Part shown: piece by piece, positions 1-64,000 of the stretch | Position numbering within the stretch: the first letter of the stretch is position 1 | How the letters are laid out: each line of letters starts with the position of its first letter | DNA from: Halomonas sp. H10-9-1 | GTDB taxonomy: Bacteria; Pseudomonadota; Gammaproteobacteria; Pseudomonadales; Halomonadaceae | Length of the DNA: 64,000 bases | Assembly: GCF_040147005.1 (NCBI RefSeq) | Contig: NZ_JAMSHO010000001.1 | Coordinates: forward strand, 3,286,001 to 3,350,000 | Direction of reading: 5' to 3' | Made by a program: the position numbers and the translations under genes | Notes under the pieces: generated by a model | The model's input: the letters and a program-made list of their open reading frames with translations, nothing else | Told to the model about the DNA's origin: nothing | The model's database searches: none

Positions 1-2
1 AA

Positions 3-71
3 CTGTTCGGCATGGTGGCCTACCTGAGCTGGGTGCCGGGCAAGTTGATCCCAGACCCCTCTCCCTCCTAG
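3..71 (+). CDS. C-terminal end of a membrane protein (partial)
   Basis: An open frame enters from the left edge and ends at TAG 69-71. The visible 22 residues are hydrophobic followed by a short Pro/Ser tail, as at the end of a last transmembrane helix. Base composition is high-GC like the core genome, unlike the AT-rich DNA that begins near position 215. The family cannot be told from so little sequence. Confidence 0.4.
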   Translation: MFGMVAYLSWVPGKLIPDPSPS

Positions 72-430
72 CCGCACGGCTCCGTGACGCCACCTCTCGG
101 CGGCGCCTGGCGATCTGCACCATGGCCCCGACCGGAGGGTAGTTCACCGGACGCAACCCTTGAGTAAACCAAGCACCCATCAACCGAGAAATCCGGTGAG
201 GCAGAGAGTAGGGACCTTTTTGCGATAACCAGAAATCAACCAGATATTCCGGATACCCTCTATTTCTTTCAGGGAAAAGAGAAACTATTCAGGCCCTGGG
301 AGATAAAATTTCCGAGATAGAGAACAACACTGCCTTAGCGGAGGATTTTTTAAAGCTTGAAAAAGCTGTACTTCCCGGTCGCAGTCAAAAAATTGCAGGA
401 GAGTTTAGCGAGGCTAGCGAACCTGTTGAA
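72..430. other. Junction between GC-rich chromosome and AT-rich accessory DNA
   Basis: The first ~140 bases are GC-rich with no gene. From about 215-280 the sequence becomes AT-rich, and a frame continuous with the protease at 431 is open from 212 (just after TAG 209-211) to 430. That stretch contains no ATG, GTG or TTG codon in frame, yet from about 270 it reads like ordinary charged, helical protein. It is best explained as the remains of the protease's own N-terminal region, cut off at an insertion or deletion boundary. Confidence 0.5.
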
Positions 431-2152
431 GTGATTCTTCATTTTGATAGTGCCAAGGACATGAAATGGGAACCTTCTTTCATTGAGTTCGCTGAAAAGC
501 ACAACATTGATCTTGGAATATCTCGCTCATATCAAAGTAGGGGGCTATTATTTATCCCTGCGCGAGGTGGCCGCTCAGAAGTAGAAGAACTAGCGGATTT
601 TTCTTTTATCCGCATGATTAGACCTATGCCAAAACTACGGACCATCGATGCGCCTACGATGTTAAAGGCTCAACGATTCGAGTCTGTGGCTTCAATTCCT
701 AACAGCAACTCGCTAGACGAAAGTTTTAGGGTTGCTATTTTTGATGGGGGCTTGCCACCCGAACACCCATATGGACGCTGGGTAAACCATATCGATCCGC
801 CTAAGAGCACAAAAATAGGAGCCCCAGTTAAGAATTTTGTTAACCATGGTGCGCTAGTAACTTCAGCTTTTTTATTCGGCCACGTTAGACCAGGAAATCT
901 AGAAAGGCCCTATGCCTCAGTAGATCATTACCGTGTGCTGGGGAATGGGTTAACTTCCTCAAGCTTATACGATGTATTAATCTACGTAGACGAGATTCTC
1001 TCACAGACAAATTATCCAATAATCTCTTTTAGCATCGGCCCGCATGAAGTGGCTGGTGATGATGTAACCGCCTGGACTGCTATGTTGGATGATCATCTGG
1101 GTAGCGGTAATTGTCTTGGTGGTGTAGCTGTGGGCAATGATGGAGAAAAACCATGGCCGGAATCCAGAATTCAAGTTCCAAGTGATTGTGTTAATGCTTT
1201 GTCAGTAGGAGCTACTGATAGCATGATGGAGAGCTGGAAAAGAGCTCCATATAGTTCTATAGGGCCAGGTAGGAACCCTGGCTTAATAAAGCCCGACGTA
1301 GTAGCCTTCGGAGGGGTTGAGGGGAATTCTTTTCATTTTATTTCCCCCCAGCTAACCGTTGTAGAAAATCGAGGAACCAGCTTCGCAACACCATATGCAA
1401 TGCGTATAGCTGCAGGACTGAAAGCCTACCTAGGATCTGATTTAACCCCAACTGCTATCCGTGCACTGATGGTTCATTCTGCATCCTCGAACAGCCAACC
1501 TATTGATGAAGTTGGTTGGGGCATGGTATGCGATGTCATTGAAACAATCACCTGCCAAGATGGGGAAATTAAGGTTCTTTACAAGGGTAGGCTTGAGCCA
1601 GGGAAAGTTATGCGAGCACCAATTCCATTGCCTGATGATCAATTAAAAGGAAACGTAGAAATTCGCGCCACGTTCTGCTATACCTGTAACACTGACCCAC
1701 ACACCCCTGGAGAATACACTCGTGCAGGTCTAGACATTAGATTTAGGCCACATAAAGATAAGTTCAACAAGACGGAGGCCAGAATTAGAAAAACGGGAAA
1801 GGGAAAGATAGACCCCCTCTTTCCTGACACAGAGTCCTTCTTTACAAAACAAGACTTTGCCTCTGAAGCGGATTTACGCTCCGACGCCCACAAATGGGAT
1901 ACTATTAGAAAAAACTCAGTAACCAAAAGAGGGACATCGCTTAATCGTCCTGTATTCGACATACACTATGTTGCGAGAGAACCAGGGAGCAATACTTCCC
2001 CTCAAAAGGCAGAAAAAATTCATTTTTCTTTAGTAGTAAGCATTTATAACAAAAACACTCCAGACCTTTATGAGCAGGTGCAAGAGAAATATATAAACAC
2101 GCTATTACCCATTGAGCCAAAAATCGACATACCTGTAAAAGTCACTACTTAA
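431..2152 (+). CDS. S8 (subtilisin-like) peptidase resembling anti-phage peptidase IteS, N-terminally truncated
   Basis: Subtilase-fold serine peptidase. The catalytic triad is visible: Asp105 in VAIFDGG, His139 in NHGALVTSA and Ser317 in GTSFATPYAMR, so the catalytic domain spans about residues 98-345. A ~220-residue C-terminal domain follows. The layout resembles S8 peptidases that pair with an upstream AAA ATPase in anti-phage (IteA/IteS-like) modules; that link is from memory of the family and not tested. No ATPase lies upstream. The protein-like frame extends back to 212 without a start codon, so GTG 431 (or ATG 461) may be a fortuitous start and the gene a 5'-truncated remnant. AT-rich codon use contrasts with the flanking genes and points to horizontal transfer. 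Confidence 0.7.
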   Translation: MILHFDSAKDMKWEPSFIEFAEKHNIDLGISRSYQSRGLLFIPARGGRSEVEELADFSFIRMIRPMPKLRTIDAPTMLKAQRFESVASIPNSNSLDESFRVAIFDGGLPPEHPYGRWVNHIDPPKSTKIGAPVKNFVNHGALVTSAFLFGHVRPGNLERPYASVDHYRVLGNGLTSSSLYDVLIYVDEILSQTNYPIISFSIGPHEVAGDDVTAWTAMLDDHLGSGNCLGGVAVGNDGEKPWPESRIQVPSDCVNALSVGATDSMMESWKRAPYSSIGPGRNPGLIKPDVVAFGGVEGNSFHFISPQLTVVENRGTSFATPYAMRIAAGLKAYLGSDLTPTAIRALMVHSASSNSQPIDEVGWGMVCDVIETITCQDGEIKVLYKGRLEPGKVMRAPIPLPDDQLKGNVEIRATFCYTCNTDPHTPGEYTRAGLDIRFRPHKDKFNKTEARIRKTGKGKIDPLFPDTESFFTKQDFASEADLRSDAHKWDTIRKNSVTKRGTSLNRPVFDIHYVAREPGSNTSPQKAEKIHFSLVVSIYNKNTPDLYEQVQEKYINTLLPIEPKIDIPVKVTT

Positions 2153-2351
2153 CGAATCGAAGGGTGACGGAAAGCTCTATCACTCTTCGCATTTTCCTAC
2201 GCATCTATTTATCCAATTCAACCATGAGCAAGTATGATGGTTGCCAACTTACAGCAAGGAGTACGTCTCGCATCTGATATTCTATGTGGAGCCCATGCCC
2301 TAACTGTCAACGTAGTTGTCGCTCTTTACTCGTCGACAAAATAATAGAGTT

Positions 2352-2579
2352 TCATGAGAACTCACCGCACTCGATCTTGCCCAACGCCTCGCAGACCAGC
2401 TGCCTCCCTCTGAAGGTGCCGAGCAGTTCCACGGGCCGCGAGCCAGATAGCGCCGGTGCCTCGCAGTGTATCCACTCGCGAGCGATTTCGGCATCCTCGA
2501 ACACCTTAGCGGCGTAGTCCAGCACAGTCAGGGTATCGAGCTCATCGTCGTCGAATTTGTTAGAAGTTGGTTTTTCCAT
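2352..2579 (-). CDS. Short MbcA/ParS/Xre-type antitoxin (DUF2384 domain), orphan
   Basis: A 75-residue protein whose residues ~20-70 match the antitoxin toxin-binding (DUF2384) pattern: a helix ending in VFEDAEIAREWI, then SGSRPVELL, then a glycine turn and a final helix ending in LGKIECGEF. The family normally also has an N-terminal Xre-like helical domain of ~60 residues, absent here. A good ribosome-binding sequence (GGAGG) precedes ATG 2579, so it may be expressed as a short form. Family members are usually followed by a RES-domain toxin; about 70 bases downstream hold no such gene. It is either an orphan antitoxin domain or a decayed pair. Confidence 0.6.
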   Translation of the reverse strand: MEKPTSNKFDDDELDTLTVLDYAAKVFEDAEIAREWIHCEAPALSGSRPVELLGTFRGRQLVCEALGKIECGEFS

Positions 2580-2606
2580 GCCCGGCCTCCGTAGCGGGAA
2601 GGTAAT

Positions 2607-2625
2607 ACCTATGGCAACTATAGGT
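2607..2625. promoter_or_regulatory. Inverted repeat upstream of the short antitoxin gene
   Basis: The sequence ACCTATGGCAACTATAGGT has 6-bp arms around a 7-bp centre and lies 28 bp upstream of ATG 2579. It could be an autoregulatory operator of the antitoxin. Its ACCTAT...ATAGGT shape with a GGCAAC core also resembles the MerR-type sites seen elsewhere in the window. Confidence 0.35.
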
Positions 2626-2706
2626 CGTGTCGGCTGGTATTTCGTTGGTCACGCCATAAGAAATAGCTGCGAGCCGATGGAAGCCGGCTGGCTTGGATGA
2701 GACGGC

Positions 2707-2731
2707 AACTACTGAGGAATCCTCAGTAGTT
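2707..2731. repeat. Perfect 12-bp inverted repeat
   Basis: Arms at 2707-2718 and 2720-2731 are exact reverse complements separated by a single base (AACTACTGAGGA on the left). It lies between the antitoxin gene and the yedK remnant. No T-tract follows, so it could be an operator or a terminator-like hairpin. Confidence 0.45.
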
Positions 2732-2848
2732 CGCACGCTATCAGAAGAGAGCGCTCGTTTATTTCCAGAGCTCTGTAAGCTGCCAGTTTATTCTAAGGCC
2801 AGTGCATGGCGTCCAGCTGAGGGCTGATGAAAGTCCTAGGCTACCAGC

Positions 2849-3105
2849 ATGTGTGGACGTCTCTCCCAATTCGACGCTTACCCGCGGTTCGCCAAGCGCT
2901 TTCGAGTCGCCATGAATAAGGGTGTGCCACTGCCACGATATAACATCACGCCCGGCACCTAGATATCTGGCTTCCGACAAACTGCGCATGATCAATCACC
3001 TCAGCAGCTTAACTTTTGGTGGGTACCGCCCGAAGTGGGCCAAGGCGCCCCATTGAGCAATGTCGAGCGAAGCGGTACGGGCCATGGAAAATCGAGATTC
3101 AATTG
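2849..3105 (+). pseudogene. Decayed 5' part of yedK (SOS response-associated peptidase, SRAP/HMCES family)
   Basis: Beginning at ATG 2849 the translation starts MCGRLSQFDAYPRF and reaches PRYNITPGT before TAG 2960-2962. MCGR with catalytic Cys2 and the YNITPGT block are hallmarks of the SRAP family, which crosslinks to abasic sites in single-stranded DNA. After a shift of one base the downstream frame reads TFGGYRPKWAKAPH, the family's next conserved block. A further degenerate stretch resembles the INARSE motif region around 3050-3090. The rest of a ~220-residue protein is missing. It has at least two frame defects plus a 3' deletion. Confidence 0.65.
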
Positions 3106-3247
3106 AACTGCAGGAAAGTGCGCATGAAAGCGAACCTTCCCACAGCAGTTTCGTAAACGGCTTATTGTAATGACCCGGCAATTGTCTACTGCTAATCAAC
3201 AATGAACCGGCCAATACGTTGTGATCAAGTTACGTTGCTGTCGAGTT

Positions 3248-5584
3248 TTAGGTAGACCTACGCAGCCGAAGTGCATTGAACACCACCGAGGCTGAACTCA
3301 AGCTCATCGCCAGCGCTGCAAACATCGGTGAGAGAAGAAGCCCGACAAATGGGTACAGGACACCGGCGGCCAACGGTACGCCCAGGGCGTTGTAGATAAA
3401 CGCAAAGCCAAGGTTTTGCTTCATATTGATGACGGTTTTGTCTGACAGGTGGCGAGCCGTAGAAATACCGCGCAAGTCCCCCTTAACCAGCGTGACTTGG
3501 GCGCTGTTCATCGCCACATCGGTCCCCGTGCCCATGGCAATCCCTACATTGGCCTTAGCTAGTGCCGGCGCATCGTTGATGCCATCCCCCGCCATCGCCA
3601 CAGTCCGTCCTTCGGATTGCAGCTGATTAACCAGATCGAGCTTGTCGCCAGGCGTGACTTCACCATGAACTTCGTCGATACCCAGGCGTTCGGCCACTGC
3701 CTTCGCGGTCGATACCCCATCGCCGGTCGCCATGATGACGCGAATCCCTGCAGCTTTAAGGACTTGCACAGCTTCAGGTGTGGTCTGCTTGATGGGATCG
3801 GACACCGCCAGCAATCCTGCCAATTTGCCATCCATCGCGAGATACATAACGCTCGCACCCTTGATCCGGAAAGATTCAGCGACGTCACTCAATTCAGCCA
3901 CATCGACACTTTCCTGCTGCATGAGTGCGGTATTGCCCAAGACCAGTACCTTGCCATCTACTCGACCCCGTACACCAATGCCGCTACCTGATTCGAAGTC
4001 GTCCACCGGGCTGAGGCTCAACCCGCGCTCGCGGGCAGCACTGACAATCGCATCGGCAAGAGGGTGTTCGCTACCTTGATCCAGGCTGGCGGCTATACGG
4101 AGAACCTCATCAGGGTCCATATCACCAGCGGCGACGGCTTCATCGAAAGCCGGGCGACCCTCAGTGAGAGTGCCTGTCTTATCGACGATGAGCGTATCCA
4201 CTTTGCGCAGGTTTTCTATCGCTGCCGCATCCCGGAACAGGACACCCTGCGTCGCACCACGACCGGTGGCCACCATCACGGACATTGGCGTAGCAAGGCC
4301 CAGGGCGCAAGGGCAGGCGATGATCAACACGGCGACCGCGTTGATCAAGCCGTAGACCCAACTGGGCTGCGGACCATAAATACCCCACACGAACAGAGAG
4401 ACAACAGCGATCACGACCACTGCCATAACGAAGTAGCCGGCCACCAGATCGGCCATCCGCTGCATCGGGGCCCGCGAGCGCTGGGCTTGCGCCACAAGGG
4501 TAACAATTTGCGACAGAACCGTGGCGGAACCGACTTTCTCTGCGCGAATTACCAGTGCACCTGATGTATTCATGGTTGCGCCAATCACCTTATCGCCCGG
4601 CCGCTTGCTCACCGGAAGGGATTCCCCCGTCAACATGGATTCATCAAGAGAACTGGCGCCTTCTTCCACGACGCCATCAACAGGCACTTTCTCGCCAGGG
4701 CGCACGCGCAGGCGGTCACCTTCATGCACGTGCGTCAACGGCACGTCCTCTTCTGTGCCGTCATCCCTGATGCGGCGGGCCGTTTTGGGTGCCAGACCGA
4801 GCAATGATCTGATGGCGGCGGAAGTCTGCGACCGGGCGCGGAGTTCGAGCACCTGACCGAGCAGGGTGAGGGAGATAATCACCACGGCAGCCTCAAAATA
4901 CACGCCGACACGACCCATGGTTTGGAAGGTCTCAGGGAAAATACCCGGCGCGACCGTGGCGACAGTACTGTAGACAAACGCTGCCCCTGTCCCCAGACCA
5001 ATCAGCGTCCACATGTTGGGGCTACGGTTGATAACCGAATGCCAACCGCGGACAAAGAATGGCTGTCCCGCCCATAACACCACCGGCAACGACAGCACGA
5101 GTTCAATCCATGTTTGTGTAGAAATGTCGAGCCAACCAAGCTGTGGGCCGAACATGGCGAGCACGGTGACGACGATAGTGAACGGTAGCGTCCACCAAAA
5201 TCGCTGCGAAAAATCTTTCAATTCTGGATTGTCATCATCAAGACTGGGCATCATCGGCTCGAGTGCCATGCCACACTTGGGACAGATCCCCGGGTGATCC
5301 TGTTCAATTTCAGGATGCATTGGGCAGGTATAGAGGGTTCCTGGCTCCCCCTGATCGAGATCGGATTCTCTTGTGTATTGGGGGTCCATGAATTTTTCAG
5401 GGTCGCTTTCAAAAGCTCGCATGCACTTTGGGCTGCAAAAATAGAAATCACTGCCTTTATGTGTCACGTGATGAGGGGACTCTTCTGTTACCTTCATACC
5501 GCACACGATATCTGTGAGTTGCGGGCCAGAGTCCGGCTGCTCTATGTTTTGATTAGGTGAGTGCTCACATTTCTGCTGCGCCAT
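3248..5584 (-). CDS. Copper/silver-translocating P-type ATPase (CopA/SilP-like)
   Basis: Inner-membrane P1B-type ATPase that exports Cu(I) or Ag(I). The N-terminus carries a YHS domain (about residues 25-67, DIVCGMKV...FYFCSPKC) and then a heavy-metal-binding segment (85-112, CPMHPEI...CPKCGM) in place of classical HMA domains. The transmembrane metal site is CPC at 424-426 and the phosphorylated Asp468 lies in [12 protein letters not shown] and GDGIND motifs are present. The length, 778 residues, is usual for this subgroup. Ribosome-binding AAAGGG lies upstream of ATG 5584 and a TTGACA hexamer sits at 5631-5636 on the minus strand. Cu(I) versus Ag(I) preference cannot be read from sequence. 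Confidence 0.92.
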
Positions 5585-5821
5585 GGCTATAAAGCCCTTT
5601 CGAAAGTGATTGATGACTCGCGACTATGCATGTCAAGACGTCGAAATAGCGCCAAATCCATCAACTAACGGTTTCAATCAACCACACGCGGCACATGATG
5701 GCAAACCACGTAACGGCATCTTCAAACCCGGCATAACTGGATCAGGCTACCTCCACATGAAACGTCGAAGAACCCCCTTTTAAGTCCTGGCTAGCCACAC
5801 GATACAGCAGGTAGTCAGCCA

Positions 5822-5859
5822 AGCGATGCCGCTTCTCAGTAAGTGGAAGCGGCATCGCT
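5822..5859 (-). terminator. Stem-loop after the DUF411 operon
   Basis: Perfect 14-bp arms at 5822-5835 and 5846-5859 flank a 10-base loop, immediately downstream of the DUF411 gene on the minus strand. No run of T follows, so it may be a Rho-dependent or mRNA-stabilising hairpin and not a classical terminator. Confidence 0.45.
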
Positions 5860-5878
5860 AGTGAGGTTCCAGCTTGGA

Positions 5879-6319
5879 TCAGAGTGTCGTAAAGGGCGTG
5901 GCTTCTCCGTTGCGGAACTGATAAACGTCCCAGTCACCCTGTTTGGGTCCCGGCATGCCGGGGGTGCCGATGGGCATACCGGCCAATCCGATGCCGCCGG
6001 TGTCCGGGCGCTCCTCGAAGAGCTTCTCCACCGCCTCGAAAGGCACATGCCCCTCAATAGCGTAGCCGCCCATCTGGAGGGTGTGACAGGAGCCGAGACC
6101 ATAGGGCAAGCCAACGCGCTGCTTGATTTTTCCCACCTCGATATCGTCGACGATCTTCACCGTAACCCCGCGGACCTCGAGCTGGCGAGCATACTCGTCA
6201 CAGCAGCCACACTCGGGGTTCTTGAACATGGTCGCCTCGTCGGGCAGAGCGGCCTGGGCGGTGCCAGCGCCGAGCAGCAAGGCAGCGGAGAGTATAAGAG
6301 TGGAGCCGATGCGGTTCAT
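5879..6319 (-). CDS. DUF411 periplasmic metal-binding protein
   Basis: A 146-residue secreted protein with a clear signal peptide (residues 1-23, cleavage after AQA). It has the DUF411 core: NPECGCCDEY near residue 34, then GSCHTLQMGGYAIEGHVP near 76-93. Cys, His and Met residues in these blocks suggest Cu(I) binding; members are common in copper resistance clusters. Its ATG overlaps the TGA of the 53-residue gene upstream by two bases, so translation is probably coupled. It is the last gene of a three-gene minus-strand operon. Confidence 0.85.
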   Translation of the reverse strand: MNRIGSTLILSAALLLGAGTAQAALPDEATMFKNPECGCCDEYARQLEVRGVTVKIVDDIEVGKIKQRVGLPYGLGSCHTLQMGGYAIEGHVPFEAVEKLFEERPDTGGIGLAGMPIGTPGMPGPKQGDWDVYQFRNGEATPFTTL

Positions 6320-6477
6320 GAGCGTGCCTCCGGAAGGTCACGGGACGTGCGTGGGGAAGTAAACAGGTACTTGGCCAGGGCGGCGATGCCGAGGCCGAGC
6401 AGGCTGAGCATGGCAATGGGCATGATCCAGCCGAGCCAGGGCAAGCTGCCCATCAGGGCGGTGCAGTGTGCGATCAT
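6316..6477 (-). CDS. 53-residue single-span membrane protein
   Basis: A short gene between the beta-propeller gene and the DUF411 gene. The sequence starts MIAHCTALMGSLPWLGW, continues as one hydrophobic helix to about residue 38 and ends in a basic, polar tail. GGAGCT lies 7 bases before ATG 6477 and overlaps the end of the upstream gene; the stop overlaps the DUF411 start. Coupling on both sides argues that it is real. No named family is recognised. It may be a small accessory to copper export. Confidence 0.7.
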   Translation of the reverse strand: MIAHCTALMGSLPWLGWIMPIAMLSLLGLGIAALAKYLFTSPRTSRDLPEARS

Positions 6478-6489
6478 TGTCGTAGCTCC

Positions 6490-7587
6490 TCAGTGGCCAA
6501 CCCAGGTCACGCCGTTGGGACCTTGGCCGGTGTCATGGCGACTGATGACGGTGCCGATTTCCAAGTCGATGACCGAGAGGCTGTCGTCAAACAGACTGGT
6601 GATGAAGGCGAAGCGGCCGGTGTCGTCGACGCTGATGCCATGAGCACCGGCGCCGACCTCGTAGGTGGCCACCACCGTCAGGCTGTCGAGGGCGATCAGC
6701 GAGACCCGATTGTCGGGATCGGCTTCGCTGCCCTCGTTGGCGACCAGCATGAAGCGACCATCTGCGGTGGCGTGTACCTGGATCGGCAGTCGACCCACTT
6801 CGATGCGCTCAATGACCTCGCGGCTGGCAGTATCGATGACGGCCACGCGGTTCTCGTCGCGCAGCGAGACAAAGACCCGGTCGCCATCCGGGGTGAAGCC
6901 CACCTGGACGGGGGCCTGGCCGACTGACAGGCGAGCGACTTCCTCGCGAGCCGCCACGTCGATTACCGAGACGCTGCCGTCCAAAACATTGGCCACATAG
7001 AGCTCCCGGCCGTCTGGGCTAAGGCGCAGACCATGGGGATACTCGCCGGTAGCGATGGTGGCTACGCTTTCTCTAGCTTGCAGATCGACGACCGAGACGC
7101 TGTCTCCGCCGGCATTGGTGACGAAGGCGAAGCGGCCTTCGAGGTCACTCACCACATGGGCCGGGTGGCTGCCCACCTCGATGCTGGCCACGAGAGCACC
7201 GGCTGGATCATTGGCCTGATAGAGCTTGAGTAGACCGGGGGCACTGCCGTGGGCATGCCCGCCGCCGTGGCCATGGCCGTCGGATGCTGCATCGCCCACA
7301 GCCATCAGGTAGCGGCCCGAGGCGCTGACCTGGACGTTGTGGGGTGCGATGCCGATGGACTGGGTGGTGGCCTCACCGCTGGCCAGGTTGAGGCGCGTGA
7401 GGGAAGCGCCACGCTCGTTGGCAGTAACGACGTCTCCCGCGGGAAGGGTGGCGGCAACAACAGGCGTGATGGAAAGGGCCAGTCCGGCAGCCATCAGCCA
7501 GCCGAGGAGCCACAGCTTCCTACTGCTGGGAGTGAAAGGCAGGGGTGCCTGGCGTGCTATGGCGGTCGATGAGAAACGGGTAGTCAT
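6490..7587 (-). CDS. Exported YVTN-type beta-propeller protein
   Basis: A 365-residue protein with a basic start and hydrophobic segment (about 25-46) typical of a signal peptide. Six or seven ~42-residue repeats of the type PDG-x-x-x-YVAN / VSVIDV follow, which fold as a beta-propeller. A His/Gly-rich loop (GHGHGGGHAHG, near residue 105) could bind Cu or Zn. It is first in an operon with the 53-residue and DUF411 genes; AGGAG precedes the ATG. The exact substrate is unknown. Confidence 0.8.
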   Translation of the reverse strand: MTTRFSSTAIARQAPLPFTPSSRKLWLLGWLMAAGLALSITPVVAATLPAGDVVTANERGASLTRLNLASGEATTQSIGIAPHNVQVSASGRYLMAVGDAASDGHGHGGGHAHGSAPGLLKLYQANDPAGALVASIEVGSHPAHVVSDLEGRFAFVTNAGGDSVSVVDLQARESVATIATGEYPHGLRLSPDGRELYVANVLDGSVSVIDVAAREEVARLSVGQAPVQVGFTPDGDRVFVSLRDENRVAVIDTASREVIERIEVGRLPIQVHATADGRFMLVANEGSEADPDNRVSLIALDSLTVVATYEVGAGAHGISVDDTGRFAFITSLFDDSLSVIDLEIGTVISRHDTGQGPNGVTWVGH

Positions 7588-7661
7588 GATGAACTCCTGA
7601 TGAACGTAACGTTTGACGCGAGCAGTGTCGCGATACGACGGGCAATACCGTCTGCGTTCGA

Positions 7662-8015
7662 TCAGGCTTTGGGAGGGCGCCTTGGGGTAAGCGGGATCTG
7701 CGGGGAGACGACCATGGCCAGCGAGAAGGCCTGGTGTTGCGGGCCGACCACGAGCAGTTGTGCCTGACCCGTGGTGGCGGAGCAGGTGGCGCAGGATGAG
7801 GCGTCATGATCGGCGCTATGGTTGTCACCTGAATGACCGTCAGCCGAAAGGCCGTCATTCGTCATCCATTCCGTAGCGATACCGCAATCGCCGGGGTGGC
7901 TTTCCATGACACCGTGGCTCGACAGCGTGACCATCAACAACAGCAACGCCAGCAGGAGGGCCAACAGGCGAGCTCCTGTGCGTTGTGAGGGTGATGTCCG
8001 AGTGAGCTGGTGCAT
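7662..8015 (-). CDS. Small secreted Cys/His protein, DUF2946-like
   Basis: A 117-residue protein with an N-terminal hydrophobic segment (residues ~17-33) and a His/Asp-rich middle. CATC lies near residue 75, and the C-terminus ends TPRRPPKA. The layout of signal, CxxC and a terminal (R)xPP motif matches DUF2946-type proteins found beside copper genes. Function is not established; a periplasmic copper-sensing or chaperone role is inferred from context. Confidence 0.6.
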   Translation of the reverse strand: MHQLTRTSPSQRTGARLLALLLALLLLMVTLSSHGVMESHPGDCGIATEWMTNDGLSADGHSGDNHSADHDASSCATCSATTGQAQLLVVGPQHQAFSLAMVVSPQIPLTPRRPPKA

Positions 8016-8125
8016 GAGATGCTCTCTTGTGTCAGGTCTTCAGCTTGCCTGTTGGTGGCCAGAGGTGCATTGATCCAGGGCAACGTTCCCGGCGAGTTCA
8101 TGGTGCAAGGATCGGGGCGCCCTGC

Positions 8126-8308
8126 TCACTCATCACGGTGTTGGCCGTGGCGGTGCAGGAATAGGTGCATGCCGAGACACAATCCCATCGGCAGGAGCAG
8201 TAGCCAGCTGCCACCGCCGAAGGGGTTGCCAAGCCACAGTACGATGAACATGGCAGCCCCCATCAACACCAGGCAGGCGGTTATCATCCAGTGGTGGAGT
8301 TGGTTCAT
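8126..8308 (-). CDS. 60-residue DUF2933-like membrane protein
   Basis: Two hydrophobic helices (about 8-28 and 34-52) end in MHLFLHRHGQH. The family usually ends in such a Met/His motif (MHLFMHxGHGGH). A perfect ribosome-binding site (AAGGAGGT) precedes ATG 8308. A MerR-type promoter with a 20-bp spacer and a palindrome lies just upstream (8354-8385). It is probably a metal-induced inner-membrane small protein. Confidence 0.7.
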   Translation of the reverse strand: MNQLHHWMITACLVLMGAAMFIVLWLGNPFGGGSWLLLLPMGLCLGMHLFLHRHGQHRDE

Positions 8309-8353
8309 GTTGACCTCCTTAGACGATGGAGCCCGTTCGGGGCGTTAACTCCA

Positions 8354-8385
8354 AGTATCGAGGCTATGTGTTGCACATAGGTCTA
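8354..8385 (-). promoter_or_regulatory. MerR-type promoter for the DUF2933-like gene
   Basis: On the minus strand, -35 TAGACC (8380-8385) and -10 GATACT (8354-8359) are separated by 20 bp, longer than the usual 17 and typical of MerR-activated promoters. The spacer contains the perfect dyad CTATGTGTTGCACATAG at 8364-8380. Confidence 0.55.
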
Positions 8386-8455
8386 GGGCTAAATAGGCCC
8401 GGTAGGTGGCGGTGAGCATGCGTGCAGGGCACAGGTTGTCGGGGTTCTCGAGGCC

Positions 8456-8839
8456 ATGCGATACTCGTGCTCTCATTGGCTCCCAAGACTGCTTTACCCC
8501 ATGCCCCGAGTCTCCTACCACTGGCTGTTCTGTCTGACGATGGCCCTTGTGCTGGCCATCGCAACGCCCGTGGCCGCAGGCGGGCATCACGGCGATGCTG
8601 CCTGTGTCGGGAACCTCGCCGGGCAGGATTCGGCGGTCGCATGGGAGTCGGCAATGGTCGATTCGGGTGAGCTCGATACCGCAGCGGCCTCGCTCTGCAG
8701 CATGCCCTGCGCCCAGTGCCCCGCCTCCATGGCTCGGCTGGCCAATGACGCGGTGGCATCTTCCGATCCCTTGTCCAGGCCTGGCCTGGGCACTCCCTCT
8801 GGTCATCCCGCTCCCTTCGAGCGGCCTCCTCGCGCCTGA
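8456..8839 (+). CDS. Small secreted Cys-containing protein, DUF2946-like
   Basis: A 127-residue frame. The mature-like part begins after a signal segment ending PVAAGG (about residue 43). CSMPCAQCPASM, near residue 81, is the main Cys cluster. It faces the divergent DUF2933-like gene and lies just upstream of the multicopper oxidase, so it is probably co-expressed with it. The start is uncertain: ATG 8456 has a weak GAGG nearby, and ATG 8501 gives a better signal peptide. Confidence 0.55.
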   Translation: MRYSCSHWLPRLLYPMPRVSYHWLFCLTMALVLAIATPVAAGGHHGDAACVGNLAGQDSAVAWESAMVDSGELDTAAASLCSMPCAQCPASMARLANDAVASSDPLSRPGLGTPSGHPAPFERPPRA

Positions 8840-8909
8840 ACCTCTTTCCCAAATGGCACCGCGGGTAATCGATCCGTGGTGAGAGTGTTCATGTTACGAG
8901 GACTACCTG

Positions 8910-10595
8910 ATGAATCGTCGCCAATTCCTGAGTTACTCGGCCCTGGGTGGCCTGGTGTTGTCATCGGCCGGCTATATGGCGCTTGCCGCCACCCGCGAGC
9001 CTTTCCACGGCCTGACCGCTGCCATGCTTCCTGAAGGTGGCCAGCCGCTTCAACCGCTGCCACGTATCACCAACTTGAGCAGTTCACCCGGCCGCTTTCG
9101 CAGCGCACTGACTCCGGCTGCCCATGCGGTGCCTTTGAGTGATGAGCTTAAGGCCAAGCTGTGGCTCTACAACGGCAAGGTGGCACCTCTTATCGAGGTG
9201 CGCGAGGGCGATGAGCTGGACATTACCCTCGTCAATGAACTGGAGCAGGAGACCACTGTGCACTGGCATGGTGTGCCCGTTCCCCAGACGCATGATGGTG
9301 CCCCCTGGGATGCCGTGGCTCCGGGCGAATCGCGCCGCTATCACTACACTTTCCCCGAGGGCAGCGCCGGCCTGCATTGGTTCCACCCTCACCCTCATCA
9401 GGGCACCGCCCGGCAGGTGGCACATGGCCTGGCCGGCGCGTTGCTGGTGCGCCCGCCTCAGGATGTGCTGCCGTCAGACGTGGAGGAGCACCTGTTGGTG
9501 GTCAGCGACCTGCGCCTGACCGAACAGGGCAACGTGGCGCCGCAAACTGCCGTGGATTGGATGAATGGCCGTGAGGGCGAGCTGCTACTGGTCAACGGAC
9601 AGCGCGAGCCGCGCCTCGATGTGGCACCGGGTACCACTCTGCGTCTGCGGCTGATCAACGCCTGTGCCGGTCGCTACCTACGCCTACGGCTGGACGAGCA
9701 CGAACTGATGCTGATTGGCACCGACGGCGGGCTGATCGAGCGACCGCAACCGATAGAGGAGCTGCTACTTACCCCGGGCGAGCGCGCCGACCTGCTAGTG
9801 CGAATAAGCGACAGGCCAGAGGGGCGCTTCTGGCTTGCCAGCCATCCCTACGAGCGTGGCTGGATGGGACCCAAGCCGCCTCATCTGGACGAGGTCGCGC
9901 CGTTGCTGGCGATCCACACCCGCAACTCGAGCGTTCATCCCGCTGTTGCGTTGCCCGAACGGTTAGGCCGTGTCGAACCGCTGGGCGAGCCCGCGGTGCA
10001 GCGTCGGGTGGAGCTGACTGAGGTGATGCCGGGCCATGGTGCTCACGGCGCTGAGATGGCTCACGGTGAGGGTGGCCACGGCGACCATGGCGGCATGTCT
10101 GAGGCAGGGGTGGGTCATGCCGCTCACGGCGGTGCTGGGATGGCCCACGGTGAGGGTGGGCACGGCGACGCTCATGGAATGGAGCATGGCGCACCTCAGG
10201 CGGACCAGACAGGGCATGGAGAGGGTCACGGCATGCCCGGGATGCCCGGTCGGCCCGAGGTGGACTTCCTGATTAACGGCCGCGCTTTCGCCATGGACGA
10301 GATCCTGTTCGAGGGCCGGGTCGGCGAGGTGGAGGAGTGGGAGGTGTTCAATAATTCCCATATGGACCACCCCTTCCACGTGCACGGCACCCAGTTCCAG
10401 GTGATCGCGACTCGCGATGCCGACGGTGAGTGGCGCGAAACCCCCTGGCTGGCCTGGAAGGACACAGTCAACCTGGCGCCCTATCAGCGCATGACGTTAC
10501 GCATGGTGTTCCGCAAGCCAGGTGACTGGCTATTCCACTGCCACATCATCGAGCACGAGGAACTGGGGATGATGGCGACCATCCGCATGAGCTGA
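8910..10595 (+). CDS. Multicopper oxidase (CueO/CopA-like), periplasmic
   Basis: A 561-residue oxidase probably exported by the Tat route (NRRQFLSYSA start, RR at 3-4). Copper ligand motifs are all present: HWHG at 118, HWFHPHPH near 152, HPFHVHG near 488 and HCHIIEHEELGMM at 543, so type 1, 2 and 3 centres should form. Residues ~372-447 are a Met/His/Gly-rich insert containing a duplicated MAHGEGGHGD unit, as in copper-tolerance oxidases that bind extra Cu(I). It likely oxidises Cu(I) in the periplasm. lgt follows 129 bp downstream after a stem-loop. Confidence 0.92.
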   Translation: MNRRQFLSYSALGGLVLSSAGYMALAATREPFHGLTAAMLPEGGQPLQPLPRITNLSSSPGRFRSALTPAAHAVPLSDELKAKLWLYNGKVAPLIEVREGDELDITLVNELEQETTVHWHGVPVPQTHDGAPWDAVAPGESRRYHYTFPEGSAGLHWFHPHPHQGTARQVAHGLAGALLVRPPQDVLPSDVEEHLLVVSDLRLTEQGNVAPQTAVDWMNGREGELLLVNGQREPRLDVAPGTTLRLRLINACAGRYLRLRLDEHELMLIGTDGGLIERPQPIEELLLTPGERADLLVRISDRPEGRFWLASHPYERGWMGPKPPHLDEVAPLLAIHTRNSSVHPAVALPERLGRVEPLGEPAVQRRVELTEVMPGHGAHGAEMAHGEGGHGDHGGMSEAGVGHAAHGGAGMAHGEGGHGDAHGMEHGAPQADQTGHGEGHGMPGMPGRPEVDFLINGRAFAMDEILFEGRVGEVEEWEVFNNSHMDHPFHVHGTQFQVIATRDADGEWRETPWLAWKDTVNLAPYQRMTLRMVFRKPGDWLFHCHIIEHEELGMMATIRMS

Positions 10596-10614
10596 CCTTG
10601 CCGTCTTGTTGCTC

Positions 10615-10643
10615 AGCGCCACGCCGCGGATTCGCGTGGCGCT
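10615..10643 (+). terminator. Stem-loop after the multicopper oxidase gene
   Basis: Ten-bp arms AGCGCCACGC (10615-10624) and GCGTGGCGCT (10634-10643) lie 19 bp after the stop codon. No T-run follows, so termination strength is uncertain. Confidence 0.4.
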
Positions 10644-10724
10644 GGTCACACTTGGCATCAGTCGCTGACCCGCGCAGACGGAGGACGCGACGGGTCGCGC
10701 TTCGAATAAACCAGGAGGTTCCGC

Positions 10725-11513
10725 ATGCTGCAATATCCTCAGATCGATCCGGTGGCCATTAGCCTCGGCCCGCTCGCAATCCACTGGTATGGCTTGATGT
10801 ATGTAGTGGGCTTCATCGCCGCCTGGTGGCTGGGACGCCGCCGAGCCCACCACTTGGGCCTGACTCACGATGATATCGGTGACCTGATCTTCTATGGCGC
10901 GGTGGGGGTGGTGCTCGGCGGGCGGCTGGGCTATGCGCTCTTCTACGGCAGCGAGCAGTGGCTGGCCGATCCGCTCTGGCTGGTGCGCATCTGGGAAGGG
11001 GGCATGAGCTTTCACGGTGGCCTGATCGGGGTGCTGGTGGCGGCACTCTTGTTCGCACGCAAGCACCGCCTGGGCTTCTTCCGGCTGACTGACTTTATCG
11101 CCCCGCTGGTGCCAATCGGCCTGGGTGCCGGAAGGATCGGCAACTTCATCAACCACGAGCTGCCGGGCCGGGTCAGCGAGCTCCCCTGGGCCATGCCCTT
11201 CCCGCACATGGGCCCGGAGCCGCGGCATCCCACCGCGCTCTATGAATTCGCCCTGGAAGGGGTGGTGCTGTTCGCGGTCCTCTGGTGGCTGTCGCGTTCA
11301 CCACGGCGCACCGGGCTGATCTCGGGGTTCTTCCTGCTGCTATATGGCGTCTTTCGCTTCACCGTAGAGTTCGTCCGCCTACCCGATCCCCACATCGGCT
11401 TCATCGCCTTCGGCTGGGTGACCATGGGTATGCTGCTGACGCTGCCGATGATTTTGGCCGGGGTAGTTCTAATAGGTTGGTCGCGTCGTCAGTCAGTGGC
11501 CAAAAATACTTGA
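10725..11513 (+). CDS. lgt: Prolipoprotein diacylglyceryl transferase
   Basis: Integral membrane enzyme that transfers diacylglycerol to the lipobox Cys of prolipoproteins. Family marks are [11 protein letters not shown], the GGMSFHGG loop and the signature [16 protein letters not shown], followed by HPTALYEF; seven hydrophobic spans fit. Its 262 residues match the family. AGGAGG precedes ATG 10725. Its place inside the copper island suggests an extra copy, possibly serving island lipoproteins such as the cytochrome at 20985; whether the core genome has another copy cannot be seen here. Confidence 0.92.
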
Positions 11514-11626
11514 CCACTACACTTGGGCTCTCAGGATTAAACGCAACGGACGCGGGCCGAAGAATTTAAGGCCATCGCCCGCTTCTTGTAAACGTATATA
11601 GGCACCCCTCACTTGAGGAAAGCGCC

Positions 11627-12805
11627 ATGTTCAATGTACTTGCCCATCGCGTCTACCGCCATCTCTTTCTAGCGCAGGTCATTGCGCTGATAGGCACCGG
11701 TCTGACCACCGTTGCTCTGGCATTATTGGCTCATGACCTTGCTGAAGGTCAGGCAGGTGTTGTGCTCGGCACAGCGCTGGCAATCAAGATGGTCGCTTAC
11801 GTGGGCATTGCTCCACTGGTTGGGGCCTACGCATCACGCCTACCTCGGCGCACCTTGTTGGTTAGCCTGGACTTACTGCGTGCAGCCGTGGTCCTTGCGT
11901 TGCCTTTCGTTACTGAGGTGTGGCAAATCTATGTGCTGATCTTTCTACTCAATGCCTGTTCAGCAGGTTTTACACCTGTCTTCCAAGCGACAATACCGGA
12001 CATTCTTGAAGACGAAGCGCAGTACACGCGAGCATTATCCCTGTCACGCCTTGCCTATGATTTAGAGAACCTTCTTAGCCCGATGGCGGCGGCAGCATTG
12101 TTGATGGTGATGGGGTTTGATGTCCTGTTTGTACTCAACGGGCTAGCCTTCGTTATCTCTGCCGCTCTGGTTATATCGGTTATCCTGCCCGCGTCTCTTC
12201 CCCTAGAGGAAGCCCCCAGCGTGTGGCGTCGCGTTACCCATGGCATGCGGATTTACCTGAAGACGCCACGACTGCGCGGGCTGCTGGCGTTGAACTTAGC
12301 GGTTTCTGCCGCCGGAGCCATGCAGATCGTCAATACGGTGGTGCTCGTTCGCTCTGAATTGGGTTTGGGCGAGAAAGAGGTAGCCCTGGCCTTTGCCGCT
12401 GCTGGCGGGGGCTCTATGCTGGTGGCCTTACTACTGCCCAAGATACTGGAGCGGGTGTCCGAGCGGCCAATCATGCTGATGGGTGGCGTAATGATGGCAC
12501 TCAGCCTCTACCTGGGCTGGCTGGGCCCATCGTTTATGGGACTTGTCGGGCTATGGTTACTGCTGGGCGCGGGAGCCTCATTGGTCATGACTCCCACTGG
12601 GCGCCTGCTCAAACGCTCATGCCAATCAGAGGATCGTCCAGCGCTGTTTGCTGCCCAGTTTTCGTTGTCACATAGCTGCTGGCTGGTTACCTATCCGTTG
12701 GCTGGCTGGTTGGGGGTGAGTCTGGGACTGATGGGAACATTCGCTTTGCTGGGAACGGTTGCCCTGATAGCTACGGGTCTCGCAGCCCTTATCTGGCCTC
12801 CCTGA
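11627..12805 (+). CDS. MFS transporter
   Basis: A 392-residue protein with about 12 hydrophobic spans and the loop 2-3 pattern (AYASRLPRRTLL) of the major facilitator superfamily. It resembles drug or metabolite exporters of the enterobactin-exporter type. Substrate is unknown. It lies between lgt and the glutaredoxin fusion, with its own ribosome-binding site (GAGGAAAG) before ATG 11627. Confidence 0.8.
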   Translation: MFNVLAHRVYRHLFLAQVIALIGTGLTTVALALLAHDLAEGQAGVVLGTALAIKMVAYVGIAPLVGAYASRLPRRTLLVSLDLLRAAVVLALPFVTEVWQIYVLIFLLNACSAGFTPVFQATIPDILEDEAQYTRALSLSRLAYDLENLLSPMAAAALLMVMGFDVLFVLNGLAFVISAALVISVILPASLPLEEAPSVWRRVTHGMRIYLKTPRLRGLLALNLAVSAAGAMQIVNTVVLVRSELGLGEKEVALAFAAAGGGSMLVALLLPKILERVSERPIMLMGGVMMALSLYLGWLGPSFMGLVGLWLLLGAGASLVMTPTGRLLKRSCQSEDRPALFAAQFSLSHSCWLVTYPLAGWLGVSLGLMGTFALLGTVALIATGLAALIWPP

Positions 12806-12897
12806 ATTCAACCAATAAGCGCATCACCTGCGGTGTCCAGTGCTCTTACTCACCTTGTCCTTGCCCAGTATCCGTGGCAGCTCGGCTTTGAAGAAAC

Positions 12898-12928
12898 TTG
12901 ACCAATAGGCAACCCCAGGCACTACGCT
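12898..12928 (+). promoter_or_regulatory. MerR-type promoter for the glutaredoxin fusion gene
   Basis: TTGACC (12898-12903) and TACGCT (12923-12928) are separated by 19 bp. The spacer contains GGCAACCCCAGG, nearly the same as the core of the merR promoter at 20626-20657. The start codon is 36 bp downstream. Confidence 0.45.
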
Positions 12929-12963
12929 GATAGCCTTATCAAGGCAGGAATAGGGAGGTTGCC

Positions 12964-13719
12964 ATGGCATCATCAATACAGCAAAGTGCGCGAGTTTACC
13001 GGATGAAAACTGCCGAGCATATGTGCCCGTTCGGTTTGAAGACCGTTGATTTACTTAAGCGAAAAGGGTTTACGGTCGACGATCACACGTTAACATCCCG
13101 CGATGAGGTCGACACATTCAAGGAAAAGGAAAGGGTCGACTCTACACCTCAAGTGTACATTGGTGATAGCCGCATCGGTGGCTACGAAGAGTTACGCAAA
13201 CATTTGGGAATGAGTGTTCCCAATGCAAATGAAACCACTTATCGTCCCGTGCTGGCAATTTTTGCCGTCGCATTGCTAATTGGCCTATCGATTAACTGGG
13301 CCGTCCAGGGTTCACTACTCACAGCGCGTACCCCTGAATTCGTGTTTTCCACCGCCATGGTACTGCTCGGCCTACAAAAAATTCAAGATGTGGAAAGCTT
13401 CAGCAATATGTTTTTGAACTACGACCTGCTGGCCCAGCGCTATGTGCCCTACAGCTACTTTTACCCCTATGCGGAAACGCTGGCTGGCCTGCTCATGCTA
13501 GCCGGGGCATTGATCTGGTTGGCCGCGCCCCTTGCCTTATTCGTTGGCACGGTGGGTGCCGCCTCGGTATTTAAAGCGGTGTATATCGACAAGCGCGAAC
13601 TTAAGTGCGCCTGTGTCGGTGGTAACAGCAATGTACCGCTGGGCTTTGTGTCGCTAACCGAAAACTTGGTCATGATCGCCATGGGGCTGTGGATGCTACT
13701 GCGTATATTGCCGGGGTAA
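12964..13719 (+). CDS. Glutaredoxin-MauE/DoxX-like membrane fusion protein
   Basis: A 251-residue protein in two parts. Residues ~10-78 form a glutaredoxin-like domain with MCPFGLK in the active-site position (a single Cys in place of CPYC), a TPQVYI block and the IGGYEEL glutathione-site turn. Residues ~92-248 carry four hydrophobic spans of the MauE/DoxX type with CACVGG near residue 217, which could be a partner thiol pair. Such fusions probably pass reducing power across the inner membrane; that role is inferred. Confidence 0.75.
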   Translation: MASSIQQSARVYRMKTAEHMCPFGLKTVDLLKRKGFTVDDHTLTSRDEVDTFKEKERVDSTPQVYIGDSRIGGYEELRKHLGMSVPNANETTYRPVLAIFAVALLIGLSINWAVQGSLLTARTPEFVFSTAMVLLGLQKIQDVESFSNMFLNYDLLAQRYVPYSYFYPYAETLAGLLMLAGALIWLAAPLALFVGTVGAASVFKAVYIDKRELKCACVGGNSNVPLGFVSLTENLVMIAMGLWMLLRILPG

Positions 13720-14130
13720 GACCCTTTCTCCCATACACTCAAGCAGGGACTGGGTCAGTTAATTGATTGGCCCCTATCAGCTTGCGTTCAACTAGCTCAA
13801 ACCCATTTGGCGTTGAGCGTATCAAGTGATCACCCAAGGCTCCGACACGGCACGAGTGATAATTTGTCCGGTCGCGTATGAAAGCGTTACGTTAAGCGTC
13901 TAACGGATGTCTAGAATACTCGGGGTGATTCAATCGCCATGATCAGGTCCAATGGCGCGGCAAGTACCAACGTGACAAATGGCTGGACGCTATCGTCATG
14001 ATGACAGAATGCATTGAGCGCCACGCCTAGACTGACCCCGTCGTCAAGCGCCTGATGACCCTACGCAGCGTCGGCATATTGATCGCCAGTCGATCACAAG
14101 ACGATGGTTTCTTTACGCTCAGGTGTGACG
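13720..14130. other. Gene-free stretch with possible transposase scraps
   Basis: No convincing gene. From about 13950 to 14100 one plus frame, broken by TAG, reads IERHA then TDPVVKRLMTLRSVGILIA. This weakly resembles the C-terminal part of IS110-type transposases. Evidence is too thin for a firm call. Confidence 0.25.
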
Positions 14131-14547
14131 ATGAAACGAGAAGACAGAGAGCATATCCCCAGTACCGAGGGGACTACCCAAAGCCCGATGAAGCGTTTGA
14201 AGGGCTCGGTACGTGAGTACCATGAGCCATTCGAGCCGGTAAGCCCCAAAGAACGGAAGGCTCACAATCATACTGCCGTCAGCGCAGCGGTCATGCGGAC
14301 GATGCCGAATATAGCGCGTGAATGGGAGTGTTCCGATGCCGAGATGGCTGCTCTGCTGGGGATGGAGGTGGCAACGTACCGAGCATGGGCAAACAATCCC
14401 TCCCGGGTGTCATTGGATGGTGAGCAACGCGAGCGAGCGTCTCTTCTGCTGGGGATCTACACGGCGCTAATGACCCTGTTGCGTATTCCGGGCCATCGTG
14501 ACCGCCCGTTCCGATCTATCGTGACCGACCATTCCGGGCCAACGTGA
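14131..14547 (+). pseudogene. Xre/MbcA/ParS-type antitoxin, 3' end cut off by the IS21 element
   Basis: ATG 14131 follows AGGTG by seven bases. The N-terminal ~115 residues resemble the helical DNA-binding part of this antitoxin family (an Xre-like turn at AALLGMEVATYRAW, then ERASLLLGIYTALMTL). The native frame runs into the IS end at 14480; the last ~22 residues, to TGA at 14547, come from IS terminal sequence. The C-terminal toxin-binding domain and any RES toxin are gone. Confidence 0.65.
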
Positions 14548-14710
14548 CCGGCCATTCCATTTCATCGTGACCGATTTCGGCCTCTTTCCCGGAATCCGCG
14601 GTCACGATGTCGGAATCCTCGGTCACGTTCCCGGAATCTCACCTAACTCGCTGGAATGATTCGGACTTTTACGGCATACCCCTCCTTTTGTCTTTGCCCT
14701 GGAGGTGGAC

Positions 14711-16249
14711 ATGCCAGCACCGAGGATTCCCATGCGAACCATCACCGAGGTGTTGCGCCTCAAGTACGACGCCGGCCTCAGCCACGAGAAGATTGCGCGG
14801 GCCTGCGGCCTCTCCAAGGGCGTGGTCAGCAAGTACGTCAGCCTGGCCCAGGTGGCCGGCATCCGCTGGCCGTTGCCCGACGGCACCGACGAGGCGGCGC
14901 TGGAGGCGCGGCTGTTCCCGGCCAAATCGCCGCCGATGCGCTTCTCGGCGCCGGACTACTTCCAGGTCCACCAGGCGCTCAAGCGCAAGGGCGTCACCCT
15001 GCAGCTGCTGTGGGCCGAGTACGTCGAGGTCCACGGCGACAAGGCCTACCGCTACAGTCGGTTCTGCGATCATTACCGCGCCTGGCGGGACCGCCAGCGG
15101 CGCAGCATGCGTCAGGTCCACCGCGCCGGCGAGAAGCTGTTCATCGACTACTGCGGCCCGACCGTGCCGATCATCAACCAGGCCACCGGCGAGGAGCGAC
15201 GGGCCCAGGTGTTCGTTGCCGTGCTGGGCGCCTCCAGCTACACCTACGCCGAGGCCACCTGGAGCCAGGCGCTGCCCGACTGGATCGCCTCTCACCAGCG
15301 CGCCTTCCAGTTCCTGGGCGGTGTCCCCGAGCTACTGGTGCCCGACAACCTGAAGAGCGCCGTGACGCGGGCATGTCGCTACGAGAGCCAGCTCAACGCG
15401 ACCTACGCCGAGATGGCCCAGCACTACCAGGTCGCGGTGCTGCCGGCGCGGCCTTACAAACCCAAGGACAAGGCCAAGGCGGAGGCCGCGGTGCTGTTGG
15501 TGGAGCGCTGGATCCTGGCCCGACTGCGCCACCACACCTTCTTCACGCTGGCCTCGCTGAACCAGGCCATCCGCGAGCTGCTGGAGGATCTCAACCGCCG
15601 ACCCTTCCAGGGCCGCGAGGAGAGCCGGCGCGATTTGTTCGCGGCCATCGACCGGCCGGTGCTGCGCCCGCTGCCGGAGACGCCCTACGAGTACGCCGAG
15701 TGGCGCAAGGCCAGGCCCGGCATCGACTACCACCTCGACCTCGACAAACACTTCTACAGCGTCCCTCACAGCCTGGTCGGCCAGGTGCTGGAGGTGCGCC
15801 TGACCCACGCCATGGTGGAGGTGTTCCACAAAGGGCAGCGGGTGGCGGCGCACCCGCGCCACGCCCCGGGACGTTTCTCGACCCTGGCCGAGCACATGCC
15901 CAAGCGTCACCAGGCCCACCGCGACTGGTCGCCAAGCCGCTTCCTGGACTGGGCGAAGGACATCGGCGTCGCCACCCTGGAAATGACCCAGCGACAGCTG
16001 CAGGACCGCCCCCATCCCGAGCATGGCTACCGTGCCTGCCTGGGCCTGTTGCAGCTCAGCCGGCGCTACGGCAAGGCCCGGCTGGAGCAGGCCTGCGCGC
16101 ATGCCCTGGCGATCCCCACCACCCGCTACAGCAGCATCGCCTCGATCCTCAAGCAGGGGCTAGATCAGCAGCCGATGCTGACGCTCCCCGAGGCGCTCGA
16201 TGACTTGCCGCCCCACACCAACGTGCGCGGTGCCGAGTACTACCACTGA
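14711..16249 (+). CDS. istA: IS21-family transposase IstA
   Basis: A 512-residue transposase. Residues ~5-60 hold an HTH (LSHEKIARACGLSKGVVSKY). The DDE catalytic residues are Asp146 (FIDYCGPT), Asp212 (VPDNLKSAV) and Glu258 (KDKAKAEAAV), about the family spacing. ATG 14711 is chosen because GGAGGT lies just before it; the in-frame GTG 14705 overlaps that site. It is followed closely by istB. It appears intact. Confidence 0.93.
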   Translation: MPAPRIPMRTITEVLRLKYDAGLSHEKIARACGLSKGVVSKYVSLAQVAGIRWPLPDGTDEAALEARLFPAKSPPMRFSAPDYFQVHQALKRKGVTLQLLWAEYVEVHGDKAYRYSRFCDHYRAWRDRQRRSMRQVHRAGEKLFIDYCGPTVPIINQATGEERRAQVFVAVLGASSYTYAEATWSQALPDWIASHQRAFQFLGGVPELLVPDNLKSAVTRACRYESQLNATYAEMAQHYQVAVLPARPYKPKDKAKAEAAVLLVERWILARLRHHTFFTLASLNQAIRELLEDLNRRPFQGREESRRDLFAAIDRPVLRPLPETPYEYAEWRKARPGIDYHLDLDKHFYSVPHSLVGQVLEVRLTHAMVEVFHKGQRVAAHPRHAPGRFSTLAEHMPKRHQAHRDWSPSRFLDWAKDIGVATLEMTQRQLQDRPHPEHGYRACLGLLQLSRRYGKARLEQACAHALAIPTTRYSSIASILKQGLDQQPMLTLPEALDDLPPHTNVRGAEYYH

Positions 16250-16265
16250 TCCGAGGAGACGACCG

Positions 16266-17021
16266 ATGATGACCCAGCCCCTGCTCGACACCCTGCGCCG
16301 CCTCAAGCTGACCGGCATGTATGACGCACTGGCCCACCAGCTCACCCAGCCGGACACCTACGACCTGCCGTTCGAGGATCGCCTGGGCATGCTGCTCGAC
16401 CGAGAGGTCCTGCATCGCGATAACCGCCGCCTCGACCGGTTGCTGAAGACCGCCAAGCTGCGGGTGACGGCCTGCGTCGAGGACATCGACTACCGCCACC
16501 CTCGCGGCCTGGAGCGGGGCCGCATGGCGCCGCTGGCCACCGGCGAGTGGATCGGCCAGTCCCTCAACCTGTGCCTCACCGGCCCCACCGGGTGCGGCAA
16601 GACCTGGCTGGCCTGCGCGCTGGGCAACCAGGCCTGCCGGCAGGGTTACTCGGTGCGCTACCTGCGGGTGCCGCGCCTGTTCGAGCAACTGCGCATCGCC
16701 CAGGGCGACGGCTCCTACGCCCGGCTGATGGGCCAGCTGCAGAAGACCGACCTGCTGATCCTCGACGACTGGGGGATGCAGAAGATGACCGCCCCGCAGC
16801 GCCAGGACCTGATGGAGGTGATCGAGGACCGGCACGGCCGGGGTTCGACGCTGATCGCCAGCCAGCTGCCCATCGAGCACTGGCACGACTACATCGGCGC
16901 GGCGACGGTGGCCGACGCCATCCTGGACCGGCTGCTGCACAGCGCCCACCGCCTGACACTCAGAGGAGAATCGATGCGCAAGAGCGCCGCCCCGCAAGCG
17001 GCAGAAGTTGACCCATCGTGA
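16266..17021 (+). CDS. istB: IS21-family helper ATPase IstB
   Basis: A 251-residue AAA+ ATPase related to DnaC that assists IstA in target selection. Walker A GPTGCGKT is near residue 104 and Walker B DLLILDDWG near 163. GAGGAGAC precedes ATG 16266, 16 bp after the istA stop. The stop codon overlaps one terminal CGTGACCG repeat of the element. Confidence 0.93.
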   Translation: MMTQPLLDTLRRLKLTGMYDALAHQLTQPDTYDLPFEDRLGMLLDREVLHRDNRRLDRLLKTAKLRVTACVEDIDYRHPRGLERGRMAPLATGEWIGQSLNLCLTGPTGCGKTWLACALGNQACRQGYSVRYLRVPRLFEQLRIAQGDGSYARLMGQLQKTDLLILDDWGMQKMTAPQRQDLMEVIEDRHGRGSTLIASQLPIEHWHDYIGAATVADAILDRLLHSAHRLTLRGESMRKSAAPQAAEVDPS

Positions 17022-17025
17022 CCGG

Positions 17026-17811
17026 TCAGCTTACAAAACCAGAGCCAGCGAGAGAGGAGTGAGCAGATCGGTCACGATCCCCGGAATGACCGGTCACGTT
17101 CGTCGGAATACGCACCTCGAGCGCCTCCAGTGCTTCGGCCACCTCGGCCAGGCTGATCTCGGCGGGCGTTCCCTCCATCAGCAGATGAGCGGCGTCGCGC
17201 AGGATGCCCCAACTCGCCCAGAGCAGCACCACGCCGAAAGCGATGCCCAGGATCGGGTCGATGAGCAAGAAACCGGTATAGCGGATCACCAGGGCGGTCA
17301 CGATGATCAGAATGCTACCCACGAAGGTCTGGATGATATGCCACAGCGCACCCCGCACATTCAGATCACTTCGACTCTGCTTCCAGATCAGGCCCAGCGA
17401 AATGAATTCGGTCAGCAGGCCGCCGGCGGCGGCCCATAGCATCGGCCCCGTGGGCAAATCGATCGGATCCGTGAGCCGCATGGCACCCATCGCGATCACG
17501 ACGAGCGCCATGCCGAGCAGGAAACCGCCATTGACCAGCGCACCGATGATCTCGGCGCGATACCAGCCGAAGCTGCGCGCTTCGTCCGCCGGGCGGCGAG
17601 CGAGCCGGGCGGCAGTGATGGCCACCAGCACGCCGCCCACAGCCGAGAAGGTATGAAAGGCATCCGAGATCACCGCGACCGACCCGGTCCAGAGACCGAT
17701 GCCCATCTCGATGAAGAAGTAGACCCCTGTCAGCCAGGCCGATATGGCCATGCCGGGCCCGCTGGTGGGCATGTGTCCCGCGTGGCCATGGCTGCGGCTT
17801 TCAGGATCCAT
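17026..17811 (-). pseudogene. Cation diffusion facilitator transporter, C-terminus removed by IS21
   Basis: From ATG 17811 (AAGGA upstream) the protein has a His-rich start and six transmembrane spans, then reaches the start of the cytoplasmic domain at AEVAEALEALE. Beyond 17114 the sequence is IS-derived, so most of the ~80-residue C-terminal dimerisation domain is missing. The metal-site helices are unusual: helix 2 has SDAFHTFSAVGG and helix 5 has HIIQTFVGS, so the usual HxxxD/DxxxD acidic residues are partly replaced. It is third in an operon after the YHS and DUF5676 genes. Reduced or lost function is likely. Confidence 0.7.
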
Positions 17812-17916
17812 AGGACTTTTCCTTATCTTGAAACAGAATTGATAGCGCCGGCACACGCCCACGGAACATTCTTGGCGCTATTCAAGGCATGCAGATAGGT
17901 GGTCTCGAGAGGTGGT

Positions 17917-18261
17917 TCATGCTCCTCTACGCCGGTCGTTACGAGTGGCAAAGAAGTTGTAGAGCGGGCCGAAGACCAGGGCCACGTACCAGCCATAGCC
18001 GAAGCTTTCTGCCAGGCCCAGGAAGAAGCTTGGCCAGCTCAACCAGGTGAAGCCCGGAAGCAGGCGCAGCCAGCTCTTATACATCGCCCGGTCGGGAAAC
18101 AGCAGATCGAAGCCGACACACAAGGAGAAGGTCACGGCCAGAAACAGCCCCAGGCTCATTCCCAGGGCGACCACCGGGATCTTCGGTACGACTTGGCCCG
18201 GCAAGGGCGTGCCAGAGTGCGCCTTGGGCTTGGTGCCCGAAGCGCTATCGACGTCAGGCAT
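17917..18261 (-). CDS. DUF5676 membrane protein
   Basis: A 114-residue protein with two hydrophobic helices (about 30-52 and 75-100) and a conserved SWPSFFLGLAESFGYGWYVALVFGPLYNFF segment given here by its ends SWPSFFLG and GPLYNFF. DUF5676 genes commonly sit with YHS-domain and heavy-metal transport genes. ATG 18261 overlaps the end of the YHS gene by eight bases. Function is unknown. Confidence 0.75.
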   Translation of the reverse strand: MPDVDSASGTKPKAHSGTPLPGQVVPKIPVVALGMSLGLFLAVTFSLCVGFDLLFPDRAMYKSWLRLLPGFTWLSWPSFFLGLAESFGYGWYVALVFGPLYNFFATRNDRRRGA

Positions 18262-18610
18262 GCTCGTTCTCCGGCAGAGTGGGCAGGCGCTTGGCATCAT
18301 CAGCGGCGAGGTATTGCGTGGGGGCGGCCTCGAAGCGCTCCCGGCAGTCGCGGGAGCAGAAGTAATAGACATGGCCATCGTGGACGCTCGGCTTGGCCGT
18401 TTCGGTGCTGACGGTCTTGCCGCACACGGGGTCCACGTCGTCGGCGGGTGGCGTCCAACGCAGGCTTTCGGTGCTCTGCTCCTCAGACACTCCCTCACCA
18501 TGCTTGGCCTTGCCCCGTCCATGGCCCATCATGTGAGCACCGCAGCCAAACCGCATCATCAGAAAGATGATTCCTGCCCAGAGCAGGAAGTACACCAGTT
18601 CATTCATCAT
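18254..18610 (-). CDS. Membrane-anchored YHS-domain protein
   Basis: A 118-residue protein: an N-terminal transmembrane helix (residues ~4-22), a Met/His stretch (GAHMMGHGRG), then a YHS domain at about 58-102 with DPVCGKTV and YYFCSRDC metal-ligand pairs. It is probably an inner-membrane Cu(I)/Ag(I)-binding protein feeding an exporter. It is first in a minus-strand operon with DUF5676 and CDF genes; a predicted response-regulator site lies 140 bp upstream. Confidence 0.8.
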   Translation of the reverse strand: MMNELVYFLLWAGIIFLMMRFGCGAHMMGHGRGKAKHGEGVSEEQSTESLRWTPPADDVDPVCGKTVSTETAKPSVHDGHVYYFCSRDCRERFEAAPTQYLAADDAKRLPTLPENEHA

Positions 18611-18962
18611 CTCTCTCCTTTGTCATCAACCTCATGGAGCTTCGTACAGGCGAGCTTGGTTCCAGGCTAAAAATCTGTTGGCAACCCGAGGGTAAAGCGA
18701 AAAAAAAGCGAGGATCACTCAGCTCTCGTCAATCTTCAGTCTAGGCAACCAAGCTGAACTTAAGCTGAATGGTGATGTGGGGAGTGGCGTGAACAAGGTG
18801 AGCCAAGGAAAGGGTGTCTGAACGGCAGAAAATCGATCGGGAGCTTGGTAACCCAAGCTTGAACAGTGAAGACGCGATGGCATATGCAGAAAGTACATCA
18901 ATCTGCCGGTAGTTGGTGCAGTATCCAGCCCGGATGAAAGCGGCCCAGTCGCAATGGTGCGA
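18611..18962. other. Intergenic region upstream of the YHS operon
   Basis: No gene is visible. It contains the CTGAA-N6-CTGAA site at 18751-18769 and an A-run near 18699-18706. It separates the YHS operon start from the 3' end of the sigma factor gene. Confidence 0.5.
18751..18769. promoter_or_regulatory. Predicted response-regulator box (direct repeat)
   Basis: AAGCTGAACTTAAGCTGAA: two AAGCTGAA units with an 11-bp period, the arrangement bound by tandem OmpR/PhoB-type regulators. The same pattern occurs in front of the response regulator gene at 24088. Confidence 0.6.
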
Positions 18963-19574
18963 CTATGTCAATGTATTCGGCTTCTGCTGGATCCCGGCTC
19001 GTACCTGCTTGCTGTAATCACACTGGCAATCCAGATAGCCATGCACGGGGCAGGTTCGACAGGTTTCCTCCAGGCGCTTCCGAAGCGCCTGGCGAGCTCG
19101 ATGCAGGCGTACCCGTAGATGGCCTACGGTGATATCGAGCGCGGCGGCAATGCTTTCGCGAGACTCACCCACCAGATCCGCGCGCCAGATGATATTTGCG
19201 TACTCCGCTTTCAGGGTCGGCAGCAGTTTATAGAGACAGATGCAAATAATGGCATCCAGGTCATCTTCATCAGTGAATATGCTGGATTCACGGTAGGAAT
19301 AGAATCCTTCGAGGCGGCGTCTTCTGCTTTGCGCTCGATAGTAGTCGATCAGGGTCGTCTCCAACACGCGCTGCATCCAGGCGCGCACCTTTTGCGTATC
19401 GCGAATATCGTCGACTCGTGTCAGCACCTTGACATAGAAGTCGTGCAGGACGTCGGCGGCTTCCTCCTGGTTGCCGAGTCGGCGTATCAGAAAATGCAAC
19501 AGGTGTTGATGAACCTCTACAATCACCGTGTGTACGGCATCATCGGCCGCATTGCTGCCGCTATCCTGGGACAT
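18963..19574 (-). CDS. ECF-type RNA polymerase sigma factor with Cys-rich C-terminus
   Basis: A ~203-residue sigma-70 family protein. Region 2 lies around EEAADVLHDFYVKVL...KVRAWMQRVLETTLIDYYR and region 4 around ESRESIAAALDITVGHLRVRLHRARQALRKRL. After region 4 is a short tail with CRTCPVHGYLDCQCDY, giving four Cys and a His. CorE-type ECF factors sense copper through a comparable C-terminal Cys-rich tail, so a metal-sensing sigma factor without a separate anti-sigma factor is plausible. ATG 19574 is preferred; GTG 19595 is an alternative. The gene's targets are unknown. Confidence 0.8.
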   Translation of the reverse strand: MSQDSGSNAADDAVHTVIVEVHQHLLHFLIRRLGNQEEAADVLHDFYVKVLTRVDDIRDTQKVRAWMQRVLETTLIDYYRAQSRRRRLEGFYSYRESSIFTDEDDLDAIICICLYKLLPTLKAEYANIIWRADLVGESRESIAAALDITVGHLRVRLHRARQALRKRLEETCRTCPVHGYLDCQCDYSKQVRAGIQQKPNTLT

Positions 19575-19622
19575 CCTGGATTCCGGTATAAGCACAATGA
19601 AACGAGACGAAATACCTGACGT

Positions 19623-19877
19623 TCAGCGCGAGAGATCCTGCCTACGCTCTTCGTATTCCTGTTTATCTATCTCGCCCCTGGCGTAGCGCTCCTGCAGAAA
19701 CTCCAGCGGCGTTGGACGCTGCTGAACAGCGGGCACGCCCTCACTCCGAGTCAGTCCACGCACGAAAAAAACGATCAGGGCAATGATGCCGCCCCAGAAC
19801 ACCACCATCATGAGCCCGCCAAAGAGCATATGCCCCCAGCCGTAACCCTCCATATGCGCCATCATATTTCCCCACAT
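19623..19877 (-). CDS. SHOCT-domain small membrane protein
   Basis: An 84-residue protein with a Met/His/Trp-rich start, one transmembrane helix (about 18-42), and a C-terminal SHOCT motif (PLEFLQERYARGEIDKQEYEER). Such proteins recur in copper and silver islands; the role is unknown. A MerR-type promoter lies upstream at 19923-19954. Confidence 0.8.
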   Translation of the reverse strand: MWGNMMAHMEGYGWGHMLFGGLMMVVFWGGIIALIVFFVRGLTRSEGVPAVQQRPTPLEFLQERYARGEIDKQEYEERRQDLSR

Positions 19878-19922
19878 GTCTTGGTTCTCCTGGCTATCAG
19901 TACAATGTTTCGTTTCAGTAGC

Positions 19923-19954
19923 AGGTTAAGACCTATGTGCCACCCAAAGGTCAA
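19923..19954 (-). promoter_or_regulatory. MerR-type promoter for the SHOCT gene
   Basis: On the minus strand, TTGACC (19949-19954) and TAACCT (19923-19928) are separated by 20 bp, with an imperfect dyad ACCTATGTG...CCAAAGGT at 19931-19951. The left half is the same as that of the site at 8364-8380. Confidence 0.55.
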
Positions 19955-20157
19955 GGAAAGGTTGAAAGGGATGCCCTGTGTGTCCGCTTGGATCCACACA
20001 CTGGTTCAGTAGAGTTACACTCAATTTCAGAGCCCAAGCATTCCTCCCTGTATTCGTCATCCGACGACTCGAACGATGGTGACATGGCTGACCCTGGCGT
20101 TTCCCCGTCTGCCAACTCTAGGACCTGCATTGATGACATGGCCGGCATGTCGTCACA

Positions 20158-20595
20158 TCACTGATGGCCACGCTGAGTCGTCCCATCTTGTTGCGGCGAC
20201 AGCTCTGCCATCAGTTGGTTGAGGCTGGTCGCCTCGTCAGTGCCACCAAGCTCGGGGTGCGGACATCGCCTGGATCGCTCCACCCAACTCGCCAGGGTCT
20301 GCAGCTCTCGAACGCGCGAGTGGATGAGTGGTAAGCTCTCAGCCAGCCGATCATACCTATCCAGATGCGGAGCGTTATCCTGGTCTGCTCGTATAAGTAT
20401 TTCTTTGATTTCCTTGAGGCTGAGACCCAGGCAACGTAGACAGTCGATAAGACGAAGCCGCCCCAGCGCCCTTTCGTCATATAGCTGGTATCCGTTATGC
20501 GGATCCCGCCACGACGGTAACAAGCCTTCTCGCGTGTAGTGGCGCACCGTTTCGGCGGTGACGCCGCCAGCTCGGGCCAATTCGCTGACGCGCAT
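20158..20595 (-). CDS. MerR-family metal-responsive regulator
   Basis: A 145-residue regulator. An N-terminal winged HTH (VSELARAGGVTAETVRHYTREGLL) is followed by the YDERALGRLRLI segment, the dimer helix (~70-108), and a C-terminal tail with Cys111 in RRCPHPELGG. Cys52 and Cys55 occur in the wing region. The CueR C-x7-C metal loop is absent, so the inducer may not be sensed as in CueR. A MerR-type promoter with a 20-bp spacer lies just upstream, suggesting autoregulation. Confidence 0.85.
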   Translation of the reverse strand: MRVSELARAGGVTAETVRHYTREGLLPSWRDPHNGYQLYDERALGRLRLIDCLRCLGLSLKEIKEILIRADQDNAPHLDRYDRLAESLPLIHSRVRELQTLASWVERSRRCPHPELGGTDEATSLNQLMAELSPQQDGTTQRGHQ

Positions 20596-20625
20596 CGAGT
20601 CTACCTCTACTACGTGACTGAGAAC

Positions 20626-20657
20626 AGTCTACAACCTTGGGGTTGCCCAAGAGTCAA
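20626..20657 (-). promoter_or_regulatory. MerR-type autoregulatory promoter
   Basis: On the minus strand, TTGACT (20652-20657) and TAGACT (20626-20631) are separated by 20 bp; the spacer holds a perfect 6-bp dyad CTTGGG/CCCAAG. It lies 31 bp before the merR start codon. Confidence 0.6.
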
Positions 20658-20793
20658 GGCCGCTGACAGGACTTCATCGATGAATAGCCCAAGCCGACGC
20701 GAAGGCTTGAAAATTCAAGACAATATACGAGTGATCAGGAAATAATATACCACCACCTTTATTTGAGAAAAAACCAACCTACACTATACGACA

Positions 20794-20812
20794 AAGCTGA
20801 ATTTATCCTGAA
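20794..20812. promoter_or_regulatory. Predicted response-regulator box
   Basis: AAGCTGAATTTATCCTGAA: CTGAA at 20797 and 20808 (11-bp period), upstream of the cytochrome c gene. It fits the consensus CTGAA-N6-CTGAA. Confidence 0.5.
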
Positions 20813-20984
20813 CATAATTGAAAATATAAAAATCCAAAAAAGCAAACAAAAAGGCTTTTTAAAACCGCAAGCAAAAGGCGATAATCGTGCTCCTATCAGG
20901 CTTGGTACCTGGCAACCAACCATGATATATCACACCCAGCGGGACCGGCTCATGGTGGCTCAAGAAATCGAGGAGCAAAACACG

Positions 20985-21404
20985 ATGCGTATGGCAAGAG
21001 CCTCATTAGGCATTCTTTTGGTCGCATTGCTCAGCGGCTGCGGCGAACAGACAGTAGATGGGCGCTGGTACACGCAAGCCCAGGTTGAACGCGGGAAAGC
21101 CGTCTTTTCCGAGAACTGCGCAAGCTGTCATGGCGGCAACGCCCAAGGCACCTTCAATTGGAGAAGACCCTTGGAGGATGGCTCCTATCCTCCGCCGCCC
21201 CTCAACGGATCCGCTCATGCCTGGCACCATTCATTCGACATGTTGATGCGCACCATCAATCAGGGTGGCGCTCCCATAGGGGGACAAATGCCGGCCTTCC
21301 AGGATGAGCTCTCCAAGGACGACAAGAAAGCCACCATCGCCTACTTCCAGAGTAAATGGGACCAGCGGATCTACGATGCATGGCTCGACAGGGGTGGACT
21401 CTAA
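20985..21404 (+). CDS. Lipoprotein cytochrome c
   Basis: A 139-residue protein. ATG 20985 is chosen because GAGGAG lies 9-14 bases upstream. The lipobox LLSGC places the lipidated residue at Cys19. One haem c site, CASCH in FSENCASCHGG, is followed by a class I cytochrome fold with Met ligands near GGQMPAF. It is expected to be anchored in a membrane facing the periplasm and may take electrons from copper oxidation; the partner is unknown. A response-regulator box lies ~175 bp upstream. Confidence 0.82.
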   Translation: MRMARASLGILLVALLSGCGEQTVDGRWYTQAQVERGKAVFSENCASCHGGNAQGTFNWRRPLEDGSYPPPPLNGSAHAWHHSFDMLMRTINQGGAPIGGQMPAFQDELSKDDKKATIAYFQSKWDQRIYDAWLDRGGL

Positions 21405-21494
21405 GCCTCTCCGTACAGTCGGACTACGAAACGGAGGGGGGCGGCTGGTAGGCTTGATCCAATCATGACGGCCGTCAAGTTATCATCCGGAATT

Positions 21495-21510
21495 TTCAGT
21501 TTATATTCAG
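21495..21510. promoter_or_regulatory. Predicted response-regulator box (reverse orientation)
   Basis: TTCAGTTTATATTCAG: two TTCAG units with an 11-bp period, the complement of CTGAA-N6-CTGAA, 61 bp before the Met-rich gene start. Confidence 0.45.
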
Positions 21511-21570
21511 GCATATTGTATAAACTAAGCATGTCTGGTTATAAAGCCAACCAATGCAAAGGAGAGTGTT

Positions 21571-22023
21571 ATGAAAAAGTACGTCTTCACCGCTGTCATG
21601 GCGGCCTTTTTGACCTTGCCCCTGGCCTATGCTCAGCAGGAAGCTTCTTCCAACCAGCAAGACGCTGGCAGAAGGATGAACCAAGACATGAGTCGAGGTA
21701 TGGGCCAAGGCATGGGAATGATGAACCGGGGCGATATACAGCAGCGCATGCAGGCGATGCAAGGCACGATGCAGCAGTTCCACAATACCTAGGATCCGCA
21801 GCAGCGTCGGCAATTGATGCAACAGCACATGCAGGAGATGCAACAAGTGCATCAGTCCATGGGTGGCATGATGAATGGCGGCATGGGCCAGAACATGCAG
21901 AACATGGACCCCAAACAGCGCCTGGAAATGCTGCAGCAGCGCATGGATATGATGCAGGGCATGCAGCAGCAGATGATGGAGCATATGCAGGCCCAGCAGG
22001 CCATGCAAAACGATAGCGAATAA
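21571..22023 (+). pseudogene. Met-rich periplasmic copper-binding protein, interrupted by an amber codon
   Basis: ATG 21571 has AAAGGAGAG upstream. The signal peptide is residues 1-21 (cleavage after AYA). The mature part is dominated by Met and Gln (GMGQGMGMMNRG; QQRMQAMQGTMQQ). TAG at 21790-21792 stops translation after 73 residues, but the same frame continues for 76 more codons in the same style to TAA 22021-22023 (DPQQRRQLMQQHMQEMQQ...). CAG to TAG is the simplest explanation. The protein would bind Cu(I)/Ag(I) through Met clusters. Readthrough is possible but untested. Confidence 0.75.
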
Positions 22024-22116
22024 CTGTCAATCCACCCACATGGCGCCCCGGTGATCGTTATTCCAGGGCGTTTCTTCGGTCTCTAGTTCCATGAAGACGC
22101 CATGCCGACAGCCCAT

Positions 22117-23442
22117 CTACAAGGGCAGCTCGACGCGTACTCCCAGTCCCCCCTCGGTTGATGCAAAAAACGCCACCTCGCCGCGATAGTGCGCAACGAT
22201 CTGCTTCAGGATCGCCAGCCCGAGGCCATGCCCAGGCGTGCTCTCATCCAGGCGCTTGCCACGTTCGCCGAGCTGCGACAGGGCGGGGGCTGGCACGCCC
22301 GGTCCATCGTCCTCGACCTCGAGCACCAGGGCCTGTTCCGGCCCCAGGCCCAGGCGACAGATGACCTGTTCACGCGCCCACTTGCCGGCGTTATCGAGCA
22401 CAACCCCAAGCATCTCGTTCAGGTCCTGGCGCTCCACCGCAACGCTGTGCTCCGGCGGTAGCAGCACATCGAGTGCGAAACGCTTGTCGGGATAGAGCGT
22501 GCGCATCATGTCGATCAATGTGGCGGCTTCCTGGGCCACCACGGCGTGCTGGGCGCTGCCCGGGCCGGCGAAGCGTGCCCGGCGTAGTTCGGAAGTCAGC
22601 TGTGTCTGTATTCCTTCCAGACGCTCAAGCATGCGCTGACGACGTCGATCGTCGATCGGTCGTCGACCGCGGAGCACCTGAATCACTGCCGCCAGCGGGG
22701 TCTGCAGCGTGTGGGAGAGATTGGCGACCGCCTCCCGGGAGCGCTGCAGGCGACGCTGCAGCTCATCCATGAAATGATTCAACTGGATGAGCAGGCCATC
22801 CAGTTCGGAAGGGCAGTCAAGGTCGAGCCGCTCACGCTGACCAGTCTGAAATTCGGCAAGTTGTTTCTGCAAGCGAGCCAAGGGGAGAAGACTGCGATTG
22901 ACAGCTAACAAGTTCATTAGAATCAGAGAGATAAGAACCAGGCCGGCGATACCTCCCACCCACCAGTGCAGTCTTCTCAGGCCCGCCTCTACCGGAGCGA
23001 AGTCGTCGCCAACCAGCAAAACGCTGGGCTCGCCATCGAGTTCGAAGGTATCCCGATAGACGAGCAGGTAATGCCCCTGCCACTCGACGTCGAACAGCTG
23101 CTCATCGGCACCGTCAAGATGTGGCTCCAGAGGGGGAAGCCAATTCGGATGCGACGAGGAAACCCGGTCGCCAACCCGCAATACGTAGAGATGATGGAAG
23201 ATCTCGGTGTCCGGCGAGTCCGCTTCGAACCATTGAACAGATGTCCCTTCCAGCCGCTCCAGCCTGCCGAGGGTATAGCGGGCCTCCTGACGCAGCCTTT
23301 CGCCGAGAAACTCCCGGGCCAGGTCATGCAGCAGGATGCCGTGCAGCAGCCAGATCACGCTGACCACCAGCAGCGCCACCACCCCCAAGCGAACCAGCAG
23401 GTTGAAACGCAGGCTTCGACTGTCAAAGGGAAGGAAAGACAT
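22117..23442 (-). CDS. Two-component sensor histidine kinase
   Basis: A 441-residue inner-membrane kinase. It has a first transmembrane helix (~13-40), a periplasmic sensor of ~110 residues, a second helix (~155-177), HAMP-like linker, HisKA with His244 in ANLSHTLQTPLAA, N box LNEMLGVVLDNAGKWA and G box VEDDGPGVP. ATG 23442 lies inside the 3' end of the response regulator gene, giving coupled translation. The sensor has no obvious His/Met cluster, so its ligand is unclear, but context suggests metal or envelope stress. Confidence 0.85.
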   Translation of the reverse strand: MSFLPFDSRSLRFNLLVRLGVVALLVVSVIWLLHGILLHDLAREFLGERLRQEARYTLGRLERLEGTSVQWFEADSPDTEIFHHLYVLRVGDRVSSSHPNWLPPLEPHLDGADEQLFDVEWQGHYLLVYRDTFELDGEPSVLLVGDDFAPVEAGLRRLHWWVGGIAGLVLISLILMNLLAVNRSLLPLARLQKQLAEFQTGQRERLDLDCPSELDGLLIQLNHFMDELQRRLQRSREAVANLSHTLQTPLAAVIQVLRGRRPIDDRRRQRMLERLEGIQTQLTSELRRARFAGPGSAQHAVVAQEAATLIDMMRTLYPDKRFALDVLLPPEHSVAVERQDLNEMLGVVLDNAGKWAREQVICRLGLGPEQALVLEVEDDGPGVPAPALSQLGERGKRLDESTPGHGLGLAILKQIVAHYRGEVAFFASTEGGLGVRVELPL

Positions 23443-24088
23443 AGCCCTGCCCGCGGCGTGTCTGGATGACATCCTTGCCCAGCAAGCGTCGCAAGCGTCC
23501 CACGTACACCTCGACCAGGTTGGGCGCCGCGGCGTCCTGTTCCAGGGTGTAGAGCTGGTCGAGCAGGCGAGCCTTCGAATGCACCCGGCCGGGATGGCGC
23601 ATAAGGTAGCGCAGCAGACAGAACTCGGTGGCGGTCAGCGTATGCCAGGTACCATCGATGCCGCAGACTCGCTGGGTGGCTTCATCCAGGGCGATGCCAT
23701 TCAGCCTCAGGATGTTGTCCACGGCGTTGCTGCCTCGTCGCAGCAGGGCATGCAGCCTGGCCAGCAGTTCGGCCTCGTGGTAGGGCTTGGTCAGATAGTC
23801 ATCCGCACCGCGATGCAGCCCTGCCACCTTGTCTTCCCAGCTGTCTCGGGCAGTCAAGGCGAGAATAGGCAGAGCATGTCCCGCGCGACGCCAGCGTCCC
23901 AGCAGATCGAGCCCCGAGCCATCCGGCAAGCCGAGATCGAGTATCACCAGGCTATACTCCTCGCTGGCCATCAAGGCTTCCGCCTCGCGCACCAGAGCGG
24001 CCAAGTCCACCCGATAGCCTTCGTCCTCCAGCACTTCCGATAGGCTGTCGGCTAATAGATCATCGTCCTCGACGAGCAGCAGCCTCAT
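23423..24088 (-). CDS. OmpR/QseB-type response regulator
   Basis: A 221-residue regulator: receiver domain (1-115) with phospho-acceptor Asp51 in LVILDLGLPDG and Lys in YLTKPYHEAELL, then a winged-helix domain ending TRRGQGYVF. It resembles the QseB/PmrA/TctD branch. A CTGAA-N6-CTGAA box lies 85 bp upstream, and three more lie before nearby metal genes, which suggests that it controls them and itself. Confidence 0.88.
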   Translation of the reverse strand: MRLLLVEDDDLLADSLSEVLEDEGYRVDLAALVREAEALMASEEYSLVILDLGLPDGSGLDLLGRWRRAGHALPILALTARDSWEDKVAGLHRGADDYLTKPYHEAELLARLHALLRRGSNAVDNILRLNGIALDEATQRVCGIDGTWHTLTATEFCLLRYLMRHPGRVHSKARLLDQLYTLEQDAAAPNLVEVYVGRLRRLLGKDVIQTRRGQGYVFPSL

Positions 24089-24423
24089 CTTAGTCCTTTA
24101 TATCCAACTCACCATGCATACTCACCGTTTCCCCTAATCTGACGAGCGATATGCGTCTCAGTGTGCCCGACAAAGCTGAATGCAAGCTGAATCTCCCCAA
24201 GCGCGGAGATGGTTGCGATGCCTAGCGGCTTGGACGCTGGACGATAACCCGGCTCGGAGCCGGGTCGGATCACGATGTCATATCCGCGACTAATCCTGGT
24301 CTTGCAGGCTCGTGCCTGGGGCGACGAGAGCCTATCGGTCTTCATCAGCGCCTTCTGAGAGCCGCTTGGCACACCCCCGGTGAGCTGCTGCGCCGCCCGG
24401 GGGCGTCCCGATCGACGCCGTGA
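24089..24423. other. Intergenic region between the response regulator and ahcY
   Basis: No gene. It holds the response-regulator box at 24173-24191, a 9-bp hairpin at 24247-24265 (ACCCGGCTC arms), and a GC hairpin with arms at 24374-24380 and 24397-24403 downstream of ahcY. It marks the change from the metal island to core genes. Confidence 0.5.
24173..24191. promoter_or_regulatory. Predicted response-regulator box (autoregulation)
   Basis: AAGCTGAATGCAAGCTGAA: two exact AAGCTGAA units with an 11-bp period, 85 bp upstream of the response regulator start at 24088. Confidence 0.6.
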
Positions 24424-25833
24424 TCAGTAACGGTAGTCGTCAGGCTTGTAGGGCCCATCCGCCGGCACGCCGGTGTAGTCGACCTGGGCCTCGGTCATGC
24501 GGGTGATCACCCCGCCGAAGCCCTCCACCATATAGCGGGCCACCTCCTCGTCGAGGTGGCGCGGCAGCACGCTCACCGCCAGCGCCTCGGGCCTCTCCTC
24601 GGCGGGCAGCTCGGCGAAGCGCCCCTGGTAGAGGTGCATCTGCGCCAGCACCTGGTTGGCGAAGGAGCCGTCCATCACCCGGGAGGGGTGGCCGGTGGCG
24701 TTGCCCAGGTTCACCAGGCGCCCCTCGGAGAGCAGGATCAGGTAGTCGCGGCTGGCGGGGTCGAACTCGCCTGGCTTGCTGTCGCGGTAGACCTTGTGCA
24801 CCTGGGGCTTGACCTCCTCCCAGTGCCAGTGGCGGCGCAGGTAGCCGGTATCGATCTCGCTGTCGAAGTGGCCGATGTTGCACACCACCGCCCCGGGCTT
24901 GAGGGTCTGCAGCATGGCGGCGTCGCAGGCGGCGATGTTGCCGGTGGCGGTCACCACCAGGTCGAGGCGCTCGAGCAGGGCGCGGTCGATGCTGTCGAGG
25001 CCACGGTTCTCGCCGCCGACATAGGGCGAGACCACCTCGAAGCCGTCCATGCACGCCTGCATGGCACACAGCGGGTCGATCTCGGCGACCTTGACGATCA
25101 TCCCTTCCTGGCGCAGCGAGGCCGCCGAGCCCTTGCCCACGTCACCGTAACCCACCACCAGCGCCTGCTTGCCGGCCAGCAGGTGGTCGGTGGCGCGCTT
25201 GATGGCGTCGTTGAGGGAGTGGCGGCAGCCGTACTTGTTGTCGTTCTTCGACTTGGTCACGGCGTCGTTGACGTTGATAGCGGGCACCCTGAGGGTGCCG
25301 GCGCGCAGCATCTCCTGCAGCCGGTGCACCCCGGTGGTGGTCTCTTCGGAGATGCCGTGGATGGCGTCGAGCAGCTCCGGGCGCTTCTCGTGGAGCAGCA
25401 GGGTCAAGTCGCCGCCGTCGTCCAGCACCAGGTTGGGGGTCCAGCCGTCCGGACCGGCCACCGTCTGCTCGATGCACCACCAGAACGCCTCCTCGGTCTC
25501 GCCCTTCCAGGCGAATACCGGGATGCCGGCGGCAGCAATGGCGGCGGCGGCGTGATCCTGGGTGGAGAAGATATTGCAGGAGGACCAGCGCACGCTGGCG
25601 CCCAGGTCGACCAGGGTCTCGATCAGCACCGCGGTCTGGATGGTCATGTGGATGCAGCCGGCGATCCGCGCACCCGCCAGCGGTCGAGCGGCACGGTACT
25701 GCTCGCGGATCGTCATCAGCGCCGGCATCTCGGTCTCGGCGATGCGGATCTCGCGGCGCCCCCAGTCGGCGAGCGACAGGTCGGCGACCTTGCAGTCTTG
25801 CGTCGCAGTCGGGGTCACGGCGGGCTGGTTCAT
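24424..25833 (-). CDS. ahcY: Adenosylhomocysteinase
   Basis: Hydrolyses S-adenosylhomocysteine to homocysteine and adenosine in the methyl cycle. The 469-residue protein shows [13 protein letters not shown], the [17 protein letters not shown] block, the NAD-binding [10 protein letters not shown] and [10 protein letters not shown]; the end PDDYRY is typical. It lies 65 bp after ligB on the same strand. No SAH riboswitch fold was recognised in that short gap. Confidence 0.96.
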
Positions 25834-25898
25834 GGGCTCACCTCGTCGGTTGCGTAGGCATGCCCTTCACTATAGGCAGGGAGCCAAGCCGGCGACAG

Positions 25899-27656
<1,758 letters not shown>

Positions 27657-27662
27657 CTAGCA

Positions 27663-27696
27663 ACGAGCCCCGCTCGGCGCTGCCGGCGGGGCTCGT
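27663..27696 (-). terminator. Stem-loop downstream of metK
   Basis: Eleven-bp arms at 27663-27673 and 27686-27696 (ACGAGCCCCGC and complement) lie 39 bp beyond the metK stop on the minus strand. The following T-run is weak. Confidence 0.5.
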
Positions 27697-27734
27697 CATC
27701 ATGCGTAAGCCTCGGCCTACAAGATCACCTTGCT

Positions 27735-28955
27735 CTAGAGCCCGGCGGCCTGGCGCAGGGCGTGGGCGCGGTCGACCTTCTCCCAGGGGAAGGCCGTGAA
27801 GGTTTCGGTATGCTCCTGGCCCTGGGTGTCGGTCCAGGTGTAGGAGGTCTCGAAGGGCTCGCGGCCGAAGTGGCCGTAGGCCGCGGTCAGCCGGTACATG
27901 GGGTGCAGCAGGTCGAGCATGCGGGTGATGGCATTGGGCCGCAGGTCGAAGTGCTCGCGCACCAGCTCGATGATCCGTGCATCATCTACCTTGCCGGTGC
28001 CGAAGGTGTTGACTGAGACCGAGGTGGGTTCGGCCACGCCAATGGCATAGGAGACCTGGATCTCGCACTTGTCGGCAAGCCCCGCGGCGACGATGTTCTT
28101 GGCCACATAGCGCCCGGCATAGGCGGCGCTGCGGTCGACCTTGGAGGGATCCTTGCCGGAGAAGGCGCCGCCGCCGTGACGGGCCGTGCCGCCATAGGTG
28201 TCGACGATGATCTTGCGCCCGGTCAGGCCGCAGTCTCCCACCGGACCACCGATCACGAACTTGCCGGTCGGGTTGATATGGTACTTGGTCTGCTCGGAGA
28301 GCCACTCGGCGGGAATCACCTGCTCGATGATCTCGCGCTTGACCATCTTGCGCAGCTCCTGCTGGTCGATGCCCGGATCATGCTGGGTCGAGAGCACGAT
28401 GGCATCCACCGCACAGGGCCTGCCCTCGGCGTCGTAGCGGAAGGTGAGCTGGCTCTTGGCATCCGGACGCAGCCAGGGCAGCAGGCCTTGCTTGCGCAGC
28501 TGGGCCTGGCGCTCCACCAGGCGGTGGGCGTAATGAATCGGCGCCGGCATGAAGGAGTCGGTCTCGTTGGTGGCGTAGCCGAACATCAGCCCCTGGTCGC
28601 CGGCGCCCTGGTCCTCTGGCTTGCTGCGGTCGACACCCTGGGCGATATCCACGCTCTGCTTGCCGATCAGGTTGAGCACGCCACAGGTCTGGCCGTCGAA
28701 GCCCACGTCCGAGGAGGTATAGCCGATACCGGTGATCACCTCGCGCACGATGGCCTCGAGATCGACCCAGGCGGAGGTGGTGATCTCACCGGCGACGATG
28801 GCCACGCCGGTCTTGACCAGGGTCTCGCAGGCCACTCGTGCCTGCTTGTCGCGGGCGATGATGGCGTCGAGCACCGCATCGGAGATCTGGTCGGCGATCT
28901 TGTCCGGGTGCCCCTCGGAGACGGATTCGGAGGTAAACAGGGAGTATTCGCTCAT
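27735..28955 (-). CDS. metK: S-adenosylmethionine synthetase
   Basis: Makes SAM from methionine and ATP. Signatures are [15 protein letters not shown] near the start, [12 protein letters not shown] and [19 protein letters not shown] 28955 follows GAGGA; upstream in-frame codons lack family similarity, so the 406-residue form is chosen. The neighbouring ahcY acts in the same methyl cycle. No SAM riboswitch was recognised upstream. Confidence 0.96.
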
Positions 28956-29224
28956 GGCGTCCTCGACCGTGATGTCACGGATGTCACAACAAGTCACAAA
29001 AAACAGGCCGCGGCGGGCCTCATATTGGGGCCAAGAGTCTACACGTTGGGCCTGCACCCGGCATCCACGATTTGAAGCGCGACGTCAAGTCGGCGACAAT
29101 ACGCCACCGACTTCGACCGTGCCGCGCCCGTCCCGCGCGGCACCCGATCCAGCCAGACAGCCCGTCCCCGCCGCCCCATGGCGTGGGTCGCACGCATATG
29201 ATGCCGCAGGCGAGGAGCTACCCC

Positions 29225-31219
29225 ATGCCGTCCCGTTTCGAACTGGCCAATGCCATTCGCGCCCTCACCATGGATGCCGTCCAGAAGGCCAACTCCGGCC
29301 ACCCCGGCGCGCCCATGGGCATGGCCGATATTGCCGAGGTGCTGTGGAACGACTACCTCAAGCACAACCCGGCCGACCCGAAGTGGGCCGACCGTGACCG
29401 CTTCGTGCTCTCCAACGGTCACGGCTCCATGCTGCTCTACTCCCTGCTGCACCTCACCGGCTACGAGCTCGGCCTCGAGGAGTTGCAGAACTTCCGCCAG
29501 CTCCACTCCAAGACCGCCGGCCACCCCGAGTACGGCTACGCGCCGGGGATCGAGACCACCACCGGCCCACTGGGCCAGGGCCTGGCCAACGCCGTGGGCA
29601 TGGCGCTCGCCGAGAAGACCCTAGCGGCCCAGTTCAACCGCCCCGGTCACGATATCGTCGACCATCACACCTACTGCTTCCTGGGTGACGGCTGCCTGAT
29701 GGAGGGCATCTCCCACGAGGTGAGCTCCCTGGCCGGCACCCAGAAGCTCGGCAAGCTGATCGCCTTCTATGACGACAACGGCATCTCCATCGATGGCGAG
29801 GTCGAGGGCTGGTTCACCGACGATACCGCCAAGCGCTTCGAGGCCTACGGCTGGCACGTGGTGCCCAACGTCGACGGCCACAAGCCCGAGGAGATCCGTG
29901 CCGCCATCGAGATGGCCCGCAGCCAGGACGAGCGGCCCAGCCTGATCATCTGCAAGACGGTGATCGGCTTCGGCGCCCCCAACAAGCAGGGCAAGGAGGA
30001 GTGCCACGGCGCACCCCTGGGCGATGACGAAGTCGCCGCCGCCCGCCAGCAACTCGGCTGGCCCCACGCGCCCTTCCACGTGCCCGAGGAGATCTATCGC
30101 GGCTGGGACGCCAGCGAAGCCGGCCAGGCTCGCCAGAGCGACTGGCTGGCACGCTTCGACCGCTACGCCGAGGCCTATCCCGAGCTGGCCGCGGAGTTCG
30201 AGCGGCGCATGGCCAGCAAGCTGCCTCAGGAGCTGCCCACCGAGGCGCTGCTGCAGAAGGCGCAGGACGACGGCGAGAGCATCGCCTCGCGCAAGGCCTC
30301 GCTGAACTGCCTCAACACCCTGGGGCCGGCGCTACCCGAGCTACTCGGTGGCAGCGCCGACCTGGCCCCCTCCAACCTGACCTTCTGGAACGGTGCCCAG
30401 GCCATCACTCCCGAGACCCCGGGAGGCAACTATCTGCATTACGGGGTACGCGAGTTCGGCATGGGCGCGATCATGAATGGCATCGCCCTGCATGGCGGCT
30501 TCATCCCCTACGGCGCCACCTTCCTGATCTTCATGGAGTACATGCGCAACGCCGTGCGCATGGCCGCCCTGATGGGCAAGCAGGCCATCTATGTGTTCAC
30601 CCACGACTCCATCGGCCTGGGTGAGGACGGTCCCACTCACCAGCCGATCGAGCAGCTCACCGCCCTACGCTCGACCCCCAATCTGCTGATCTGGCGCCCC
30701 TGCGATGCCGCCGAGACCGCGGCCTCCTGGGGCGCGGCGCTGAAGCGTCAGTCGGGCCCCACCGCCCTGATCCTCTCGCGCCAAGGCCTGCCGCACCAGA
30801 CCCGCACCAAGCAGCAGTTGGCCAACATCCAGCGTGGCGGCTATGTGCTGAAGGACTGCGAAGGCACCCCCGAGCTGATCCTGATCGCCACCGGCTCCGA
30901 GGTCGCCCTGGCCATGGATGCCGCCGCCCAGCTCGCTGAGCAGGGTCGGGCCGTGCGCGTGGTCTCCATGCCCTCCACCTACCGCTTCAACGGCCAGGAC
31001 GCCGAGTACCGCGAGAGCGTGCTGCCCAGGGCCGTGACCAAGCGCCTGGCCATCGAGGCCAGCCACGCCGACTACTGGCACAAGTTCGTGGGCCTCGACG
31101 GCCGGGTGATCGGCCTGAAGAGCTACGGCGAATCCGCCCCGGCCAGCGACCTGTTCAAGCACTTCGGCTTCACCGTGGAGAACGTGGTCAAGCAGGCCAG
31201 CGAGCTGCTGGAAGAATAA
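29225..31219 (+). CDS. tkt: Transketolase
   Basis: A 664-residue thiamine-diphosphate enzyme of the pentose phosphate pathway. Conserved blocks include [15 protein letters not shown], the cofactor motif [12 protein letters not shown] and [15 protein letters not shown], with [18 protein letters not shown] 29225 (AGGAG eight bases before) starts the family-conserved sequence. A strong terminator follows at 31267-31296. Confidence 0.96.
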
Positions 31220-31266
31220 GTCCCCGTACGACGCCGGTCACCGAGACTGAACCGGTGTAATGCAGA

Positions 31267-31296
31267 GGGGGCGCGACCGTGGTCGCGCCCCCTTTT
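31267..31296 (+). terminator. Rho-independent terminator of tkt
   Basis: Twelve-bp GC arms (31267-31278 and 31281-31292) with a two-base loop are followed by TTTT, 48 bp after the tkt stop. Confidence 0.85.
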
Positions 31297-31332
31297 GACT
31301 TCACTCTTACCCCCTTTTACAAAAGGAACAGC

Positions 31333-31692
31333 ATGTCGACACTGCGCGGTTTCCTCTGGCTGATCGGCTTCCTGCTGCTCGGCGAGATGCTGATCAACCT
31401 CACCGGCCTGCCCGTCTCCGCCGGGGTCGTCGGCATGCTCGCGCTTACCGCCTGGCTGGTCCTCCACGGCGGCGGCTTCGACGACATCGCCGCCGCGGCC
31501 CGACCGCTGATCGCCGTGCTGGTGCTACTGATCATGCCCGGGGTGGTGGGGATCTTCTTCATGCTCGACGAGCTGGCCGGCCAGCTGGCCGCGATCCTCG
31601 CCGCCCTGCTGCTGAGCACCCTGCTCAGCGTCTTCACCACCCTGTGGCTGCTGCGCCGCCTGATGCACGACGAGGACCGGCCCGATGCCTGA
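31333..31692 (+). CDS. CidA/LrgA-family holin-like membrane protein
   Basis: A 119-residue protein with four hydrophobic spans, including IAVLVLLIMPGVVGIFF, the family's best conserved stretch. AAAGGA lies just before ATG 31333. It overlaps the LrgB-like gene by eight bases. The pair influences murein hydrolase activity or export of small metabolites in other bacteria; the role here is inferred. Confidence 0.82.
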   Translation: MSTLRGFLWLIGFLLLGEMLINLTGLPVSAGVVGMLALTAWLVLHGGGFDDIAAAARPLIAVLVLLIMPGVVGIFFMLDELAGQLAAILAALLLSTLLSVFTTLWLLRRLMHDEDRPDA

Positions 31693-32401
31693 GCTGATCG
31701 ACCACCTGATGGCCAGCCCCCTCGCCGCCGTGGCACTCACGCTGGCCGCCTACTTCACCGGCGACCGGCTATTTCGTGCCCTGCGTGCCCCCGCCTGGTG
31801 CCCTCCGCTGCTGGTGGCCGCCCTGCTGCTGGCCACCGCGCTCTGGCTGCTCGGCATCGACTATGCCGACTATCGTACGGGAGCCGGCTGGATGACACTG
31901 CTGCTGGGCCCAGCCACGGTGGCGCTGGGCCTGCCGCTCTATCAGCAGATGGGGCATATCCGCGCACTGTGGCGACCGCTGCTGCTGTGCTTACCTATCG
32001 CCGCCGGCATGGCCGCCCTCTATGCGGTAGGCATCGCCTGGCTGCTGGGCGCGCCCCCGGAGATCCTCGCCTCGCTGGCTCCCAAGTCGGTCACAGCGCC
32101 TATCGCCATCGGCATCACCGAACGCCTCGGCGGCTCGGTGGCGCTGATGATGGGAGGCCTGCTGGTCACCGGCGTGGCGGCAATCGGCGCGGTCGGCCTG
32201 GTGGCACGCTGGCTCGGCATTCACGACCAACGCCTGCTGGGCCTGGCACTGGGCATCAACGGCCACGCCCTGGGCACGGTACGCGCCTTCGAGATCGGTC
32301 CTACCGCCGGCGCCTTCGCCTCCCTGGGCATGAGTCTCACCGGCATCCTCACCGCCCTGCTGCTGCCGCTGGCCTGGCGCCTGCCGGGACTCATCGGCTG
32401 A
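31685..32401 (+). CDS. LrgB/CidB-family membrane protein
   Basis: A 238-residue membrane protein with the family core LAPKSVTAPIAIGITERLGG and GINGHALGTVRAFE. It starts inside the end of the CidA/LrgA gene (ATG 31685), so the two are translationally coupled. epd begins 52 bp downstream. Confidence 0.85.
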   Translation: MPELIDHLMASPLAAVALTLAAYFTGDRLFRALRAPAWCPPLLVAALLLATALWLLGIDYADYRTGAGWMTLLLGPATVALGLPLYQQMGHIRALWRPLLLCLPIAAGMAALYAVGIAWLLGAPPEILASLAPKSVTAPIAIGITERLGGSVALMMGGLLVTGVAAIGAVGLVARWLGIHDQRLLGLALGINGHALGTVRAFEIGPTAGAFASLGMSLTGILTALLLPLAWRLPGLIG

Positions 32402-32453
32402 AATACGCTAGAATCGCCGGTCCTCGATGCCCGCAGAAGAGACTCCCAGCGCC

Positions 32454-33587
32454 ATGGCCCATCGCATCGCCATCAACGGTTACGGCCGCATCGGCCAGTG
32501 CGTGCTGCGCGCCCTGATTGAACAGCAAAAAGCCGAACAGCAGAAAGCCGAGCAACAGGGCGCCGCGCAACGGCGGGCAGGGACACCCGGGCACGCACCA
32601 GAGCTCGAGATCGTGGCGATCAACGAGCTCTCCGACCTGGCCACCATCGCCTACCTGACCCGCTACGACACCACCCACGGCCGCTTCCCCGGCGAGGTGA
32701 GTGCCCGCGACGGCCACCTGGTGATCGACGGCCAGCCGATCCGGGTGCTCAACGAGGCCGACCCCGACCGCCTGCCCTGGGCGGAGCTCGGCATCGACCT
32801 GGTGCTGGAGTGTTCCGGCAGTTTCCGGGACCGCGCCACCGCCGCGCGCCACCTGGCCGCCGGCGCCGGCCGCCTGCTGTTCTCCCAACCGGCGGAGGTC
32901 GATGTCGACGCCACCATCGTCAGCGGCATCAATGACCACGAACTGGCGCCTGACCGGCGCATCGTCTCGGCGGCCTCCTGCACCACCAACTGCCTGGTAC
33001 CGGTGCTCACCGTGCTCGACGAGGCACTGGGCATCGAGCATGGCGTCACCACCACGATCCATTCGGCGATGAACGACCAGCCGGTGATCGACGCCTACCA
33101 CCAGACCGACCTGCGCCTGACCCGCTCGGCGATGCACTCCATCGTGCCGGTGGACACCGGCCTGGCGCGGGGCATCAACCGCCTGATGCCCCATCTGGCC
33201 GGGCGCTTCGAGTGCCTGCACGTGAGGGTGCCTACCATCAACGTCTCGGCCATGGACCTGGCCATCACGGTGCGCCGCGACACCACCGCCGCCGAGGTCA
33301 ACGCCCTGCTCGCCGAGGCCAGCCGCGGGCGCCTGGCCGGGCTCCTCGGCTACACCGAGGAGCCCATGGCCTCGGTCGACTTCAACCACGATCCGCGCTC
33401 CGGTATCGTGGACGCCACCCAGACCCGGGTGGCCGGCGGCCGCCTGATCAAGCTGCTGTGCTGGTTCGACAACGAGTGGGGCTTCGCCAATCGTATGCTC
33501 GATGTCGCCCGGCATCTGGCCGCCATGCCCCTCGACACTCCCTGCCCCCCTTCCGGCTTCCCCAAGATGAGGAACACGCCCCGATGA
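32454..33587 (+). CDS. epd: Erythrose-4-phosphate / glyceraldehyde-3-phosphate dehydrogenase with Gln-rich insert
   Basis: A 377-residue NAD-dependent dehydrogenase. [14 protein letters not shown] is the NAD site, SAASCTTNC holds the catalytic Cys, and [14 protein letters not shown] closes the family pattern. Position in front of pgk and fba, and closeness to Epd, suggest erythrose-4-phosphate dehydrogenase (pyridoxal phosphate synthesis); GAPDH activity cannot be excluded. After the first helix a ~25-residue insert begins with three EQQKA-type units encoded by 15-bp repeats (32520-32564). Its stop overlaps the pgk start. Confidence 0.85.
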
Positions 33588-34753
33588 ACGTGCGCAAGAT
33601 GACCGACCTCGACCTCAACGGAAAGCGCGTACTGATCCGCGAGGACCTCAACGTACCCGTCAAGCACGGCAAGGTGACCAGCGACGCCCGACTGCGCGCG
33701 GCCCTGCCCTCCATCCAGGCCGCCCTGGACGGCGGCGCCCGAGTGCTGCTGATGAGCCACCTGGGACGCCCCACCGAGGGCGAGCCCGCCGCGGCGTTTT
33801 CCCTGGCGCCGGTGGCCGAGCGCCTGGGCGAGCTGCTGGGCCGCCCGGTGCGCCTGGTCGAGGAGTATCTCGACGGCACCTTCGCGGTGGACGACGGCGA
33901 GGTGGCGCTGCTCGAGAACGTGCGCTTCAACCAGGGCGAAAAGAAGGACGACGAGACGCTCTCGAAGCAGTATGCCGCGCTCTGCGACATCTACGTGATG
34001 GACGCCTTCGGCACCGCCCACCGCGCCCAGGCCTCCACCCACGGCGTGGCACGCTTCGCCCCCGTGGCCTGTGCCGGCCCGCTACTGGCTACCGAACTCG
34101 ACGCCCTGGAGAAGGCGCTGGCCACCCCGGCACGCCCCATGATGGCCATCGTCGGTGGCTCCAAGGTCTCCACCAAGCTGGAGGTCCTCAACGCTCTCTC
34201 CGCGAAGTGCGACCAGCTGATCGTCGGCGGCGGCATCGCCAACACCTTCATCGCCGCGGCGGGCCACAATGTCGGCAAGTCGCTGCATGAGGCCGACCTG
34301 ATCGACCAGGCGAAGGCACTGATGGCAAAGGTCGAGATCCCGCTGCCCTCCGACGTGGTGGTGGCCACCGAGTTCTCCGACGCCGCCGAGGCCATCGTCA
34401 AACCGGTGGACCAGGTGGGCGACGACGAGATGATCCTCGATATCGGCCCCGACAGCGCGGCACGCCTGGCGGCCATGCTCAAGGACGCCGGCACCATCCT
34501 GTGGAACGGCCCGGTGGGCGTGTTCGAGATCGACCAGTTCGGCCACGGCACCGAGGTGATCGCCCGCGCCATCGCCGAGAGCCCGGCCTTCTCCATCGCC
34601 GGTGGCGGCGACACCCTGGCGGCCATCGACAAGTACGCCATCGCAGAAAAGGTCTCCTACATCTCCACCGGCGGCGGCGCCTTCCTCGAGTACGTCGAAG
34701 GCAAGACCCTGCCGGCGGTGGCCGCCCTGGAAGCCGCCGCGGCCCAGGCCTGA
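33584..34753 (+). CDS. pgk: Phosphoglycerate kinase
   Basis: A 389-residue glycolytic kinase. [35 protein letters not shown] and [12 protein letters not shown] are family motifs. ATG 33584 overlaps the epd stop (ATGA), implying coupling. fba follows 81 bp downstream. Confidence 0.97.
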
Positions 34754-34834
34754 TAGACTAGACACCCCCGATCACGACTCTCCACGCGGCGGCGCCACTC
34801 GGTGCCGCCGCCACCACGAACGACAGGTGAGAAC

Positions 34835-35899
34835 ATGGCACTGATCAGCATGCGCCAGCTGCTGGACCACGCCGCCGAGCATGGCTACGGCGTGCCGGCC
34901 TTCAACGTCAACAACCTCGAGCAGATGCGGGCCATCATGGAAGCCGCGGATCGCACCGACTCTCCGGTGATCGTCCAGGCCTCCGCCGGCGCCCGCAAGT
35001 ACGCCGGCGCCCCCTTCCTGCGCCACCTGATCCTGGCCGCGGTGGAGGAGTTCCCGCACATCCCGGTGGTCATGCACCAGGACCACGGCACCAGCCCGGC
35101 GGTCTGCCAACGCTCCATCCAACTGGGCTTCTCCTCGGTGATGATGGACGGCTCCCTGGGCGAGGACGGCAAGACCCCGACCAGCTACGACTACAACGTC
35201 GACGTCACCCGTCGCACCGTGGAGATGGCCCACGCCTGCGGCGTCTCCGTGGAGGGCGAGCTGGGCTGCCTGGGTAGCCTGGAGACCGGCATGGCCGGTG
35301 AGGAAGACGGCATCGGCGCCGAGGGCAAGCTCGACATGGAGCAGCTGCTCACCGACCCGGAGGAGGCCGCCGACTTCGTCAAGGCCACCGGCGTGGACGC
35401 CCTGGCCATCGCCATCGGCACCAGCCACGGCGCCTACAAGTTCACCCAGCCGCCCACCGGCGACACCCTCTCCATCCAGCGCATCAAGGAGATCCACGCC
35501 CGCATCCCCGACACCCACCTGGTGATGCACGGCTCCTCCTCGGTGCCCCAGGAGTGGCTCGAGGTGATCAACGCCCACGGCGGCGAGATCCCCGAAACCT
35601 ACGGCGTGCCCGTCGCAGAGATCATCGAGGGCATCAAGCACGGCGTACGCAAGGTCAACATCGACACCGACCTGCGCCTGGCCTCCACCGGTGCGGTGCG
35701 CCGTTTCCTCGCCGAGAACCCCAGCGAGTTCGACCCGCGCAAGTTCCTCAAGGAGACCGTCACCGCCATGCGCGATCTGTGCATCGATCGCTACGAGGCC
35801 TTCGGCACCGCCGGCAACGCCTCCAAGATCAAGCCGATCAACCTGGAGGCGATGTTCGAGCGCTATGCCAGTGGCGAGCTGGATCCCAAGGTGCGCTAA
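34835..35899 (+). CDS. fba: Class II fructose-bisphosphate aldolase
   Basis: A 354-residue zinc aldolase of the Calvin-type subgroup. [10 protein letters not shown] provides the catalytic Asp and first zinc His; ISHGAYKF and VMHGSSSVP supply the others, and [11 protein letters not shown] binds phosphate. AGGTGA precedes ATG 34835. It ends the epd-pgk-fba operon before a strong terminator. Confidence 0.96.
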
Positions 35900-35924
35900 G
35901 CATACCTCGCACCTCGCATGATCA

Positions 35925-35951
35925 ACGGGCGGCCTCAGGGCCGCCCGTTTT
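35925..35951 (+). terminator. Rho-independent terminator of the epd-pgk-fba operon
   Basis: Ten-bp arms ACGGGCGGCC / GGCCGCCCGT with a four-base loop are followed by a TTTT run. Confidence 0.85.
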
Positions 35952-35987
35952 GGTTTACGTTTGCCGCAGGAGCCGAGTACGGCTAGG

Positions 35988-36003
35988 ATGGGAACGTTCC
36001 CAT
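35988..36003. promoter_or_regulatory. LacI-type operator upstream of the LacI gene
   Basis: ATGGGAACGTTCCCAT is a perfect 16-bp palindrome with the CG centre typical of LacI-family operators, 16 bp before the regulator start. Confidence 0.65.
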
Positions 36004-36019
36004 TATCACATCCACTCCC

Positions 36020-37039
36020 ATGCACTCAGCCCCACGTTCCAACTCCACAATCCTCGATGTGGCTCGCGAGGCGCGCGCCTCCAAGACCAGTGTCTCTCGC
36101 TACTTCGGCCACGAGCGCGAGCGCCTTTCGCCTGAGCTGCAGGCGCGCATCGCCATGGCGGCTCAACGTCTGGGTTACCGGCCCAACCGGATGGCACGTG
36201 GATTAAAGGGGGGAAGCTCGGGGCTTGTCGGCATGCTGGTCGCCGACATTCGCAACCCCTTCTCGGTGGCCGTCATGCATGGCATAGAGCAGGCCTGCCG
36301 AGAGCGGGGCCTATCGTTGATGGTGTGCAATACCGACAACGACCCGAGCCAGGAACGCGCTCACCTTGAGCTGCTCGCCTCTTACCGTGTCGAGGGGCTG
36401 GTCATCAACGCCGCCGGCAGCCCCGACCAGGAGTTGCAAGCGCTAACCGAACGGGGCATTCCACTCGTGCTTCTCGACCGTGACGTGGGTAGCATCGATG
36501 CTGATGTGGTCGGCCTCGACAACCAGATGGCGATTGATATAGCCCTGGACCACCTCCAGGCCCAGGGCTACCGAACGTTGCTCTATATCAGCGAGCCCCC
36601 CGCCGAGGCCAGTTCAAGGCAGATACGCCTGAAGCATTTCCAGCGTGGCTGCCAGGTTCGCGGCTTGAACGGCTGGATACATGACCAGAGGCTGGATGAG
36701 GGGGCCTGTCTCCATCGTGCGATTAGCAACTTCTTGTCCCACCAGACCGCCTCACCCAGAAGCCTGCTCTGTGCCAACGGCAGGGTGACGCTTGCGGTGA
36801 CCCGGGTCCTACAGGAGCTCGGCGTGACCCTGGGAGACATCGGTCTTCTCGGCATTGATGAGCTGGATTGGTGTGCCCTGATACCGCCCGGTATCACCAC
36901 CCTGGCTCAGCCCACCGAAGCGATCGGTCGTGCCGCACTGCAGTGTCTGCTGGCGGAGCCGACATCCGGCAGGACGTCTCTGGCACCACCCTATCTACAC
37001 CCCCCTACGCTGATGGCCCGCGGCTCCACAAGACGCTGA
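36020..37039 (+). CDS. LacI-family regulator of sugar-acid genes (PtxS/KdgR-like)
   Basis: A 339-residue regulator. An N-terminal HTH (TILDVAREARASKTSVSRYFG) and hinge helix (RPNRMARGLKGG) precede a periplasmic-binding-protein-like ligand domain (LVGMLVADIRNPFS...). Position ahead of a ketogluconate-kinase-like gene suggests a ketogluconate, ketodeoxygluconate or hexuronate-derived effector. The palindrome at 35988-36003 suggests autoregulation. Confidence 0.82.
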   Translation: MHSAPRSNSTILDVAREARASKTSVSRYFGHERERLSPELQARIAMAAQRLGYRPNRMARGLKGGSSGLVGMLVADIRNPFSVAVMHGIEQACRERGLSLMVCNTDNDPSQERAHLELLASYRVEGLVINAAGSPDQELQALTERGIPLVLLDRDVGSIDADVVGLDNQMAIDIALDHLQAQGYRTLLYISEPPAEASSRQIRLKHFQRGCQVRGLNGWIHDQRLDEGACLHRAISNFLSHQTASPRSLLCANGRVTLAVTRVLQELGVTLGDIGLLGIDELDWCALIPPGITTLAQPTEAIGRAALQCLLAEPTSGRTSLAPPYLHPPTLMARGSTRR

Positions 37040-37122
37040 CTCCACGCCACTGCAGCTAACGCCCCCAACAGCCAGCGATACAGCGATCAATGGAAACCTT
37101 CCCGAATCAAAAGAGACCCCTC

Positions 37123-38115
37123 ATGAGCCACTCTTCGACACCCAACCCCGAGATCCTCACCTTTGGCGAGGCGATGACCATGTTTATCGCCGAGACCAGC
37201 GGTGGACTGGCCGAGGCCGAGCGCTTTCAACGCCGCATTGCCGGTGCCGACACCAACGTCGCCATCGGCCTGGCTCGCCTTGGCTTCCATGTCGGCTGGC
37301 TAAGCCGAGTCGGCAATGATGACTTTGGCACCTTCATCCGGCGCACCCTGGAGGCCGAGGGGCTCGACTGTCGTCATCTGAGCGTCGACGCCGACCACCC
37401 CACCGGACTGCTGTTCAAGGAGCGGGCCGAGGGCGGTGCCGACCCGAAGGTTGCCTACTTCCGTCGCGGCAGTGCCGCCAGCCAGCTAGCGCCTTCCGAT
37501 GCAGACGCCATCGATTTCTCGGCGCTGCGCCACCTGCATGCCACCGGCATTCCGCCGGCGCTCTCTTCCAGCGTAAGGGAGCTCTCCCACCACATGCTGG
37601 GGCAGGCGCGAGCCGCCGGGGCCACCATCTCCTTCGACCCCAACCTGCGTCCCAGCCTGTGGACGAGCGAGAGCGAGATGCGCGAGACCCTCAATTCACT
37701 GGCCGCGCAGAGCGACTGGGTGCTGCCGGGACTTGCGGAGGGACGCCTGCTGACGGGCCTCGACACTCCCGAGGCCATCGCCGACTACTATCTCGAGCGG
37801 GGCGCCAAGGCCGTGATCATCAAGCTGGGCCCTCAAGGCAGTTACTATCGCGGCAGCCTCGGCGGAGAGGAGGCCAGCGCCACCATCCCCGGATTCAAGG
37901 TGGCAGAGGTGATCGACACCGTGGGTGCCGGCGACGGCTTCGCCGTCGGCGTGGTCAGTGCCCTGCTCGACGGTCGCTCGCCTCAAGAGGCCGCAAGGCG
38001 TGGCAACCTGATCGGATCACTGGCGGTACAGGTAGTGGGCGATATGGAGGGCCTGCCGAGCCGCGAACAGCTCACGGCCATGGAGGCCGGCCTTCCCGCG
38101 CTATCGTCTCCATAA
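37123..38115 (+). CDS. PfkB-family kinase, 2-ketogluconate kinase or KDG kinase
   Basis: A 330-residue ribokinase-family enzyme. Substrate-side block RIAGADTNVAIGLARLG, and the catalytic DTVGAGDGFAVGVVSALL near residue 270 (anion hole and base Asp). It closely resembles pseudomonad KguK as recalled, but the adjacent uxu genes need a KDG kinase; one enzyme may do either. ATG 37123 begins the family sequence; ATG 37090 is a weaker alternative. It is first in an operon with the GhrB-like and phosphatase genes. Confidence 0.8.
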   Translation: MSHSSTPNPEILTFGEAMTMFIAETSGGLAEAERFQRRIAGADTNVAIGLARLGFHVGWLSRVGNDDFGTFIRRTLEAEGLDCRHLSVDADHPTGLLFKERAEGGADPKVAYFRRGSAASQLAPSDADAIDFSALRHLHATGIPPALSSSVRELSHHMLGQARAAGATISFDPNLRPSLWTSESEMRETLNSLAAQSDWVLPGLAEGRLLTGLDTPEAIADYYLERGAKAVIIKLGPQGSYYRGSLGGEEASATIPGFKVAEVIDTVGAGDGFAVGVVSALLDGRSPQEAARRGNLIGSLAVQVVGDMEGLPSREQLTAMEAGLPALSSP

Positions 38116-38140
38116 GCCTCTACCTCAAGGAGAGTGAAGC

Positions 38141-39121
38141 ATGAAGAAACATATCCTGGTCCATGGCCGCCTGACACACGCCCAGCTGGCACAGCTCGCC
38201 GAACGCTTCGAGGTTCACGTCTGCCAGGGCGATAGCCCAGCCGAGGATCCCGCCTTCCTTGCCGCCCTGCCCAGGGTCCATGGTCTGATCGGCAGCGGTC
38301 TCGCGATCACCCCCGAATGGCTCGATGCCGCACCGAACCTCGAGGCGGTCGCCACCATCTCGGTGGGCTACGACGGCATCCCGGTAGAGGAGCTGACACG
38401 GCGCGGCATCCTGCTCTGCAACACGCCCGATGTGCTCACCGAGACCACGGCGGATACCGGCTTCGCGCTGATCCTGGCGGCATCTCGCCGCGTCGTCGAG
38501 CTGGCCGACTTCGTCAGACGCGGCGACTGGCAGGCCAGTATCGGCGAGGCACAGTTCGGCAGCGACGTGCACGGCAAGACGCTGGGCATGATCGGTTTCG
38601 GCCGCATCGGCGCCGCTGTCGCGCGCCGCGGAGCCCTGGGATTTGGCATGCGCGTGCTCTACTCCAACGCCTCCCCAAAGCCAGCCCTGGAGCAGGAGCT
38701 GGGGGCCGAGCGTCGTGAGATGGACGCGCTACTCGAAGAGGCGGATATCATCTGTGTGACCGTCCCCTTGACCGCCGAGACCGAACACCTGATCGGCGCT
38801 CGAGAATTCAACCTGATGAAGCCCTCGGCGATCTTCGTCAATATTGCCCGCGGCCGAGTGGTACGAGAGGCGGACCTGATCGCGGCACTGGAGAAGGGCC
38901 AGGTGCGTGCCGCCGGGCTCGATGTCTTCGAGCAGGAGCCGCTCTCCCCCGAGTCCCCCCTGCCCCATATGCCCAACGTGGTCGCCCTGCCGCATATCGG
39001 CTCCGCGACTCGCGAGACCCGGGATGCCATGGCACAGCGTGCCGTGGACAACATCAGCCGGGCCCTACAGGGGCAGCGTCCCATCAGCCTGGTCAACGAG
39101 GATGCCTGGAGGCCCGCATGA
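38141..39121 (+). CDS. 2-hydroxyacid dehydrogenase (GhrB/2-ketogluconate reductase-like)
   Basis: A 326-residue D-2-hydroxyacid dehydrogenase. NAD(P)-binding MIGFGRIGAAVARR, the catalytic Arg in FVNIARGRVV, Glu in the EQEPLS segment and His in LPHIGSAT are present. It is most like GhrB/TkrA, which reduces 2-ketogluconate, glyoxylate or hydroxypyruvate. AAGGAGAG precedes ATG 38141. The stop overlaps the next gene by four bases. Confidence 0.85.
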   Translation: MKKHILVHGRLTHAQLAQLAERFEVHVCQGDSPAEDPAFLAALPRVHGLIGSGLAITPEWLDAAPNLEAVATISVGYDGIPVEELTRRGILLCNTPDVLTETTADTGFALILAASRRVVELADFVRRGDWQASIGEAQFGSDVHGKTLGMIGFGRIGAAVARRGALGFGMRVLYSNASPKPALEQELGAERREMDALLEEADIICVTVPLTAETEHLIGAREFNLMKPSAIFVNIARGRVVREADLIAALEKGQVRAAGLDVFEQEPLSPESPLPHMPNVVALPHIGSATRETRDAMAQRAVDNISRALQGQRPISLVNEDAWRPA

Positions 39122-39807
39122 CCCCACCGCTCTGCCTGCTTTTCGACTCCGACGACACCCTGGTCGACAGTGAGATCCTGCTTGCCCAGGTGATGGGGGA
39201 AATCCTGCCGACCTTCGGCCTGCCCTTCTCTGCCCGACAGTATCTGGACGCGTTCCGCGGAGTGCGTTTCCAGACCATCATCGAGGCCCTGGAAGAGCGC
39301 CACGGTGCCCTGGACGAAGGCGCCTTTCCGATACTGGAAGGCGAGATGCGCGCTCTGATGGAGCGACGCATGCGTGCCGAGTTGCGGCCTATCGAGGGGA
39401 TGCCGCGGGCCCTGGAGGCGCTGGTCGATCACCCCAAGGCGGTAGTTTCCAATGGCCCAGAGCGAAAGATCCGCTGTGCCATGGAGAGTAGCGGCCTGGC
39501 TCCCCACTTCGGCGACAACCTCTTCAGCGCCTACACCCTGAACGTCTGGAAGCCCGACCCTGGGCTATATCTCAAGGCTGCCGAGTCCATGGGTCATCCC
39601 TCCGAGCGCTGCGTGGTGATCGATGACGCCGCGGTGGGGGTAGCGGCGGGCCTCGCGGCCGGCATGCGGGTCATCCACCTCAACCGCTTCCCGACGGAGG
39701 AGAGGACGCCGGATGGCGCGCTGGCCATCCAACGCGCCGAGGAGCTGCCGGATATCCTTGAGGTCCTGTCCGGCACTGCTCACCGGCCCCAGGTGGCAGA
39801 CAGCTGA
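39118..39807 (+). CDS. HAD phosphatase, YieH-like (6-phosphogluconate phosphatase family)
   Basis: A 229-residue HAD-superfamily hydrolase. VVSNGPERKI and WKPDPGLYLKAAE match YieH, which dephosphorylates 6-phosphogluconate. Motif I reads DSDDTLVDSE: both catalytic Asp are kept but the usual Gly after the second Asp is Asp. It starts inside the dehydrogenase gene (ATGA overlap). A paralogue lies at 52160. Confidence 0.8.
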   Translation: MTPPLCLLFDSDDTLVDSEILLAQVMGEILPTFGLPFSARQYLDAFRGVRFQTIIEALEERHGALDEGAFPILEGEMRALMERRMRAELRPIEGMPRALEALVDHPKAVVSNGPERKIRCAMESSGLAPHFGDNLFSAYTLNVWKPDPGLYLKAAESMGHPSERCVVIDDAAVGVAAGLAAGMRVIHLNRFPTEERTPDGALAIQRAEELPDILEVLSGTAHRPQVADS

Positions 39808-39834
39808 AGAGCGGATGGCGGGGCCCTGAGCCGC

Positions 39835-41052
39835 CTAGAAGCAGGTCGCCACGGACTCCGTGACCGTCAACGCCTCGTCCACCAGCAGCAAGTGACGCCA
39901 CTTGTCGAAGGTCAGGCAGGGGTGGGAGGTACCGAAGGCGATCACATCACCGACCGCGAGCTCGGCATCCTCGGGAATCGTCAGGAAGAGGTGCTGATCC
40001 ATGATATGCGTGGCGCGCCAGCTCCCGGGCGCAGTCACCGCCCCGCTCCCCGTGGCGAGCGTGTCGCGCGGATAGTGCCGCAACGGCAGCGGCATGTCGG
40101 GCTCGTGACCGATATCACGCTTGCCCAGGCCCACGATGGCCAGCCCCGGCTCGGGCAGTGACTGCACATGGGCGAACACCTCCAGCGCCGGCTGCAGCTC
40201 GCCCTGGAGGTGCGGGTCGCGCGCCTTCACCTCGGCCATGGCGTCGGCATAGAGCCTGTGGTCATGCACCACATAGCACCCCGGCCGCAGCACCGGTGTG
40301 TAGTGTTCCCTCAACTCCGCCTCGTCGAAGGCCTGGGCAATCAGATCGAACCACCGGGAGCCCGCCGCGGTGACGATGGGCGCCTCGCTTGCCAGCACCC
40401 CGCTGCCGTGCAGTACCTTGACGGTCTCGACCAGCCGCTCCCCATAGGCACGCACCGCCGCGACCTCGTCGCCGCCGGCGATCAGACCCTCATAGCCCTC
40501 TATGCCGACCAGGCGCAGGGCGGGCTGCTCGGCGATCGCCGCCACCAGCGCCTCGACCTGGGCGGTAGTGCGGCAGCCACAGCGCCCGCCGGGCACACCG
40601 AGCTCGATCAGCACATTGAGGTGCAGGCCCCGATCGGCGAAGAAGCGCCCCAGCTGGCCCACGTTGTCGCTGCTGTCCACCACGCAGTAGAACTCCGCCC
40701 CGGCCTGGATCAGCCCCGCCACCATGGCCATATTGGCCTCTCCCACCAGCTGGTTGGCCATCAGCAGTCGCGTCACCCCATGGGCGAAGGCGGCTCGACA
40801 CTGGGGTGCGGTGGCCAGGGTAATGCCCCAGGCGCCGGTCTCGAGCTGGCGCCGGAACAGCGTCGGGCTCATGGTGGTCTTGCCGTGGGGTGCCAGTCGG
40901 GCACCATGGGCCTCGGCGAAGCGCTGCATCCAGATCAGGTTATGGGCCAGGGGCGCCTCATGAATCACCGCCGCCGGGAGGCTGACGCCCGTCAGCAGCG
41001 CCGAGCCGGTCTCGACGAGCCCCTTGTCGCAGCGCAGTTCCATTTCTCTCAT
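39835..41052 (-). CDS. PLP-dependent amino acid deaminase / D-threonine aldolase-like (alanine racemase fold)
   Basis: A 405-residue fold-III PLP enzyme. PLP Lys is expected in APHGKTTMSP, with HPCLTFDKW and a metal-binding His/Cys pair near the C-terminus as in D-serine dehydratase-like proteins. ATG 41052 follows AGGAGAG. It lies at the end of the uxu minus-strand cluster, 106 bp after uxuA, with a stem-loop between. The substrate, a D-amino acid or beta-hydroxy amino acid, is unknown. Confidence 0.78.
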   Translation of the reverse strand: MREMELRCDKGLVETGSALLTGVSLPAAVIHEAPLAHNLIWMQRFAEAHGARLAPHGKTTMSPTLFRRQLETGAWGITLATAPQCRAAFAHGVTRLLMANQLVGEANMAMVAGLIQAGAEFYCVVDSSDNVGQLGRFFADRGLHLNVLIELGVPGGRCGCRTTAQVEALVAAIAEQPALRLVGIEGYEGLIAGGDEVAAVRAYGERLVETVKVLHGSGVLASEAPIVTAAGSRWFDLIAQAFDEAELREHYTPVLRPGCYVVHDHRLYADAMAEVKARDPHLQGELQPALEVFAHVQSLPEPGLAIVGLGKRDIGHEPDMPLPLRHYPRDTLATGSGAVTAPGSWRATHIMDQHLFLTIPEDAELAVGDVIAFGTSHPCLTFDKWRHLLLVDEALTVTESVATCF

Positions 41053-41101
41053 TACTGACTCTCTCCTCGTGCCGGTAGGGCACCACCTCGACATGAACAC
41101 A

Positions 41102-41131
41102 ACGGCCCCGCCGTGGGCTCGGAGGGGCCGT
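41102..41131 (-). terminator. Stem-loop between uxuA and the deaminase gene
   Basis: Eight-bp arms ACGGCCCC (41102-41109) and GGGGCCGT (41124-41131) with a 14-base loop, downstream of uxuA on the minus strand. There is no clear T-run; it may only partly end transcription. Confidence 0.35.
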
Positions 41132-41158
41132 ATCTTCCTGATGGGTAACGGTGAAAAA

Positions 41159-42331
41159 TCAAGCCAGGCGACGCACCGCCGCCTCGACACCGCGCAACTC
41201 CGCCAGGCCACGCAGTCGACCATAGAGCGGGTAGCCAGGCGCCGTATCACGGTGCTGGTCATCGAGAATATGGTGGCCATGGTCGGGACGCAGCGGCAGG
41301 CGCGGCCCACCCTCTCGCTCACGGCGACGCTCCTCCTCGACCAGCGCCTGAATCACCGCCACCATATCCACATCCCCATCGAGGTGCGGCGCCTCATGGA
41401 AGGAGCGCGGGTCCTGCTCTCGCTGGGTCGAGCGCAGATGGGTGAAGTAGATCTTCGGCCCGAAACGCCTCGCCATGTCCGCCAGGTCATTGTCTTCACG
41501 CACGCCATAGGAGCCGGTACACAGTGTCAGGCCGTTGGCCGGGCTGGGGACGGCGTCGAGGATCCACTGGGCATCGTCGGCGGTGGAGACGACCCGCGGC
41601 AATCCCAGCAGAGGCCGAGGCGGATCGTCGGGATGGATGGCCATGCGGATACCCACCTCTTCCGCCACCGGAATCACGGCACGCAGGAAGTATCCCAGGT
41701 GCTCACGCAGCCGTTCGGCATCGATCTCGGCATACTCGGCCAGCACGTCACGGAACCGCTCCAGGGTGTAGTGCTCCTCGGCCCCGGGCAGGCCGGCGAT
41801 CAGGGTATTGACCAGCTTGTCCCGGCCGGGCGCATCCAGTCCATCGAGATAGGCTCGGGCCTCTTTCTTCTCGGCACCGGTGTACTCCGCCTCCGCGCCA
41901 GGGCGCTGCAGCAGATAGAGATCGAAGGCGGCAAAGGCCACCTGATCGAAGCGCAGCGCCAGGGCGCCGTCCGGCAGCGCCCAGGTCAGATCCGTACGGG
42001 TCCAGTCGAGTACCGGCATGAAGTTGTAGCAGACGGTATCGATGCCGCAGGCGGCCAGGTTGCGCAGGGTCTCACAGTAGGTGGCAATCAGCTCGTCACG
42101 CGCCGGCAGGCCCTTCTTGACTGCCTCATGTACGGGCACGCTCTCCACCACCGACCAGCTGAGCCCGGCGGCCTCGATCACCGCCTTACGCTCACGAATC
42201 GCCTCGACCGACCACACCTGGTCATTGGGCACCTCATGCAGTGCCGTCACGATGCCGGTGGCCCCGGTCTGGCGAACTTCCTCCAGGCGAATGGGATCCT
42301 TCGGCCCGAACCAGCGCCAGGTATGTTCCAT
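41159..42331 (-). CDS. uxuA: Mannonate dehydratase
   Basis: Dehydrates D-mannonate to 2-keto-3-deoxygluconate. The 390-residue protein has the TIM-barrel pattern with [38 protein letters not shown] and a C-terminal RPDHGHH metal/catalytic segment. It lies 16 bp after uxuB. Confidence 0.95.
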
Positions 42332-42347
42332 GGAATCTCTCCTCGTA

Positions 42348-43817
42348 TTAGCCGCGACTCAGGGCATCGAGCGCCCCGGCCAGGCCATCGTGTGTCAGGG
42401 TGTGATAGGCAGCGACGACCGCCTCGGTGAAGTCGGTCCGCATGGCCAGCGCCGGGGGAACCACATCGTCCATGGACAGGAACGCCACCACCAGTGCCTC
42501 GGGGTCCGTACCATGCCGCTCATGCAGGGGGGCGAAACGTGGGGCCAGAGGGTCGTCAACGGAGTAATGCTGGCCCTGCAGGTCATGCCCGGCGGTGTAG
42601 CGGATCCAGGCGGCCATGCCCAGGGCTGTGCCGGGCACGGCGTGCCCCGCCTCGAGTCGACTCAAGGCGCCCTGGAGCCAGCGCTGAGGCAGCTTCTGGC
42701 TGCCGTCCATGGCGATCTGCTGGAGCCGGTGACGCAGGCTGTCGTTGGCGAAGCGCACCAGCAGCTGGTCGGCGTAGGCGGTCAGGTCGATTCCATCGGG
42801 CATTGCCAGGGTCGGCGCGGCCTCCTCCAGCATATAGCGGCGCAGCAGCTCCCGCAGATCATCGCGACTCACCGCCTCGAACACCGTCTCGATGCCGGCC
42901 AGCGCCCCCAGATAGGCCAGCAACGAGTGGCTGCCGTTGAGCATGCGCAATTTCATGGTCTCGAAGGGCGCCACATCGGCGACCATCTCCACGCCGTCCA
43001 GCTCCCAGGCCGGGCGACCCTGGGGAAAGCTGTCCTCGACCACCCACTGGGTGAAGGCCTCGCACACCACCGCATTGGGATCGTCGACACCCAGCGCCTT
43101 GAGTCGCGCGAAGTCGGCCTCGGTCATCGCCGGCACGATACGGTCGACCATGCTGCAGGGGAAGGCCACTTCGGCGGCGATCCACTCGGCCAGGGCGGCA
43201 TCACGCCGTTCGGCCAGCTGAATGACTGCACGCCGGGTGCGCTTGCCGTTGTCGGGCATGTTGTCACAGGAGAGCACCGTGAACGCCGGTACTCCTGCCT
43301 CACGCCGTCGGCGCAGCGCCTCCACCAGGATCCCGAGCGCGGTGCGCGGAGCCTCGGGAGCTTCGATATCCGCGGCGATCATCGGGTCGTCGGCGAGCAG
43401 CTCACCGCTGGCCGGGCTCAGGAAGTAGCCCTTCTCGGTGACGGTCAGGGTGACGATGCGCGTCTCGGGCGCGGCCAGGCGCGCCAGCAGGGCCTCCAGG
43501 TCGCGCCCCCAGCGGCCATCCTCACTCCGGCCACTGAATAGCGTCTCCTCCACCACCCCCACCTCACGCAGGGTGACGGTCTCGCTGTCGGCATACTCGG
43601 CCACGTGGTAGCGGTAATCTGCTTCACGCAGGGCGTCGACCAGCCCGACACTCGAGCGCAGGTTGGCGCTGCTAACGCCCCATCCGGCGTCACCGCTGCG
43701 CTGGCGGTAGCGCTCCAGGTAGACCGCCTGATGGGCACGATGGAAGGCCCCCAGACCCAGGTGGACGATGGCGACCTTGCCCGCTGCAGCGGCGGACACG
43801 CGTGTCGGTTCAGTCAT
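42348..43817 (-). CDS. uxuB: D-mannonate oxidoreductase (fructuronate reductase)
   Basis: A 489-residue mannitol-dehydrogenase family enzyme that reduces fructuronate to mannonate with [18 protein letters not shown] is the NAD site; SCDNMPDNG and the catalytic [10 protein letters not shown] with Lys, Asn and His are present. It is between uxaC (18 bp) and uxuA (16 bp). Confidence 0.92.
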
Positions 43818-43835
43818 GCCGGTCTCCTTCTGCGG

Positions 43836-45245
43836 TTATACCGAGATATCGAAGTAGCAGCGCGCATTGTCGAAGCAGATATTGCGCACCATCTCGCCGA
43901 GCAGCGCCTCGTCGTTGGGGACTTCCCCCTCGGAAGCCCAACGGCCGATCATCCGGCACAACAGTCGACGGAAGTACTCATGGCGCGTGAAGGAGAGGAA
44001 GCTGCGCGAGTCGGTGAGCATACCGACGAAGCGCGACAGCAGGCCGAGCTGGGCCAGCTGGGTCATCTGGCGCTGCATGCCATCGAGCTGGTCATTGAAC
44101 CACCAGCCAGAGCCGAACTGCACCTTGCCGGGAATGCCGCCACCCTGGAAGTTGCCGGCCATGGTCGCCAGCACCTCGTTGTGGGTAGGGTTGAGGCAGT
44201 AGAGCACGGTGCGCGGCAGCCGGCCGTCGCGGTCCTGGGCGTCGAGCAGGCGCGACAGCGGCTCGGCGATGGCGCGATCACCGACCGAGTCGAAGCCGGT
44301 ATCCGGGCCGAGGCCGCTAAAGCCCCGCGTGCTGTTATTGCGCAGCGCGCCCATGTGGTACTGCTGTGCCCAGTCGCGGCGGTGATACTCGCGCCCCAGA
44401 TAGACCAGCACGGCGGTGGTGAACTGGGCCTGCTCCATATCGCTGGGTAGCTGGCCCGCCAGGCGCCTCTGCAGGATGGCGTTCAACTCCTGCTCGCTGG
44501 CCTCGCCGTAGACCACCTGGTCGAGGCCATGGTCGGCGATCCTGCAGCCGTGAGCGGCGAAGTGGTCCAACCGCTTCTCCAGCGCCCGATAGAGCGAAGC
44601 CATATCGGTGATCTCGACGTCGGCGGCACGGCCCAGCTTGTCCAGGTACTCGACATAGCCCTCGGCCTGCAGCTTGAAGGCACGGTCGGGACGGAAGCTA
44701 GGCAGCACCTTGACGTCGAAGCTTTCATCGGCGGCGATCGCCGCATGATGGCGCAGGTCGTCGGCGGGATCGTCGGTGGTACCCACCATGCGAACGTTCA
44801 TCTGCTCGAGAATGCCACGGGCCGAGAACCCGGGCTCGGCCAGCAGGGCGTTGCCCCGCGCCCAGATGTCATCGGCGGTCTCGCTCGACAGCAGGGTATC
44901 GGTGATACCGAACGGCCGACGCAACTCAAGGTGCGTCCAGTGGTAAAGCGGGTTGCCCAACGTCTGAGGCACGGTGGCCGCCCAGGCTCTGAATTTGTCA
45001 AGGTCGCTGGCATCACCGGTGATCAGACGCTCTGCCACACCATTCCAGCGTAGTGCCCGCCACTTGTAGTGATCACCCTTCAGCCAGACCTCGGTGAGGT
45101 TTGCGAAGCGGTGATCATTGGCGATATCGGCCGGTGGCAGATGGCAGTGGTAGTCGAAGATGGGCTGCTCGGCGGCATGGCCATGATAGAGGCGGCGCGC
45201 CATCTCGGTATCGAGCAGGAAGTCGTCCGTCAGGAACTGGCTCAT
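43836..45245 (-). CDS. uxaC: Glucuronate/galacturonate isomerase
   Basis: Converts D-glucuronate to fructuronate (or galacturonate to tagaturonate). The 469-residue amidohydrolase-like protein shows FDYHCHLPP near residue 30, [13 protein letters not shown] and [17 protein letters not shown]. It is first in the uxaC-uxuB-uxuA operon and diverges from the TRAP genes; the shared 286-bp gap holds TGGT/ACCA operators. Confidence 0.95.
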
Positions 45246-45334
45246 GACTTAGCACCTTGGTGTTTCGTGATGGATCACTCACCCGTGACTAACCACTTTC
45301 GTCAGGATGGTGGATTATGCTGGCATACTCATTT

Positions 45335-45345
45335 TGGTCAAACCA
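45335..45345. promoter_or_regulatory. Candidate GntR/UxuR operator 1
   Basis: TGGTCAAACCA has perfect TGGT/ACCA half-sites of the type bound by FadR/UxuR-branch GntR regulators; it lies in the uxaC-dctP divergent gap. Confidence 0.5.
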
Positions 45346-45399
45346 GTTGTCAACATCGGTTCACCAAATATAGGCTAAAGTCGTATTTTCACCGATAAC

Positions 45400-45410
45400 T
45401 GGTTAGCCCA
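45400..45410. promoter_or_regulatory. Candidate GntR/UxuR operator 2
   Basis: TGGTTAGCCCA differs by one base from TGGT-N3-ACCA, 65 bp from the first site on the same gap. Confidence 0.35.
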
Positions 45411-45531
45411 CTTTATGCATCGCTGTCCCTTTCCATGATTTGGGCAGTCCGATTACTCACAGGGGTAGGCCTCCACCTCACGCAGCGGCGGAGCTCTTGC
45501 CCAGCCACGACAAGAAACGAGAGAGGAACAC

Positions 45532-46518
45532 ATGGCCCAATCATCACGCTTCAAGCAGGCGCTGCTCGCCCTGCCGCTTACGATCGCTGCCGGCCAGGCC
45601 CTGGCCGTGGAGTCAGCGAACCTGCGTCTTGCCCATAACCTGGACACCTCTCATGTGGTGCATCGCGCCTTTGCACATATGGCGGAGGAGCTCGAGAAGC
45701 TGTCTGACGGCGCCATGACCGTGCGTATCTTCCCCAACAGCCAGATGGGTAGTCAGCGCGAGACCACCGAACTGATGCAGAACGGCGCCCTGGACATGAC
45801 AAAGGGGTCCGGCAGTGCATTGGAACCCTTCGCTGACGTCTACTCGGTGTTCAACCTACCCTACCTGTTCAACGATCAGGCGCATTTCAACGAGGTGGTC
45901 TACGGCGAAATCGGTGATGAGATCATGGCGTCTACCGAGGACAAAGGGTTCGTTGCCATCGGCGCCTATGTAGCGGGCAACCGCAGCTTCTATGCAGACA
46001 AGCCGATCGAAAGCCCTGCCGACCTCCAGGGCATGAAAATCCGCGTTCAGGATAGCCCGACCACCATCCGCATGATGGAGCTGCTCGGTGCCTCGGCGAC
46101 GCCGATTCCTTTCGGCGAGGTCTATACCGCTCTGCAGCAGGGCGTGGTCGACGGGGCCGAGAACAACGTGCCTTCCTATGTGCAGACCCGCCACCTGGAG
46201 CAGGCCGGCTACTTCTCGGAAGATGAGCATACCTCGGTGCCCGACTTCCTTTTGATCTCTACCAGCACGCTGGCCAGCCTCGACGAGGAACAGACCGAGC
46301 TTCTGATGCAGGCGGTGGCTAGCTCCGAGGCCTACCAACAGAAACTGTGGGACGAGGTGGATGCCGAGGCGCGCTCCCAGGCCGTTGAGATGGGCGCGAC
46401 ATTCGTGGAGGTCGACAAGACCCCCTTCCAGGAGGCCGTCGCGCCGATGCTCGACGACTTCCGTGCGAATACTCAGCACGGAGGCCTGCTCGACCGTATC
46501 CTCACCGCCGGTGAATAA
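45532..46518 (+). CDS. TRAP transporter substrate-binding protein (DctP family), likely hexuronate
   Basis: A 328-residue periplasmic binding protein. Signal peptide 1-25 (cleavage after QALA). Conserved segments are NSQMGSQRET, GMKIRVQDSP with the substrate-binding Arg, and GAENNVPSY. GAGAGGA precedes ATG 45532. It is divergent from uxaC, so the ligand is probably glucuronate or galacturonate. A strong hairpin separates it from the dctQ gene, which often allows higher expression of the binding protein. Confidence 0.88.
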   Translation: MAQSSRFKQALLALPLTIAAGQALAVESANLRLAHNLDTSHVVHRAFAHMAEELEKLSDGAMTVRIFPNSQMGSQRETTELMQNGALDMTKGSGSALEPFADVYSVFNLPYLFNDQAHFNEVVYGEIGDEIMASTEDKGFVAIGAYVAGNRSFYADKPIESPADLQGMKIRVQDSPTTIRMMELLGASATPIPFGEVYTALQQGVVDGAENNVPSYVQTRHLEQAGYFSEDEHTSVPDFLLISTSTLASLDEEQTELLMQAVASSEAYQQKLWDEVDAEARSQAVEMGATFVEVDKTPFQEAVAPMLDDFRANTQHGGLLDRILTAGE

Positions 46519-46535
46519 CCCGAGGATCGCTAGTG

Positions 46536-46563
46536 ACAGGGGCGAGTCTAGACTCGCCCCTGT
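46536..46563. repeat. Perfect 28-bp palindrome between dctP-like and dctQ-like genes
   Basis: Fourteen-bp arms beginning ACAGGGGCGAG with no loop, 18 bp after the stop. It is probably an mRNA-stabilising or partially terminating hairpin, which would favour the binding protein over the membrane subunits. Confidence 0.55.
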
Positions 46564-46599
46564 GTCATTTCTGCCGTCATGAACCCCGAGAGACTCCCA

Positions 46600-47121
46600 A
46601 TGAATATCGCATCCTGGAAGCGCCCCCCGGATCTTGCCATCGGTACCTTCTGCATCCTGGTGATGTCCGCTCTGGTGGTCTGTGTCGTCTGGCAAGTCTT
46701 TAGCCGGTATGTTCTCAACGCTCCCAGTACCTTTACCAGCGAGGCAGCCCGCTTCCTGATGATGTGGGTCGGACTGCTCGGCGGCGCCTATACGGTAGGC
46801 CTGCAGCGCCACCTCTCCATCGACCTGTTCTCAGGAAGTCTCAAGGGTCGCCCACGACATGTGATCGAGATCCTGGTAAATCTTGCCATCCTGATATTCG
46901 CCTATGTCGTGGTTCTGCAGGGCGGCATCGAGCTCGTCGACAAGGTATTGATGCGTGGACAGGTATCGGCGGTTATGCGGATACCCATGGGCTATGTCTA
47001 TCTCGCTTTGCCTATCAGTGGAATCTTCATGATCTACTATAGCGCTCTCTTTATTATCGACAATGCCATAAAGTGCTTCCATTCATCCAATCCAGATGAT
47101 TCCCGGAAGGAGAGCCTCTGA
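46600..47121 (+). CDS. TRAP transporter small permease (DctQ family)
   Basis: A 173-residue protein with four hydrophobic spans; the family mark is VWQVFSRYVLNAP followed by TSEAARFLMMWVGLLGG. ATG 46600 is chosen over 46579 because GAGAG lies at the proper distance. It overlaps the large subunit by one base. Confidence 0.85.
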   Translation: MNIASWKRPPDLAIGTFCILVMSALVVCVVWQVFSRYVLNAPSTFTSEAARFLMMWVGLLGGAYTVGLQRHLSIDLFSGSLKGRPRHVIEILVNLAILIFAYVVVLQGGIELVDKVLMRGQVSAVMRIPMGYVYLALPISGIFMIYYSALFIIDNAIKCFHSSNPDDSRKESL

Positions 47122-48422
47122 TGGACGCCAATGTCGCTATCGCCCTGTTCGGGAGTTTTCTGCTTCTGGTCTTTCTGGGCATTCCCGTATCCTTTTCTAT
47201 CGGCATCGCCACGGTCATTTCGATCGCTATGATGATGCCCACCGACATCGCCATCGGCGTTGTCGCCCAGCGGCTCGCTGCCGGTTTGGACAGTTTCTCG
47301 CTTCTGGCGATCCCCTTCTTCATTCTGGCAGGCACCCTTATGAGCAATGGCGGAATCGCCATGCGCCTGATCAACCTGGCACTGGTGCTCGGCGGCCGGC
47401 TCCCAGGCTCCCTCGGGCATGTGAATGTGCTCTCCAACATGCTGTTCGGGTCGATTTCAGGCTCTGCCGTAGCGTCTGCCGCCGCCGTCGGCGGCACCCT
47501 GGCCCCCATACAGAAGAAGGCCGGCTATGACCCAGCCTACTCCACCGCCATCAACGTCTCATCCTGCATATCGGGACTGCTCATCCCTCCTTCCAATGTG
47601 TTAATCGTCTACTCACTGAGCGCCGGCGGCGTCTCAGTAGCGGCACTCTTCGTGGCCGGCTATATCCCCGGCATCCTGATGGGGCTGGCGGTCATGGTGA
47701 CCGCCGGCATCATTGCCAAACGTCGTAATTATCCCGTAGAAACCAAGCCAACGCGGGCTCATGTCCTCAAGGCGGTGCTGGACGCTATTCCGAGCCTAAT
47801 GATGATCGTCATCGTCATAGGCGGCATTCTAGGGGGCATCTTCACGGCTACCGAAGCCTCGGCCATCGCCGTTGTCTATACTTTCATTTTATCGGTGCTG
47901 GTCTATCGTCAAGTCAGCATACGTCAGCTGCCTTCCCTGATTCTGGAATCCGTGGTCACCAGCTCCATTGTGCTGCTGCTTGTCGGCTTCTCCACTGGTA
48001 TGTCCTGGGCAATGACCAATGCGGGCATCCCATTCGCAATCAGTAATTTTCTACTAGGCATTTCGGAAAACCCGATTATCATTCTGCTGATGATCACCCT
48101 GACACTCCTCATTGTGGGGGTGTTTATGGACATGACCCCTGCGGTATTGATTTTTACACCCATTCTGCTGCCAGTCGCCACCGACCTGGGCATAGACCCG
48201 GTTCATTTCGGGATCATGATGGTCTTCAATCTGTGCATTGGCCTATGTACTCCGCCGGTAGGCAGTGCTCTGTTCGTAGGCTGCTCCGTATCGGGCGTAA
48301 AGATTCAACACCTTATCAAGCCCCTGATGCCCTTCTACCTGGCGCTGATCGCCATGCTTCTGGCTGTCACCTTCCTGCCCTCGCTGAGCCTGCTGCTGCC
48401 GAGGATTCTGGGGCTAGCGTGA
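47121..48422 (+). CDS. TRAP transporter large permease (DctM family)
   Basis: A 433-residue, ~12-span subunit that couples solute uptake to Na+. Conserved features include SGSAVASAAAVGGTLAP, IPPSNVLIVYS and VFNLCIGLCTPPVG. Its last bases run up to the GntR gene, 42 bp away. Confidence 0.92.
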   Translation: MDANVAIALFGSFLLLVFLGIPVSFSIGIATVISIAMMMPTDIAIGVVAQRLAAGLDSFSLLAIPFFILAGTLMSNGGIAMRLINLALVLGGRLPGSLGHVNVLSNMLFGSISGSAVASAAAVGGTLAPIQKKAGYDPAYSTAINVSSCISGLLIPPSNVLIVYSLSAGGVSVAALFVAGYIPGILMGLAVMVTAGIIAKRRNYPVETKPTRAHVLKAVLDAIPSLMMIVIVIGGILGGIFTATEASAIAVVYTFILSVLVYRQVSIRQLPSLILESVVTSSIVLLLVGFSTGMSWAMTNAGIPFAISNFLLGISENPIIILLMITLTLLIVGVFMDMTPAVLIFTPILLPVATDLGIDPVHFGIMMVFNLCIGLCTPPVGSALFVGCSVSGVKIQHLIKPLMPFYLALIAMLLAVTFLPSLSLLLPRILGLA

Positions 48423-48450
48423 CATCCGAAACGATCGTAATCGACTTGCT

Positions 48451-48478
48451 ATGGACACAGCCATATGGACACAGCCAT
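48451..48478 (+). repeat. 14-bp tandem duplication at the uxuR-like start
   Basis: Two exact copies of ATGGACACAGCCAT at 48451-48464 and 48465-48478. From the first ATG the frame soon stops; from the second it continues into the regulator. Confidence 0.8.
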
Positions 48479-49247
48479 GATGCCCCCCGAACCCAAACGC
48501 CTTTACCAGAAGGTCGGGATCAAGCTCAGGGAGCGTATCCTCGACGGCCAGTACCGTGTCGGAGAACGACTGCCAGCTGAGCGCGACATCGCCGAGGAGC
48601 TCGATATCAGCCGCACGGTGGTGCGCGAGGCCCTGATCATGCTGGAACTGGAGGGCCTGGTGGAGGTGCGCAAGGGGTCGGGTATCTATGTCCTCTCTTC
48701 TCTGGCCGGAGCGCCTACTTCTCCGGCATCGTCGATTCAGGAAGAAGAGGAAGAGGCGCTGAGTGCCGGCCCCTTCGAGATGCTTCAGGCGCGCCAGGTC
48801 ATCGAGAGCCAGATCGCCGGCTTCGCCGCCGCCCAGATCACCAAGAACGACATCCTCGAGCTGATGGAGATCAGCCGCCAGGGACGCGCCGAAGGGCGCT
48901 ACCAAGACTCCGAGTGGGACAGGCAGTTTCACATCCAAATTGCCCGGGCCACCCAGAACGCGGTGCTGGTCTATCTCGTTGAAAAGCTTTGGTACCAGCG
49001 CGACAAGAATCCTCTTTGGCAGAAGCTTCATGATCGTATCGACAACCGAGAATCCCTCGATAGCTGGTGTGACGATCACGACGCCATCCTCAAGGCCCTG
49101 ATCCGTCGCGACTCGATGGGCGCCATGCAGGCGATGTGGCAACACCTGGAGAACATCAAGGAGATGCTCTTTCAGGCCACGACCCTCGAAGACGACGATG
49201 CTCTTGACTACTTTCTCTTTCGCGATAGCCAGGCGGTGAAGCCCTGA
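48465..49247 (+). CDS. uxuR: GntR-family regulator, UxuR/ExuR-like
   Basis: A 260-residue FCD-type regulator. Winged HTH at about residues 12-78 (GERLPAERDIAEELDISRTVVREALIMLE), then FCD domain from AGPFEMLQARQVIES to MWQHLENIKEML; the latter motif closely follows UxuR/ExuR. It is downstream of the TRAP genes, and TGGT/ACCA sites lie between uxaC and dctP. The start region carries a 14-bp tandem duplication (48451-48478), so ATG 48465 versus ATG 48477 is open. Confidence 0.85.
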   Translation: MDTAMMPPEPKRLYQKVGIKLRERILDGQYRVGERLPAERDIAEELDISRTVVREALIMLELEGLVEVRKGSGIYVLSSLAGAPTSPASSIQEEEEEALSAGPFEMLQARQVIESQIAGFAAAQITKNDILELMEISRQGRAEGRYQDSEWDRQFHIQIARATQNAVLVYLVEKLWYQRDKNPLWQKLHDRIDNRESLDSWCDDHDAILKALIRRDSMGAMQAMWQHLENIKEMLFQATTLEDDDALDYFLFRDSQAVKP

Positions 49248-49331
49248 ACTGATCGCTAGCAACCGTTGCTCAAGGCGGGGCGCCTGGGCGGACCTGTGCA
49301 TGCTCCGCTCCCCCTAGCACCTCGACCCGTG

Positions 49332-49622
49332 CTACCGCTTCAGCCGGGGCAACACTCCCCCCTTCTTGCCGGCACGAGGCGCCCTGTGCATGACCTCGCG
49401 CCCGGCGCGTCTGCCCACCACCCGGGCGACTCCCACCAGCACGCCGGTGGCGGCGCCTCACAGCAGGGCCTGGCGCCACTCCACATCAGGCTCATCGGGG
49501 TTTTCGGGTGGGGTTTCGCCAACCTCTTTCTGGTAGGCCTTGTCCGCCGCCTTGCGGGCCATCATGCTGGCCGCCACCGCCGCGGCGGAACCGGCCAGCG
49601 ACCAGAGGGTGTCCTGCTTCAT
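49332..49622 (-). pseudogene. DUF4235-family gene with an internal stop
   Basis: ATG 49622 follows GAGGT. The first 54 codons give a glycine/alanine-rich helix and the PPENPDEPDVEWRQALL block of DUF4235 proteins, then TGA at 49458-49460. The same frame continues GAATGVLVGVARVVGRRAG and basic residues to TAG at 49332. A Trp is expected at the stop, so TGG to TGA is likely. Intact it would be 96 residues with two hydrophobic helices; function is unknown. Confidence 0.65.
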
Positions 49623-49787
49623 GCTGTACCTCGCCTGCTGGGTGTGAATCTCACCGGAGGGATCATCGATCAGGAAACGACCGCTCCGGGCCTTGCTTCA
49701 TGCTAGTCGACACTGACCTGGAAAACGCGCGCCAGGCCAACGCCACCACCTGTGTGAACCATACCGCCCCTGTGCAAGCCTCGGGCG

Positions 49788-51548
49788 TCATGTTCGAGGG
49801 TGCCGGCTGTTCGACGTGTTATCACGGCAACGCTCCCCAAACCTATCGGCAAACCATGTGAACACATAGCCACGCGGTGGATCGACCCCCGTCAGCACAT
49901 AATGAAGCGTATAGGGATTATGGAGCGTCGCCTGCAGCATGGGCTCCGCCGCCTGGACTCCGCAGAAGAGCAGCTCATCCCCCGCCGCGAGGGGAAAGTC
50001 GGCGTCCGGTAGCATGATCGACTGCCCCTCACGGCGAATGGCCAGCATTTCGCACGGTAGCGCTTGTGAGAAGGCGCGCGCATCGCGACACAGGGCCCCG
50101 GGCGTGACCACGCCCTCCTCGCTCAGGAGTCGAGTCACGGCCGGCGCCTCGTCCGGGTTCAGTCTGACCGACCACAGGTGTGGGGGTTCGTCACCGACGG
50201 CCACCTGCAGTCGAGCCACCAGTGCCTCCGTCTGGTTCGGCTCCCGCTGCGCCAGCCAGTCGATCAACTCCTGGATCAGCGGCGAGATCAGCAGCTTCAG
50301 GATACGGCGCGCCGTCGTCAGGCTGTGCTGAAGGACCAGATCGGTCCTGGCGGCATCGAAGACTACCTGATTCTCATGGCTGTTCTGACGCACGATGCGG
50401 AATACATCGGGATTGAGCTCATTGACCGACAGCAGCGTACTGAGATTGTCGGCATCGCGATTCATCGCGGCAACGATACCGGCAGCGTCTCCGATCCCGG
50501 CCGCCTCCAGCGCCGAGTGGTCGGCCTGGGCCAACACCGGGTCCCCCTCTGTCTCGGTTGCCTCACCCTCCTCGCCTGGGTCGATAACGCGGACGCCGAT
50601 GCCATGGTCGTGAAGACAACGATGGATTCGGTGGCCCATTCGGCCGAACCCGCACAGGATCCACTCCCCCTGGGGCACCCGCAACGGGCTGCCGAGCGTC
50701 ACGCCGGGGGCGCCGACGAACCATGCATTGAGGTTATGCAGTTCGGAGCGTGCGATCACCCAGTAGAGAAGCTGCGCGAAGATCGCGAAGGGATCGACCA
50801 CCGTGACATTGTCCAGCGCTTGTAGCGTGCCGCCATGACGCGTCGATGTGGAACGGCAGATGACCTGAAGCCTCGGGTTCAGGTGCCGTGCCATCACCGC
50901 AATCTTGAGATTGGTGTCGTCATCATTGGTCAATGTCACCAGGGCTCGACAGGCGGGGTGCTCGACACCCGCCGCCAGAAGATGCTTGGGTGCACCGGCA
51001 TCCGCGCAGAGCCCCGGCATCGCCACCGTGTAGTCGCGTACCCCCAGCGCCTTGATGCGCTCCGGGTCGACATCGAGAATCACCGCTCGCATGCGATGGT
51101 CGCTCAGCCCCCGGGCAAGCAGGCTGCCGGCATCACCGAAACCGCACAGGATGACGAAAGGCTCCGCGTTACGCCTGACCTTGCGCGCGAACCGGAAGCC
51201 ATCCATTGACTGGATGAAGTGAGGGTTCTGAACCAGGTTGATCAGCGACCCAATCGCATAGAACCAGGCGATGGCACCGGTATAGAGGCAGAAGATCGTC
51301 CACAGGCGCTGTTCATCGCTGAAACCGTTGGGTAGTTCGCCAAAGCCGGTCGTGGTCGCCGTATAGGTAAAGAAGTAGAAGGCGTGGAAGAGGTCCATAT
51401 GGGTCGTTTCACCATCGACGACCCGCCCCGGCATCAGGACCATGCCGATGATCCCCAACGAATAGACGAAGAGCAGCACGAACAGCGGCCGGCGCATGTA
51501 GCGCAGCAGGATCATTCCTACACGGTCGAGATCGGAAGTGGTCGTCAT
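49788..51548 (-). CDS. Potassium-channel protein with two RCK/TrkA-N domains
   Basis: A 586-residue ion channel subunit. Two transmembrane helices flank a pore with TATTTGFGE as the selectivity filter (near residue 65). A first TrkA-N domain begins at VILCGFGDAGSLLARGL (~132) and a second at WILCGFGRMGHRIHRCL (~291); TrkA-C-like segments follow. It is probably a ligand-gated K+ channel important in osmotic stress. The DUF6394 gene lies 16 bp upstream in the same operon. Confidence 0.85.
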   Translation of the reverse strand: MTTTSDLDRVGMILLRYMRRPLFVLLFVYSLGIIGMVLMPGRVVDGETTHMDLFHAFYFFTYTATTTGFGELPNGFSDEQRLWTIFCLYTGAIAWFYAIGSLINLVQNPHFIQSMDGFRFARKVRRNAEPFVILCGFGDAGSLLARGLSDHRMRAVILDVDPERIKALGVRDYTVAMPGLCADAGAPKHLLAAGVEHPACRALVTLTNDDDTNLKIAVMARHLNPRLQVICRSTSTRHGGTLQALDNVTVVDPFAIFAQLLYWVIARSELHNLNAWFVGAPGVTLGSPLRVPQGEWILCGFGRMGHRIHRCLHDHGIGVRVIDPGEEGEATETEGDPVLAQADHSALEAAGIGDAAGIVAAMNRDADNLSTLLSVNELNPDVFRIVRQNSHENQVVFDAARTDLVLQHSLTTARRILKLLISPLIQELIDWLAQREPNQTEALVARLQVAVGDEPPHLWSVRLNPDEAPAVTRLLSEEGVVTPGALCRDARAFSQALPCEMLAIRREGQSIMLPDADFPLAAGDELLFCGVQAAEPMLQATLHNPYTLHYVLTGVDPPRGYVFTWFADRFGERCRDNTSNSRHPRT

Positions 51549-51564
51549 CGGCTCGTTCGCTCAA

Positions 51565-51948
51565 CTAGCGCCGCGATAACAGCGTATCGCCGACCAGGAT
51601 CGCCGTTGCGATGATATTCGCCACCAGCGCCCCCCTGGCGATCGAGATGATATCGGCCATCGCACCCGCTTCCGGCACGCCCCAGCCACTGGGCACCGTG
51701 ACGATCCAGATGATACGCGCCGTGATCAGCAAGGCCCCCGCTACCAGCCCGGATGCCAACAGCAAGGCGCCGGTCTCGGAGCGATCCCCCAGCTTCAGGC
51801 CGATCGCCACCAGGTTGGCGATGATGGCAAGGGTGAGAATCCACACATTATGATGCGCTGCCGCCTCGAGGCCATGCGCAACGAAGGCGGCATTGAGGCT
51901 CAGGGTGAGGATGATGAACAAACCGAAGACGACACGTTCGAAATTCAT
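51565..51948 (-). CDS. DUF6394 membrane protein
   Basis: A 127-residue protein with four hydrophobic spans; it starts MNFERVVFGLFIILTLSLN, which matches DUF6394 as recalled. ATG 51948 follows AGGAAGCAG. It pairs with the K+ channel gene, so it may be a channel accessory subunit; this is inferred. Confidence 0.7.
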   Translation of the reverse strand: MNFERVVFGLFIILTLSLNAAFVAHGLEAAAHHNVWILTLAIIANLVAIGLKLGDRSETGALLLASGLVAGALLITARIIWIVTVPSGWGVPEAGAMADIISIARGALVANIIATAILVGDTLLSRR

Positions 51949-52159
51949 TGGCTGCTTCCTACCGAGACGCGTCGTCAGTATAGGTGGGTGGCCTCTAAGA
52001 CCGCGAATACCAGCGCCGTGACCCCGTGGCATCCCGTTTTTCGGAATATTTATGAACAGTGTTCAAAAATCAGCGTAACTGGGCTTTAATAATGGGCAGG
52101 TGACCCCGACATCTGTAACAATGGATTTATAACGCCCTGTTTCCTCGTGAGGCCCGGTG

Positions 52160-52846
52160 ATGGCACATCCACTCTGCCTGCTCTTCGACTGCGACGGCAC
52201 CCTGGTCGATAGCGAGCCGCTGCTCGCCGACGAGATGGCCACGGCGCTGAATGCCGTGGGCCTGCCGTTCCAGGCCACCGACTATATCGGCGAGTTCCGC
52301 GGGGCGCGCTTCCGACGCATCGTCGCCGAGCTGGAGAGTCGTCATGGCCGCGTCGATCCCGACGTGCTCGGGCCACTGGAAACCAGCATGCGAGCCAACC
52401 TCGACCGGCGTCTGGCGACAGAGCTCATTCCCATCGAAGGGGCCACCGAGGCGCTGGCGGCCCTGTCGACGTTTCCCATGGGCGTGGTCTCCAACGGGCC
52501 CGAGAACAAGATCCGCACCTCGCTGGTGGCTACTGGCCTGGATACCCTGTTCGGCGATCACCTGTTCAGTGCCTACACCGCCAACTGCTGGAAACCGGAC
52601 CCCTGCCTCTATCTGCATGCGGCACAGGGGATGGGCTACTCTCCGCACCACTGCCTGGCCATCGAGGATTCGGTGGTCGGCGTCAAGGCGGCCCTCGATG
52701 CCGGCATGTTGGTGGTCCACCTCAACCGTTTCCCCGATGCGGAAATCACCCCCGAGGGTGCCATCATGATCACCAGCATGTTCCAGCTGCCCACGGTGGT
52801 GGCGCGCCTTTCACGCGATCTGGAATCACGCACCGCCATGCGCTGA
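52160..52846 (+). CDS. HAD phosphatase, YieH-like (second copy)
   Basis: A 228-residue paralogue of the protein at 39118. Motif I is canonical (DCDGTLVDSE), followed by MGVVSNGPENKI and WKPDPCLYLHAAQ, then EDSVVGVKAALDAGM. It is likely a 6-phosphogluconate or related sugar phosphate phosphatase. It stands alone between the K+ channel operon and yciH. GAGG precedes ATG 52160. Confidence 0.82.
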   Translation: MAHPLCLLFDCDGTLVDSEPLLADEMATALNAVGLPFQATDYIGEFRGARFRRIVAELESRHGRVDPDVLGPLETSMRANLDRRLATELIPIEGATEALAALSTFPMGVVSNGPENKIRTSLVATGLDTLFGDHLFSAYTANCWKPDPCLYLHAAQGMGYSPHHCLAIEDSVVGVKAALDAGMLVVHLNRFPDAEITPEGAIMITSMFQLPTVVARLSRDLESRTAMR

Positions 52847-52915
52847 GGGTCATGCAGATCGCAGCCACAGCCTCTATCATCCCCGCCTGAAGCCACCCAC
52901 CCCGGAAGTCACACC

Positions 52916-53290
52916 ATGTCATCCCTCCAGGACCAGCTGCGCGGCCTCGTCTACTCCACCGAGCATGGCGAGACCTGCCCGGACTGCCGCCAACCCGTCG
53001 CCGACTGTCGCTGTGCCGAGCAGGCGGAACAGGCACGCCTCGCCGAGCTCGACGGCATCGTGCGGATTCGCCGCGAGACCAGCGGCCGCAAGGGAAAGGG
53101 CGTCACCACGATCAGCGGCGTACCACTGCCCGAGGCCGAGCTCAAGCGTCTAGCCAAGCTGCTGAAGAAACGCTGCGGCACCGGCGGCGCCGTCAAGGAG
53201 GGGGTGATCGAGATTCAGGGCGATCACCGCGAGACACTCAAGGCAGAGCTCGAGAGCCGCGGCTACACGGTCAAGCTGGCCGGCGGTTGA
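52916..53290 (+). CDS. yciH: YciH/SUI1-family translation factor-like protein
   Basis: A 124-residue protein related to eukaryotic eIF1. A small Cys pair region (CPDCRQPVADCRC) precedes the SUI1 fold: RRETSGRKGKGVTTISG, LKKRCGTGGAVKEGVIEIQGDHR. It may tune start-codon selection. It converges on the sirtuin gene with a 20-bp overlap of 3' ends. Confidence 0.9.
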   Translation: MSSLQDQLRGLVYSTEHGETCPDCRQPVADCRCAEQAEQARLAELDGIVRIRRETSGRKGKGVTTISGVPLPEAELKRLAKLLKKRCGTGGAVKEGVIEIQGDHRETLKAELESRGYTVKLAGG

Positions 53291-54164
53291 GCCTCCCCTC
53301 GACAAGCCGGCCTTCCAGCCGCCCGACCAACGCCCCGAGCGAGGCATCTACCGGGGCCGCCACCTTCAGAGTATAGAGGTCGTCGGCGCGGGTACGCCCC
53401 AGGTTGAGGCAGGCGATGGGCTTACTCTGCTGTGCCGCGGCCCGCGCGAAGCGAAAGCCCGAATAGACCATCAGCGAGGAGCCCACCACCAGCAGGGCAT
53501 CGCACTCCTCGATCAGGGCAAAGGCGCGCTCGACCACACCACGCGGCACGCTGTCACCGAAGAACACCACATCGGGCTTCCAGATACCGTCGCCGCAGCG
53601 CGAACAGTCGGGCACCCGGAAGGTGGAGAAGTCCGCTTCCAGATCGGCATCCCCGTCCGGCGCTGCGGCCGCGCCGAGGGTCGCCCAGTGCGGATTGAGA
53701 CTCTCGAGTTCCGCGTGCAGGGCATGACGCATGCGGCTGGAGCCGCATCCCATGCAGCGCACCCGGTCGGCGCGTCCGTGCAGATCGATCACCCGTCGCG
53801 AGCCGGCGCGCTGATGCAGGCCATCCACGTTCTGGGTGATCATCCCGCGAACATGTCCCAGGCTCTCGAGTCGCGCCAGGGCCTGGTGAGCCGCATTGGG
53901 CCGTGCCTCGTCCAGGGTGCGAAAGCCCACCAGGGCGCGGGCCCAGTAACGCTGTCGGGCGGCATGACTGCCCATGAACTGGCGGTGTTCCATGGGGGGC
54001 GAACGCTTCCACTCGCCGGCGGCATCGCGATAATCGGGAATACCGCTGGCGGTGCTGATGCCGGCCCCACCGAGCACCGCCAGCCGTGGATGGCGCTCGA
54101 CAAACTCGACGAGTGCCGCCAGCTCTGCCTCGCTGGTCTCGGGTTTCACCTGTGCTGCCGTCAT
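53271..54164 (-). CDS. Sir2-family NAD-dependent protein deacylase
   Basis: A 297-residue sirtuin. NAD site GAGISTASGIPDYRD, catalytic His in TQNVDGLHQRAG...DLHG, and a four-Cys zinc site (CMGC and CSRCG) are present; WKPDVVFFGD follows. It is closest to class II (SIRT4-type) sirtuins by its longer zinc module. It likely removes acyl groups from lysines. Confidence 0.9.
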   Translation of the reverse strand: MTAAQVKPETSEAELAALVEFVERHPRLAVLGGAGISTASGIPDYRDAAGEWKRSPPMEHRQFMGSHAARQRYWARALVGFRTLDEARPNAAHQALARLESLGHVRGMITQNVDGLHQRAGSRRVIDLHGRADRVRCMGCGSSRMRHALHAELESLNPHWATLGAAAAPDGDADLEADFSTFRVPDCSRCGDGIWKPDVVFFGDSVPRGVVERAFALIEECDALLVVGSSLMVYSGFRFARAAAQQSKPIACLNLGRTRADDLYTLKVAAPVDASLGALVGRLEGRLVEGRLNRRPA

Positions 54165-54263
54165 CCTGATGCCTCACTGTCTGCGCCAAACAGAGCATGG
54201 CCCCGCGCGGGGCAGGTTGTCTAGAATGGGCCTCTCGCCGTTTCCCCTTAGCAAGGAATCCCG

Positions 54264-55160
54264 ATGGCCTGGCTGGAATACCTGCTCCCACTGATCTTCC
54301 TGTTCCCCCTCGCCGCCATGGGGGTGATCGTGGTGGCGCTGCGCAACCTGCACGATGCTCGGGTGCGCTCCCCCTTCGACGCCCAGCCGCTGCGCGAGCC
54401 CGGCCAGCACCTGCGCGACCGTCTCGACAACGCCTTCGCCGGGCTCTACCTGAACGCTGCCCTGGGCCCCATCATCACCCTGGCTCCGCTGGTCTACGGC
54501 ATGGGCCGCATGCTCTTCGCCACCGAGCAGCGCTGGGTCGAGTGGTCGCTCTATGGCGCCCTGAGCACCCTGCTGGTGCTGACCTACAGCTTTCGCTTGA
54601 TGCGTGACTTCCAGCGCATCCGGCGACTCAAGCTAGGCCTGGCCTGCGAGCTGGCGGTGGGTCAGGAGCTCGAGCGGCTGGTGCGCCCCGAGGCCCACCC
54701 CTTCTACGTCTTCCACGACGTGCCGGCGGCCGACACGCGCATCGACCACGTGGTGGTCACGCCCTGCGGGGTCTTCGTGGTGGAAACCCGCGCCCGCACC
54801 CGCCCCTTCGCGCCTTCCGGGGAAGAGCTTGACCGGCTGGTGGTGGAGGAGGCGCGGTTGCGCTTCCCGGGCTGGAGCGAGCGCAAGCCCCTGGCCAGGA
54901 CCCGCGAGCTGGCGCGCTGGATGGCCGAGTGGCTGAGCTCACGCACCGGCCGCACGGTGCCGGTGATGGGCGTGCTGACCCTCCCCGGCTGGAAGGTGGA
55001 GGCCGACCAGGGGCCGGATGACTTGCTGGTGGACAGCGGCGACGGCCTGGCCAGCCGCCTGGCCGACCTGTGCCCCGGCGAGTTCGATGCCGCCACCCAC
55101 GACGCCGTCATCGCCACCCTGCTGGAGCATGCCGGCACCGGCCAGGCGCCGGGAGCCTAG
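54264..55160 (+). CDS. Membrane-anchored NERD (nuclease-related) domain protein
   Basis: A 298-residue protein with N-terminal hydrophobic spans (about 5-27, 63-110) and then a NERD domain from ~130. Asp/His in DTRIDHVVVTPCGVFVVETRA mark the nuclease-like core, though the usual Lys of VVExK is Arg. AGGAAT precedes ATG 54264. Role is unknown; it is not obviously part of the Wadjet operon. Confidence 0.8.
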   Translation: MAWLEYLLPLIFLFPLAAMGVIVVALRNLHDARVRSPFDAQPLREPGQHLRDRLDNAFAGLYLNAALGPIITLAPLVYGMGRMLFATEQRWVEWSLYGALSTLLVLTYSFRLMRDFQRIRRLKLGLACELAVGQELERLVRPEAHPFYVFHDVPAADTRIDHVVVTPCGVFVVETRARTRPFAPSGEELDRLVVEEARLRFPGWSERKPLARTRELARWMAEWLSSRTGRTVPVMGVLTLPGWKVEADQGPDDLLVDSGDGLASRLADLCPGEFDAATHDAVIATLLEHAGTGQAPGA

Positions 55161-55180
55161 CCGCCCGTCACCATCGGCCG

Positions 55181-56530
55181 TCAGTCGCCGCGCAGGCGGC
55201 CGCCCATCTCCTGGGCCAGGTCCACGGCGTAGTGGTCGGTCATGCCGCCGATGAAGTCGAGCATGCGCCGGTAGCTGGCGTAGAGGCTCCAGGAGGGGCG
55301 CGGGGTGTTCTCGCCGATCAGCGCCAGCACTCGCTGGTGCTTGAAGGTGGAGTGACCGGTGTGATGCAGCTCGTGGGCCGCGCCGATGAAGGCCTCGAGC
55401 AGGATGCCCAGGGTGGTGTAGGCGCCGATCTCCAGCTTGGCCTTGCGCTCGTTCTGGAAGATCCGCTCCCGGGCCAGTTGCTTGGCCGCCTTCACCCCCC
55501 AGTCCAGGTCGGGATGACACAGCTCCAGCAGATCCGAGCGCAGGCGGCCACCGAGCAGCTCGGCCTCGTGCTGCACGAAGACGGCCCCCACGTCGTTCAC
55601 CGCGCGCTCCATGGCTGCCCCCCGCAGGGCGGCGATACGCCGCCGCTGGGAGACCCCCTGGCGCTGCATGGCGACGTAGTCGCCGGGAGCGCCGCCGGCG
55701 ATCTGGATCAGGATCTCGGCGACCTCGTCATAGCGCAGGATGCCCATCTCCAGGCCATCCTCCAGGTCGAGCAGCGCATAGCAGATGTCGTCGGCAGCCT
55801 CCACCAGCCAGGCCAGGGGATGACGACACCAGCGCCCCTCTCCCCTGGGCAGCAGCCCCAGCCGCTCGACCACCTCGACCAGCAGCTCGCGCTCGCTCTG
55901 GTAGCAGCCGAACTTGCCCGCCGCGCCGCCGTGCTCCACGGTCCAGGGGTACTTGAGCAGGGTCCCCAGGGTCGCCGTAGTCAAGCGCATGCCGCCGCGG
56001 AACTGGTTGTACTCGATCTGGGTGACCACCCGAAAACCCTGGGCGTTGCCCTCATAGGTGAGCAGATCCTCACGCTCCAACGGCGAAAGCCCATCGAGCA
56101 GGCCCTTGCCATCGGCCTCGGCACGCGTGAACCAGTCGCGGATGGCGTACTCCCCGGCATGTCCGAAGGGCGGGTTGCCGATGTCGTGGCCCAGGCAGGC
56201 GGCCTGCACGATCACTCCCAGGTCGGCCGGGGTAATCCAGTCGGGCAGGCGGCCGCTCAGCCGCTCGCCGACGATCATGCCCAACGAACGCCCTACGCAT
56301 CCCACCTCCAGGGAGTGGGTCAGGCGGGTATGGATATGATCGTTGTCGGTCAGCGGGTGGACCTGGGTCTTGCGCCCCAGGCGCCGGAAGGAACCGGCGA
56401 AGACGATGCGGTCGTGGTCCTTGTGGAAGGGGCTGCGGCCGATCTCACCGCGGCCGCGGGGCTCGCCGCGGCGGTCGTGCAGGCGGCTTGGGTCCAGCAG
56501 CCGCTCCCAGCTCATCTGCGTCATGGGCAT
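55181..56530 (-). CDS. dgt: Deoxyguanosinetriphosphate triphosphohydrolase-like protein
   Basis: A 449-residue HD-domain dNTPase. RRLGRKTQVHPL, TRLTHSLEV, HDIGNPPFGHAGE and the later EAADDICY supply the HD metal site. It hydrolyses dGTP or other dNTPs. It diverges from jetA with 90 bp between start codons, so the two may share a promoter region; dGTPases in other systems can act in phage defence, but nothing here shows it. Confidence 0.92.
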   Translation of the reverse strand: MPMTQMSWERLLDPSRLHDRRGEPRGRGEIGRSPFHKDHDRIVFAGSFRRLGRKTQVHPLTDNDHIHTRLTHSLEVGCVGRSLGMIVGERLSGRLPDWITPADLGVIVQAACLGHDIGNPPFGHAGEYAIRDWFTRAEADGKGLLDGLSPLEREDLLTYEGNAQGFRVVTQIEYNQFRGGMRLTTATLGTLLKYPWTVEHGGAAGKFGCYQSERELLVEVVERLGLLPRGEGRWCRHPLAWLVEAADDICYALLDLEDGLEMGILRYDEVAEILIQIAGGAPGDYVAMQRQGVSQRRRIAALRGAAMERAVNDVGAVFVQHEAELLGGRLRSDLLELCHPDLDWGVKAAKQLARERIFQNERKAKLEIGAYTTLGILLEAFIGAAHELHHTGHSTFKHQRVLALIGENTPRPSWSLYASYRRMLDFIGGMTDHYAVDLAQEMGGRLRGD

Positions 56531-56620
56531 CTCTCCTTGAGGATCTCATTCTGGCACTGCCTCCCGCTATCTTGCCATCATCGACTTGGGCCACGGCACA
56601 TGCCAGGTTATCCTGTGCCG

Positions 56621-58090
56621 ATGATGCGCTACCTGGATTTCGACTACCTTCAGCAGCTGCGCCGCGGCCATCCGGCCTGGACGCTGCTGCGTGCCGAAAA
56701 TGCACCGATGATCATCGGCTTCCTGCACCGTGCCTTCATCGCACCCAATGTGCGCAGCATCGCCGAGCCGCCGCTGGCCGCCCAGCTCGACGACTGGCTC
56801 CATCATCTGCGTCAGGAACTCGGCGAGGAGGCCTTCCCTCGCGAGGCCATGGCCTACCTCAACGAGTGGGCCGACGACCGGCACCGCTGGCTGCGCAAGT
56901 ACTACCCTTCCGCGGGCGACGAACCGCACTTCGACCTTACCCCGGCCGCCGAGCAGGCCATGCACTGGCTTGCTGGTCTCGAGCAACGCCGGTTCATCGG
57001 CGCAGAATCGCGCCTCAAGCAGGTCTTCGATCTGCTGCGCGAGATCGACCGCGGTAGCGAAACCGACCCCGAAGCCCGCATCCGGGACCTGGAGCGGCGC
57101 CGCGATGCCATCGACGGCGAGATCGCCGAGATCCGCGCCGGGCGCCTCGACCTGATGGCGACGACGGCCCTGCGCGAGCGCTTCCTGCAGATGACCGACA
57201 CCGCACGGGCACTGCTCGCCGACTTTCGCCAGGTCGAACAGAACTTCCGCAGCCTCGACCGCGAGGTGCGTGAGCGCATCGCCACCTGGGAAGGCAGCAA
57301 GGGCGAGCTGCTCGAAGAGGTCTTCGGCGATCACGATGCCATCCGCGACTCCGACCAGGGACGCAGCTTCCACGCCTTCTGGGAGTTCCTGATGTCGCCG
57401 GCTCGCCAGGAAGAGCTCACCGAGCTGCTGGAGCGTACCCTGAGCCTGGAGCCGGTCGCCGAACTGGCCCCCGACCCACGCCTGGTGCGCATCCACTATG
57501 ACTGGCTGTCGGCCGGCGAAGTGGCTCAGCGCACCGTCGCCCGGCTCTCCGAGCAGCTACGACGCTACCTGGACGATCAGGGCTGGCTGGAGAACCGCCG
57601 CATCATGGACATCCTGCACAACATCGAACGCCACGCCCTGGCCCTGCGCGAGAACGCCCCCCAGGAGGAGGTGATGGCCCTCGACGAGCCGGTGCCCCGC
57701 CTCGAGCTGCCCATGGAGCGTCCGCTGTTCCGTCCGCCCGTCAAGCCGCGCATCACCGCCGCGCGCCTGGCCAGCGGCGACGACCGGGAGATCGCCGCCG
57801 AGGCGCTGTTCGACCAGCACCATGTGGACAAGGAGCGCCTGCGCGCCCGGGTGCGGCGCGCGCTGCAGACCCGCGACCAGGTCACCCTCGATGAGCTGCT
57901 GGCCAACGAGCCGCTCCAGAAGGGGCTCGCCGAACTGGTGGCCTGGCTGGCCATCGCCACCGAGGGCCGGCACGGGCTGCTCGACGAGGCCCATCCCCAA
58001 GAACTCGTCTGGCAGGACGACCAGGGGGGCTGGCGGCGCGCCCGCCTGCCGCGCGTCATCTTCACCCGTCAACCGGTGCCCACCCCATGA
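56621..58090 (+). CDS. jetA: Wadjet anti-plasmid protein JetA (DUF3375, MksF/kleisin-like)
   Basis: A 489-residue kleisin-like subunit of a type I Wadjet complex, which recognises and cuts invading circular DNA. It starts MMRYLDFDYLQQLR and has the family RGHPAWTLLRAENAP and FGDHDAIRDSDQGRSFHAFWEFL segments, with coiled-coil forming helices between. The frame is open far upstream, but that part is antisense to dgt; ATG 56621 (or 56624) begins the conserved region. The stop overlaps jetB (ATGA). Confidence 0.9.
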   Translation: MMRYLDFDYLQQLRRGHPAWTLLRAENAPMIIGFLHRAFIAPNVRSIAEPPLAAQLDDWLHHLRQELGEEAFPREAMAYLNEWADDRHRWLRKYYPSAGDEPHFDLTPAAEQAMHWLAGLEQRRFIGAESRLKQVFDLLREIDRGSETDPEARIRDLERRRDAIDGEIAEIRAGRLDLMATTALRERFLQMTDTARALLADFRQVEQNFRSLDREVRERIATWEGSKGELLEEVFGDHDAIRDSDQGRSFHAFWEFLMSPARQEELTELLERTLSLEPVAELAPDPRLVRIHYDWLSAGEVAQRTVARLSEQLRRYLDDQGWLENRRIMDILHNIERHALALRENAPQEEVMALDEPVPRLELPMERPLFRPPVKPRITAARLASGDDREIAAEALFDQHHVDKERLRARVRRALQTRDQVTLDELLANEPLQKGLAELVAWLAIATEGRHGLLDEAHPQELVWQDDQGGWRRARLPRVIFTRQPVPTP

Positions 58091-58692
58091 GCGACATGCC
58101 ATCCGACTCGCCGACGCTCTCCAGCGAGCGGCACTTCTCGCTGACCCTGATCGCCCTGATGAAGGGCGTGCTCTATCAGGACCGCGATCCCGGCCAGTGG
58201 CAGGACCTACTCGACCACCAGGCGCGACTGCGCGATCACCTGGCCCCGATGGGGCTGTCGCTGATGCTCGACGAGGCCGAAGGTTACGCCTACCTGAGCC
58301 AGCGACCGGACGACGACGAAAACCCGCTGCCCCGCCTGGTGCGTCGCCAGCCGCTGAGCTACCCGGTCAGCCTGCTGCTGGCACTGCTGCGCAAGAAGCT
58401 TGCCGAGCAGGATGCCGGGGGAGACGAGCTGCGCCTGATCCTGTCCCGCGAGCAGATCCAGGAGATGCTCGCGCTGTTCCTCGCCGACACCAGCAACGAG
58501 GCACGCCTGCGCGACCGCCTCGACGGCCATATCAACAAGGTGGTGGAGCTGGGTTTCCTGCGTCGCCTGAAGGGCGATACGCAGCACTACGAGGTGCGCC
58601 GCCTGCTCAAGTCCTTCGTCGATGCCCAGTGGCTCGCCGAGTTCGAGCAGCGCCTGGCCGAATACCGTGAACATGCCGAGGAGGAGCGCTGA
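58087..58692 (+). CDS. jetB: Wadjet anti-plasmid protein JetB (DUF4194, MksE-like)
   Basis: A 201-residue winged-helix (KITE) subunit that binds the kleisin. FSLTLIALMKGVLY and NPLPRLVRRQPLSYPVSLLL are family segments. It overlaps jetA by four bases and jetC follows after one base, so the operon is tightly coupled. Confidence 0.9.
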   Translation: MSDMPSDSPTLSSERHFSLTLIALMKGVLYQDRDPGQWQDLLDHQARLRDHLAPMGLSLMLDEAEGYAYLSQRPDDDENPLPRLVRRQPLSYPVSLLLALLRKKLAEQDAGGDELRLILSREQIQEMLALFLADTSNEARLRDRLDGHINKVVELGFLRRLKGDTQHYEVRRLLKSFVDAQWLAEFEQRLAEYREHAEEER

Positions 58693-58693
58693 C

Positions 58694-61600
58694 ATGCAGC
58701 TCGGTGAACTCGACTTCGGCACGGCACCGGGGCGCGCCGGCTTTCGCCTGCAGCACCTGGAAGTCTACAACTGGGGGACCTTCCACCGGCGCGTGTGGCG
58801 ACTGGACGCCGGCGGCGACAACGCCCTGCTAACCGGTGACATCGGCTCCGGCAAGTCCACCCTGGTCGACGCCATCACCACCCTGCTGGTGCCCGCCCAG
58901 CGCATCACCTACAACAAGGCAGCCGGCGCCGAGGCCAAGGAACGCAGCCTGCGCTCCTACGTGCTCGGCCACTACAAGAGCGAACGCGGCGAAGCGGGGC
59001 TCAGCGCCCGGTCTATCGGCCTGCGCGACCACAACAGTTACTCGGTGATCCTCGGCCACTTCTACAACGAGGGGTTCGACACCCACGTGACCCTGGCCCA
59101 GGTGTTCTGGATCACCGACACCCAGGGCCAGCCGGAGCGCTTCTACGTGGTGGCCGACCGTGAACTGGCCATTGCCGGCGACTTCGACGACTTCGGCAGC
59201 GACCTCAAGCAGCTGCGCAAGCGCCTGCGCGACACGCCCCATGTCGAGCTCCACGACAGCTTCCCGCCCTATGGGGCCGCCTTTCGCCGCCGCTTCGGCC
59301 TGGGTGCCACCAACAACCAGGCCATGGAGCTGTTCAACCAGACGGTGTCGATGAAATCGGTGGGCAATCTGACCGACTTCGTGCGCACCCATATGCTCGA
59401 GGCGCTGCCCATGGAGGAGCGCATCACCGGCCTGATCCGCCATTTCGACGACCTCGACCGCGCCCACGTCGCCGTGCTCGAGGCGCGGCGCAAGATCGAG
59501 GCGCTGGGCCCTCTGGTGGAGAACCTCGACCGGCATGAGGCCCTGGCGACACGGCAGGCCGAGCAGGTCGAAGACCGCGAGGCGCTGAAGAGCTACTTCT
59601 CCCACCACAAGGCCGCCCTGCTGGAACGCCGCCTGGAGCGCCTGGACGCGGACCTGGCGCGCCTGGCGACCCGGCTCGACGAGCTGACCGAACAGCGTCG
59701 CCGAGAGGCCAGCCAGCGTGACGACCTGCGCCAGGCGATTGCCGACAGCGGCGGCGACCGCCTGGCCCAGCTGGCCCGCGAGATCGAGGCGCTCGGCGAG
59801 ACACGCGACCGTTGCCGCCGGCGCGCCGACCGCTACCGGGAGCTGGCCGAGGCGGTGGGCCTCGAGGTCGCCGCGGATGCCGAGGCCTTCCAGGCCAACG
59901 CCGCGGCCGTCGACCGGGCACTGGCGAGCCTGGACGACGACGAGAACGCCCTGACCGAGCAGCGTACCGAACATGAGCTGACGTTGCGCGGCCTGAAGGA
60001 CCAGCATGATGCGCTCGACGCCGAGCTGGCCTCGCTGCGCGAACGCCGCTCCAACCTGCCAGCGCGCATGCTCGCCTTGCGCGAGCGGCTCTGTGTGGCC
60101 ACCGGCCTGGAGGAAGGCACCCTGCCCTTCGCCGGCGAGCTGCTGCAGGTGCGCGAGGAGGCCCGCGACTGGGAAGGCGCCGCCGAACGGGTGTTGCACA
60201 ACTTCGCCCTCTCGTTGCTGGTGCCCGACGCCCACTATGCCGAGGTCGCCGACTGGGTCGAGCGCACCCAGCTACGCGGCCGCCTGGTCTACTACCGGGT
60301 GCGCCGCACCCAGGCCGCCGCGCCCTCGCTGCATCCCGAGTCGCTGGTGCGCAAGCTGGCCATTCGCCCCGACAGCGACCACTACCCCTGGCTGGAGCAG
60401 GAGCTCGGCAAGCGCTTCGACTATGCGTGCTGCTGCGACCTCACCCAGTTCCGCCGCGAGCAGCGCGCCCTGACCCGCAACGGCCAGCTCAAGACCGGCG
60501 GTGAACGCCACGAGAAGGACGACCGCCACCGCCTCGACGACCGCACCCGCTATGTACTGGGCTGGAGCAACGAGGCCAAGATCGCCGCCCTGGAGGCCGA
60601 AGCCGGAACCCTGCAGCGGCGGATCCAGGCAAGCGCCGCCCGGGTGGCCGAGGTCCAGCGCGAGCAGCGCCGGCTCGGCCAGCGACGCGGCGACCTCAGC
60701 CACCTGCAGGGCTTCGAGGAGTTCCAGGAACTCGACTGGCGCACCCCGGCGGCACGGCTGGCCAGCCGCGAGGCAGAGCGCCGCAACCTGGAAGAGAGTT
60801 CCGACCGGCTCAGGACGCTGCAGGCCCAGCTGCAGGAGCTGGAGGCCGCCAGCGCAGCCACCGAGGCGGCCTGGGGCAAGGCCCAGAGCGAGCAGGGCAG
60901 CCTGAAGGCGCGGCGCGAGGCGGCCGACACCCAGCTCGCGGAAGCCCGTTCACTGGTCGAGAGCCTCGCTGCCGAGCGGCGCCAGGTCAGCTTCCCGCGC
61001 CTCGATGCCCAGCGCCCCCAGGCCCTGGGCGAGCACCAGCTCAGCATCGAATCCTGCGACAACCGCGAACGGGAAATGCGCGACTGGTTGCAGGCGGCCA
61101 TCGACGCCTGCCAGAAGCAGCTCGACCGGCTGAGCGAGGCGATCGTCAAGGCCATGCAGCACATCCGTACCGAATGGCCCCAGGACACCGAGGAAGTGGA
61201 CGCCAGCCTGGCCGCCGGCGACGACTATCGTGCGCTGCTGGCGGCCCTCCAGGCCGATGACCTGCCACGCTTCGAGGCGCGCTTCAAGCAGCTGCTCAAC
61301 GAGAACACCATCAACGAGATCGCCGGCTTCCAGGCCTTCCTCAACCGCCAACGCGAGGACATCAGAGATCGCGTCGCCACCATCAACGCCTCGCTGCACG
61401 ACATCGACTACAACCCGGGGCGCTATATCCGCCTGGTCGCCGAACCCAGCCCCGATGCCGAGGTCCGCGACTTCCGCCAGCAGCTGCGCGCCTGCACCGA
61501 GAGCACCCTGAGCGGCAGCGACGACGAGCAGTATTCCGAGGCAAAGTTCCTGCAGGTCAAGGCGATCATCGAACGCTTCCGCGGCCGCGAGGGCAGCAGC

Positions 61601-62077
61601 GAACTCGACAGGCGCTGGACCCGCAAGGTCACCGACGTGCGCCATCACTTCCTGTTCTCGGCCTCGGAGCGCTGGCGCGAGGACGACAGCGAGCACGAGC
61701 ACTACTCGGATGCCGGCGGCAAGTCGGGCGGCCAGAAGGAGAAGCTCGCCTATACCGTGCTGGCCGCCAGCCTGGCCTACCAGTTCGGCCTGGAGTGGGG
61801 CGAGAGCCACTCGCGCTCGTTCCGCTTCGTGGTCATCGACGAGGCCTTCGGCCGCGGCTCCGACGAATCCGCCCGCTATGGGCTCGAGCTGTTCGCCCGG
61901 CTCAACCTGCAGCTGCTGATCGTCACCCCGCTGCAGAAGATCCACATCATCGAGCCCTATGTGGCCAGTGTGGGCTTCGTGCACAACGAGGAAGGCCGCC
62001 AGTCGATGCTGCGTAACCTGACCATCGAGGAGTACCGCGCGGAGAAGGCCGCCCGGGAACGGGTCGAGGTTCTGTGA
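58694..62077 (+). CDS. jetC: Wadjet anti-plasmid protein JetC (SMC-like ATPase, MksB)
   Basis: A 1127-residue SMC-type ATPase. Walker A GDIGSGKST at residues 48-56; long coiled coils with a central hinge; ABC signature GGKSGGQKEKLAYT near residue 1014; Walker B VVIDEAFGRG with Asp1049/Glu1050. It loops DNA by ATP-driven extrusion, enabling the complex to sense small circular plasmids. ATG 58694 is just after the jetB stop, with GAGGAG before it. Confidence 0.93.
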   Translation: MQLGELDFGTAPGRAGFRLQHLEVYNWGTFHRRVWRLDAGGDNALLTGDIGSGKSTLVDAITTLLVPAQRITYNKAAGAEAKERSLRSYVLGHYKSERGEAGLSARSIGLRDHNSYSVILGHFYNEGFDTHVTLAQVFWITDTQGQPERFYVVADRELAIAGDFDDFGSDLKQLRKRLRDTPHVELHDSFPPYGAAFRRRFGLGATNNQAMELFNQTVSMKSVGNLTDFVRTHMLEALPMEERITGLIRHFDDLDRAHVAVLEARRKIEALGPLVENLDRHEALATRQAEQVEDREALKSYFSHHKAALLERRLERLDADLARLATRLDELTEQRRREASQRDDLRQAIADSGGDRLAQLAREIEALGETRDRCRRRADRYRELAEAVGLEVAADAEAFQANAAAVDRALASLDDDENALTEQRTEHELTLRGLKDQHDALDAELASLRERRSNLPARMLALRERLCVATGLEEGTLPFAGELLQVREEARDWEGAAERVLHNFALSLLVPDAHYAEVADWVERTQLRGRLVYYRVRRTQAAAPSLHPESLVRKLAIRPDSDHYPWLEQELGKRFDYACCCDLTQFRREQRALTRNGQLKTGGERHEKDDRHRLDDRTRYVLGWSNEAKIAALEAEAGTLQRRIQASAARVAEVQREQRRLGQRRGDLSHLQGFEEFQELDWRTPAARLASREAERRNLEESSDRLRTLQAQLQELEAASAATEAAWGKAQSEQGSLKARREAADTQLAEARSLVESLAAERRQVSFPRLDAQRPQALGEHQLSIESCDNREREMRDWLQAAIDACQKQLDRLSEAIVKAMQHIRTEWPQDTEEVDASLAAGDDYRALLAALQADDLPRFEARFKQLLNENTINEIAGFQAFLNRQREDIRDRVATINASLHDIDYNPGRYIRLVAEPSPDAEVRDFRQQLRACTESTLSGSDDEQYSEAKFLQVKAIIERFRGREGSSELDRRWTRKVTDVRHHFLFSASERWREDDSEHEHYSDAGGKSGGQKEKLAYTVLAASLAYQFGLEWGESHSRSFRFVVIDEAFGRGSDESARYGLELFARLNLQLLIVTPLQKIHIIEPYVASVGFVHNEEGRQSMLRNLTIEEYRAEKAARERVEVL

Positions 62078-62078
62078 G

Positions 62079-63305
62079 GTGAAGACGCAACCCCGCGCCT
62101 GGACCACGCCGGAGGAGATCCGCCGCCAGTTGCAGCGCCACTGGGACAGCGGCGCCATCCTCGCCGCTCGCCTGCCGGCCGACGGCGGCGAGCCGCTGTT
62201 TCCGCTGGCACTGCGCCTGCGCCGCCCCACGGCCCGGGACATCACCGAACGCTTCGCCGAGGTGGCCGCCTGGGTCCGGCGGCTGCGTAACGGCAGCCGC
62301 GATGCCCTGGGTCATGGCTACGTCATCGAGTTCCGCCGCCAGGGCAACCGGGTGCAGGGCAGCAACGAGCTACCCGCCGCACTGAGCGTTCCCGACGCCG
62401 AGGACGCCCTACGGCTGCTAGGCCGGCGGCGTGATGCCGAGCGCTTCGATGCACTGGCCGCGGAGATCCTCGCCCGCCAGCCGCGGCTGGCCCACTGGCT
62501 GCGCCGACGGCCCCTCAAGGTACTGGAGCACGAGGCAAGCTGGCCACGGCTGCTCGCCGTGCTCGAGCACTTCCAGCGCCACCCGCGGCCCGGCTGCTAT
62601 CCGCGCCAGCTGGCGATTCCCGGCGTCGACACCAAGTTCATCGAGGCCCGGCGCGGCCTGCTCGCGACGCTGCTCGACGAGGTCCTGCCGGCCTCGGCCA
62701 TCGACGCCGAGGCCAGCGGGGTGAGCGGCTTCAACCAGCGCTTCGGGCTGCGCAGCCCCTCGCCGCTGGTTCGTCTGCGCCTGCTCGACCCGGCCCTCCA
62801 GGTGCAGGGGCTGAGCGACTTGAGCCTCCCTGCCGAGCAGTTCGCCCGCTTTCGGCCGGCGGTGGAGCGCGTCTTTATCACCGAGAACCAGACCAACGGC
62901 CTGGCCTTTCCCGAGGTGCCCCGCTCGTTGGTGGTCTTCGGGCTGGGCTACGGTCTGGAGCACCTGGTTCGCATCCCCTGGCTCCGGGAGGTCGAGGTGC
63001 ATTACTGGGGCGATATCGACACCCACGGCTTCGGTATCCTCGACCGGGTACGCGCCACGCTGCCCGAGGCCCGCTCGCTGTTGATGGACGAAGCCACGCT
63101 GATGGCCCACCGCCCGCTGTGGGGCGAGGAGCCCGCCGACAAGCGCCTTGGCCATACCCCCGGCCGGCTGACCGACGACGAACTCGCCCTGTTCACCGCC
63201 CTGCGCGACGATCGCCTGGGCGAGCGGGTGCGACTCGAACAGGAGCGCATCGATTTCGACTGGCTCCGGCAAAGGCTCCCCGGTGCTTGCCGAACGACCG
63301 ACTAA
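62079..63305 (+). CDS. jetD: Wadjet anti-plasmid protein JetD (DUF3322/DUF2220, Toprim nuclease)
   Basis: A 408-residue nuclease subunit. The N-terminal part (WTTPEEIRRQLQRHWDSG) is DUF3322-like. The C-terminal Toprim-type domain has Glu269 in FITENQTN and Asp312/Asp314 in GDIDTHG. It cuts DNA after loop extrusion. The start is GTG 62079, one base after the jetC stop; a start in frame with ATG is not available nearby. It completes a jetABCD set. Confidence 0.92.
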   Translation: MKTQPRAWTTPEEIRRQLQRHWDSGAILAARLPADGGEPLFPLALRLRRPTARDITERFAEVAAWVRRLRNGSRDALGHGYVIEFRRQGNRVQGSNELPAALSVPDAEDALRLLGRRRDAERFDALAAEILARQPRLAHWLRRRPLKVLEHEASWPRLLAVLEHFQRHPRPGCYPRQLAIPGVDTKFIEARRGLLATLLDEVLPASAIDAEASGVSGFNQRFGLRSPSPLVRLRLLDPALQVQGLSDLSLPAEQFARFRPAVERVFITENQTNGLAFPEVPRSLVVFGLGYGLEHLVRIPWLREVEVHYWGDIDTHGFGILDRVRATLPEARSLLMDEATLMAHRPLWGEEPADKRLGHTPGRLTDDELALFTALRDDRLGERVRLEQERIDFDWLRQRLPGACRTTD

Positions 63306-63347
63306 TGACTCAATTTGGAGCAGCCCAGTCGGATCAATGGGGACTCC

Positions 63348-63574
63348 ATGAAATACTCCGATAACCTCAAGCCGATCAGCTACCTCAAGGCTCATGCCGC
63401 CGAGATCTCCCGCTCGCGCAACAAGTTGCGCGAGCCGATGGTGATCACACAGAACGGCGAGGCACGGCGGGTCGTGCAAGACCTCAAGAGGCCTCGGTCT
63501 TCGGGGGGCTCCGCGAGCTTTACGATTTCATCGCCGAGGAGTCGCCCGAGGCGGCGGCTCGGCTGCTGGGGTAA
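63348..63574 (+). pseudogene. Decayed Phd/YefM antitoxin and ParE toxin remnant
   Basis: ATG 63348 starts a Phd/YefM-like antitoxin (MKYSDNLKPISYLKAHAAE, then REPMVITQNGEARRVVQDL). After about residue 48 similarity ends. Shifted by one frame, the DNA reads LRELYDFIAEESPEAAARLLG and stops at TAA 63572-63574; this matches the N-terminal helix of ParE toxins. The antitoxin's 3' end, and most of the toxin, appear to have been lost by deletion. The pair is probably inactive. Confidence 0.6.
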
Positions 63575-63590
63575 GCCGGCCCCGCAGCCA

Positions 63591-64000
63591 CTATGGCCGC
63601 TGGCGCCGCATCAGCCAGTGGAACAGCAAGCCCCCTACCAACAGGGCGATGGCGAACAGGTAGATCCCCACCGAGATACCACTGTTCCAGATGATGCTCC
63701 AGTCGCCCCCGGAGATCGACATGGCGCGGCGCAGGTTGTACTCCATCTGGCCGCCCAGCAGCAGCCCCAGCACCACCGGCACCGTGGGAATCTCCAGCTT
63801 GCGCAGCACATAGCCCAGCACGCCGAAGGCCAGCATCAGGTAGAGGTCGAAGGCGCTGTTGCCGAGTGAGTAGACGCCGACGAAGGCGATCATGACCACC
63901 ATCGGCATCAAGAACCAGCCAGGCGCCCGCAGCACACGGGCGAACAGCCCCACCAGCGGAATATTGAGCGCCAGCAGCATCAGGTTGCCGATGAATAGCG
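63591..64000 (-). CDS. Tripartite tricarboxylate transporter TctA-family permease, 3' part
   Basis: The gene runs off the right edge. The visible ~136 C-terminal residues contain hydrophobic spans and the typical LRKLEIPTVPVVLGLLLGGQMEYNLRRAM stretch given by its ends LRKLEIPTVP and NLRRAM. TctA proteins import tricarboxylates or other organic acids with a TctC binding protein. Its substrate cannot be told from this piece. Confidence 0.88.
   Translation of the reverse strand, partial: LFIGNLMLLALNIPLVGLFARVLRAPGWFLMPMVVMIAFVGVYSLGNSAFDLYLMLAFGVLGYVLRKLEIPTVPVVLGLLLGGQMEYNLRRAMSISGGDWSIIWNSGISVGIYLFAIALLVGGLLFHWLMRRQRP

Follow-up and report, generated by a model that had tools for sequence, protein, structure and literature searches.

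Does the four-gene operon that lies beside dgt in the genome of Halomonas sp. H10-9-1 encode a working system of plasmid defense, and how did it come to occupy that place? The operon is contained in a stretch of 64,000 nucleotides (contig NZ_JAMSHO010000001.1, positions 3,286,001 to 3,350,000), here called the window, which an earlier note had taken to contain a complete type I Wadjet, perhaps in a defense hot spot. The gene content, gene order, and catalytic residues of the operon, together with the purifying selection acting on it, lead us to regard it with high confidence as a complete, functional-looking type I Wadjet (JetABCD) operon, set in a modular slot bounded by dgt and ntrC, patchily present in the genus, and accompanied by a toxin–antitoxin pair after jetD in every close carrier; by analogy with its relatives, it would function in plasmid defense. 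As the family is understood, JetA, JetB, and JetC would assemble into a DNA-extruding SMC complex powered by ATP; once its motors met on a small circle, the Toprim nuclease JetD would cut the DNA, and small plasmids would thereby be reduced or lost.

Results

The operon consists of four uninterrupted, co-directed open reading frames on the + strand at positions 56621–63305, in the canonical order by ORF coordinates, Pfam, and PADLOC. The first, jetA (56621–58090), encodes a kleisin-like subunit of 489 aa that matches DUF3375 (PF11855; E = 7.3e-150, 500 bits against a cut-off of 28.6), PADLOC JetA1 (705 bits), and PDB 8dk1 (E = 4.5e-22). It is followed by jetB (58087–58692), whose 201-aa KITE-like product has a short N-terminus and matches DUF4194 (PF13835; E = 3.5e-49, 167 bits against a cut-off of 32.7), PADLOC JetB1 (283 bits), and a PDB JetB chain (E = 1.4e-9). 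The SMC ATPase of 1127 aa encoded by jetC (58694–62077) matches AAA_29 (E = 5e-24), SbcC_Walker_B (E = 8e-23), PADLOC JetC1 (1603 bits), and the JetC chain of 8dk2 (E = 9.3e-62), and the 408-aa nuclease encoded by jetD (62079–63305) combines DUF3322 (PF11795; E = 2e-56) with the Toprim-containing JetD_C (PF09983; E = 8e-61), scores 481 bits with PADLOC JetD1, and matches a solved JetD chain (E = 1.9e-15). With such E-values, chance does not account for the four genes. Of the profiles that had been proposed as a check, DUF3375, DUF4194, and DUF3322 were matched, and JetD_C was matched as well; type I models scored best in PADLOC for every protein, the single type II match being JetC2 at 24.9 bits versus 1603 for JetC1, and for the four Jet proteins no NCBIfam model scored at or above its cut-off. 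With four intact genes, best scores for type I, and matches to solved JetABCD chains, the complete type I Wadjet beside dgt was borne out. The operon is a known type of defense, not a new kind of system.

The gene ends overlap or nearly touch, as had been claimed: jetA and jetB share four bases, and gaps of 1 bp separate jetB from jetC and jetC from jetD. The GTG at 62079, previously proposed as the start of jetD, is the sole ATG or GTG upstream of the conserved domain in the translation. The longest open frame of jetC begins at 58622; we consider the ATG at 58694 the likelier start, because the match to the PADLOC JetC profile starts with residue 26 of the longer frame and the relatives align over their full length from 58694.

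The motifs expected of a working enzyme are intact, again in agreement with the earlier claim. In JetC, Walker A (GDIGSGKS) lies at residues 48–55, numbered by hand from the alignment to 8dk2, and the C-terminal ATPase alignment shows an intact signature (SGGQK) and Walker B (VVIDEAF); the window protein has the Walker B glutamate (DEAF), at a position that is glutamine in the chains of 8dk1 and 8dk2 (DQAF). In JetD, E269 falls opposite the engineered E248A site of 8q72 in alignments to 8b7f, 7til, and 8q72, and D312/D314 form the DxD of YWGDID (both by hand numbering from the alignments). The pattern YWGD(I/L/M)D recurs in 83 of 86 JetD sequences; a pattern for the EN motif, matched by 46 of the 86, was too narrow and was set aside. 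Ratios of dN to dS for the joined jet genes ranged from 0.16 to 0.24 in all 10 pairs of five genomes, and for single jet genes from 0.14 to 0.33 in 16 comparisons with the window, so the genes are under purifying selection.

Might the complex instead be Mks- or Muk-like, serving chiefly in chromosome organization or segregation rather than in defense? JetB gives a second Pfam match, to MksE (E = 2e-21), and the best single PDB match of JetD is MksG (E = 1.5e-20), which would fit such a role. Against it, close homologs occur in just 6 of the 90 genomes of the genus; a separate SMC gene (a 1175-codon frame) lies elsewhere in the genome, and JetC would therefore be dispensable for that role; and MksG is itself described as a plasmid-defense nuclease (PMC10123090). 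We regard a primarily chromosomal function as highly improbable, and read the operon as a Wadjet. JetD_C has one match in the whole 3.79-Mb genome.

One feature of the studied JetB members is missing. JetB is described as touching JetD through an N-terminal IFDR motif (PMC10586767). With either a strict or a relaxed pattern, and with codons upstream of the chosen start included, we found IFDR in none of 70 JetB sequences, a set that includes the window's JetB, counts two genomes twice, and holds no IFDR-bearing JetB as a positive control. The motif is a trait of the studied JetB members and does not define type I; the group to which the window's JetB belongs may join JetD by another route. An IFxR motif does occur at the C-terminus of JetA, in 33 of 63 tails by the strict and 43 of 63 by the relaxed pattern, compared with 0 and 68, respectively, of 2916 background windows. 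We considered this motif as a relocated JetD contact and set the idea aside, as it may just be the last strand of the JetA domain; the final 79 residues of JetA, searched against the PDB, matched no JetA.

The left anchor of the slot is dgt (55181–56530, − strand), a housekeeping dGTPase gene outside the Wadjet system, whose product scores 582 bits with NCBIfam PRK01096 (cut-off 439) and which is present in 89 of the 90 genomes. Between dgt and jetA lies a divergent gap of 90 bp (56531–56620), the length given in the earlier note, for which shared regulation had been raised as a question. Of the 27 loci compared (out of 78), 25 have an exact copy of CATTCTGGCA, the stretch adjoining dgt, carriers and non-carriers alike; the other two, G053 and G075, both carriers, have one changed base each. 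Shortly upstream of jetA, the gap sequences of five carriers (G000, G004, G005, G053, and G075) have a TATCCT stretch in common. A scan of positions 56400–56760 for consensus sigma-70-like promoters found none ahead of jetA or in the gap. With CATTCTGGCA seen in carriers and non-carriers and the promoter scan empty, we set the idea of shared regulation aside: control common to dgt and jet has no support here, yet nothing proves against it.

Beyond the operon the genome continues with a decayed toxin–antitoxin pair, tctA-B-C, caiB, hmgL, ntrC, and ntrB. The next module of the slot, tctA, enters the window by its 3′ part (63591–64000, − strand; Pfam TctA, E = 2e-18) and extends beyond it. We recovered dgt neighborhoods from 78 of the 90 genomes, as 80 loci (G070 and G059 are represented twice, and some loci stop at a contig end). 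With one fixed panel of query proteins we scored, in 78 loci, the first gene recognized no more than 400 bp to the right of dgt: tctA (21 loci), ntrC (16), a POT transporter (9), pepP (5), the antitoxin (5), jetA (4), and caiB (2); the 16 loci with no recognized neighbor have an alcohol dehydrogenase (14) or ntrC farther on (2). The operon lies in the slot to the right of dgt in the five carriers that have both on one contig, and in one of them, G075, jetA is separated from dgt by pepP.

The earlier note had suggested that this site is a defense hot spot, and one could add that the Wadjet was inserted there recently. The interval is indeed variable among loci, and the Wadjet is scattered on the dgt tree: five carriers require at least 4 changes, and 359 of 500 shuffles were as low, on a tree of 78 rows built by a quick method from a gene itself linked to jet, on which gain and loss are indistinguishable. 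The cargo points elsewhere. In 78 loci, of which 69 extend to ntrC and 9 were truncated at 8 kb or where the locus stopped, the queries left 62 open frames of at least 100 aa unexplained; 10 cluster representatives stand for 42 of these, and the other 20 are mostly single frames. Searched with PADLOC, the representatives of those 42 frames gave no defense system, only matches of one ABC transporter to generic ATPase models; among them Pfam recognized glutaminase, PhnJ, amidohydrolase, metallo-hydrolase, methionine synthase-like, and phytase-like proteins. The interval from dgt to ntrC is thus a modular slot between core genes that carries mostly metabolic cargo, and a defense hot spot is not demonstrated.

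Nor does the operon appear to be recent. JetD matches occur in 8 of the 90 genomes: six close carriers (G000, G004, G005, G070, G053, and G075) at 79–100% identity, G059 with a distant JetD (37% identity) on another contig, and G057 with a short, doubtful match (E = 8e-4). In 7 of 10 pairs the synonymous distances of the joined jet genes and of dgt differ by no more than 0.1, which argues against recent arrival. The exceptions, given as jet and dgt distances, are G000–G004 (0.20 and 0.36), G005–G053 (0.45 and 0.31), and G005–G075 (0.53 and 0.35). One Wadjet-free genome, G081, holds a 180-bp relic of the 3′ end of jetD directly before a toxin–antitoxin pair, 80% identical to the operon end of G075 (E = 5e-39); judged by its sequence and place, it is the scar of one Wadjet loss at the same slot position; elsewhere a gain could not be distinguished from a loss. 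These observations fit, and do not prove, an operon that is an old occupant of the slot, with losses and some exchange among lineages. The remaining cargo identified, metabolic genes or the toxin–antitoxin pair, the synonymous distances, and the loss recorded in G081 together make a hot spot with a recent Wadjet insertion unlikely.

We also sought jet remnants in the other Wadjet-free loci. The blastn matches there span 32–75 bp (E = 8e-5 to 3e-3), and G081 alone is convincing; only its remnant matches sit between dgt and a toxin–antitoxin pair. In G003, some 25 bp ahead of the pair are similar to the end of jetD in G004 and G005, but so short a stretch was not taken as a remnant.

The decayed pair noted earlier beside the operon was recovered at 63348–63568 (+ strand) by tblastn with the Phd/YefM–ParE pair of G005, whose proteins match PhdYeFM_antitox (E = 1e-14) and ParE_toxin (E = 4e-16). 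Antitoxin codons 1–47 (63348–63488) are followed, in another frame, by toxin codons 9–34 (63491–63568), and the remainder is missing; the toxin piece is 69% identical over 26 aa (E = 6e-5), and the antitoxin piece matches PF02604 under the cut-off of that model (E = 5.5e-5). By tblastn, the pair lies 3′ of jetD in all six close carriers: five copies are almost complete, and the window alone has a decayed one. No such pair accompanies the distant Wadjet of G059. Among non-carriers, 6 of 73 loci have the pair in the slot (G078, G003, G013, G048, G066, and G081). Association of the pair with jetD gives a Fisher p of 3e-6, a value that ignores relatedness and counts G070, a MAG with two dgt matches, once per side. 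In G004 and G005 the stop codon of jetD abuts a palindromic operator-like stretch, GGACTAAATTCAGTCC, that precedes the pair; in G053 and G075 the stop codon lies inside the palindromic stretch, which is altered in the window.

Discussion

The pair that follows jetD might be an addiction module that stabilizes the Wadjet, in which case the window strain would have lost its stabilizer but kept its Wadjet, while tolerating a plasmid of 5.8 kb. The stop codon of jetD at or within the operator-like stretch, and a pair after jetD in six of six close carriers as compared with 6 of 73 non-carrier loci, would fit such a role. We think it rather improbable. The window has jet genes next to a pair that is no longer intact, so the Wadjet persists there without it, and the six non-carrier loci retain the pair.

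The plasmid in question is contig C2 of the same genome (5,783 bp), with genes for a Replicase/PriCT initiation protein, MobC, and a relaxase. The relaxase frame stays open across the contig ends over 500 codons, as it would in a circle, and C2 therefore looks like a circular, mobilizable plasmid; 44–55% of it is matched by plasmids of Halomonas sp. KG2 and Cobetia, and its Rep protein is matched in 4 of the 90 genomes, one of them a carrier. With a size limit for Wadjet reported near 100 kb (PMC10586767), a plasmid of 5.8 kb falls below the limit and is a nominal target.

Three points stand against the reading of the operon as a functional-looking Wadjet: the 5,783-bp plasmid in the same genome, a JetB without IFDR, and the lack of a consensus promoter before jetA. 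An operon that, despite its intact sequence, is silent or weak in the window strain, where plasmids would no longer be restricted, would account for the plasmid in the assembly and for a gap without a sigma-70-like promoter, and the adjoining decayed pair could be counted in its favor. Four open frames and a dN/dS of about 0.2 in every pair are harder to square with it, and precedents exist for such coexistence: in Corynebacterium glutamicum the Mks system is reported to lower pBHK18 while leaving the plasmid pJC1 unaffected (PMC10123090), and every strain of F. caldus is reported to have a type I Wadjet, and more than half of them plasmids under 10 kb (PMC12375680). By analogy with these cases, a Wadjet and a 5.8-kb plasmid in one strain are not a contradiction, and a silent operon seems to us a doubtful account.

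Where Wadjet is itself carried on plasmids, the size rule can be seen from the other side. Among 72,556 plasmid records, 12 contain a JetD homolog. Six of these homologs extend over at least 80% of JetD and lie on replicons of at least 186 kb, in agreement with what the rule predicts; the other six matches are partial, and sizes of 42 and 60 kb occur among their replicons.

The titles and abstract beginnings of the open-licence Wadjet literature yielded no account of this locus. The details that are new here (the pair after jetD, the scar in G081, the resident 5.8-kb plasmid, and the JetB without IFDR) are modest and testable. What the window contributes is a Wadjet in good preservation, together with its documented place in the chromosome, a clear scar of one loss, and a partner toxin–antitoxin pair, decayed in one strain. 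In that strain an apparently intact Wadjet also occurs naturally alongside a small mobilizable plasmid, and the persistence of such plasmids could be tested in its own host.

Among the best 80 of 269 matches to JetD, the three closest named relatives are from Halomonas, and the next closest, at 42–63% identity, belong to Wadjets of Ectothiorhodospiraceae, Vreelandella, Massilia, and others (L123–L199). Of these 80 loci, 63 have jetA, 65 jetB, and 76 jetC. The 77 loci L123–L199 show neither dgt nor the Phd/ParE pair, an absence only partly seen, given that many are short contigs. A more distant relative is MksBEFG of C. glutamicum, whose nuclease MksG is homologous to JetD; only residues 157–395 of the 408 align with 8b7f, presumably the C. 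glutamicum protein. The operon order there is mksFEBG, the system is termed a Wadjet type I system, and MksG is its plasmid-defense nuclease (PMC10123090).

The JetB chains of the solved type I Wadjets are of about 250 residues, versus 201 in the window; the alignment begins at chain residue 43 or 60, and IFDR is absent from the window protein. We take the solved entries, 8dk1–8dk3 and 7til, and 8as8 and 8q72, to be those of Pseudomonas aeruginosa PA14 and Escherichia coli GF4-3. The two strains are named in PMC10586767 and PMC12647877. In its four subunits, in the ATPase motifs of JetC, and in the catalytic acids of the JetD Toprim domain, the window operon is like these solved systems.

Further Features of the Window, Its Genome and the Genus

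At the JetA C-terminus (window positions 58030–58087), LPxVIFxR is a frequent ending of the tails in relatives, and the shorter motif IF.R occurs in 33 of 63 JetA tails, as against none of 2,916 background windows.

To the left of dgt lies a gene for a NERD-domain protein (54264–55160, forward strand; domain match, E = 6e-11), and many relatives have a NERD protein as well. Its dN/dS ranged from 0.14 to 0.40 over six comparisons, exceeding that of dgt in all six.

At the start of the window, a forward-strand subtilase gene (431–2152) with a low GC3 of 0.38 matches the PADLOC profile for IetS (E = 1e-43), covering it from position 165 on. Because no IetA-like gene was seen in the ORFs directly upstream, which were read by eye rather than by profile search, this subtilase may be an orphan or the remnant of an IetAS system. 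Further along, a metal-gene block comprising a P-type ATPase (3248–5584), a multicopper oxidase (8910–10595), and a cation efflux gene (17026–17862) encloses an IS21-type istA/istB pair (14705–17021, forward strand).

The intact Wadjet coexists in this genome with a small mobilizable plasmid (contig 2, positions 1–5783), among whose ORFs are one that relatives' plasmid records name as a toxin of the RelE/ParE type and one that they name as a DUF6290 protein; the plasmid also encodes a 319-aa protein, coiled-coil in appearance.

A second, distant Wadjet of the genus (JetD identity 37%) is found on contig 4 of genome G059, a contig other than the one bearing dgt; there jetA, jetC, and jetD were recognized, with a jetB-sized ORF in between.
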